A stretch of DNA of 35,541 nucleotides from an uncultured Lachnospiraceae bacterium (GTDB lineage Bacteria; Bacillota; Clostridia; Lachnospirales; Lachnospiraceae). Below, one piece after another: positions 1 through 35,541 of the stretch. Below the pieces are notes generated by a model, which saw nothing but the letters and a program-made list of their open reading frames with translations, did not search any database and was not told the origin of the DNA. Position 1 is the first letter of the stretch, and every line of letters starts with the position of its first letter. The translations under genes and the position numbers were made by a program. The stretch lies in NCBI GenBank assembly GCA_930972465.1, contig CAKNHF010000030.1, positions 1-35,541 on the forward strand, given 5' to 3'.

Positions 1-5
1 GATTT

Positions 6-1400
6 CTAGGTATGTTTCCTTTGTAGTCTTACCACAGTCTCCACATGCACCGTCTCCGGAAACATGTCCACCGGTCTCACTTTCTTCAGCTCATATCCTT
101 CCCCGCACAGATATTTCAGATCCCGTGCCAGGGTCGCAGAGTCACAGCTCACATACACCACCTTATCCGGACCCATATCCGCGATCGTCCGAAGCAGAGC
201 CTCATCGCAGCCTTTTCGGGGCGGATCCACCACGACCACATCCGCATGCGCGGTCTCGCCGCCATGTTCCCGGGCATACGCCTCATAATACTCCGGCAGC
301 ACCTGTTCCGCCTTTCCGACAAAAAATTCCGCGTTTTCTATTCCATTGATTTCCGCGTTCCTTTTCGCATCCTCGATGGCCTGAGGAATGATCTCAACGC
401 CGTATACCTTTCCCGCCTTCCGGGCAAGGAAGAGAGAGATTGTTCCGATCCCGCAGTACAGATCCCACACGGTCTCTCCGCCCTTGAGATCCGCATATTC
501 AAGAGCAGTACCGTACAGACGCTCTGTCTGGACGGGATTCACCTGATAAAAGGACAGCGGAGAAATCTGATACCTGACATCTCCGATGCAGTCTGTGATA
601 AAACCCTGTCCCCAGAGCACCTGATAAGAGTCACCCATAATGACATTGGTCTGTCTGGTGTTGGGGCTCATCGCAATGCTTGTCATCCCTTCGATCAGGC
701 GCAGTCTCCGGATCAGCTCATCCGCATGGGGAATCCTGCTGCCGTTTACGATCAGACAGACCATGATCTCTTTCGTCGCGAAACCATACCTGATCAGGAC
801 ATGGCGCAGGAGGCCTTTCCCTGTTTTCTCGTCATAGGACCGGATACCGTACTCTTTCATGAATGCAAGGATAATCTCCAGGATCTCTCTGTTCACAGGA
901 ACTCCCAGGGCGCAGTCAGTGTTCGCTATAATATCATGGGTGCGTCCCGCATAAAATCCGGTCACCGGCTCGCCGTCCCGGTCGGTTCCGAAAGGAAACT
1001 GTGCTTTATTCCGATATCCGAATGGCGTCTCCATTCCAATAACAGGCTCTGTCACCCGGTCCAGCAGATCCCCGGGAAAGCCCCCGATCCGCTCCAGATT
1101 TCCGCGGACTTTCCCCGCTTTGAATTCCAGCTGTTTCCCGTACTCCATTTCCTGTATCTGACACCCGCCGCATTTTCTTGCGTAAGGACATTTCGGGCTT
1201 ACCCTGTCCGGTGACGGTCTGAGGATCTTCATCAGCCGGGCATAGCCGTAGCTTTTCTTCGCCTTCATGATCTTGGCTTCCACCACATCTCCGATCACCG
1301 CGTCTTTGATAAACAGTGTGTAGCCGTCGATCTTCCCGATTCCTTCTCCGTTTACGCCGATGTCCTCGATCTCTGCCGTAACAATATCATTTTTCTGCAT
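6..1400 (-). CDS. rlmD: 23S rRNA (uracil-5-)-methyltransferase, RlmD/RlmCD type
   Basis: This 464-residue protein should use S-adenosylmethionine to methylate C5 of uracil in 23S rRNA. The N-terminal ~60 residues form a TRAM RNA-binding domain. A [4Fe-4S] cysteine set is visible at C71, C77 and C80 (CPYARKCGGC), with C163 as the fourth. The SAM-binding motif DLYCGIGTISLF and the catalytic YVSCDSATLARDLK (C419) follow, all at the usual spacing. In Firmicutes one enzyme of this family can methylate both U747 and U1939 (RlmCD), so the exact target is not decided here. It is the last gene of a minus-strand series, separated from yhaM by a terminator. An AGAGGAG ribosome binding site precedes the ATG at 1400. 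The family call is very secure. Confidence 0.95.
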   Translation of the reverse strand: MQKNDIVTAEIEDIGVNGEGIGKIDGYTLFIKDAVIGDVVEAKIMKAKKSYGYARLMKILRPSPDRVSPKCPYARKCGGCQIQEMEYGKQLEFKAGKVRGNLERIGGFPGDLLDRVTEPVIGMETPFGYRNKAQFPFGTDRDGEPVTGFYAGRTHDIIANTDCALGVPVNREILEIILAFMKEYGIRSYDEKTGKGLLRHVLIRYGFATKEIMVCLIVNGSRIPHADELIRRLRLIEGMTSIAMSPNTRQTNVIMGDSYQVLWGQGFITDCIGDVRYQISPLSFYQVNPVQTERLYGTALEYADLKGGETVWDLYCGIGTISLFLARKAGKVYGVEIIPQAIEDAKRNAEINGIENAEFFVGKAEQVLPEYYEAYAREHGGETAHADVVVVDPPRKGCDEALLRTIADMGPDKVVYVSCDSATLARDLKYLCGEGYELKKVRPVDMFPETVHVETVVRLQRKHT

Positions 1401-1500
1401 AATCCGCTCCTCTTCTCCGGTTGCGTTCCCGTGTGATCTCTCTGTTCTTCACAGTCCCATCCCCAGTATGCGCCTGCTGTCATAAAAGTAATTCTGACGC

Positions 1501-1522
1501 AAAAGCGGGGACGCATCCCCGC
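1501..1522 (-). terminator. Rho-independent terminator after yhaM
   Basis: On the minus strand a 7-bp GC stem (GCGGGGA/TCCCCGC, loop of four) is followed by TTTT. It lies 24 bases beyond the yhaM stop codon and so ends the htrA-like/yhaM transcript before rlmD. Confidence 0.75.
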
Positions 1523-1545
1523 GCACATGATCCTCATATGCCGTT

Positions 1546-2490
1546 TTACGTCCCCGATGTTCTCCGTAAATTCGACTCGAATAATCGGTTATAACCGAGC
1601 CACTCTGTTCCTGTCTTTCCTTTGAATATCTCTGTCAGTGTCTGAAGCTTTGCGTCTGCGTTGTCCGCCAGGTTGAGCGCCAGCGCCTCAGCCAGCGCCG
1701 GTTTCTTCGGCGAACCGTACTCCAGCTCCCCGTGGTGCGCGATGACACAGTGCTTCAGCTCATTCGCCAGCTTCACGGGGAAATCCGGGATTGACCGGAT
1801 GGCCTCATCGATCATCTCAACTCCGATCACGATATGCCCGATAAGCTGTCCCTCGTCGGTATAGTCATTGTCCGGGAAATCCGAGAGTTCTCTTGTCTTC
1901 CCGATATCATGGCAGATCGCCGCCGTATACAGAAGCTCCCGGTTCAGTATGCTGTAAGTCCCGGCAAAATACTCGCACAGGTGGAGAACACTCAGGGTAT
2001 GTTCCAGAAGTCCTCCCGAGAATCCGTGATGTACAGTCTTCGCGGCCGAGTGCCCTTTGAACTTCCTGATGAAATTCTCATCATTGACAAAATAGTATTC
2101 CAGCAGTTTCCTCAGATACTGATTGGATATCTGCCGGATATAGGCGGTCAGCTCCTCGTACATGCCTGAGACGCTTTTATCCGTGGTGGGCATATAATCC
2201 GCCGGATTATATTCTCCCTCCTCCGCTCTCCGGATCTGTTTTATGTTCAGCTGAAGATTGCCGTTATAGCTGATGACATCTCCATACACCTCAATAAAAT
2301 CTTTCTCGTCATAGTCCGCAATCCCCTGTGAATTCGGATCCCATACCTTCCCGTCAAGTATCCCTGTTTTGTCCTGCAGAAGAAGGTTGTCGTACGGCTT
2401 CCCGTTTCTCGTCTCCGCGGAACGCTTCCCTTTGCAGAGATAAATGTTCCTGATCGTTTCTCCTTCACAAAGCCCGTTAATATATCTCAT
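1546..2490 (-). CDS. yhaM: 3'-5' exoribonuclease YhaM family (OB fold plus HD domain)
   Basis: The 314-residue protein has the YhaM layout. An N-terminal OB-fold nucleic-acid-binding domain covers residues ~10-90. A metal-dependent HD domain starts near residue 150, with H164 (GGLLEHTLSV) and the H194-D195 pair (AAICHDIGKTREL). Characterised YhaM proteins are cytoplasmic 3'-5' exonucleases acting on RNA and single-stranded DNA, and the length fits. It starts 16 bases after the stop of the HtrA-like gene, behind an AGAGG ribosome binding site, so the two are probably co-transcribed. A terminator follows at 1501-1522. No unusual residue was noticed. Confidence 0.9.
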   Translation of the reverse strand: MRYINGLCEGETIRNIYLCKGKRSAETRNGKPYDNLLLQDKTGILDGKVWDPNSQGIADYDEKDFIEVYGDVISYNGNLQLNIKQIRRAEEGEYNPADYMPTTDKSVSGMYEELTAYIRQISNQYLRKLLEYYFVNDENFIRKFKGHSAAKTVHHGFSGGLLEHTLSVLHLCEYFAGTYSILNRELLYTAAICHDIGKTRELSDFPDNDYTDEGQLIGHIVIGVEMIDEAIRSIPDFPVKLANELKHCVIAHHGELEYGSPKKPALAEALALNLADNADAKLQTLTEIFKGKTGTEWLGYNRLFESNLRRTSGT

Positions 2491-2506
2491 TTTTTTCCTC
2501 TTTCTA

Positions 2507-3859
2507 TTATTCTTTACTTCCGACAGTTACGCTGAACACAACGTCAACATAGCCGCCGGCTCCCAGACGTCTGCCTCTGATCCTGATCGAGTCGCCGGCG
2601 TTGATCTCAAGAAGCTCGTTCCGGTATGCCGCCATATTCGTCACTTCTTCCCCGTTTATCTCCCGGATCACATCCCCGCTCTGAATCCCTGCCTGCATGG
2701 CCGGAGAGTCCGCATCCACGTCCTTCACATAAATGCCCTCGGGAATTCCCCGCTCTTCCTGTACTTCTGAAGTCACTGCCGCACCGGTGATGCCGATATA
2801 CGGTACGCTCTCCCCGTTTGCAAGCATTTCAATGACAGACTTCAGATCAGAGATACCGTAGACATTCACCATATTTCCCGAAGTATCCTCCCAGAGAGAC
2901 GACGGAATCAATCCGACGACCTCCCCTTTCAGGTTGAACAGAACTCCCGTTCCGCCCCTGACAGCGGCAATGTCCGTTGCAAGGACATCGCACTCTCCGT
3001 CATAAAATGTTTCCTTGTAATCATCAGAACTTATGATTCCATATCCGAGTCCGTCCGCGTAGCCGAACATATTCCCCAGCGCAAACACCGCATCTCCCTG
3101 TCTCATACTGTTAGAATTTCCAAGTACGGCCACTTCCACGGAGTTCCATGTGGAATCGGACAGGGAATTCCTTGCCACGCTGAATACCGCCAGGCCGGTA
3201 TTCCGGTCCTGCCTCTTCAGAGAAGCGGGATACTCCGTCCCGTCCCGGAATGTCACGGACCAGCTGTCTGCGTCGGTACACACAGAACTGTCCGCCAGAA
3301 CAAGAAGTTCTCTTCCATTGTCAGCGGTGACCACGCCCGCAACAGAGTCACGGATTCCGGTATCCGACGAACTCCAGTCATTTTCCGCGGAAACCCGGCT
3401 CACCGAGGCAATTCCTTTCTGAGCTTCCTCTGCAGTATCATACAGACTGTCCATGATCTCCTCATAGCTCTGTACATCGAAGACCGGCTGTTCCGGTTCT
3501 TCTTCCTCTTCATTTCCTGTCTGTTCTTCCGGCGTCTCTTCATCTTCCGGAATCGTCACTGTCCTGGGATTATCCTGAAACCAGCCCTGCGCCCATGGTC
3601 TGAGCGCAAAAAAGCCAAGGCAGGCAAAGACTCCAAGTATCAGTCCGTACACAGCGATCCTGACAAATTCTCTGATGAGCTTTTCCCTGCTTATCGGCTT
3701 CGGCTTTATTGTCTCCCGCAGGAAAGAATAGCGCTCTTCCCTGCTGTTTTCTTCACGTCCATTCTCTTCGCGGACGCCTTTCGCGCCGGCGTCTCCTCTG
3801 CTTTCGTTGTCCTCCGGTTCTTCTCTTCTGCCCGGATTCCGGTCTTCATCATATGGCAT
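2507..3859 (-). CDS. Membrane-anchored HtrA-like PDZ protein with a lost catalytic triad (putative pseudoprotease)
   Basis: This 450-residue protein has the DegP/HtrA plan. A charged cytoplasmic N-terminus is followed by one membrane helix (~66-86), an acidic linker (~100-125), a trypsin-like double barrel (~140-345) and one PDZ domain (~355-447). The active-site positions do not match. The His region (normally TNNHV) reads LADSSV near residue 191. The Asp of TDLAV reads NTGLAV (G222). The nucleophile loop (normally GNSGGPLVN) reads RGGTGVLFN at 301-309, with no Ser. The surrounding fold signatures (GTEYPA, GLAVFSV, LKGEVVGL, GVYVKDV-like PDZ strand) are well kept, so this looks like a maintained non-proteolytic protein and not a decaying gene. 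It would act outside the membrane as a PDZ scaffold or chaperone (inference). It has its own promoter (3901-3929) and is followed by yhaM. Confidence 0.85.
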   Translation of the reverse strand: MPYDEDRNPGRREEPEDNESRGDAGAKGVREENGREENSREERYSFLRETIKPKPISREKLIREFVRIAVYGLILGVFACLGFFALRPWAQGWFQDNPRTVTIPEDEETPEEQTGNEEEEEPEQPVFDVQSYEEIMDSLYDTAEEAQKGIASVSRVSAENDWSSSDTGIRDSVAGVVTADNGRELLVLADSSVCTDADSWSVTFRDGTEYPASLKRQDRNTGLAVFSVARNSLSDSTWNSVEVAVLGNSNSMRQGDAVFALGNMFGYADGLGYGIISSDDYKETFYDGECDVLATDIAAVRGGTGVLFNLKGEVVGLIPSSLWEDTSGNMVNVYGISDLKSVIEMLANGESVPYIGITGAAVTSEVQEERGIPEGIYVKDVDADSPAMQAGIQSGDVIREINGEEVTNMAAYRNELLEINAGDSIRIRGRRLGAGGYVDVVFSVTVGSKE

Positions 3860-3900
3860 AGGCGTGGATCTCCTACAGGCATAAATGTCTTACGTGTAAT

Positions 3901-3929
3901 AGTATAACCGATTCAATTGGATTGTTCAA
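3901..3929 (-). promoter_or_regulatory. SigA-type promoter of the HtrA-like/yhaM operon
   Basis: On the minus strand the -35 box TTGAAC (3924-3929) and the -10 box TATACT (3901-3906) are 17 bases apart. The expected start point is near 3894, leaving a leader of about 35 bases before the ATG at 3859, which has a TAGGAG ribosome binding site. Confidence 0.7.
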
Positions 3930-4050
3930 TATTTTATACTTCCTGTTGAAAAACCTTTTCTTTGAAGAAAGAATAGGGTAAAATGAAACATGTACCCTCT
4001 GGGAGGATACACATTTCTTACATTTTGAACTGTAAAGACAAGGTGGCATT

Positions 4051-6426
4051 ATGAACCAGAAAACTTTATCAAAACTAGAATTTGACAAGATTTCCGCGCT
4101 TCTGGAAGAAGAGGCATCTTCCTTCCGCGGCCGTCAGCTGTGCAGACGGTTAAAGCCTATGACGGATCTGAACAAGATCGACACGTATCAGGAACAGACC
4201 GCCGCGGCATTTACACGGATTGTACGGAAGGGGAGGATTTCCTTCGGAGACGCGGCGCCCATAGAAGAGTCAATGAAACGGCTGGAGATCGGCGGCGCCC
4301 TGAGCATCTCGGAGCTGCTCCGCATCAGCCGGCTTCTGTCCAACACCGCCCGTGTAAAATCCTACGGGCGCCATGATACACAGGAGGATTCCGCCGACTG
4401 TCTCGACGCCTATTTCGATCAGCTGGAACCTCTCACTCCGTTGACGAATGAGATCGACCGGTGCATCATCTCCGAGGATGAGATCAGTGACGACGCCAGC
4501 CCTGCGCTGAAGAAGATCCGCCGCAGCATCGGCGGGATCAACGACAGGGTACATTCCACTCTGACGGGCCTTGTAAACGGATCTCTTCGCAGCTATCTTC
4601 AGGATCCGATCATCACCATGCGCGGCGACCGTTACTGTCTCCCCGTAAAGGCGGAATACCGCAGTCAGGTTCAGGGACTGATCCACGACCAGTCTTCCAC
4701 CGGTTCCACGCTGTTTATCGAGCCGATGGCTGTCGTGAAGCTCAATAATGATTTAAAGGAGCTCTATGCCCGCGAACAGGAGGAGATCCAGGTCATTCTC
4801 GCAGATCTCAGCCAGGAGGCCGCACAGTATATTGAAGAGATCCGGGCAGATTACCGGGCTCTCACTGATCTTGATTTTATCTTTGCGCGCGGCGCGCTGG
4901 CGCTTTCCATGAATGCCAGCCGCCCGATACTCAATGAGGAGGGACGGATCCGCATCCGCGAAGGCCGTCATCCTCTGCTGGATCCGAAGAAAGTGGTTCC
5001 AATCACGGTCTCTCTCGGAGAAGATTTCACGCTTCTTATCATCACAGGTCCCAATACGGGCGGAAAGACAGTGTCTCTTAAAACTGTCGGCCTGTTTACC
5101 CTGATGGGGCAGGCCGGGCTCCACATTCCTGCAGGAGACCGTTCCGAGCTTGCGGTCTTCCATCAGGTGTACGCGGATATCGGAGACGAGCAGAGTATTG
5201 AACAGAGCCTGAGTACTTTTTCGTCCCATATGACGAATATCGTATCTTTCCTGAAGAAAGTGGATGAACGCTCCCTTGTTCTCTTCGATGAACTCGGAGC
5301 CGGAACAGATCCCACGGAAGGCGCGGCGCTTGCCATCGCGATCCTTTCTCATCTGCACAAGCGTGGGATCCGCACAATGGCGACTACGCATTACAGCGAG
5401 CTGAAGGTCTATGCCCTCTCTACGCCGGGCGTGGAAAATGCCTGCTGTGAATTTGATGTAGAGAGTCTGAGGCCCACATACCGCCTGCTTATCGGTATCC
5501 CCGGAAAGAGTAATGCATTTGCCATTTCCGGAAAGCTGGGGCTTCCGGATTATATCATAGAAGACGCGAAGAAGCGTCTCAGCGAACAGGACATTTCCTT
5601 TGAAGATCTCCTGAGCGATCTTGAATCCAGCAAACGGACCATTGAAAAAGAGCGGGAGGAGATCGCCGCATACCGGCGCGAAGCCGAAGACCTTAAGAAG
5701 CAGGCCAGAGAACGCCAGGAAAAGCTGGATGAACAGCGGGAGCGCATCCTGAGGGAGGCGAACGAGAAGGCCAACGCCATTCTCAGAGAAGCCAAGGAAG
5801 TCGCGGACGAGACGATCAAAAATTTCCGCAAATTCGGGAAGGAGAATATCTCCGCCTCTGAGATGGAAAAAGAGCGTGAGCGTCTCCGTCAGAAGATCAA
5901 AGATACTTCTGCCGCTTCCTCTCTTAAAGTTCAGAAACAGAAGAAGGCATATAAGCCCTCTGATTTCAAGCTCGGCGAATCCGTGAAGGTACTCAGCATG
6001 AATCTTACCGGAACCATAGCGTCACGCCCTGATTCCCGGGGGAATCTTACCGTACAGATGGGAATTTTACGTTCCCAGGTGAACATATCCGATCTTGAGA
6101 TCATCGAAGAGCCTTCGCCGTATACGCCCAAAAAACTGAGCCGCACGTCCAGAGGAAAAATCGGAATGAGCAAATCTCTTTCCGTGAGCCCGGAGATCAA
6201 TCTCCTCGGGCGCACCGTTGACGAGGCGGTAGCCGAGCTGGACAAATACCTCGACGACGCGCTGCTCTCACATCTTGACACCGTGCGCATCGTTCACGGG
6301 AAGGGCACCGGCGCTCTTCGAAAAGGCATACACGAATATCTCCGGCGCCAGAAACATGTCAAGTCCTACCGGCTTGCGGAATTCGGCGAGGGGGATGCCG
6401 GCGTCACAATCGTAGAACTTAAATAG
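4051..6426 (+). CDS. mutS2: MutS2 family ATPase/endonuclease with Smr domain
   Basis: The 791-residue length is typical. The core and clamp helices come first. The ATPase follows, with Walker A GPNTGGKT near 333-340 and Walker B LVLFDELGAGTDPTEGAAL. A long charged coiled coil covers ~515-610, and the C-terminal Smr domain covers ~713-791 with HGKGTG at 749-754. MutS2 proteins suppress homologous recombination and/or rescue collided ribosomes. The Smr LDLRG element reads INLLG here, so the Asp is an Asn and the Arg a Leu. This may weaken the nuclease function or may be usual in this clade. The start is the ATG at 4051 behind AAGGTGG. The TAG stop shares its G with the repeat element at 6426. 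Confidence 0.95.
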   Translation: MNQKTLSKLEFDKISALLEEEASSFRGRQLCRRLKPMTDLNKIDTYQEQTAAAFTRIVRKGRISFGDAAPIEESMKRLEIGGALSISELLRISRLLSNTARVKSYGRHDTQEDSADCLDAYFDQLEPLTPLTNEIDRCIISEDEISDDASPALKKIRRSIGGINDRVHSTLTGLVNGSLRSYLQDPIITMRGDRYCLPVKAEYRSQVQGLIHDQSSTGSTLFIEPMAVVKLNNDLKELYAREQEEIQVILADLSQEAAQYIEEIRADYRALTDLDFIFARGALALSMNASRPILNEEGRIRIREGRHPLLDPKKVVPITVSLGEDFTLLIITGPNTGGKTVSLKTVGLFTLMGQAGLHIPAGDRSELAVFHQVYADIGDEQSIEQSLSTFSSHMTNIVSFLKKVDERSLVLFDELGAGTDPTEGAALAIAILSHLHKRGIRTMATTHYSELKVYALSTPGVENACCEFDVESLRPTYRLLIGIPGKSNAFAISGKLGLPDYIIEDAKKRLSEQDISFEDLLSDLESSKRTIEKEREEIAAYRREAEDLKKQARERQEKLDEQRERILREANEKANAILREAKEVADETIKNFRKFGKENISASEMEKERERLRQKIKDTSAASSLKVQKQKKAYKPSDFKLGESVKVLSMNLTGTIASRPDSRGNLTVQMGILRSQVNISDLEIIEEPSPYTPKKLSRTSRGKIGMSKSLSVSPEINLLGRTVDEAVAELDKYLDDALLSHLDTVRIVHGKGTGALRKGIHEYLRRQKHVKSYRLAEFGEGDAGVTIVELK

Positions 6427-6462
6427 GGGTCAGGCCCCTTTGAGACAAATTATCTGACAATT
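6426..6462 (+). repeat. Half copy of a GGGGTCAGGCCCC palindromic element
   Basis: GGGGTCAGGCCCCTTTG (6426-6442), ten variable bases, then TCTGACAATT (6453-6462). The same two blocks with the same ten-base spacing occur at 34884-34920. This copy lacks the left arm seen there. It begins inside the mutS2 TAG stop codon. The short GGGG/CCCC hairpin followed by TTT could weakly terminate transcription. Confidence 0.6.
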
Positions 6463-6487
6463 CAGTGAAGGAGGTATAAATAATATA

Positions 6488-7189
6488 ATGATAGGGAAAC
6501 AGAAAATCCTGATCGTCGACGACGACGAGAATATTGCTGAACTTATCTCGCTCTATCTCACAAAAGAGTGTTTTGATACCCGGATCGTTTACAACGGGGA
6601 AGATGCGCTCTCTGCGTTCGAGACGTATCATCCGAGCCTGATACTGCTGGATCTGATGCTTCCGGGCATCGACGGATATCAGGTATGCCGTGAAATCCGC
6701 GCCAAATCTTCCACTCCCATCATCATGCTCTCCGCCAAGGGAGAGGTATTCGACAAGGTGCTGGGACTGGAACTGGGCGCAGACGATTATATAATGAAGC
6801 CTTTCGACTCCAAGGAGATGGTCGCCCGCGTGCGCGCGGTCCTCAGGCGCTACCAGCCGGTGCGCCAGGAAGAGTCTCCCGCCGAGAAGACAAAATGTGT
6901 GGAATATGACGGGCTTGTCATCAATCTGACCAATTATTCGGTACTCTGCGACGGAAGAAATGTGGACATGCCGCCCAAGGAGCTGGAGCTCCTTTACTGT
7001 CTGGCCTCGTCTCCGAATCAGGTGTTCACCAGGGAGCAGCTTCTGGACCGCATCTGGGGATATGAATATATCGGGGATACCCGGACTGTCGACGTCCATA
7101 TCAAGAGACTTCGCGAGAAGATCAAGGACCATCCGCACTGGAGGCTGAGCACTGTGTGGGGAATCGGATATAAGTTTGAGACAAAGTAG
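6488..7189 (+). CDS. OmpR/PhoB family response regulator
   Basis: A 233-residue two-domain regulator. The receiver domain (~5-118) has the acidic pocket VDDDE (11-14), the phospho-acceptor D55 in LLDLMLPG, S82 and K104 (DYIMKPFD). The C-terminal winged helix (~133-230) has the OmpR-type DNA-binding signature, including LLDRIWGYEYIGDTRTVDVHIKRLREKI. It is expected to bind direct-repeat promoter sites once phosphorylated by the kinase encoded next, whose start codon is 25 bases downstream. An AAGGAGG ribosome binding site lies at 6468-6474. The pair resembles VanR/VanS and PhoP/PhoR relatives, but the sequence gives no specific signal, so I assign no symbol. Confidence 0.95.
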   Translation: MIGKQKILIVDDDENIAELISLYLTKECFDTRIVYNGEDALSAFETYHPSLILLDLMLPGIDGYQVCREIRAKSSTPIIMLSAKGEVFDKVLGLELGADDYIMKPFDSKEMVARVRAVLRRYQPVRQEESPAEKTKCVEYDGLVINLTNYSVLCDGRNVDMPPKELELLYCLASSPNQVFTREQLLDRIWGYEYIGDTRTVDVHIKRLREKIKDHPHWRLSTVWGIGYKFETK

Positions 7190-7214
7190 AGCATTTATGA
7201 TCGGAGATTCACTT

Positions 7215-8618
7215 ATGAAAAGCATCCTGCATTTAAAATTCATTGCGCTTTATCTTATATTTGCCTTTCTGTGCATCTTCACGACCGCGACCCTTACAAC
7301 CCAGCTGATCACGGACCGCCTGGAAGAGGACACTTCACAGACACTGTACAGGGAGGCTTCTCTGATCGCCAGCGATTATCTCCCTTCCTATTTTACGGAT
7401 GATTCTTCGTTCCAGGCCGTTCAGTCCCAGCTGGCCGCGATGCGCCTTTACCTGGAATCCTCTCTCTGGTTTGTGAAAAGCGACGGGACGATGATCACTT
7501 CCTCCAATCTGGAAGGAACCTCCGCCCCTGAAGTGATCCGTGACTTTGATCCCGCCGAGATCGGCGGAAACCAGTATATCACAGGAAATTATCACGGCTA
7601 CTTCGATGAGGACATGATCACTGTTATGTCCCCGGTCACTCAGGGTTTTTCCACAAAAGGATATCTCCTGATCCACAGCCCGGTGTCGCTTATAGATGAA
7701 AAATGCCGGATTCTCATGGTGCCCGTACTTATTACCCTGGGTGTGATCTATCTCCTCTCTTTCATCTTCCTGATCGGTTTTCATTTCTTTGTGTATCGGC
7801 CGCTCAGGCAGATCACGGAAGCGGCAAAGCAGTATGCCTCGGGAAATCTTGACTATGAGATCCCGGTGTACACCCACGACGAGATAGGTTATCTCTCGGC
7901 GTCACTCAACTACATGGCCGTGCAGCTCAAGGACATGGATGATTATCAGAAAAAGATCGTAGCAAATGTCTCTCATGACTTCCGATCCCCTCTGACATCC
8001 ATCAAGGGCTATGTAGAGGCCATGAACGACGGAACGATCCCTCCGGAGCTTCATGAGAAATATCTGCGGATCATCCTGTTCGAGACAGAGCGGCTCACTG
8101 ATCTTACAACTGATCTGCTCACTCTGAATGAATTTGATACCAAGGAGCTTCTTCTCGACAAAACACAGTTTGATATCCAGGAAGTCATCAAGACTACTGC
8201 AGAATCCTTTGAAGGAGTGTGCACACCGAAGCACATCTCAATCGAGCTGCTTCTGCTCCCCGGAGAGATTCTTGTTTATGCCGACAGACGCAAGATCCAG
8301 CAGGTGCTGTACAATCTCATAGACAATGCAATCAAATTCAGTGAGAATAATTCTTCCATAACAATCGAAGTGGTAGAGAAAAACGGCAAAGTGTTCGTCT
8401 CCGTAAAGGATCACGGAATCGGAATTCCAAAGAAAGAGCTGAATAAGATATGGGAGCGCTTCTATAAATCCGATCTTTCCCGCGGAAAAGACAAGAAGGG
8501 CACAGGTCTCGGACTTTCTATCGTCAAGGAGGTCATCCAGGCTCACGACGAGCATATTAATGTTATCAGTACAGAAGGGGTGGGAACCGAGTTTATCTTC
8601 TCCCTTTCCCGTTCGTAA
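7215..8618 (+). CDS. Membrane sensor histidine kinase
   Basis: With the start at 7215 (CGGAG eight bases upstream) the protein has 467 residues. In-frame ATGs at 7176 and 7197 lack a good ribosome binding site, and the first overlaps the regulator gene. The layout is TM1 (~5-30), an extracellular sensor of ~135 residues, TM2 (~168-192), HAMP (~193-246), HisKA with the phospho-accepting H254 (NVSHDFRSPLTSIKGY), and an HATPase domain with N box YNLIDNAIKFS, G1 DHGIGIP and G2 GTGLGLSIV. It should phosphorylate the preceding response regulator. The ligand is unknown. A strong terminator ends the unit. Confidence 0.93.
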   Translation: MKSILHLKFIALYLIFAFLCIFTTATLTTQLITDRLEEDTSQTLYREASLIASDYLPSYFTDDSSFQAVQSQLAAMRLYLESSLWFVKSDGTMITSSNLEGTSAPEVIRDFDPAEIGGNQYITGNYHGYFDEDMITVMSPVTQGFSTKGYLLIHSPVSLIDEKCRILMVPVLITLGVIYLLSFIFLIGFHFFVYRPLRQITEAAKQYASGNLDYEIPVYTHDEIGYLSASLNYMAVQLKDMDDYQKKIVANVSHDFRSPLTSIKGYVEAMNDGTIPPELHEKYLRIILFETERLTDLTTDLLTLNEFDTKELLLDKTQFDIQEVIKTTAESFEGVCTPKHISIELLLLPGEILVYADRRKIQQVLYNLIDNAIKFSENNSSITIEVVEKNGKVFVSVKDHGIGIPKKELNKIWERFYKSDLSRGKDKKGTGLGLSIVKEVIQAHDEHINVISTEGVGTEFIFSLSRS

Positions 8619-8635
8619 CAACATGTTAACACAGA

Positions 8636-8690
8636 AGAGCGGAATACACTGCCGGAAATCCGGTCAATGTATTCCGCTCTTTCTTTCTCA
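8636..8690 (+). terminator. Terminator after the histidine kinase gene
   Basis: A 13-bp stem (8636-8648 with 8668-8680) around a loop holding a small CCGG hairpin is followed by the T-rich run TTCTTTCTC. It lies 18 bases after the kinase stop codon. Confidence 0.85.
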
Positions 8691-8765
8691 TTTCAGGACT
8701 GCCCGGTGACCCCCCGGCCATCCGCGCGAAGCATATCTCAGATGGGAACTGACTCCCGTCTGAAA

Positions 8766-10028
8766 TTACTCGTAAAGCATTGCCTGAACAGTCTCTTCCT
8801 CCATGTTGCCCCGGTCCGCCCAGATATATCCCGTGTTCACATCGGCCTCATTGCCGATCTCAAGAACAGTACGGGCAGCCGCAATCACTGACGCATACCC
8901 GATTCCGAACGGGTTCTGCACGATCAGACCGTCCACATCACCATTTTCCAGGGAGTCCAGCTGATCCTTGCCTGCGTCAAAGCCCATTACCGTAACATCC
9001 TCGATCCTGTCCATGGAAGCAAGCGCTGACACGCAGAGCTGTGTTGCCGCCTCATTCGTACCGAAGCATCCCTTCAGTTCGGGATGTTTTCCAAGATAAT
9101 ACGCAACAGCCTCTTCATCACTCATTGCTTCAGCCGCGGCCGTCACTTCTTCCATTTTCTCATCAGCTGCAGGATCTTCTTCCGCATCTTTGTTCTCCGC
9201 TTCCGGATCCGCGGCAGTCTGTGACTCCTGGTCGTTCGTTTCTTCCTCTGTCTCAAGAGTAACATTGAGCTGCTCCGCCGCAGCCTGCCGCTTCAGCCCG
9301 TCAAGCTGATCCATGTAAATCGTTTCGACAATGGTCACATTCGGATGACCGGAAGTAATCTCCTCACGGAAACCTGCCTCCCGCTCCTTGCCGTTTTCCG
9401 AAACCGAGTCCTGAACGATCAGCGCCACCTCGCCGCTGTCCTCCACGGCCTCACACAGATGAGCGGCGCCTTCCGCCGCGGCTTTTGTATTGTCTGTCCT
9501 GCATGTACACTGTATTCCCTTGTAACTGTTTCCCGAATCAAATGCCACAATTGGAATTCCGTTCTCTGTCGCCAGATCGAACTGTACCGCCGATGCACTT
9601 TCATCAATGCTGGCAATCGCTACCACATCCGGATATCTTGCAAGCTCTTCATCCAGAATATTCACCTGTTCATCAATATCCTCACCGTCCGCAGGAGCGT
9701 TGAACAGTACTCTGATCTGATCCTCTCCTGTATATCCCAGGGCTTCATTCAGATCTTCCCCGGCCTGTTCCACGCCTTCCCTGATCTGCTTCCAGTAGGA
9801 AGCGTTCTCTTCTTTACCGATTACCGATATATATGTCCCCGGCTCCAGATCAAGCCCCCCAGCCTCACTGTACGCCGCCGGAGAGATCGCATCAAGATTT
9901 TCCTGATATGGCAGCTTTTCTGTGGTCTCTCCTGTAAATACATTCTCATCTTCTCCGGAACTGCACGCACACAGTATCACAGCCGTACAGATTCCCACTG
10001 ATATTATAGAAACAGATTTCTTTCTCAT
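8766..10028 (-). CDS. Orphan sugar-binding-type (periplasmic-binding-protein-like I) lipoprotein
   Basis: The 420-residue protein begins with a signal peptide and a lipobox LCAC (lipid-modified Cys22), so it should be anchored on the outer face of the membrane. The rest matches the ribose/galactose-type binding fold: YISVIGKEENASYWKQIREGVEQA, IPIVAFDSG, GCFGTNEAATQ and VTVMGFDAGKDQLDSLENGDVDGLIVQNPFG (last blocks given as short landmarks). A very acidic segment rich in Glu, Asp and Ala interrupts the second lobe at about 258-303, where typical family members have a short loop. No ABC ATPase or permease lies beside it, so it is an orphan that may serve a distant importer or a sensor. It is convergent with the histidine kinase and divergent from the ferredoxin. 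Ligand unknown. Confidence 0.82.
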   Translation of the reverse strand: MRKKSVSIISVGICTAVILCACSSGEDENVFTGETTEKLPYQENLDAISPAAYSEAGGLDLEPGTYISVIGKEENASYWKQIREGVEQAGEDLNEALGYTGEDQIRVLFNAPADGEDIDEQVNILDEELARYPDVVAIASIDESASAVQFDLATENGIPIVAFDSGNSYKGIQCTCRTDNTKAAAEGAAHLCEAVEDSGEVALIVQDSVSENGKEREAGFREEITSGHPNVTIVETIYMDQLDGLKRQAAAEQLNVTLETEEETNDQESQTAADPEAENKDAEEDPAADEKMEEVTAAAEAMSDEEAVAYYLGKHPELKGCFGTNEAATQLCVSALASMDRIEDVTVMGFDAGKDQLDSLENGDVDGLIVQNPFGIGYASVIAAARTVLEIGNEADVNTGYIWADRGNMEEETVQAMLYE

Positions 10029-10186
10029 ATCGTCTGCAGCCTCCGTTAAATAAGAGTTTTCACCCTGTTAATTGGCGTCAATTCAATATAATACACCAAA
10101 CCTGTGAAAAATAAAGTAATTTTTCCTTAAATTTTTCTATTTCTTAACGTTTCTCCTTTGTACTTCACTTAGTACATGAAAATACC

Positions 10187-10246
10187 TTGTATATTTAATT
10201 TGATTGTATTAAAATATTAATAACGAAAAACGGCAGACCGTTTTCG
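10187..10246 (+). promoter_or_regulatory. Ferredoxin promoter and 5' leader hairpin
   Basis: A -35 TTGTAT (10187-10192) and a -10 TAAAAT (10210-10215) are 17 bases apart. Just after the expected start point (near 10222) comes an inverted repeat, CGAAAA(A)CGG at 10224-10233 with CCGTTTTCG at 10238-10246, which would fold at the very 5' end of the mRNA. Upstream, TGTAC/GTACA arms (10159-10176) form a possible regulator site. Confidence 0.55.
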
Positions 10247-10272
10247 GAATCATAAGAAGGAGGATACATACT

Positions 10273-10443
10273 ATGGCACACGTAATTAGTGATGAATGCG
10301 TAAGCTGTGGTTCTTGCGAGGGCGAATGTCCGGTAGGCGCTATCTCCGAAGGCGATGGCAAATATGAGATCGACGCTGAAGCTTGCGTAGACTGCGGAGC
10401 ATGTGAAGCTGCCTGTCCTACAGGTGCTATTTCAGCAGAGTAA
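10273..10443 (+). CDS. 2[4Fe-4S] clostridial-type ferredoxin
   Basis: This 56-residue protein carries two complete cluster motifs: C9-x2-C12-x2-C15-x3-C19-P and C38-x2-C41-x2-C44-x3-C48-P. The two halves are related by internal duplication (CVSCGSCEGECPVGAIS and CVDCGACEAACPTGAIS). It is a small soluble low-potential electron carrier for enzymes such as pyruvate:ferredoxin oxidoreductase, hydrogenase or Rnf. The ATG at 10273 follows AAGGAGG (10257-10263). It is monocistronic, with its own promoter and a strong terminator, as expected for an abundant carrier. It is easily missed because of its length. Confidence 0.95.
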   Translation: MAHVISDECVSCGSCEGECPVGAISEGDGKYEIDAEACVDCGACEAACPTGAISAE

Positions 10444-10474
10444 TAGTAATAAATCGCAAAGTGATCACAAGCAG

Positions 10475-10506
10475 AAATACCGCCCGTATCGGGCGGTATT
10501 TTTCTG
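10475..10506 (+). terminator. Ferredoxin gene terminator
   Basis: A perfect 11-bp stem (10475-10485 with 10491-10501, loop of five) runs into TTTTTCTGTTTT. It may also end the minus-strand gene at 10564, although the run on that side is less T-rich. Confidence 0.9.
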
Positions 10507-10563
10507 TTTTCCCGGATACCGGCGGCACCCGTCCCGGCGAGCGATTTCCCGTGGCAGATTCAC

Positions 10564-11337
10564 TCAGCGGATCTCTTCCATATATTTCTCCCTCCACTGT
10601 TTCACAGCGTCCTGCAGGCGTCCTGCGAATCCGGCCAGCTCATCATATTTCTGCTTCGCGTAACGTATCTCTTTCTCGTACTCTCCGACTGTCTCCCTCA
10701 GCCTTCCGCTCCGATAGCGCTCGGCTTCAAGTTCATTGCGGAAAGCCCTCTCATTTTCCTGAACCTTTATTCTGAGCTGTTCACACTCCTTTCTCAGCCC
10801 CTCTGTCAGCAGTTCAGACTCCTGACACACAGCATTCTTAAACCCTCCTTCTGCCCATATCTTCTGGAACAGTATCCTCATATCCCGAAATATGATGATC
10901 ATTACTGTATTTTTCATCTGGACGATATGATATTGAAACTTTTCACTTTCCTGTATAACTTCAGAATGTCTTCCATCCCCATACACACTGCACATATACA
11001 GGCAGTGAATGTTCTTTCTTTCCTCACAGGTCATATAAAAAAGAATGATATTCCCCGCCATGACGGCAAGCTCTATATTATGCGCTCCTGTCCGGGCCGG
11101 AATGATTTCCTCCTCCCCCGCGCCGATCCCGTCAAAGACCAGTTCATTCTGCGTATTTATATAAGCGAAATATATCGTCCCGTAAAACATCACCGATGTC
11201 AGATCTCTGCCGTAATCTTCTTTCAGCACAGCCGTTGTCCCTCCGTTTCTCGCGGGAAAAGCATGAAACATAATACGGTTCCCTTCTGAGTATATACATG
11301 CCTTTCTTCCGTCCGGCAGATCATAGATCCGGCTCAT
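10564..11337 (-). CDS. Unknown protein, beta-rich N-terminus plus C-terminal coiled coil
   Basis: I do not recognise this 257-residue protein. It has no signal peptide or membrane helix. Residues ~1-160 alternate short hydrophobic strands with turns (for example IMFHAFPARNG, VMFYGTIYFAYINTQNELV, IELAVMAGNIILFYMT), suggesting a beta-propeller-like or beta-sheet domain. Residues ~165-257 are a long charged heptad-rich helix (EGLRKECEQLRIKVQENERA and beyond), a clear coiled coil. It is transcribed divergently from the cysteine-rich gene at 11446 across only 108 bases, which suggests a shared role. An AGGAGG-like site (GGAGGAGGTG) precedes the ATG at 11337. A structural or spore-associated role is possible by association but is not shown by the sequence. 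Confidence 0.6.
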   Translation of the reverse strand: MSRIYDLPDGRKACIYSEGNRIMFHAFPARNGGTTAVLKEDYGRDLTSVMFYGTIYFAYINTQNELVFDGIGAGEEEIIPARTGAHNIELAVMAGNIILFYMTCEERKNIHCLYMCSVYGDGRHSEVIQESEKFQYHIVQMKNTVMIIIFRDMRILFQKIWAEGGFKNAVCQESELLTEGLRKECEQLRIKVQENERAFRNELEAERYRSGRLRETVGEYEKEIRYAKQKYDELAGFAGRLQDAVKQWREKYMEEIR

Positions 11338-11388
11338 ATCACACCTCCTCCGGCTTCCCTTCTATCTGATGTATATGGAAATCACGGA

Positions 11389-11415
11389 ACAAAAAGACTC
11401 CCCCGGCATAAAATA
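11389..11415 (+). promoter_or_regulatory. SigK-like sporulation promoter of the cysteine-rich gene
   Basis: CATAAAATA (11407-11415) fits the SigK -10 pattern CATAnnnTA. An AC (11389-11390) sits 16 bases upstream, as in SigK -35 regions. No good SigA -35 box pairs with the TATAGT or TAAAAT overlapping here. The -10 also resembles SigE boxes, so the mother-cell factor is not resolved. Confidence 0.4.
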
Positions 11416-11445
11416 TAGTAAAGATTTTTAGAGAGGATATTTTCT

Positions 11446-12390
11446 ATGCCGAAATATAGACCCAAAGGCTGTAAATGTTCTGGAAAAAGACGCTATATCA
11501 GCAGCGGTATCAGCAACAATTCAGACTGTATTGATGTGTGTACCAATCCGATCTGCGGGACCAGCGATAATCTGACGCTTCTTGCCCCTGTCGTCTACGA
11601 CGAGATCGGCATCAATCTGTGCCGTGAGGTACCTCTTTCGGAAACGCTTCCCACAGGAGGCTACCCGCTTAACGCATCAGTTCAGGTACTGAGCGTTGAA
11701 TTTCCTGAAGAAGGCGGACAGCAGACATCTGTCGCGCGCATTCCGGGACGTACCAACTGCAGTCTTGTCACTCTGACAAATCTGTCGGTGACATTCGCCG
11801 TTACGATTTATGACTGTGCGAAGCGCATCGTGGATACAATAACAGCATCCGCTGTATATCTTCCTTCCGGCCCTGAAGTTCCCGACTATGAATTCTATGA
11901 CGCGGAGACCAACCCATCGGATGTAGAGCTCGAGATCTTCACCCCGTATGGTCTGACTTATCAGAACGGCGACTCAGACAGCCCGGTTCTCAACTACATC
12001 GGATTCAGTACAGAAAACAGCATGCTCACACAGGGACTTAACATGATTGCAATCCCAAAAATCCTCAACTTCGATACAGACACGCCGTCACTCACGATAG
12101 GGATCAGCGTCTATGTCAAGAGCATCTACTTCTCGCAGTACCTTGTACCGCATAACGGAAGGGCAGTCGTGCCGAAAGGCTGCATCATACCGGACGAAGA
12201 TACCATCTGCATGGATTTCGTCTCCGGAGATCTGCTGGACTATGAGATCAAGCCGCTTGAACTCTGTGCGCCGAAATTCGAGGAACGGATGAAGGAAGAC
12301 TGCGAAGAGTGCGAGTCCTGCTGTTCTCCCGTTGTGACCCAGGAACCGGAAACAGATTCGGAACCGGCGGAGCCGGAAGCGGACGCATAA
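11446..12390 (+). CDS. Cysteine-rich beta-sheet structural protein of unknown function, candidate spore-surface protein
   Basis: This 314-residue protein matches nothing I can name. The N-terminus is basic and Cys-rich (KGCKCSGKRRY, then CIDVCTNPICG). A long Thr/Ser/Val-rich middle looks like beta-sandwich strands (residues ~55-260). The end carries CEECESCC and then an acidic Pro/Glu tail. There is no signal peptide or membrane helix. Cys-rich ends flanking a beta-sandwich recall disulfide-linked spore coat or endospore appendage subunits, and the upstream SigK-like promoter agrees, but this is inference. The ribosome binding site is AGAGAGGA. The gene is divergent from the coiled-coil gene and is followed five bases later by a repeated hairpin. 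Confidence 0.6.
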   Translation: MPKYRPKGCKCSGKRRYISSGISNNSDCIDVCTNPICGTSDNLTLLAPVVYDEIGINLCREVPLSETLPTGGYPLNASVQVLSVEFPEEGGQQTSVARIPGRTNCSLVTLTNLSVTFAVTIYDCAKRIVDTITASAVYLPSGPEVPDYEFYDAETNPSDVELEIFTPYGLTYQNGDSDSPVLNYIGFSTENSMLTQGLNMIAIPKILNFDTDTPSLTIGISVYVKSIYFSQYLVPHNGRAVVPKGCIIPDEDTICMDFVSGDLLDYEIKPLELCAPKFEERMKEDCEECESCCSPVVTQEPETDSEPAEPEADA

Positions 12391-12583
12391 GGCGGAAGCC
12401 TTTTCCAAGCAAGCTTGCAGCGGCTTCTCCTTTTCCGGTTTTTCACACATGCCACAGCTCGATTCTGCGGCTTCCGCCGCTTCTTCTCGCTGTGCGGCGT
12501 TCGCCGTATGTCCGGATAACCCCCGAAGCCTTTTCCAAGCAAGCTTGCAGCGGCTTCGGGGGTTATCCGGACGCATGTGTGAA
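12391..12583. repeat. Palindromic repeat cluster with two identical 33-base units
   Basis: Two identical 33-base units lie at 12395-12427 and 12525-12557. Each can fold by itself (GAAGCC with GGCTTC, and inner CAAGC with GCTTG). The second sits in a perfect 21-bp stem (12510-12530 with 12552-12572). A further arm at 12442-12452 pairs perfectly with 12573-12583, and 12391-12400 pairs with 12469-12478. The whole could be a MITE- or REP-like element. The first unit plus the following TCCTTTTCCGGTTTTTC could also terminate the upstream gene. Confidence 0.7.
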
Positions 12584-12633
12584 TTGGTGTAACAATTTGA
12601 CGAACGATTATGGGGTGTTGAGGGGGAGGGCTG

Positions 12634-12642
12634 TGCTATAAT
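12634..12642 (+). promoter_or_regulatory. Extended -10 promoter of the MerR-like gene
   Basis: TGCTATAAT is a perfect extended -10 element. No convincing -35 box lies at 16-18 bases upstream. The expected leader is about 28 bases, with AAGGAGG at 12659-12665. Confidence 0.6.
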
Positions 12643-12676
12643 ATGAACAGGTTGAGACAAGGAGGTATAACTATTA

Positions 12677-13342
12677 ATGGGTGAAGTCAGATTTATGATT
12701 TCCGAGGCGGCCAAGCAGGTTCAGGTCGAATCCCATGTCTTAAGATACTGGGAGGAGGAGCTTGATATCCCGATCGGCCGCACGGAAATGGGACATCGAT
12801 ATTATTCCAAAGATGACATTCAGCTGTTCTGCTGTATCAAGAAACTGAAAGATGAAGGGATGCTTCTCAAGGACCTGAAGCCTCTCATACCCGAGCTGAA
12901 GGCCACCCGGCTGAAGCTGAAATCCCCCGACGGGCAGTCCGAAGCTTCCGCATCGCAGGAAGCAAAGGAGAAATCCGGGATCAAAGCAGCGCAGTCTGCG
13001 GATAAAAGCGGAGTGCCGTCTGTCCGGGAAAATCATTCAGAGACGCCCATGACGGCGGAAGCGGAAGTCATCCCCGTCACCCAGCTCGAACAGGTGCGTT
13101 CTCTTATCGGCGACGTGCTCACTGAAGTGGTGACAGAAAACAACGAGACACTGAAAAAAGACATCAGCAAGGCAGTCACCACTGATGTCATGCGGGAAAT
13201 GGATTTTCTCTTCCAGGCAAAAGAACGTCAGGAAGAAGAGCATTTCCGCAAACTCGACTGTCTGATCCGCCAGCAGCAGGCATCCCGCCGTGAAACGGTA
13301 AAGGGCAGTCCGATCGGCAGATTAAAGAAAATGTTTACATAG
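12677..13342 (+). CDS. MerR-type HTH protein with coiled coil, RacA-like
   Basis: Residues 1-75 of 221 form a MerR winged helix (FMISEAAKQVQVESHVLRYW, then GHRYYSKDDIQLFCCIKKLKDEG). A low-complexity linker (~85-130) follows, then a charged helical region (~135-205), and a short basic C-terminus IGRLKKMF that could form an amphipathic helix. This plan of MerR HTH, coiled coil and basic tip resembles the chromosome-anchoring protein RacA more than a ligand-sensing MerR regulator, since there is no metal or drug pocket. I leave the function open between chromosome organisation and transcription. It stands alone, convergent with dnaB. Confidence 0.7.
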   Translation: MGEVRFMISEAAKQVQVESHVLRYWEEELDIPIGRTEMGHRYYSKDDIQLFCCIKKLKDEGMLLKDLKPLIPELKATRLKLKSPDGQSEASASQEAKEKSGIKAAQSADKSGVPSVRENHSETPMTAEAEVIPVTQLEQVRSLIGDVLTEVVTENNETLKKDISKAVTTDVMREMDFLFQAKERQEEEHFRKLDCLIRQQQASRRETVKGSPIGRLKKMFT

Positions 13343-13370
13343 ATATCCGCCCTCTCCTGCCATAAGACGG

Positions 13371-13396
13371 AAAAAGCGTCGGCACATGCCGACGCT
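13371..13396 (-). terminator. Terminator of the gdpP-rplI-dnaB operon
   Basis: On the minus strand a 9-bp stem (AGCGTCGGC/GCCGACGCT, loop of four) is followed by TTTTT. The stem begins inside the dnaB TAG stop codon. Confidence 0.85.
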
Positions 13397-14744
13397 ATGA
13401 ATCCTGCTGCCGCAGTTCGTTTCCGAAACGGGTATACTGCGGCATCCAGGCAAGCCTGACCGTACCGATCGGGCCGTTTCTCTGTTTTGCAATGATGATC
13501 TCCGCAATATTCTTGTCTTCCGTATCCGGATTATAATAATCATCCCTGTAAATGAACATACACACATCGGCGTCCTGCTCAATCGCTCCGGATTCACGGA
13601 GGTCCGAGAGCATCGGTCTCTTGTCCGTTCTCTGTTCCACCGCACGGCTCAGCTGTGACAGAGCGATAACCGGCACGTTCAGCTCTCTGGCAAGTCCCTT
13701 GAGAGAACGGGAGATCTCTGATATCTCCTGCTGCCGGCTCTCATTCTTCCTCCCGCCGCTTCCGGTCATAAGCTGCAGGTAGTCGATGATGATCAGGTCC
13801 AGTCCCAGTTCCAGTTTATACTTTCTGCACTTTGAGCGCATCTCCGCAATGGAGATACCTGATGTATCGTCAATGATCATTCTCGAACGCCCGATGGTAC
13901 CGGCTCCTTCGATCAGTTTCTCCCAGTCTGTGTCCGTCAGATTTCCCGTTCTAAGCACCTGTGCATCCACATGGGATTCCAGGGAAAAGAGTCGGTTCAC
14001 AAGCTGTTCCTTTGACATCTCGAGACTGAAGATCGCGACCGCCAGATTCTGGCGGAACGCCACATGCTGCGCGATATTCAGAACAAAAGCCGTCTTACCC
14101 ATGGAAGGACGGGCCGCGATCAGAATAAGGTCTGAGCGCTGAAGACCGGACAGTTTATAGTCCAGATCAATGAATCCGGTCGGTATTCCCGTCACAGTTC
14201 CCTTTGTCTTCGACGCCCTCTCAATTACGTCCAGAGCATTGAGCACGACCTGCTTGATGGGAGTATATTCCTGAGAATTCCCCCTCTCCACCAGTTCAAA
14301 AACTCGTTTTTCCGTCTGCTCCAGTATGTCCTCCAGCGGCTGGTTCTCCATATAACACGCATTGGCTATATCTTCATTGATCTTGATCAGTCTGCGGAGA
14401 ACCGCCTTATCCCTCACGATCTCCGCGTAATATTTGATATTGGCGGAAGTCTGTGTTCCGACAAGGAGCTCTCTTGCGAACTCCATACTGCTCACTTCCG
14501 GCGGAACATCTTTTTCTTTCAGATACTCCTGAAGAGTGATCAGGTCAACCGGCTTTCCTGCGTGAAACAGTTCCACCACAGCGTCAAACAGGATCCCGTA
14601 TGCAGTCTGGTAGAAATCCTCTCCCGTAAGCATCTCCGATGCGACCATGATGGCGTCCTTATTCATCAGCATGGCGCCAAGCACGGCCTGTTCCGCCTCG
14701 GCGCTGTGCGGCGGCATCCTTTTCATTGCTGCTTCCATATCCAT
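13395..14744 (-). CDS. dnaB: Replicative DNA helicase DnaB (DnaC in Bacillus)
   Basis: The 449-residue hexameric 5'-3' fork helicase has the usual two domains. The N-terminal helical domain opens with PPHSAEAEQAVLGAMLM. The RecA-like motor carries Walker A ARPSMGKTAF, Walker B IIIDYLQLM, and the C-terminal block IIAKQRNGPIGTVRL. Length and motifs are standard and no intein is present. It is the last gene of the operon after gdpP and rplI, 15 bases from rplI. AAGGAG precedes the ATG at 14744. A terminator overlaps the stop codon. Confidence 0.97.
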   Translation of the reverse strand: MDMEAAMKRMPPHSAEAEQAVLGAMLMNKDAIMVASEMLTGEDFYQTAYGILFDAVVELFHAGKPVDLITLQEYLKEKDVPPEVSSMEFARELLVGTQTSANIKYYAEIVRDKAVLRRLIKINEDIANACYMENQPLEDILEQTEKRVFELVERGNSQEYTPIKQVVLNALDVIERASKTKGTVTGIPTGFIDLDYKLSGLQRSDLILIAARPSMGKTAFVLNIAQHVAFRQNLAVAIFSLEMSKEQLVNRLFSLESHVDAQVLRTGNLTDTDWEKLIEGAGTIGRSRMIIDDTSGISIAEMRSKCRKYKLELGLDLIIIDYLQLMTGSGGRKNESRQQEISEISRSLKGLARELNVPVIALSQLSRAVEQRTDKRPMLSDLRESGAIEQDADVCMFIYRDDYYNPDTEDKNIAEIIIAKQRNGPIGTVRLAWMPQYTRFGNELRQQDS

Positions 14745-14759
14745 TGAGATTTCGTCTCC

Positions 14760-15209
14760 TTACGCTTCTTCCTTCACGGCAACTTTGAGTTCCGCCGTAA
14801 CTTCCGGATGCAGTTTCACAGAAACATTATGAACGCCGAGGGATTTGATTGGCTCCTTCAGCTGAATCTTCTTCTTGTCAACATCAAGCCCCATCTGTTC
14901 CTTCACCGCTGCAGCGATCTCCTTGCTGGATACCGAGCCGAAGGCCCTTCCGCCTTCTCCCACCTTGATCGCCAGTTCCACCTTGCCGGCCTCAAGCTTT
15001 GCAGCCAGAGCCTTTGCATTGTCCAGATGCTCCTGAGCCATCTTTTTCTCATTGTTTTTCTGAAGCTTCAGATCGTTCAGATTTTTTCCTGTAGCCTCTA
15101 CTCCCATCTTCTTGGGGAGAATAAAGTTCCTTGCATATCCGTCATTTACATTGACGATCTCTCCCTTTTTGCCGAGAGATTTCACATCCTGTAATAAAAT
15201 TACTTTCAT
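14760..15209 (-). CDS. rplI: 50S ribosomal protein bL9
   Basis: A 149-residue bL9 with the N-terminal signature [20 protein letters not shown] and [13 protein letters not shown], the long central helix, and the C-terminal domain with [17 protein letters not shown]. It binds domain V of 23S rRNA and stabilises the stalk. The gene starts two bases after the gdpP stop codon, so translation may be coupled. Length is normal. Confidence 0.97.
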
Positions 15210-15211
15210 TC

Positions 15212-17257
15212 TTAAATATCTCCTTCCTCTATCATCCTGTCGATCGTCTCTTTCAGAGCCTTGATCGCCTCTTCCATATTCGTATGGTCAAACTGGGCTC
15301 CGGCGGAATTGATGTGGCCTCCTCCGCCCAGTTTTTCGGCAATGATCTGTACATTCACTTCGTCTATGGATCGGGCGCTCATGTAGATCTTGCCCTCATA
15401 TACCGTCAGTACGAAGGACGCCTTGATACCGCTGATGTCCAGCAGCTCATTGGCCGCCTGCGCCGCAAGTACGGTCGGGCTATCGATATTGCTCGGGCAC
15501 TCCGCAATGGCAAATTCCTTGCGGTATACCTCCGCCATCCGCACAGCCTCTGCCTTCGCCCTGTAGGACGCCATATCGTCCCTGAACATCTTGCGGACTC
15601 TTGTGATGTCCGCGCCGCATCTTCTCAGGAATGCCGCGGCTTCAAAAGTACGCACTCCGGTGCGGTTCATGAAGTTCCTTGTATCGATCATGATCCCGGC
15701 ATAGAGACAGTCCGCCTCCACGGACGGGAACTTGATATCATCCACGATATACTGCAGCACTTCCGCCACCATCTCGCAGGTGGACGAAGAATAGGGCTCC
15801 ACATAGGACAGCACCGCATTCTCGATGATATTGCTTCCCTGTCTGTGATGGTCCAGCACCGCAATCATCTTGGATCGCCTCAGCAGCTCCGGGCACTCTG
15901 TCATCTGCGGTTTGTTTGTATCCACCACGATAACCATGGTATTGTCCGATATATAGTCCAGCGCCTGTTCCGAGGTCAGGAAAATGTCGTCCTCATAAGC
16001 CGGACTCTCCACGATCTCGTCATAGAGCGGGCGCACGGATCCTGTCACTTCATTGATAACGATATGCGCTTTCTTCTCAAGGCTCACCGCAGCCCTGTAG
16101 ATTCCCATACATGCTCCGAAGGAATCCGGATCCGCAATCTTGTGTCCCATGACCATCACCTGGTCCTTGGTCACGATAAACTCGCGCAGAGCCTCCGCTT
16201 TGACACGGGCCTTGACACGGGTATTTTTGGCCGTCTGTTCCTTCTTGCCTCCGAAATATGTGATCCCGTTGCAGTCCTTGATGACCGCCTGGTCACCGCC
16301 CCGGGCCAGCGCGAGGTCAATGGCCACCCTGGCATACTGATAACTGAGCGCGTAAGTTGCCGTATTCAGCCCCAGTCCGATACTCAGCGTAGCCGAACGG
16401 GCATTTCCTATATTGACCTGCTTGACCTCTTCCAGTATGGAGAACTTGTCTTCCTTGATCTTCTTATAGCTTTCTTTCCGGATTACGACAAAATATTTGT
16501 CCTTCTCCATCTTTTTCACAATGCCGTCCACGTCGCCGATGTACTTGTTGATCTTACGGTCGATCAACGCCACGAGAAGCGACTGTCTGACTTCCTCCAC
16601 ACTTTCCATGACTTCATCGTAATTGTCAATGTAGATCAGACCTGCGATCATTCTCTGATCTTCATTCTCACGGATATAGGCATTCAGTTCCGTAACATCT
16701 CTCAAGGAGACCGCCACGAAGAACTCCTTCTCCTCCGGGATCTGAAGAAGCTCTTCCTTCTCGCTGAACCCCTCCAGAGAAACCTTTCTCAACTCCGCCT
16801 GATAATCCCTGTCCCGATAGGTCACTTCCATCTCGACATGCTCCATATCATCCTTGGGGAATACTCCCGGATGAAGCTCCGGTATCATGCGGTTCAGTGT
16901 CTTTTCTTTTTTCTGTCCGCTCATCAGCGCATTAAAACTGTCATTTGCCCACAGAATCCTTCCGTCCTCCAGGGCGATCGCATAAGGGATGGACAGTTCC
17001 TTGAGAAGCGTGTTCTCTATGCCTTTGTACTGGACAGAAAACTGAATCAGATCAGCCAGGATCAGGGACCGGTTATAGAAATACAGACTGCCGGCAATTC
17101 CCAGATATATAATAATGAAGACGGACATGATCAGTCCGGCTCTTTTGTCGATCATATACATCCAGATATTCATCGCGATCAGCAGTACTGTCATAATAAG
17201 CGGCCAGTGCATATACATCCTGAGCTGTCCCTTTAAACGCATCTTCCTTTTCTTCAT
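15212..17257 (-). CDS. gdpP: Cyclic-di-AMP phosphodiesterase GdpP
   Basis: The 681-residue membrane enzyme should hydrolyse c-di-AMP to pApA. Two N-terminal helices (~18-36 and ~42-62) are followed by a PAS domain (~75-190) and a degenerate GGDEF domain (~195-330) ending near [18 protein letters not shown]. The DHH domain carries [19 protein letters not shown] and the DHH triad in [11 protein letters not shown]. The DHHA1 domain carries [11 protein letters not shown]. The first DHH motif reads ADPD where many relatives read PDMD, but both metal-binding acids are kept. It is first in the gdpP-rplI-dnaB operon, with its own promoter at 17346-17354 and a GAGGT ribosome binding site. Confidence 0.95.
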
Positions 17258-17345
17258 AATATATTACCTCACTTCACGCTGTGTCTGCGCCTGAAACTCA
17301 GCGCTATGAAAAGCGGCTGCTGCCAGCCTCACATAGAATGAAACT

Positions 17346-17354
17346 ATTATAGCA
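17346..17354 (-). promoter_or_regulatory. Extended -10 promoter of gdpP
   Basis: On the minus strand TGCTATAAT is a perfect extended -10 element, preceded by an A/T-rich stretch and a weak -35 (TGGATT). The leader would be about 80 bases. The intergenic stretch 17258-17593 (336 bases) holds only this promoter and the divergent one at 17423-17497. Confidence 0.65.
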
Positions 17355-17422
17355 TCTTTTTTTATTTTAATCCACTATTTTAAAATTCGCCCGGCAGAGG
17401 GCATTTATCTGTTTTCATCCAT

Positions 17423-17497
17423 GTTCCCCGAACCAAAAAAACGGATAAAAGTTTGTGATCACGGAACATTGTTCCCCCTGTGACGCTTTTCTATAAT
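17423..17497 (+). promoter_or_regulatory. Promoter with paired palindromic operators for the KduD-like gene
   Basis: The -10 is TATAAT (17492-17497) and the -35 TTGTTC (17469-17474), 17 bases apart. The -35 lies inside the perfect palindrome GGAACATTGTTCC (17463-17475). A second, related palindrome GTTCCCCGAAC lies at 17423-17433. The centres are 41 bases apart, about four helical turns. GTGATCAC (17455-17462) lies between them. This arrangement suggests repression by a dimeric or tetrameric regulator. Confidence 0.6.
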
Positions 17498-17593
17498 AAA
17501 CATATACTACCAGAACCAGACAGCTCTTCGAACGCAGTTATCCTGCTGTTCAGAGCCGTCTCTGTTCTGAAAATATCAGAAGGAGGCACAAAA

Positions 17594-18367
17594 ATGGATC
17601 AGTTTATCACAAAATTCAGTCTCGAAGGAAAAAAAGCTGTCGTGACCGGCGGAGCCAAGGGACTTTGCCAAGGAATAGCACAGGCTCTCCACGATGCGGG
17701 AGCGGAAGTCGTTCTTCTCGACGTCCTTGACCTCGTGACAGAAACCGCAGAAGAGATGGGCAGCCAGGGCGCTCCGGTCCATGCTGTCAAAGGAGATCTC
17801 TCAGACGAAGAATCTCTGGCTGCCGTATACGGAGAATGTCTGGAAAAACTGGACGGACATATCGACATTCTCCTGAACGGAGCAGGCATTCAGTACCGCT
17901 GTCCCGCCGTGGACTTCCCGCACGACAGATGGCAGAAGATCCTTGACATTAACCTGAGCGCCGTTTTCTACCTGTCCCAGCTGGCCGGACGCACCATGCT
18001 CGAACAGCATTACGGAAGGATCATCAACATTGCTTCCATGACTTCCTTTTTCGGCAGCGTGCTCGTTCCGGCCTACGCCGCATCCAAAGCCGGAGTCGCT
18101 CAGATCACCAAAGCGCTGTCCAACGAATGGGCAGGAAACGGGATCACAGTCAACGCGATCGCACCCGGATATATGGCTACGGAGCTGACACGCAATATGA
18201 AAGAAGTCAACCCGGAACAGTATAAGGAAATCACCGGAAGGATTCCCGCGGGAAGATGGGGAGAGCCCGAGGATCTCCAGGGGCTCGTCGTTTTTCTGGC
18301 TTCCGATGCCGCAGCCTACGTGTCCGGGGCCGTGATCCCGGTGGACGGAGGATTCATGGCAAAATAA
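17594..18367 (+). CDS. SDR oxidoreductase, KduD-like (2-deoxy-D-gluconate 3-dehydrogenase family)
   Basis: I place the start at 17594, seven bases after AGGAGG, giving 257 residues. An upstream in-frame ATG would put the promoter inside the gene. It is a classical SDR: active site S148, Y161, K165 (YAASKAG), and KduD-like blocks KFSLEGKKAVVTGG, NGAGIQYRCPAVDF and NLSAVFYLSQLAGR. KduD enzymes act on 5-keto-uronate intermediates of pectin and hyaluronan breakdown. The NAD(P) motif TGxxxGxG reads TGGAKGLC, so the last Gly is Cys25, and NNAG reads NGAG. No other uronate gene is nearby, so the true substrate is open. Confidence 0.8.
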   Translation: MDQFITKFSLEGKKAVVTGGAKGLCQGIAQALHDAGAEVVLLDVLDLVTETAEEMGSQGAPVHAVKGDLSDEESLAAVYGECLEKLDGHIDILLNGAGIQYRCPAVDFPHDRWQKILDINLSAVFYLSQLAGRTMLEQHYGRIINIASMTSFFGSVLVPAYAASKAGVAQITKALSNEWAGNGITVNAIAPGYMATELTRNMKEVNPEQYKEITGRIPAGRWGEPEDLQGLVVFLASDAAAYVSGAVIPVDGGFMAK

Positions 18368-18414
18368 AGCCGGAAGAATACCGGTTCTCAGACACGCTGT
18401 TCTGAAAAGCTTTC

Positions 18415-18450
18415 AAAAGGGGGCGCCGCTGATCTGCGGCGCCCCCTTTT
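18415..18450. terminator. Bidirectional terminator
   Basis: A perfect 15-bp stem (18415-18429 with 18436-18450, loop of six) has AAAA at its left foot and TTTT at its right foot. It can end both the KduD-like gene and the small minus-strand gene. Confidence 0.9.
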
Positions 18451-18456
18451 CAAGAC

Positions 18457-18711
18457 TCACTCTTCTACTGTATTCAGATTGTCCTTCAGCATAAACTCCA
18501 CAATCTTATCCATATCCTCCTCATTATAAGCGACAAGTTCCATTTCCGGGATTACCCCCGGGGAAAAGATATGGGCCATTGAAACGTACTGCGTCAGCCG
18601 TGACTTCAGGTTCAGTCTGTCGCCTTCTCCCGTAACCAGCTCGACCTTGCCATGGCACTGGTCTATTACCTTGAAAAATCCTTCTATATCTCTGATATTA
18701 TGTATTTTCAT
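18457..18711 (-). CDS. Small conserved-looking protein of unknown function
   Basis: With the start at 18711, preceded by a GGTGG site, the protein has 84 residues. An earlier in-frame ATG would add eight residues but starts in the ribosome binding region. It begins MKIHNIRDIEGFFKVIDQC and contains VELVTGEGDRLNLKSRL and VIPEMELVAYNEEDMDKIVE. It has no membrane helix, signal peptide or cysteine motif. The mix of alpha and beta segments suggests a compact cytoplasmic fold. It follows the liv operon on the same strand, about 130 bases beyond livK, so it may be partly co-transcribed. I recall similar small proteins in Lachnospiraceae but can assign no role. Confidence 0.65.
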   Translation of the reverse strand: MKIHNIRDIEGFFKVIDQCHGKVELVTGEGDRLNLKSRLTQYVSMAHIFSPGVIPEMELVAYNEEDMDKIVEFMLKDNLNTVEE

Positions 18712-18763
18712 CTGCGATCCACCTCTCCATTCCATTATTTTACATACTGTATGAGACCCTCTT

Positions 18764-18800
18764 AAGGCTGCCGCATCGAAGGGATTAATGCAGCAGCCTT
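18764..18800. other. Hairpin between livK and the small gene
   Basis: AAGGCTGC (18764-18771) pairs with GCAGCCTT (18793-18800), with a partly paired loop. The T run lies on the plus side, so as a terminator for livK (minus strand) it is weak. It may be an mRNA-end or attenuation structure. Confidence 0.35.
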
Positions 18801-18842
18801 TTCATATCGGGGAAAACAGTCAGTTGTCTTTTTCTCTGCTAT

Positions 18843-20117
18843 TTATTCATATGTTGCCGGATACACAACATCCGCCTGTGCGATGTCATACGGCCAGATC
18901 GGAACATAGACGCCGTCCTCGATCTGCGTTACCGTCAGCGTCGCATTCAGGTTCTGGTTCAGATACGGTGTACCGTTGAATTCATCTTCTTCAAATGCGA
19001 TCGTGTCGTACGGAAGGATGATCTCGTTGCCGTTGGAGAACTGGCCTTCGATCTTGATCTCTTTAAGTTCCTGCTGGATCGATTCACGTGAGATCTCTCC
19101 GCCGCCGTCTACGATGTTCTTCAGTGCGTCAATGACAACCCATGCAGTAGTATATGCTTCTGCAGAATGGCCGTTGAAGTCCTCACCGTATTTCTCTTTG
19201 TATTTCGCATTGATATCATCACCCTTTGTTCCTACAACGAACTCTGTCGCAACGATAATGCCGTTTGCATGATTTCCTACAGACTCAAGGTACGCGCTCT
19301 CCGTAAATCCGTTTCCTTTACAGATCACAACCGGAGGCTTATAGCCCTGCTCCTGAAGAGTATTTGTGAACAGGATTGCATCGGACACATAACAGTCGGC
19401 AACAACCACGTCCGGATTCATGGATTTGAGTTCCAGCACCTCGGAAGACAGATCTGCCGCGCCTGATGTATATGTGATGTCTCCCAGATAATCGATTCCG
19501 TTTTCATTTGCCCAGTATTCTGCCCACTCTACAGTCTGCTGTCCTACTTCGGAGTTATCGGCGAAGACTGCGATAGAGTCAGCCTTGAAGTCCGGATTCT
19601 TCTCCTTTTCTTCTGTCAGATACTGGATCATATCACGCACGAACATCATATTTGTCGGAGCAAGACGGAAGAAGTATTCATATCCGTTGGATGTCAGCTC
19701 ATCCGATGTGGCGTTGGCCGTAATCATCGGCACCTGATACTGTTCTGCGATCTGAGCCACCGTCACGGTTACGCCGGACTGGTAGCAGCCGATCAGCATG
19801 TCCACGTTCTCCTGCGTAATCAGACGCTCTGCCTCGGTCATTCCTTTTGCGGAGTCTCCCTGGGAATCTCCATAAATGACTTCGATCTCTCTGCCGTCGA
19901 TTCCGCCTTCTTCGTTGATCTCCTCCACTGCCATATCGATTCCCTGCTGCATGGTCTTTCCGGAATCAGCCAGGTCTCCGGTCATGGGATATACGGCGCC
20001 GATCACGATATTTCCATCCGAGTCGGATCCGCCGCCACCACCTGCTCCGCTGCATCCTGCCAGCAGTCCGCCTGTCATACAAGCTACTAATAATAACGAA
20101 ACAACCTTTTTACGCAT
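18843..20117 (-). CDS. livK: Branched-chain amino acid-type ABC transporter substrate-binding lipoprotein
   Basis: A 424-residue lipoprotein with signal peptide and lipobox LAGC (Cys22), then a Gly-rich linker and the Leu/Ile/Val-binding fold (periplasmic-binding-protein type I). Landmarks are IVIGAVYPMTGDLADSGKTM, MLIGCYQSGVTVTVAQIAEQ, PMITANATSDELT and YFFRLAPTN. It captures the ligand outside the membrane for LivHM/LivGF. Liv-type binding proteins also bind amides, urea and aromatic or aliphatic acids, so a branched-chain amino acid is only a default. It is the last gene of the operon, 40 bases after livF. Confidence 0.9.
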   Translation of the reverse strand: MRKKVVSLLLVACMTGGLLAGCSGAGGGGGSDSDGNIVIGAVYPMTGDLADSGKTMQQGIDMAVEEINEEGGIDGREIEVIYGDSQGDSAKGMTEAERLITQENVDMLIGCYQSGVTVTVAQIAEQYQVPMITANATSDELTSNGYEYFFRLAPTNMMFVRDMIQYLTEEKEKNPDFKADSIAVFADNSEVGQQTVEWAEYWANENGIDYLGDITYTSGAADLSSEVLELKSMNPDVVVADCYVSDAILFTNTLQEQGYKPPVVICKGNGFTESAYLESVGNHANGIIVATEFVVGTKGDDINAKYKEKYGEDFNGHSAEAYTTAWVVIDALKNIVDGGGEISRESIQQELKEIKIEGQFSNGNEIILPYDTIAFEEDEFNGTPYLNQNLNATLTVTQIEDGVYVPIWPYDIAQADVVYPATYE

Positions 20118-20157
20118 ACTTTGACCTCCCTTGTTTTTTTGATTTTTCCCTTCACTG

Positions 20158-20877
20158 TCAGAATCCCAGATAAGCCTTTTTGATCTCTTCGTTCCCCATC
20201 AGCTCATCCGATGTACCTGAAATACTGATCACACCGTTTTCCAGAACATATCCTCTGTCTGCAAATTTCAGCGCTTTTCTCACGTCCTGTTCCACGACGA
20301 TGATCGTAAGTCCATTTTCTTTTGCGATTTTCTTCGCTATCCGGAAGATATCGTCTACGATATTCGGAGCAAGTCCGAGCGACGGCTCGTCCATAAGCAG
20401 GACTTTCGGAAGACCCATCATGGATCTGGAGAAAGCCACCATCTGCTGCTCGCCCCCGGACAGGGTTCCCGCCATCTGATTCTTTCTTTCCTCGAGTTTC
20501 GGGAACCATTTGAATATATCCGCTATCGTTTCTTTCTTCTTCGCTTCTGCTTCCTTGCTGCAGGCTCCTGTCTCCAGGTTCTCATACACCGTCATGTTGG
20601 GGAAGAGCTGCCTGCCTTCGGGACAGAGGATAATGCCGTGATCTATGAACTTTCTGCAGTTTCCGCCTTCCAGATGCTGTCCGTCAAAGACAACGGATCC
20701 GGAGCTGATCTTGACAAGGCCGCTCACTGCTTTTACCGTCGTGCTCTTTCCTGCTCCGTTGCTTCCCACAAGAGCTACGATCTCGCCTTTGTCCGCATAG
20801 AAGCTTGCATCCCAGAGCACCTGGATATCTCCGTACTTTACATTTATTTTGTCAACTTCCAAATAATGTCCACTCAT
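20158..20877 (-). CDS. livF: Liv-type ABC transporter ATP-binding protein LivF
   Basis: The start is taken at 20877 (protein 239 residues beginning MSGHYLEV), nine bases after AAGGAGG and one base after the livG stop. Upstream in-frame ATGs fall in the Shine-Dalgarno. The motor has Walker A GSNGAGKST (38-46), a canonical signature LSGGEQQMVAFSRSM, Walker B VLLMDEPSLGLAP, and the switch His region IIVVEQDV. It pairs with LivG under the LivHM permease. Confidence 0.93.
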   Translation of the reverse strand: MSGHYLEVDKINVKYGDIQVLWDASFYADKGEIVALVGSNGAGKSTTVKAVSGLVKISSGSVVFDGQHLEGGNCRKFIDHGIILCPEGRQLFPNMTVYENLETGACSKEAEAKKKETIADIFKWFPKLEERKNQMAGTLSGGEQQMVAFSRSMMGLPKVLLMDEPSLGLAPNIVDDIFRIAKKIAKENGLTIIVVEQDVRKALKFADRGYVLENGVISISGTSDELMGNEEIKKAYLGF

Positions 20878-20878
20878 C

Positions 20879-21610
20879 TTAATCATCCTCCTTGCCAAGA
20901 TAGATCTCGATAACGTAAGGATCGTTCATAACTTCTTCCGGCGTTCCTTCCGTGATCTTCTCTCCATGGTGCATAACCACGACTTTCTTGCAGAGGTTGG
21001 TGACCGCTCTCATGACATGCTCGATCAGAAGGATCGTAGTTCCCTGGTCATTGATCTTGCGGAACAGCTCCACCGCTTCGTCCGTCTCGGTCGGGTTCAG
21101 ACCGGCCATAACCTCGTCCAGGAGAAGCAGGTCAGGATCTGTGGCAAGCGCGCGGGCAACTTCCAGTCTCTTCTTGAACGGTGTTCCCATGTCCATGGGG
21201 TAAAGATCCTTCTTCTCATACATTCCGGTAAACTGAAGGATCTCTTCCGCGTACTCCCGAGCTTCCTTCGCATTTTTCAGAACCTTTCTTCCGAACATGG
21301 CGCCGGATATTACGTTTTCCAGGACGGTCATATTCCTCAGAGGCTTCATGATCTGAAATGTTCTTGCGATCCCCATTCCAGAATACTTATGAGCCTTTGT
21401 GCCTGTTATGTCCTGGCCCTTGTAGATGATCTTACCGTCAGAGGGGACAAGAACTCCGCTTATCATATTAAAAACAGTCGTCTTTCCGGCTCCGTTGCTT
21501 CCGATCATTCCTGTGATACAGCCTTCTTCCACCGTAAAGCTGACATTGTTCACGGCCTTGAGTCCGCGGAAATTCTTCGTCAGATTCTGTATTTCCAATA
21601 TGTTAGACAT
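20879..21610 (-). CDS. livG: Liv-type ABC transporter ATP-binding protein LivG with degenerate signature
   Basis: The 243-residue ATPase has Walker A GSNGAGKTT (37-45), the Q loop in ARTFQIMKPL, Walker B LLLLDEVMAGLNPTE and the H loop LLIEHVM. The ABC signature, usually LPYGQQRRLE in LivG, reads MGTPFKKRLE (141-150), so the key Gly is a Pro. One of the two composite ATP sites of the LivG/LivF pair may therefore be weak. The gene starts 14 bases after livM and overlaps the control region of livF. Confidence 0.92.
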   Translation of the reverse strand: MSNILEIQNLTKNFRGLKAVNNVSFTVEEGCITGMIGSNGAGKTTVFNMISGVLVPSDGKIIYKGQDITGTKAHKYSGMGIARTFQIMKPLRNMTVLENVISGAMFGRKVLKNAKEAREYAEEILQFTGMYEKKDLYPMDMGTPFKKRLEVARALATDPDLLLLDEVMAGLNPTETDEAVELFRKINDQGTTILLIEHVMRAVTNLCKKVVVMHHGEKITEGTPEEVMNDPYVIEIYLGKEDD

Positions 21611-21624
21611 CCTTCACCCCTCCT

Positions 21625-22626
21625 TTATTCTTTCTTGAAAAGCTTTCTGTCAATATTGTCAAAGCTGTTATTAATCTTCTTTCTCAGTTTGCTGTGTGTG
21701 AACCATCCCATGATACCGTTGGGCTGGAAAAGAATCACAACAATAACGATCGCTGCGTAAACAACCAGATTCAGACCGGCAATCTGGGACAGCGCCGCGT
21801 TAAGCCACTCCGACAGCGGCGTCAGGATTCCCGCGCCGAGGAGCGGTCCGACGATGCTTCCGATACCGCCGATGATGGCCGGCATCACATAGTCGAGGCT
21901 GTTCGCGTTCTTGAAAATATCCGGATTGATATATCCGATATAATTTACATAGAATACTCCGACAACAGCGATCAGTCCCGCGCTTAAGAATGTGGCGATG
22001 AATTTATATTTGAAGGAATTGATTCCAACCGCATGGGCGGTATCTTCATCCTCACGGATCGTCTTGAACGCATATCCGAGCTTGGACCGGTCAATGATCC
22101 TGAGGATCAGATAAAATACGATCACCATGATCAGCGCGATATAATAATATGGTACTTTCGATATCCATCTCATAGAGAAAATGCTGTCATTGTCGATGGG
22201 GACAAGGATTCCCTGTCCGCTTCCGGCATATTCCCAGTTTGTAAACAGGTTTCTGAAGGCCTCTGTAAAAGCGATCGTAACCAGTGTAAAATACGGTCCT
22301 GTAAGGACGAAGCAGGGGGACAGCAGCACCGCCGTCAGAAGTCCTACGAACACGAAAGCTATAATCATGCTGATCCACGGAGAAATTCCCATGTTGTTCA
22401 GCAGGATGGCCGAGATATAGGATCCCAGTCCCATAAATCCTGCATGTCCGAGGGAGATCTGCCCCGTCAGACCGCCGAGGATGCTCCAGGCAAGAGTACA
22501 GCAGCCTACATAAAACGTCGTGACAAAAATTCCCATGACATATGTCGTCGTGACAAAGGCCGGCACAATGGCGAGCACAATGATCAGCAGAGCGATGAGG
22601 ATATGCCTGATACTCAGATGTTTCAT
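21625..22626 (-). CDS. livM: Liv-type ABC transporter permease LivM
   Basis: A 333-residue permease with about nine hydrophobic helices. The family hallmark is GGLTGQISLGHAGFMGLGSY near residue 50, with GGIGSIVGPLLGAGILTPL near 270. A basic cytoplasmic tail follows the last helix (SKLRKKINN). It forms the translocation path with LivH. It starts five bases after livH. Confidence 0.93.
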   Translation of the reverse strand: MKHLSIRHILIALLIIVLAIVPAFVTTTYVMGIFVTTFYVGCCTLAWSILGGLTGQISLGHAGFMGLGSYISAILLNNMGISPWISMIIAFVFVGLLTAVLLSPCFVLTGPYFTLVTIAFTEAFRNLFTNWEYAGSGQGILVPIDNDSIFSMRWISKVPYYYIALIMVIVFYLILRIIDRSKLGYAFKTIREDEDTAHAVGINSFKYKFIATFLSAGLIAVVGVFYVNYIGYINPDIFKNANSLDYVMPAIIGGIGSIVGPLLGAGILTPLSEWLNAALSQIAGLNLVVYAAIVIVVILFQPNGIMGWFTHSKLRKKINNSFDNIDRKLFKKE

Positions 22627-22631
22627 TTCAA

Positions 22632-23504
22632 CTACCCCCTTTTCTTCCTGTTTATGTTTTCTTTCAGTACGAGAATCAAAATAAATACAAGGAATACCAG
22701 TGTATCCTTAAAAGCCGCTCCAACCAGTGTGGAACCCACCGTCTCCATGACTCCCAGTCCAAGGCCTCCCAGACATGCACCGATGGTGCTTCCCAGACCG
22801 CCCATTGTTACTACGATAAATGAACGTGTACCGTATGTATTTCCGACTGACGGGAACACATAATAGTAGGACATCAGACATGCTCCTGCGATACCTGCGA
22901 TTGCAGCGCCGATTCCATATGTGTACGCATATACGACCTTTGTCTTAATACCTGTAACCTGAGCACCGATCGCATTCTGAGATGTTGCGCGGATATGTTT
23001 TCCAAGCTTTGTATACTTCAGCATAAGGAATACAAGCGCTGTGGCAACACACAGAATGAAAAATCCAACCAGTCTCGGAACACTGATGTTCATGCCCGCT
23101 ACTGTGACGACCTGATTCGCGAACATGCTGTCTGCCGTTTTATAATCAGATGTAAAGAGCATCAGTGCCACGTTTGAAAGGAAGATACCGAGACAGCATG
23201 TAAGGAACAGCACGTTCTGATCTCCGTCTTCCTTGATCGATCTGGTGATCAGTGTTGTCTGTATGAGCGCTCCGAAGAGGAACATTACCACAGCTACGAT
23301 CGGAATCGCAATAAACGGGTCAAGCCCCAGATACTCATACAGCAGATACGTTACATACATACTGACCATCAGCATTTCGCCCTGGCAGAAGTTTACGATC
23401 TTCATAACGCCGAAGATCATATTCAGGCTCATTCCCACAAGAGCGTAAATTCCGCCGACCATAATACCGTTAATAATCGCTTGAATCAAAAATCCCGAAA
23501 TCAT
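22632..23504 (-). CDS. livH: Liv-type ABC transporter permease LivH
   Basis: A 290-residue permease, first gene of the operon, with about eight membrane helices. Hallmarks are GIYALVGMSLNMIFGVMKIV near the N-terminus and VVTMGGLGSTIGACLGGLGLG near 230-250. A strong AGGAGGG site precedes the ATG. The promoter is about 210 bases upstream, so the transcript has an unusually long leader. Confidence 0.93.
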   Translation of the reverse strand: MISGFLIQAIINGIMVGGIYALVGMSLNMIFGVMKIVNFCQGEMLMVSMYVTYLLYEYLGLDPFIAIPIVAVVMFLFGALIQTTLITRSIKEDGDQNVLFLTCCLGIFLSNVALMLFTSDYKTADSMFANQVVTVAGMNISVPRLVGFFILCVATALVFLMLKYTKLGKHIRATSQNAIGAQVTGIKTKVVYAYTYGIGAAIAGIAGACLMSYYYVFPSVGNTYGTRSFIVVTMGGLGSTIGACLGGLGLGVMETVGSTLVGAAFKDTLVFLVFILILVLKENINRKKRG

Positions 23505-23744
23505 TCTTCATTTCCCTCCTTTTCATATAACATCCGTTTTCAGAATTTCCGCCGATATTTATCCTTCACCCTCTTTCCGTCTGCGTATATCGCGGTTCTT
23601 TTCTTTGTCTGTATTTCACTGCTGTTTTTTCTTCACCCTCTTTCCATTTGTGCATATTGTGAGTTTTTTCTTTTTCCCAAGCACAATTATTGTACATTTT
23701 TACTTCTTGCTGTGAATTATAAGAAAACTCGACATTTTTTACAA
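23505..23744 (-). promoter_or_regulatory. Promoter and long leader of the liv operon
   Basis: On the minus strand -35 TTGTAA (23739-23744) and -10 TATAAT (23716-23721) are 17 bases apart, with a start point near 23709. The ~205-base leader contains a palindrome ACAATTATTGT (23683-23693), two imperfect 40-base direct repeats (23564-23603, 23631-23670), and a possible 43-codon open frame (23566-23697). GTTTTCAGAATTT at 23536-23548 resembles the CodY box, matching 10 of 15 positions over 23535-23549. The non-coding stretch 23505-23807 holds nothing else except a weak hairpin after the regulator gene. Confidence 0.6.
23564..23670. repeat. Imperfect 40-base direct repeat in the liv leader
   Basis: Units 23564-23603 and 23631-23670 match at 31 of 40 positions without gaps, with a period of 67 bases. 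Both start CTTCACCCTCTTTCC. Eight of the nine differences are transitions. Confidence 0.65.
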
Positions 23745-23807
23745 CGTTCTAAAGGACAAAGCCCTTTCTCAAAAATCGTTACCGGAAACAAGTTTCAACC
23801 GGCTTTC

Positions 23808-24929
23808 TCACTCTGCAAGTTCTTCGAGCAGCACGGCGACCACAAGAGGCACTGCTTCCCGAAGCACTCTCGGATCATAGCCTGTGAGAGTTTTCATTTT
23901 CGTAAGACGGTACTGCAGGGTGTTTTTATGTACAAACAGCTCTTCAGACACCTTTGATATGGAACCGTTATTTTCAATATAACTTTTCAGACACTGTATC
24001 ATTTCTTTTTTCTGATGTTCATCGCAGTTCTGGAAAATCCCATTTACAAAAGCCTCGCGCTTTTTATATGGGATGTCCATCAGCAGCAGGGGCAGATCCG
24101 CTCCGTTATACACCCTCACAGGATCCTTTTTCTGCACTTTCGCCATGGTACATGCCTGATCCGCCTCCCTGTAAGATCTGCGGATCCCGTTTCGTTCCGT
24201 CCCCGGACCTCCGATTCCGCAGCAGAGACGGCAGCCGTCCTGCTGTCCCACATTCTTCACCACCGTACTCATGACATTTACAATATTCTCGGACTGTTCT
24301 TCATCAAACACACTGATGATGCGCTCGCCGACCCTGGCCGATATATGATTGTTCATCTTCTCCATTTCCTTCCGGATCTTCGAGACGGTATTTTCGATCA
24401 TCTCCCGGCGTTCTTCCGATTCCCCCGGCTTTGCATCTATCTCCAGAACTGTGAGGATCTTCGGTCTCTTGATATCAATCTTGAGCATCTCGCTCTCAAC
24501 TTCCAGCTTGCCCTCATCCTCGCCGAACAGAAGTTCCAGCACAAACCCTCTCCGGAGTTCCTCCAGAGCCTGCTTCTGACTTCTCCTGTAACGGTCCAGA
24601 ATCAGGATCTCTGTCATCTTCTTTATCACATTGCCCAGGACGCGCACTTCCCCGACCGGTCCTGTTATTCCGACAACTCCGATGACTCTGTCTTCTATTA
24701 TCAGAGGAAGGTTGACTCCGCTGTAAACTCCGTGGCCTTCTTTCTCCACGATAAATTCAGGAAGATTCTTCCGCAGAAGTTCCTCCGCTCCCGCATGCAC
24801 GGTTCCTATTCTCTTTCTGTCCGTACTTGCTATGATGATCCCCTGCTCATCCATGATATTGACATTTCTGTGTATCATGGCTCCTACTTCCTCGGCAATT
24901 TTCTGCATCTGCTTCTTCGGTATTATCAT
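23808..24929 (-). CDS. CdaR-type (sugar diacid) transcriptional regulator
   Basis: With the ATG at 24929 the protein has 373 residues. An upstream GTG or ATG frame would contain the promoter, so it is rejected. The N-terminal diacid-recognition domain runs to ~115 (begins MIIPKKQMQKIAEEVGAMIH; VNLPLIIEDRVIGVVGITGP). A GGDEF-like middle domain follows. The C-terminal PucR/CdaR helix-turn-helix is ENNGSISKVSEELFVHKNTL plus QYRLTKMKTLTGYDPR. Relatives activate genes in response to glycerate, glucarate or purine-related acids. It lies between the liv operon and the acyl-CoA operon, divergent from the latter, and is the likely local regulator of both (inference). Confidence 0.88.
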   Translation of the reverse strand: MIIPKKQMQKIAEEVGAMIHRNVNIMDEQGIIIASTDRKRIGTVHAGAEELLRKNLPEFIVEKEGHGVYSGVNLPLIIEDRVIGVVGITGPVGEVRVLGNVIKKMTEILILDRYRRSQKQALEELRRGFVLELLFGEDEGKLEVESEMLKIDIKRPKILTVLEIDAKPGESEERREMIENTVSKIRKEMEKMNNHISARVGERIISVFDEEQSENIVNVMSTVVKNVGQQDGCRLCCGIGGPGTERNGIRRSYREADQACTMAKVQKKDPVRVYNGADLPLLLMDIPYKKREAFVNGIFQNCDEHQKKEMIQCLKSYIENNGSISKVSEELFVHKNTLQYRLTKMKTLTGYDPRVLREAVPLVVAVLLEELAE

Positions 24930-24958
24930 GCCATCACTCTTCTTCCCGATTTTTGTAA

Positions 24959-24987
24959 ATAATATCATATTTACTTTCACTTTTCAA
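24959..24987 (-). promoter_or_regulatory. Promoter of the CdaR-type regulator gene
   Basis: On the minus strand -35 TTGAAA (24982-24987) and -10 TATTAT (24959-24964) are 17 bases apart, with TG one base before the -10. The start point would be near 24952, which fixes the coding start at 24929. Confidence 0.75.
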
Positions 24988-25103
24988 TCGAATTATGTAA
25001 TATTTACGTACACATTTTGTTGTCAATTTCCATTTTATTCATTAATTTTCATAATTTTTGTACGGATAACAGGCTTTTTTGTGTATTTTTGTTATAAGTA
25101 TAG

Positions 25104-25132
25104 TTGACTTTTTCCAGCTTTCGTTATATTAT
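25104..25132 (+). promoter_or_regulatory. Promoter of the acyl-CoA operon
   Basis: -35 TTGACT (25104-25109) and -10 TATTAT (25127-25132) are exactly 17 bases apart. The leader of about 50 bases carries the palindrome GTAAATTTAC (25148-25157), a possible operator. The A/T-rich stretch 24988-25103 between the two divergent promoters shows no gene. Confidence 0.75.
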
Positions 25133-25187
25133 CCAGTCATAAGAAACGTAAATTTACTTATTTACATTTAAGAACGGAGAAAACACT

Positions 25188-26813
25188 ATGAAAATACCGG
25201 AAAACACAATCATTAACGGAGATATTTTCTGGGACAGCAGTGTGCTGAAATCTTTGAAAGCCGCGCCGGCCGGAGGCGACATACAGGAGTTGTACGGGGA
25301 CGCCCCCGGATCTTTTTATGACTCGCTGGTGCGGAGCGCGGAAAAGTATCCGGACAGGATATGCATTACAGACAATGCAGGGACGTCTTATACTTACAGC
25401 CGTCTTCTCGAAATGACCGACGATTTTTCCAGAGTTCTGTTCCACAGATACGGCGTCCGCCCGGGAATGCGAATCGGTCTGCTCCTCTACAACTGCATTG
25501 GTTTCTGCGTGTCATTCTACGCGATCAGCAGACTGAACGCCGCATCCGTGCCCCTCTCGACCAAGTACCGGAAAGCAGAAGTCCTTTCCCTGATCGAGAA
25601 GGCGTCTCTGAGCGGACTGATACGGGATGAAGTATTCGCCGGCTGGTTTGAAGACGGTTCCGCAGCGGGCTGCGGTTTCATTCTGGAACTCAGCGATTCG
25701 GTTCCCGGCAGCCGGCTCCCCTCCGGGGAAGCCTGTCCGGACGTGCCTTCCTTCCGTCCGGCTCCTGCGGATACGGCGATCATCATGTTTACATCCGGCA
25801 CCACATCCTGCAGCAAAGGTGTGATCATGTCCAACTACAACACCATGCACGCCGTAACCGTATACCGGAAAATATTCCGGATCACCGAAAAAGACGTCAC
25901 TGTGATCCCGGTCCCGATCTATCATGTAACCGGGCTGATCGGGCTGCTCGCACTGTTTATAGATTCGGGCGGGCATGTGATCCTTCACAAATTCTTCGAC
26001 GCACAGAGGGTATTGAGCGATGCCGTCCGGTACAGCGTGACTTTTATCCACGCAGCCCCAACGGTATTCTCACTGCTTCTGGAACGCCGCGCAGAATTTC
26101 CTTCTCTCCCGGCGCTTCGGCTTATGGCCTGCGGAAGCAGCAATATGCCGGGGAAGAAGATTCTGGAACTGAAAGAATGGCTTCCGGATGCAGAGTTCCG
26201 TACGGTCTACGGACTGACAGAGACATCCTCACCCGCGTCCATCTTCCCGTGCGACGCTTCGCAGAGCCCTTACATGGGTTCTTCCGGGCATCCGGTTCCG
26301 GGAACTCTTTTTAAGATCTGCTCGGACAGCGGATCGATCCTTCCGCCCGGCAGAGTCGGATCCATATGGATCAAGGGTTCTGTCGTCACGCCCGGATATT
26401 TTATCAACGCTCCCGTTCCTCTTGAGGACGGCTGGCTTGATACCGGAGATCTGGGATATTTTAATGAGGAAGGATATCTGTACATCGTAGACCGCAAGAA
26501 AGACATGATAAACCGGGGCGGCGAAAAAGTCTGCAGCATCGATGTGGAAAACGCGCTGTACAACATCCCCGGCATAGCCGAGGCTGCCGTAGTCGGAATC
26601 GCGGATGAGAAATACGGCGAGGTGCCCGCGGCCATGATAACCCTGCAGCCCGGGGCGGAGCTTACGCCCGAGAAGCTTCACGACGATCTGAAGAAGGTTC
26701 TCGCCGGTTTCCAGATCCCCGCCAGATTCCTTATCGCGGACAGCATTCCTCTGACCGCGAATTCAAAGGTAGACAAAAAGAAAATCCGACAGTTACTGTC
26801 ACAGAATTTATAA
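25188..26813 (+). CDS. AMP-forming acyl-CoA synthetase (ANL superfamily)
   Basis: This 541-residue ligase should activate a carboxylic acid to its CoA thioester with ATP. Motifs in order: A3 FTSGTTSCSKG (201-211), A5 YGLTETS (341-347), A8 hinge DTGDLGYFNEEGYLYIVDRK (418-437), and the C-terminal lysine in LTANSKVDKK (K527). The A3 loop reads SCSKG where most relatives read GxPKG. It resembles CaiC and medium-chain FadD ligases, but the substrate cannot be read. It is first in a four-gene operon with a CoA transferase (13-base gap), an SDR and a thiolase. Confidence 0.9.
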   Translation: MKIPENTIINGDIFWDSSVLKSLKAAPAGGDIQELYGDAPGSFYDSLVRSAEKYPDRICITDNAGTSYTYSRLLEMTDDFSRVLFHRYGVRPGMRIGLLLYNCIGFCVSFYAISRLNAASVPLSTKYRKAEVLSLIEKASLSGLIRDEVFAGWFEDGSAAGCGFILELSDSVPGSRLPSGEACPDVPSFRPAPADTAIIMFTSGTTSCSKGVIMSNYNTMHAVTVYRKIFRITEKDVTVIPVPIYHVTGLIGLLALFIDSGGHVILHKFFDAQRVLSDAVRYSVTFIHAAPTVFSLLLERRAEFPSLPALRLMACGSSNMPGKKILELKEWLPDAEFRTVYGLTETSSPASIFPCDASQSPYMGSSGHPVPGTLFKICSDSGSILPPGRVGSIWIKGSVVTPGYFINAPVPLEDGWLDTGDLGYFNEEGYLYIVDRKKDMINRGGEKVCSIDVENALYNIPGIAEAAVVGIADEKYGEVPAAMITLQPGAELTPEKLHDDLKKVLAGFQIPARFLIADSIPLTANSKVDKKKIRQLLSQNL

Positions 26814-26826
26814 ACGGAGGTGTCAA

Positions 26827-28410
26827 ATGAAAAAGCCACAATTTCTGACCGGAAGCGAAGCGGCCATGATGATCAGCGACAGCAGCACCGTCGCCACCAT
26901 CGGAATGACGCTGGTATCTGCTTCCGAAACGATCCTGAAAGCGATTGAAAACCGCTTTCTCACAGAGGGCCATCCGAACGGGCTCACCCTCGTCCACTCC
27001 TGCGGACAGAGCGACCGGGACAGAGGTATCCAGCACTTTGCACACGAAGGGATGCTCCGCCGCATCATCGGGGGACACTGGGGCCTGCAGCCGAAGATGA
27101 TGGAACTCATTTCTCAGAACAAGATTCTTGCATACTGCATCCCTCAGGGACAGTTCGCCCAGCTCTACCGCTCCATGGCAGGCGGCGAGCCCGGCAAAAT
27201 CACCAAAGTCGGTCTGGGAACATTCATCGATCCCAGGATCGACGGCGGCAAAATGAACGAGGTCACAAGATCAGCTCCCGATATCGTAGATATCGTAACG
27301 ATCGACGGGGAAGAATATATGCGGTATAAACCGATCCCCCTGGACTACGTGATCATACGCGGTACATATGTGGACGAGATGGGAAATCTCACCACCGATG
27401 AGGAGGCAATGCAGCTGGAAGTTTTCTCCGCCGTCATGGCATGCAAGAAATTCGGCGGAAAGGTGATCGCCCAGGCCAAGTACAAGGTCAAGAGCGGGCA
27501 GCTTCACTGCAAGCGCGTTGTGGTGCCGGGCATCTTCATTGACGCGGTCGTCATGTGTCCGGATCCGGAGAACGATCACCGGCAGACACACAGCTTTGCA
27601 TTCGATCCCGCCTACTGCGGCGATATCAAAGTGCCGGTTTCCGGCTCTGACATCCTGCCTCTCACCCCCCGCAAACTGATCGGACGGCGCGCACTTATGG
27701 AACTGTCCATGGACGACGTCCTGAATGTGGGCACCGGCATACCAAACGACGTAGTCGGACCGATTATCGCGGAGGAAGGCATTGACGACGACGTCACAGT
27801 CACGGTAGAATCCGGAATCTACGGCGGCATCCCCATGGGCGGCATAGACTTCGGCATCGCAAAGAATAACTTCGCTCTCGTCCGGCATGACGATCAGTTT
27901 GATTACTACAATGGCGCCGGAGTTGATGTTACATACATGGGCGCCGGCCAGATCGATCCGGAAGGAAACGTCAACGCGACAAAACTCGGTCCTCTCCCCA
28001 CCGGAGCAGGCGGCTTCATCGATATCACGACCAACGCCAAACACGTTGTCTTCTGCTCCACTTTCACCGGGAAGGGACTGGAGTGCAGTTTCGAGGGCGA
28101 CAGGCTGCATATCGTACACGAAGGAAGCCTGATCAAATTCGTGAAGAAAGTAACACAGATTTCATACAACGGAAAGATTGCAAGAGAGAAAGGCCAGAAG
28201 ATGCACTACGTCACCGAGCGTGCCGTATTCGAGCTCCGGCCCGAAGGCGTGGTTCTCACAGAAATCGCGCCGGGAATCGATCTTCAGACTCAGGTACTTG
28301 ATCTGATGGAGTTCACCCCCATCATCAGCCCCGATCTTAAGACAATGAATCCCGATTTATTCCGTGTATCCGGGCCATTCGGCCTGAAAGATATTATAAG
28401 AAACAAATAA
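26827..28410 (+). CDS. Family I acyl-CoA:acetate/3-ketoacid CoA transferase (YdiF/propionate CoA-transferase type)
   Basis: The 527 residues comprise fused alpha- and beta-type CoA-transferase domains on one chain, as in YdiF and propionate CoA-transferase. The alpha-like half contains the ITKVGLGTFIDPRIDGGKMN block. The beta-like half has GTGIPNDV and the catalytic glutamate E328 in TVTVESGIYGG. The enzyme moves CoA between an acyl-CoA and a free acid through a glutamyl-CoA intermediate. Its place next to a CoA ligase gives the pathway two ways of activating or releasing acids. AACGGAGG precedes the start. Confidence 0.92.
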   Translation: MKKPQFLTGSEAAMMISDSSTVATIGMTLVSASETILKAIENRFLTEGHPNGLTLVHSCGQSDRDRGIQHFAHEGMLRRIIGGHWGLQPKMMELISQNKILAYCIPQGQFAQLYRSMAGGEPGKITKVGLGTFIDPRIDGGKMNEVTRSAPDIVDIVTIDGEEYMRYKPIPLDYVIIRGTYVDEMGNLTTDEEAMQLEVFSAVMACKKFGGKVIAQAKYKVKSGQLHCKRVVVPGIFIDAVVMCPDPENDHRQTHSFAFDPAYCGDIKVPVSGSDILPLTPRKLIGRRALMELSMDDVLNVGTGIPNDVVGPIIAEEGIDDDVTVTVESGIYGGIPMGGIDFGIAKNNFALVRHDDQFDYYNGAGVDVTYMGAGQIDPEGNVNATKLGPLPTGAGGFIDITTNAKHVVFCSTFTGKGLECSFEGDRLHIVHEGSLIKFVKKVTQISYNGKIAREKGQKMHYVTERAVFELRPEGVVLTEIAPGIDLQTQVLDLMEFTPIISPDLKTMNPDLFRVSGPFGLKDIIRNK

Positions 28411-28426
28411 AAAGGAGGAAACGAAC

Positions 28427-29170
28427 ATGAGACTTAAAGACAAAGTTGCCATCGTCACAGGCGCAGCCCGCGGCCTTGGGAAAGGTATTGCAAAAAAGCT
28501 GGCTGAAGAAGGGGCCAAGGTAGTCATCGCCGATATGGCCGGCGCAGAGGAAGCCGCTGCAGAGATCAATCAGGAAGGCGGAACCGCAAGCGCGTTCCAG
28601 GTCAACGTCTCCAAACAGAGCGAAATGCAGGCTCTCGTTCAGTATGCAGTGGATACATACGGCACACTGGATATCATGGTAAACAACGCCGGCATCAACC
28701 GCGACGGCATGCTTCACAAAATGCCGGCCGAGAACTGGGATACCGTCATCGCAGTGGACCTGACAGGCGCATTCTACGGAACCCAGGAAGCGATCAAATA
28801 TATGAGACCGAAGGGATACGGACGTATCATTAACATCTCTTCCGGAAGCTGGCTGGGCAATATCGGACAGGCAAACTATGCCGCAGCCAAAGCCGGCGTG
28901 GTAGGTCTGACCAAGACCGCTGCACGTGAAAATGCGCGGAAGGGCATCACATGCAACGTCATCTGCCCCGGATTCATCGAGACAGATATGACGCTCAAGC
29001 TCAAAGAAGTCAACGACGGGGCTGCCTGGGACAGTATGATGCAGAGAATCCCCATGGGTTATGCCGGCAAGCCGTCCGACGTAGGAAACATGGTCGCTTT
29101 TCTCGCTTCCGATGAAGCCGCATACATCACTTCCGAGATCATCAATGTGGGCGGCGGAATGATCGTTTAG
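28427..29170 (+). CDS. FabG/PhaB-like SDR, probable 3-hydroxyacyl-CoA dehydrogenase (acetoacetyl-CoA reductase)
   Basis: A 247-residue classical SDR: cofactor motif TGAARGLG (11-18), NNAG (86-89), and catalytic S138/S139, Y151 and K155 (NYAAAKAG). FabG-like features include INISSGSWLGNIGQANYAAA and NVICPGFIETDMT. Between a CoA transferase and a thiolase it is more likely to work on a 3-hydroxyacyl-/3-ketoacyl-CoA than on acyl-carrier protein. Direction is unknown. The gap from the CoA transferase is 16 bases, with AAAGGAGG. Confidence 0.85.
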   Translation: MRLKDKVAIVTGAARGLGKGIAKKLAEEGAKVVIADMAGAEEAAAEINQEGGTASAFQVNVSKQSEMQALVQYAVDTYGTLDIMVNNAGINRDGMLHKMPAENWDTVIAVDLTGAFYGTQEAIKYMRPKGYGRIINISSGSWLGNIGQANYAAAKAGVVGLTKTAARENARKGITCNVICPGFIETDMTLKLKEVNDGAAWDSMMQRIPMGYAGKPSDVGNMVAFLASDEAAYITSEIINVGGGMIV

Positions 29171-29228
29171 TTCCGGGACAACTGATTCCCATGCTCCGGC
29201 ATGGATAAGAAATATGGAGGATAAAACA

Positions 29229-30416
29229 ATGAGTGAATTTAAAGACGTTGTAATCGTAAGCGGCGTCCGCCTGCCGGTAGGCTCATTCGGCGGCAGCCTG
29301 AAAACTGTTTCCGCAATCGACATGGGCGCAATGGTTGTAAAGGAAGCCGTAAACCGCGCCGGCATCCAGCCCTCAGATGTAAATGAGGTGATTGTAGGAC
29401 AGGTAGGAGAGATCGCCCAGGACGGATTCGTCGCACGCGCAGTCAGCCTGAAGGCCGGCATGCCCAAGGAGTGCACCGCTTACTCCGTAAACCGCCAGTG
29501 CGGATCCAGTCTGCAGGCCATCGCAGACGCTGTTATGGAAATCCAGACCGGTTTTGCAGACGTTGTGGTCGCTGCCGGTACAGAGAACATTTCCCAGCTT
29601 CCCTACTATGTAAAGGATGCCCGCTGGGGAGCAAGGATGGGACACAAGACCTTTGAAGACGGGGTCATCGATATCCTCACCTGGCCTCTGGACGGAAACC
29701 ACAATGGCGTAACCGCTGAAAATGTCGCTGCAAAATATCACGTTTCCCGCGAGGAGCAGGACGCTTTCGCACTGCAGTCTCATCAGCGCGCATGCGCGGC
29801 GATCAAAGCCGGCAAGTTCAAAGACGAGATCCTTCCGGTAGAGCTTAAGGACCGCAAAGGCAATGTCACCATCTTCGACACCGACGAAGGCCCGAGAGAA
29901 GGCCAGACCATCGAGAAACTGGCAAGACTCCGCCCCTGCTTTGTAAAGGACGGCACTGTTACCGCCGGGAACTCTTCCAGCTTAAACGACGGAGCGGCCG
30001 CCGTTGTCGTAATGTCAAGGGAGAAGGCCGAAGAACTGGGAGTTGCTCCGAAGCTGAAGATAGAAGGATATACTGTTGCCGGATTCGACGCAGAACTTAT
30101 GGGGTATTCCCCGAAATTCTCCAGCGAGCAGCTGGCGGCCAAGCTGGGAATCAACTTAAAAGACATCGACATGTTCGAGATCAACGAGGCGTTTGCAAGC
30201 CAGGCCGTAGCCGTGAGCAGAGATCTCGGACTGGATATGGATAAAGTAAACATTTACGGAGGAGGTATCTCCATCGGCCATCCGATCGGCGCCACAGGCT
30301 GCATCCTTACCGTCAAAGTCCTCTATGAATTAATGCGGACCGACAAGAAAGACGCCATGATCTCCATGTGCATCGGAGGCGGACAGGGAATCTCCATGTA
30401 TTTCACAAAATGCTGA
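29229..30416 (+). CDS. Acetyl-CoA C-acyltransferase (thiolase)
   Basis: The start is the ATG at 29229 behind GGAGG. An earlier in-frame ATG overlaps the ribosome binding site. The 395-residue enzyme has all thiolase residues: acylated C91 (NRQCGSSLQAI), the GHP histidine H351 (ISIGHPIGATGC) and C381 (CIGGGQGIS). It is close to biosynthetic/degradative acetoacetyl-CoA thiolases. It cleaves or forms the 3-ketoacyl-CoA made by the adjacent SDR. It is last in the operon, 58 bases after the SDR, and is followed by a terminator. Confidence 0.93.
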   Translation: MSEFKDVVIVSGVRLPVGSFGGSLKTVSAIDMGAMVVKEAVNRAGIQPSDVNEVIVGQVGEIAQDGFVARAVSLKAGMPKECTAYSVNRQCGSSLQAIADAVMEIQTGFADVVVAAGTENISQLPYYVKDARWGARMGHKTFEDGVIDILTWPLDGNHNGVTAENVAAKYHVSREEQDAFALQSHQRACAAIKAGKFKDEILPVELKDRKGNVTIFDTDEGPREGQTIEKLARLRPCFVKDGTVTAGNSSSLNDGAAAVVVMSREKAEELGVAPKLKIEGYTVAGFDAELMGYSPKFSSEQLAAKLGINLKDIDMFEINEAFASQAVAVSRDLGLDMDKVNIYGGGISIGHPIGATGCILTVKVLYELMRTDKKDAMISMCIGGGQGISMYFTKC

Positions 30417-30450
30417 TAATCGTCAGATAACAACAGTTTTACTGCCATGT

Positions 30451-30491
30451 AAGCAGCCGGAGCGCAGAGAACCGCGATCCGGCTGCTTTTG
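30451..30491 (+). terminator. Terminator of the acyl-CoA operon
   Basis: An 11-bp stem (30451-30461 with 30478-30488) with further GCG/CGC pairing in the loop runs into TTTT. Confidence 0.85.
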
Positions 30492-30503
30492 TAATAATGA
30501 TCA

Positions 30504-30535
30504 TTTTCCATTTTATGGAAAAAATATGTTATAAT
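30504..30535 (+). promoter_or_regulatory. Promoter and operator of the LacI-family gene
   Basis: An extended -10 TGTTATAAT (30527-30535) is preceded by the perfect inverted repeat TTTTCCATTTTATGGAAAA (30504-30522), which covers the -35 position. The fit suggests autorepression. The leader is about 70 bases. Confidence 0.65.
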
Positions 30536-30612
30536 TGTATCATACTTGACTTGTTTATGCTTTCTCGGAACAAATATATCTGTTGATCAGATTCAGCAAT
30601 GGAGTACTATTT

Positions 30613-31671
30613 ATGAAAAGAAAAGAATATACCATCACAGACATCGCCAGAACGCTTCAGGTGTCGACCGCCTCTGTTTCGCGGGCACTCTCTGGCGCCC
30701 CCGGAGTCAGTCAGAAATTAAGGGAGAGGATTACCAGCTTCTGTGATGAGATCGGTTACCTCCCCGCTTCCGTTTCCCGAAATGCACATGCAGAAAAGCC
30801 AAATATAATCGCTCTGATCCTGGGGGATGTCCGAAACCCCTTTTATGCCAATCTGGCATTCGCCATACAGAAACGTCTTATGAACAGTAAATACATGACG
30901 GTAGTCTTCAACAGTGAATATAATGAAGTCAAAGAACTGGAATTTATAGATATCGCCGAGCAGTTCGGTTTTTCCGGTCTCATGCTTATCACCGCTCAGA
31001 GCGAGGCCATATCGCAGAAGCTGTCGGAAACCAGACTTCCCAAAGTTCTGGTCAACCGGATTCTCCCGCATTATAACGGCGATTCCGTACTGACAGACAA
31101 CTTTCAGGCCGGCTACGAAGCCGCCCTCCACCTGATCACCCTCGGGCATGAGCGGATCGGTTTCATTGCGGGCCCGGAGAACTCCTCCGCCTCGGCGCAG
31201 CGTTTTGACGGCTTCCGCCAGGCCATGCGGAACTACAGCCTTCCCGTGCGCAGAGAATTCATCTGGCACAGTGATCTCAAGCTGGAAACCGGACAGAAGC
31301 TGGCCCGTAATTTTCTCGCTCTGTCGGAACGCCCTTCGGGCATCGTATCCGTGAACGACATGACGTCCCTGGGATTTATCGACGGATGCAAAAAGGCCGG
31401 TCTCTCGATTCCGGAAGACCTGTCTCTTATAAGTTTTGATGATATTCCCATCGCTTCACTATATGATATCCAGCTGACAACAATCAGCCAGCACGGAGAA
31501 GAAATGGGACTCACGGCCGCCGACCTCATGCTCAGAAGACTGGAACATCCGGACCGTGAACCGGAGCGGGTGATCATGAAGCCCAGGCTTATCGTCCGCA
31601 GCACAACCGGACCATGCAGCCAGCAGCAGAACATGCCGGCCCGCTTCACCACCCAGTCTTTCGGAGTTTAG
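30613..31671 (+). CDS. LacI/GalR family transcriptional regulator
   Basis: The start is taken at 30613 behind GGAG, giving 352 residues. The N-terminal LacI helix-turn-helix reads YTITDIARTLQVSTASVSRA with the hinge helix YLPASVSRNAHAEKP. The sensor part is a periplasmic-binding-like domain (IIALILGDVRNPFYANLAF, ITLGHERIGFIAGP, SLISFDDIPIASLYDIQLTT). Such proteins bind a small sugar-like effector and release or bind a palindrome. A candidate operator lies in its own promoter. It lies alone after the acyl-CoA operon and before a bidirectional terminator. Targets other than itself are unclear; the KduD-like gene's palindromes differ in sequence. Confidence 0.9.
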   Translation: MKRKEYTITDIARTLQVSTASVSRALSGAPGVSQKLRERITSFCDEIGYLPASVSRNAHAEKPNIIALILGDVRNPFYANLAFAIQKRLMNSKYMTVVFNSEYNEVKELEFIDIAEQFGFSGLMLITAQSEAISQKLSETRLPKVLVNRILPHYNGDSVLTDNFQAGYEAALHLITLGHERIGFIAGPENSSASAQRFDGFRQAMRNYSLPVRREFIWHSDLKLETGQKLARNFLALSERPSGIVSVNDMTSLGFIDGCKKAGLSIPEDLSLISFDDIPIASLYDIQLTTISQHGEEMGLTAADLMLRRLEHPDREPERVIMKPRLIVRSTTGPCSQQQNMPARFTTQSFGV

Positions 31672-31676
31672 GCCGG

Positions 31677-31741
31677 AAAAGCCTCCCGGCGCGCGCCGCA
31701 TCCGGATTATACCGGACGCATATGCGCGCCGGGAGGCTTTT
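31677..31741. terminator. Strong bidirectional terminator between the LacI gene and the sulfur-enzyme operon
   Basis: A perfect 18-bp outer stem (31677-31694 with 31724-31741) with AAAA at the left and TTTTTT at the right foot encloses a second hairpin (GCATCCGG/CCGGACGC). It can stop both converging genes. Confidence 0.93.
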
Positions 31742-31754
31742 TTCAGTATTATTA

Positions 31755-34337
31755 TCAGCAGGTTGCTCCGCCTTTAAGGTGCTTCTGCGCCTTGATGTTT
31801 TCTTCCTTTCTTGCCAGAAGGTCATCCGCCAGAAGCTGTTCCTGAACATTTTCAAATCCGATGCGGGCTACTGTATCCGCAAAACGTTCCCCTGTGATTC
31901 CCTGCTCCCGGAACAGAAGGATCGCCTTCTCCACAATCGCAAGCACCTCGTCCTTGTCTGTAAATACCTTGTCCAGATATCTGCCCTGGGCCACTTTCTT
32001 GCCCCAGCGTCCTCCGATGTAGATCCGGTATCCGTTGGTGTAGTTCTCGACCGCATGGAACGGACATTTCCCTACGCAGCGTCCGCAATGATTGCATGCG
32101 CTGTCGTCGATGGTAATCTTTCCGTCAACCAGCTTCGCCACCTTGATCGGACAGTTGTTCTCCACCTGGCATACCTTGCAGCCGCGGCATTTTTCCAGAT
32201 CAATCTGAGGCACTCTCTGCCCGATGATGCCCAGATCATTCAGATCCGGCTTCACGCAGTTGTTGGGACATCCGCCCACCGCGATCTTGAACTTGTGCGG
32301 CAGTTTCACCTCGCGGTATCCATGGTAGAATCTCTCGTGGATTTCCTCGGACAGAGCGAACGTATCGATCAGTCCGTACTGACATGTGGTTCCTTTGCAG
32401 GAAACGACCGGACGCACTTTGGAGCCCGTGCCGCCTGTCTCAAGCCCGGCCTGCATCAGGTACTCTCTCAGCGGTTCAATATTGTCGAACGGCACTCCCT
32501 GGATCTCCATCGTCAGACGGGATGTCATTGTCACTTCGCCGCTTCCGAACTTCTCCGCCGCCTCGGCGATCACCCTCGCCTCATCGGATGTGATCTTTCC
32601 GTTCCTGGTGATCACACGGCCGTTGAATCTGTCGGGAGTTCTTTTGTCTTTCAGGAAACCGAGGGCTTTCACTCTCGTCTCCTCTTCCTTGGAGACTGCC
32701 CCTTCCGCATTTTTCACCCTTACATCATTAAAGAACGTCGCCCCTTCCAGCACAACGGTATTTTTATATCCGTAGTAGCGCATCCGGTTCTGCAGGAAAT
32801 ATGCTCTTTTTCCCTTCGCGCAGACAAGCAGGAGCTTCTCGTCTTTACCGAGTCCTTCGATCTCGCCGTTTACCTGGGCAAGATTTACATAGTGCGCTCC
32901 ACGGATCGTCGGTTCCGGCGCCACATCCACAACCTTGTAGTCTTCCGCCGCTCCCGCCGCATATTCAGCCGGCGTCATGCTGACAATCGTTCCGTCAATC
33001 TTGTTCATAAGCACATAGACCGCCTGCACAAACGGATGGATCGCCGTAGAAAACGGCGGCGCATAAGCGAAATCCGCATTTTCAAAATCATCCAGAACAG
33101 CGCCCATGTTGATCGCCATAACAGCGATATCCACCATCTTGTCCACTTCGCCCGGTCCGAATACCTGAACGCCCAGAAGTTTTCTGGTAGTCCGGTCCGC
33201 GATCAGCTTGGTGATGAAGAACGCCGCATCCGGATAGTAGTGCGCCTTGTCGTCTGTCGGCGCCAGCACGGTAACCACATCATAACCGGCCTCTTTCGCC
33301 TGTGCCTCTGTGAGTCCGGTCCGTCCGATATTCAACCCCGGAAGTTTGACCACGCCGGTTCCGAGAACGCCCGGGTAGGTCTTCGCTGATCCTGTCAGAA
33401 TCTGAGCCAGCGTCCGGCCTTCCATGTTTGCGGAAGACCCCATGGGCGACCACTGACGCGCCCCTGTAATCCGGTTGGTCACCATCACGCAGTCGCCCGC
33501 CGCATACACATCGTCCAGGCTTGTCTTCATTGTGTTGTCCACAAGGATTGTTCCCTTGAACATCTCAATTCCGGTATCTTTCAGGAAATCGGTATTCGGC
33601 CGGATTCCCGCAGCCATGATAAGCATTTCGCAGGGCAGTGTTCCGGCGGAAGTCCTCACTCCGGTCACTTTATCCGTTCCCAGAATCTCCTGCGCGCTCG
33701 TGCCCGTGATGACGCGGATTCCCGCATTGATCAGGTGTTTCTTCGCATATGCCGCCATCTCGGGATCAAGGATATTGGGAAGAATCTGCGGCGCGAAATC
33801 AATAACCGTCACATTGATCCCCTTCGCTTTCAGATTCTCAGCCGCCTCAAGACCGATAAATCCGGCGCCGATGACGACCGCTTTCTTCACGTTGTTTGCT
33901 TCGGCATATGTACGGATTCCCTCCGCGTCATCCGGAGTTCTCATTGTAAATACGCCCGGCAGTTCTTTTCCTTCAATGGGGAGCTCTGCCGGAGATGCGC
34001 CTACGGCGATCACCAGTTTATCATAGGAACAGACCTCCTCTGCACCTGTGGCGGTATCCCTTACAGTAACTTCCTTTTTCTCTGCGTTCAGCGCAACCGC
34101 TTCTTTTCCCGTTCTAACTTCCACGCCCGTCAGTCCGGAATATTTCTGCGGTGTGTTCACGATCAGTTCGTCTCTGCCTTCAATCAGCCCTCCCACGTAA
34201 TAAGGAAGTCCGCATCCCGCGTAAGAAATATCCTGATCTTTCGTAATAACTGTAACTTCCGCACTTCTGTCCTCTCGCTTAAGTTTCGCGGCAGTCTTTG
34301 TTCCGGCGGCAACCCCGCCGATGATCAATACTTTCAT
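31755..34337 (-). CDS. Four-module fusion: CoA-disulfide reductase-like flavoprotein, rhodanese, sirohaem reductase-like domain, 2[4Fe-4S] ferredoxin
   Basis: The start is placed at 34337 (MKVLIIGGVAAG, AGAGGT upstream); the longer frame overlaps the DUF134 gene. The 860 residues are: FAD/NAD disulfide reductase ~1-440 with GGVAAG, active-site C42 in SYAGCGLPYY and VVIGAGFIGLE; rhodanese ~450-545 with C506 (CAKGKR); sulfite/nitrite reductase-like ~570-700 with C647, C652, C690 and C694, the usual iron-sulfur/sirohaem ligands; two [4Fe-4S] motifs ~717-758. The first sirohaem pair is C-x4-C where C-x5-C is usual. This suggests an NAD(P)H-driven cytoplasmic reductase for polysulfide, persulfide, thiosulfate or sulfite (inference). 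It starts four bases after the DUF134 regulator. Confidence 0.88.
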   Translation of the reverse strand: MKVLIIGGVAAGTKTAAKLKREDRSAEVTVITKDQDISYAGCGLPYYVGGLIEGRDELIVNTPQKYSGLTGVEVRTGKEAVALNAEKKEVTVRDTATGAEEVCSYDKLVIAVGASPAELPIEGKELPGVFTMRTPDDAEGIRTYAEANNVKKAVVIGAGFIGLEAAENLKAKGINVTVIDFAPQILPNILDPEMAAYAKKHLINAGIRVITGTSAQEILGTDKVTGVRTSAGTLPCEMLIMAAGIRPNTDFLKDTGIEMFKGTILVDNTMKTSLDDVYAAGDCVMVTNRITGARQWSPMGSSANMEGRTLAQILTGSAKTYPGVLGTGVVKLPGLNIGRTGLTEAQAKEAGYDVVTVLAPTDDKAHYYPDAAFFITKLIADRTTRKLLGVQVFGPGEVDKMVDIAVMAINMGAVLDDFENADFAYAPPFSTAIHPFVQAVYVLMNKIDGTIVSMTPAEYAAGAAEDYKVVDVAPEPTIRGAHYVNLAQVNGEIEGLGKDEKLLLVCAKGKRAYFLQNRMRYYGYKNTVVLEGATFFNDVRVKNAEGAVSKEEETRVKALGFLKDKRTPDRFNGRVITRNGKITSDEARVIAEAAEKFGSGEVTMTSRLTMEIQGVPFDNIEPLREYLMQAGLETGGTGSKVRPVVSCKGTTCQYGLIDTFALSEEIHERFYHGYREVKLPHKFKIAVGGCPNNCVKPDLNDLGIIGQRVPQIDLEKCRGCKVCQVENNCPIKVAKLVDGKITIDDSACNHCGRCVGKCPFHAVENYTNGYRIYIGGRWGKKVAQGRYLDKVFTDKDEVLAIVEKAILLFREQGITGERFADTVARIGFENVQEQLLADDLLARKEENIKAQKHLKGGATC

Positions 34338-34341
34338 ATTC

Positions 34342-34770
34342 TTACCTCTTTTCTTTCCCTCTCTGCCTGCTGCCGGCATCTCTGTCCTCCGGCGCCGCTG
34401 TTTCCGTTTCCCGCCACCCGAACCGCAGCCCCTTTTGCCTGTGGCAGCAATGCTCTTCACCGGCGCACTCCGGCCTCATCTCCGTACAGACGGTCACATC
34501 TCCGCCGCCGATCGTGAGCTCCTTCCCGTTTATGAGCATGTCCGCCATCTTCCGCCGCGCCTCATTATAGATCCGGGTCACGGTAGTCCGGGAAATATCC
34601 ATTCTTCCGGCACACTCCTCCTGAGTCATCTGAAGATAATCCAGCAGACGGATCACCTCGTATTCATCATACGTCAGGTTCACACTGTCCCGCGCCTCAC
34701 ATCCCTGCGGTAAAAAACCCGTAACTTCCGGCACAGAACAGATACATCTCCGCTTCTGCGGTCTCGCCAT
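34342..34770 (-). CDS. DUF134 (UPF0251) DNA-binding protein
   Basis: A 142-residue protein of the DUF134 family: it begins MARPQKRRCICSVPEV, has NLTYDEYEVIRLLDYLQMTQ and a sigma-70 region 4-like helix-turn-helix (EECAGRMDISRTTVTRIYNE). Cysteines occur near the start (CIC) and in CTEMRPECAGEEHCCH, which could bind metal or sense redox state. The tail is very polar. AGGAGGG precedes the ATG. It has a consensus promoter with an overlapping dyad and leads the operon with the sulfur fusion enzyme, so it is the likely regulator of that enzyme and of itself (inference). Confidence 0.88.
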   Translation of the reverse strand: MARPQKRRCICSVPEVTGFLPQGCEARDSVNLTYDEYEVIRLLDYLQMTQEECAGRMDISRTTVTRIYNEARRKMADMLINGKELTIGGGDVTVCTEMRPECAGEEHCCHRQKGLRFGWRETETAAPEDRDAGSRQRGKEKR

Positions 34771-34819
34771 GGTATCCCTCCTTTCCTCTGCACTGTAAGG
34801 CGGCAGAAACCCTGATTTA

Positions 34820-34851
34820 AGTATACTCCATTATGAACATATGTCAATAAT
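34820..34851 (-). promoter_or_regulatory. Promoter and candidate operator of the DUF134/sulfur-enzyme operon
   Basis: On the minus strand a perfect -35 TTGACA (34842-34847) and a -10 TATACT (34820-34825) are 16 bases apart. A 22-base dyad (34830-34851) with core ACATATGT and arms ATTAT/ATAAT covers the -35 and spacer. Confidence 0.75.
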
Positions 34852-34858
34852 CCGGCAG

Positions 34859-34921
34859 AAATTGTCAGAAAACGGTGAGCATGGGGGTCAGGCCCCTTTG
34901 CTCACCGTTTTCTGACAATTT
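34859..34921. repeat. Long perfect hairpin containing the GGGGTCAGGCCCC element
   Basis: A perfect 23-bp inverted repeat (34859-34881 with 34899-34921) encloses a 17-base loop. The right half, 34884-34920, carries the two blocks GGGGTCAGGCCCCTTTG and TCTGACAATT, ten bases apart, as at 6426-6462. It lies between the rpsR terminator and the DUF134 promoter. Confidence 0.8.
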
Positions 34922-34963
34922 AAAAAGCTGACCCCGGAATATTGAATATTCCTGAAGTCAGCT
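34922..34963 (-). terminator. Terminator of the ssb-rpsR operon
   Basis: On the minus strand AGCTGAC/GTCAGCT (34957-34963 with 34926-34932) plus the inner arms GGAATATT/AATATTCC form a stem followed by TTTTTAAA. It begins 12 bases after the rpsR stop codon. Confidence 0.8.
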
Positions 34964-34975
34964 CTGTATCTTTGA

Positions 34976-35242
34976 TTAATCCTGAACGTACGGCATAAGA
35001 GAAATATGTCTTGCTCTCTTGATCGCTACTGTAAGAGCTCTCTGATGCTTTGCACAGTTTCCTGTAATTCTTCTCGGGAGGATCTTGCCTCTCTCGGAAA
35101 CATATTTCTTTAACTTTGCAACGTCTTTGTAATCGATCTCGTTGTTTTCTTTACCACAGAATACGCACACTTTTTTTCTTCTGCGTGCCGGGCCTCTTCT
35201 CTTGAAGCCGCCTTCCGGTCTGCTTCCCTTCTCGTAAGCCAT
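34976..35242 (-). CDS. rpsR: 30S ribosomal protein bS18
   Basis: An 88-residue bS18 with the core [20 protein letters not shown] and [21 protein letters not shown]. The Cys set C-x2-C (KVCVFCGK) plus C-A-K-H is the zinc-binding form. The N-terminus is basic. It sits 15 bases after ssb and is followed by a terminator, the usual rpsF-ssb-rpsR order. Confidence 0.97.
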
Positions 35243-35257
35243 GATGGTCTCTCCTTT

Positions 35258-35541
35258 CTAATTGAACGGTAACTCCTCATCAATGCCATCCGGGATATTC
35301 ATAAATCCGTCGCCTGCGTCAACGCTGGGTGACGGAGCAGTCTGCTGACGGTTGTAGGAAGCTCTGTTCGCTTCACTCTCAGCCCTGCTCTCTGCGAATT
35401 CCTGCTCTTCCACGATCACTTCCGTCGTATATACTTTCACGCCGTCCCTGTTCGTGTAGCTTCCGGTCTGAATCCGTCCGGAAACGGAAACCCGCATTCC
35501 CTGGCGGAAATACTTCTCCGCGAATTCTGCGGAACGTCCGA
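35258..35541 (-). CDS. ssb: Single-stranded DNA-binding protein, C-terminal part (runs off the window)
   Basis: The frame stays open to the right edge; the internal Met at 35497 is not the start. The visible ~94 residues include the OB-fold end (RSAEFAEKYFRQGMRVSVSG, then TNRDGVKVYTTEVIVEEQEF), a Gln/Ser/Pro linker, and the acidic tip DEELPFN used to recruit repair proteins. The tip has one extra Asn after the usual terminal Phe. Probably preceded by rpsF outside the window. Confidence 0.95.
   Translation of the reverse strand, partial: GRSAEFAEKYFRQGMRVSVSGRIQTGSYTNRDGVKVYTTEVIVEEQEFAESRAESEANRASYNRQQTAPSPSVDAGDGFMNIPDGIDEELPFN

Follow-up and report, generated by a model that had tools for sequence, protein, structure and literature searches.

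A flavoprotein-rhodanese-sirohaem reductase fusion of common gut Clostridia ends in a conserved cysteine tail

An uncultured Lachnospiraceae bacterium encodes a single chain that joins a flavoprotein, a rhodanese, and a sirohaem reductase-like domain, raising the question of whether these parts work as one enzyme and on which sulfur compounds. We examined this gene in the window (the whole stretch of DNA analyzed, 35,541 nucleotides) and in its relatives. As originally predicted, it encodes one chain of 860 amino acids (positions 31755 to 34337, including the stop codon; this and all features below lie on the minus strand); it starts with ATG, and homologues align from the same first methionine. 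An assembly frameshift, which the original prediction had named among its refuters, and a chance fusion are both ruled out by the intact frame: of 58 same-genus genomes, 38 encode the full-length fusion without interruption, as do 93 of 100 loci, from which come 74 distinct full-length sequences, one of them that of the window (some of the 100 loci are the same genome twice). Carriers include Mediterraneibacter, Blautia, Ruminococcus torques, Hungatella, Gemmiger, and other common gut Clostridia. Judged by their listings, none of the papers found in a literature search treats this fusion.

Relatives also carry true two-gene versions, in which the split genes sit in one apparent operon. We considered whether the stop that separates the halves in L092 and L096 (the latter from Clostridium sp. 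CX1) might encode selenocysteine and rejected this; after the first stop, TAA, comes a further gene that starts with an ATG of its own, preceded in L092 by a ribosome-binding-like AGGAGG, and these loci therefore contain two genes. Six of the 58 genus genomes encode the first half only and have no NIR_SIR match genome-wide, so that half works alone; tblastn near these six half genes detected no remnants of the sirohaem unit (five matches, none better than E 1.8).

A Pfam search recovered every predicted domain above its cut-off (Pyr_redox_2 with its dimerization domain, Rhodanese, NIR_SIR_ferr, NIR_SIR, and Fer4). The chain had been described as four modules; because the ferredoxin (residues 711 to 763) is inserted within NIR_SIR (residues 638 to 835), as it is in Fsr, the third and fourth are one unit, leaving three. 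The six cysteines singled out beforehand (C42, C506, C647, C652, C690, and C694) are at the predicted residues and invariant in all 74 sequences.

The N-terminal half resembles CoA-disulfide and CoA-persulfide reductases, as anticipated. The flavoprotein (residues 1 to 433; 33039 to 34337) is defined by Pyr_redox_2 and Pyr_redox_dim and by Foldseek matches to 6pfz, 8a56, and 3ict, and its redox-active Cys42 (YAGCGLPY) lies at 34212 to 34214. The rhodanese module (residues 465 to 532; 32742 to 32945) scores 25.4 bits against a Pfam cut-off of 22.2 and carries the expected active-site cysteine, Cys506 (LLVCAKGKRA; 32820 to 32822). The best solved relatives are 6pfz, 8a56, and 3icr, of the Npsr/CoADR-RHD kind: residues 1 to 536 align over the full length of 6pfz, the N-terminal half is 36% identical to Archaeoglobus fulgidus Npsr, and the redox cysteine, the CoA-site tyrosines, and the C-terminal rhodanese cysteine are shared. 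Along with C42, Y367 and Y425 are invariant (74/74); we take these to be the CoA-site tyrosines Tyr361 and Tyr419 of the Staphylococcus aureus enzyme, mutants of which appear among the Foldseek matches. The fusion falls below the cut-off of the CoA-disulfide reductase equivalog model TIGR03385 (396.7 versus 578.8 bits). Whereas the solved Npsr and CoADR-RHD proteins stop after the rhodanese, the fusion continues with a sirohaem unit and a cysteine tail.

That sirohaem unit (residues 565 to 835; 31833 to 32645; NIR_SIR_ferr plus NIR_SIR) is of the group III Dsr-LP/Fsr-C type. Its AlphaFold2 model (pLDDT 90.7) is predicted to adopt a sulfite-reductase fold, with 7npa (Fsr) as best match (TM score, 0.75); all 44 Foldseek matches with E ≤0.001 are sulfite or nitrite reductases. 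The original prediction would have fallen had structural modeling lacked a sirohaem pocket. The model instead has the fold of a sulfite reductase, and the sequence retains the sulfite-binding Arg and Lys residues: R574, R607, R642, K682, and K684 are conserved with the four cluster cysteines in all 39 rows of an alignment that includes outgroups, and in our alignment they correspond to Fsr Arg355, Arg388, Arg423, Lys460, and Lys462, numbered as in PMC10229431. The fold, the complete set of sulfite-binding residues, and the genetic pattern of importer and hemC genes described below together support the pocket.

The sirohaem-coupled [4Fe-4S] motif consists of Cys647-x4-Cys652 (32382 to 32399) and Cys690-x3-Cys694 (32256 to 32270). 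The C-x4-C spacing, flagged at the outset as unusual, is real and a trait of the clade, occurring in all 99 readable rows (2 more rows are unreadable) and in 2 of 8 outgroup rows; the other 6 have C-x5-C. It is one residue shorter than in Fsr; the canonical spacing of group III Dsr-LP and Fsr-C proteins is CX5CXnCX3C. Otherwise the likeness to this group (7npa, 7np8; PMC3448663) extends to the sirohaem motif, four sulfite-binding Arg/Lys residues, the assimilatory-type Arg (R607 in the fusion), and the inserted two-cluster ferredoxin (32049 to 32207; Fer4 families), whose eight cysteines are invariant (74/74). The fusion is not an Fsr, as it has CoADR-RHD in place of the F420H2-oxidase N-terminal half, plus a GGATC tail. 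AsrC matches its C-terminal half over residues 578 to 803, but membership is rejected by TIGR02912 (106.3 bits versus a cut-off of 324.1); two short NIR_SIR proteins from the same genus (L112 and L113, AsrC status not assigned) have C-x5-C and no terminal cysteine. NirB likewise combines an NADH flavoprotein and a sirohaem domain in one chain; the fusion differs in its rhodanese and ferredoxin insert, scores 249.7 against a TIGR02374 cut-off of 578.35, and matches no BFD-type [2Fe-2S] linker family in Pfam at E 0.001.

Directly upstream, four bases away as predicted, lies a gene for a 142-residue DUF134 protein (34342 to 34770; PF02001, 86.5 bits versus a gathering cut-off of 27), a probable cotranscribed DNA-binding regulator. 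It had been proposed as the dedicated regulator of the fusion. That proposal is not supported as it stood: DUF134 is adjacent in 47 of the 78 loci with enough upstream sequence to judge, a lineage-limited neighbor. A sigma-70-like match upstream of it (TTGACA-16-TATACT; 34820 to 34847) is no evidence by itself, as 2.7 such matches are expected in shuffled sequences. Among 36 split loci, 23 instead have a YeiE-like LysR cluster nearby, which also speaks against a dedicated DUF134 regulator, and 12 have a YeiH cluster, with one representative of each cluster identified; both clusters suggest a sulfite-related setting.

Sirohaem-supply genes lie beside the unit in some relatives: CbiK-like chelatase, HemA, CysG N-domain, HemC, and CobA genes in L189, and YeiH-type, HemA-cluster, and HemC-CobA genes in L198. 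Of the 38 full-fusion genomes, 34 score above the cut-off of the sirohaem-synthesis marker TIGR01470, as do 12 of the 20 other genus genomes (hand tally); one of the four full-fusion genomes below it is rated 100% complete. This tally is uninformative because CbiD (cobalamin) occurs in 52 of 58 genus genomes and the TIGR01470 gene in the window's own genome sits beside cobalamin genes (names recognized by eye).

A second pattern involves a FecCD-type importer. In all 36 distinct genomes with the importer linked to the reductase gene, hemC, for tetrapyrrole synthesis, is missing, versus 12 of 66 genomes with the reductase and no linked importer. Linkage was defined as a c5 or c6 profile within 4 kb, a criterion set after suggestive first data had been seen; the survey was enlarged by 69 further loci. 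The survey covers 120 distinct genomes (L068 and L241 are the same, as are L095 and L242, and each was counted once), and 17 loci near contig ends were left out of the unlinked group. The c5 and c6 profiles and alignment A4 were built partly from loci later scanned, including the genomes of five positive controls; hemC is the sole tetrapyrrole-synthesis marker, and some genomes are incomplete. In line with a prediction made beforehand, 13 of another 18 genomes lacking hemC encode the importer's binding protein elsewhere (at least 300 bits), versus 1 of 57 hemC-bearing genomes. The importer is a candidate sirohaem (or tetrapyrrole) importer, and this lead may outweigh the fusion itself in importance.

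The original prediction had missed the end of the chain. It is GGATC in 73 of the 74 distinct sequences and GGAKC in the other (31758 to 31772), with Cys860 as the last residue. Four of these five positions are invariant, compared with none of the preceding 20, and the last four residues have pLDDT below 50 in both structure models. Among 80 fetched relatives, a terminal cysteine and a fused or adjacent CoA-persulfide reductase occur together in 34 and are both missing in 40, with 5 mixed cases and 1 open-ended; a Fisher test on these counts ignores kinship. Only three independent pairs lie on well-supported branches, and the result (2.6 the same way, none opposite) is not significant. For these two reasons, we added a two-trait likelihood test, which links tail and partner on the tree (LR 51.2; one quick tree, on which the p-values depend). 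Left out were L119 (misplaced, branch length 10), L173 (frame running into unrelated sequence at a contig end), and L206 (open where its contig stops). A terminal cysteine with no adjoining same-strand partner occurs in four lone units: L169 (GGATC; with a CoADR relative of 290 bits on the opposite strand, 870 bases off), L182 (SGATC), L183 (TATC), and L178 (KLLC, which looks accidental). A CoADR ortholog is present in 32 of 200 family genomes, all 32 of which also have the sirohaem unit.

Because the terminal cysteine tracks with the joining of the halves, the fusion is probably a single machine turning toxic sulfur compounds into hydrogen sulfide. We infer its activities, electron donor, and tail role as follows. 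The sirohaem-[4Fe-4S] center would bind sulfite or a sulfur oxyanion closely akin to it, with electrons arriving via the two-cluster ferredoxin inserted in the same unit. The N-terminal unit would act as an NADH-dependent CoA-persulfide reductase, in which Cys506 passes sulfane sulfur to CoA near FAD and Cys42 and H2S is released. Cys860, on its flexible, variable tether, would shuttle between the sirohaem and rhodanese/CoA sites, bringing the rhodanese persulfide sulfur taken from the former (or from a substrate that both share), so that sulfite and sulfane sulfur are both reduced inside one complex without escape. To us, the evidence is evenly balanced for and against this reading of a soluble bifunctional sulfur reductase with tail-mediated transfer.

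A more specific version draws on DsrC, whose arm carries sulfur on a cysteine at the sirohaem site of DsrAB. The fusion shares this idea of a sulfur-carrying partner cysteine (PMC10229431), but its cysteine belongs to the reductase chain itself, as the final residue, and a Pfam scan found no DsrC-like domain in it. Tentatively, the tail may be a built-in DsrC: sulfite would be partially reduced, its sulfur moved to Cys860 as a persulfide or trisulfide and then to Cys506 and CoA, with the last two electrons from NADH. Against both the general and the specific version, the assimilatory-type Arg in Fsr goes with full six-electron reduction and no released intermediates (PMC10229431); with R607, the sirohaem need not hand over partly reduced sulfur.

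Other explanations appear less probable. Thiosulfate or an organic S-sulfonate could be split by the rhodanese into enzyme persulfide and sulfite, reduced by the flavoprotein (with NADH) and the sirohaem unit, respectively, to two H2S, with the tail holding or passing one of the two products. This would account for the joining of exactly these two activities, for the invariant Cys506, and for halves also found apart; however, no thiosulfate system is among the six neighbor clusters identified, two of which look like sulfite-stress genes, and we regard it as unlikely.

Less likely still, and on a par with each other, are the two remaining accounts. The electron path put forward originally, from NAD(P)H through FAD and iron-sulfur clusters to the sirohaem with the rhodanese delivering sulfur, would make the fusion an analogue of NirB or Fsr with a rhodanese. 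CoA-persulfide reductases, as a family, use two-electron thiol chemistry at Cys42/CoA, which argues against such a wire. It is also weakened by stand-alone relatives: all 44 lone sirohaem units keep the ferredoxin insert, and in 13 of their genomes searched there is no cognate flavoprotein (best CoADR relative, 309 bits; split-locus orthologs mostly exceed 600). Pfam places no Fe-S domain between flavoprotein and sirohaem unit, nor does the NirB comparison above favor a wire. In its favor are the joining of both in one chain and the precedent of Fsr, in which flavin feeds sirohaem via clusters of two subunits (PMC10229431). Alternatively, two independent enzymes could be joined for coregulation in sulfite or persulfide stress, the tail being a docking or assembly element only. 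The separate occurrence of the halves (six half genes, 44 lone units) and the shared operon of the split genes agree with this, but a terminal cysteine that stays last while the preceding 20 residues vary, and that tracks the partner on the tree, is hard to square with docking.

Together, these results describe a candidate pathway by which common gut Clostridia would form H2S out of sulfite and sulfane sulfur, one that scores under the cut-offs curated for Dsr and Asr models, and they raise a sharp question about the role of the C-terminal cysteine arm. If that arm is a built-in DsrC, the six electrons needed to reduce sulfite would come partly from ferredoxin and partly from NADH, within one soluble chain made by common gut bacteria.

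The fusion gene (31755-34337, minus strand) encodes 860 residues, in which Pfam searches matched Pyr_redox_2/Pyr_redox_dim (residues 1-433), Rhodanese (465-532), NIR_SIR_ferr (565-628) and NIR_SIR (638-835). The two 4Fe-4S motifs of the ferredoxin (residues 711-763) lie within NIR_SIR and therefore form a single unit with the sirohaem part, as in F420-dependent sulfite reductase (Fsr) and Dsr; all four elements of the original prediction are present, but as three modules. Four bases upstream on the same strand lies a DUF134 gene (142 residues), preceded on that strand by genes for ribosomal protein S18 and SSB, the latter truncated by the window's end. Across 34342-35541 the order is SSB, S18 and DUF134, with the fusion next; SSB-cluster genes occur in 22 of 75 fusion loci and S18-cluster genes in 18. 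At its other end, the fusion gene is faced by a LacI-family gene, which is adjoined by consecutive acyl-CoA ligase, FadX-like, FabG-like and thiolase genes (25188-30416), a possible fatty-acid degradation cluster.

The chain is not an assembly frameshift join: it occupies one open frame in 38 of the 58 genomes of the genus (78-100% identity), with residues 1 to about 545 only in 6 and pieces in 3 (two at a contig start). A scan of 84,980 species genomes returned 147 relatives; the best 80 were retained, and those that carry a name belong mostly to Lachnospiraceae and Oscillospiraceae. Full-length matches were found in 93 of 100 loci, giving 74 distinct sequences, the window's own among them. 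C42, C283, C506, the terminal Cys860, the four sirohaem-cluster cysteines and the eight ferredoxin cysteines are invariant in all 74, including every catalytic or cluster cysteine originally singled out (C42, C506 and the sirohaem-cluster four). Residue 578 (frame 31758-34337) is Arg in all 74 fusions and Val, Ile or Lys in all 36 split units. A literature search found no paper on a fusion of a CoA-disulfide/persulfide reductase-like flavoprotein (CoADR), rhodanese and sirohaem reductase; a reported cluster of sulfite reductase and sirohaem genes in Ruminococcus bromii (PMC6378601) may concern a lone relative.

The best solved sequence relatives of the sirohaem unit are the C-terminal halves of the F420-dependent sulfite reductases 7npa and 7np8, with 9tn7 related. 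An AlphaFold2 model of residues 540-860, built with 39 aligned sequences (mean pLDDT, 90.7; pTM, 0.87), placed 7npa top in Foldseek (TM, 0.75; 2.7-2.8 Å), and all 44 matches at E of 0.001 or better were sulfite or nitrite reductases. Fsr binds sulfite through Arg355, Arg423, Lys460 and Lys462, and its Arg388 is of assimilatory type (PMC10229431). In our reading of the alignment, their counterparts here would be R574, R642, K682, K684 and R607, and all 39 rows, distant outgroups included, conserve these five residues. The predicted fold and conserved pocket agree with the proposed sirohaem reductase-like domain which, with all four Arg/Lys, fits group III Dsr-LP as described in PMC3448663. The unusual C-x4-C spacing of the first cluster motif, one residue shorter than the canonical sirohaem motif, is real: all 99 readable clade members have it, as do 2 of 8 outgroup rows.

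Gene context also touches on sulfite and sirohaem. Downstream of the sirohaem gene, locus L189 encodes a CbiK-like chelatase, HemA, a CysG N-terminal-type protein, HemC and a CobA-type methyltransferase, and L198 encodes a YeiH-type protein, a HemA-cluster member and a HemC-CobA fusion. With one representative of each cluster scanned, one LysR cluster occurs in 23 of 36 split loci and a YeiH cluster in 12; the best NCBIfam models for the LysR representative, selenium-associated LysR and YeiE, both scored under cut-off. In Salmonella, YeiE and YeiH handle sulfite stress (PMC12880088).

Relatives were sought in 398 genomes of the phylum, 391 of the class and 200 of the family, and 80, mostly stand-alone, were fetched with flanks. 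They take three forms: the fusion, a split pair in which a CoADR-rhodanese gene precedes the sirohaem gene (e.g., L096 in Clostridium sp. CX1, and L092), and a lone sirohaem gene with no flavoprotein adjacent. A whole-chain search at E 1e-150 recovered 32 of the 200 family genomes; all 32 have a CoADR match and were also listed as sirohaem-unit genomes. The CoADR half gave no match above 310 bits in 13 lone-unit genomes, and its orthologs in split loci mostly exceed 600 bits. Six genus genomes (L105-L110) keep the CoADR-rhodanese half alone (about 545-560 residues, C42 retained), and no NIR_SIR match was found in them; these half genes show that this half can function by itself as well.

The nearest solved relative of the flavoprotein half (36% identity; TM, 0.92 to target) is the A. 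fulgidus NADH-dependent persulfide reductase, which reduces persulfide and polysulfide with NADH, not NADPH, and whose rhodanese Cys lies close to the CoA pocket (PMC7969121). Following the second NAD strand is an acidic residue, D180 here, which is D or E in all 74 fusions. Presumably, this position fits NADH use. The fusion probably couples sulfite reduction to persulfide reduction, and Cys860 would link both sites. An electron wire from NAD(P)H through FAD and iron-sulfur clusters to sirohaem, as first proposed, is less likely: Pfam detects no linking cluster in the chain, and the idea is weakened by lone units, which keep the same ferredoxin.

Conservation and co-occurrence suggest the Cys860 link. 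The chain ends in GGATC in 73 of 74 fusions and GGAKC in one, the 20 preceding residues contain no invariant position, and the last four residues have pLDDT under 50 in both models. Counting as partner a CoADR fused or on the same strand within 500 bases, 34 of the 80 fetched loci have both terminal Cys and partner, 40 neither, 4 the Cys without partner (L169, L178, L182 and L183) and one a CoADR neighbor without the Cys (L173, whose frame enters unrelated sequence at a contig end); one (L206) is open at a contig end. With kinship ignored, Fisher P for the association is 9e-17, and a dependence model outperforms independence on a 106-tip tree made with the tail columns left out (LR, 51.2; 4 d.f.); a stricter independent-pairs test, with three pairs only, is not significant. 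R607 suggests that the sirohaem could carry out the entire reduction by itself.

The DUF134 protein, proposed as a dedicated regulator, is a plausible regulator in some lineages but not a constant partner. Upstream sequence was sufficient in 78 of the loci L021-L100: 47 of these, close relatives plus some at roughly 70% identity, have it as a neighbor and 31 do not; it lies upstream in all six half-gene loci. In Ruminococcus torques ATCC 27756 (L045), the fusion lacks DUF134 and sits between two large genes (668 and 646 residues; 2998-5001 and 7797-9734 of that locus), alike by eye.

In many loci, a Peripla_BP_2/FecCD/ATPase importer adjoins the sirohaem gene; examples are fusions (L062, L085 and L099), split units (L148 and L150-L153, opposite strand) and lone units (L161, L162, L172, L174, L176, L177, L188 and L191-L193). 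We searched for the tetrapyrrole synthesis marker hemC in 122 handles (120 distinct genomes), setting aside 17 loci near contig ends and leaving out the window's own genome, which has hemC and no binding-protein match. hemC is missing from all 36 distinct genomes with a linked importer (13 fused, 8 split and 15 lone) and present in 54 of 66 with the importer unlinked (Fisher P = 1.5e-17, kinship ignored; LR on an 81-tip tree, 58.3). We had predicted beforehand that unlinked genomes lacking hemC carry the importer's binding protein elsewhere. At 300 bits or more, it was found in 9 of 12 such genomes, 4 of 6 hemC-lacking genomes from the contig-end group and 1 of 57 hemC-bearing genomes (G849), with 5 of 5 positive controls recovered; the misfits are G686, G994, G939, G498 and L061 (206 bits). 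The plainest reading is that the importer takes up sirohaem or a precursor in genomes unable to make it, and the pattern is the best genetic evidence for sirohaem use by this domain. Linked to the reductase only where hemC is missing, the importer is a candidate sirohaem or tetrapyrrole uptake system.
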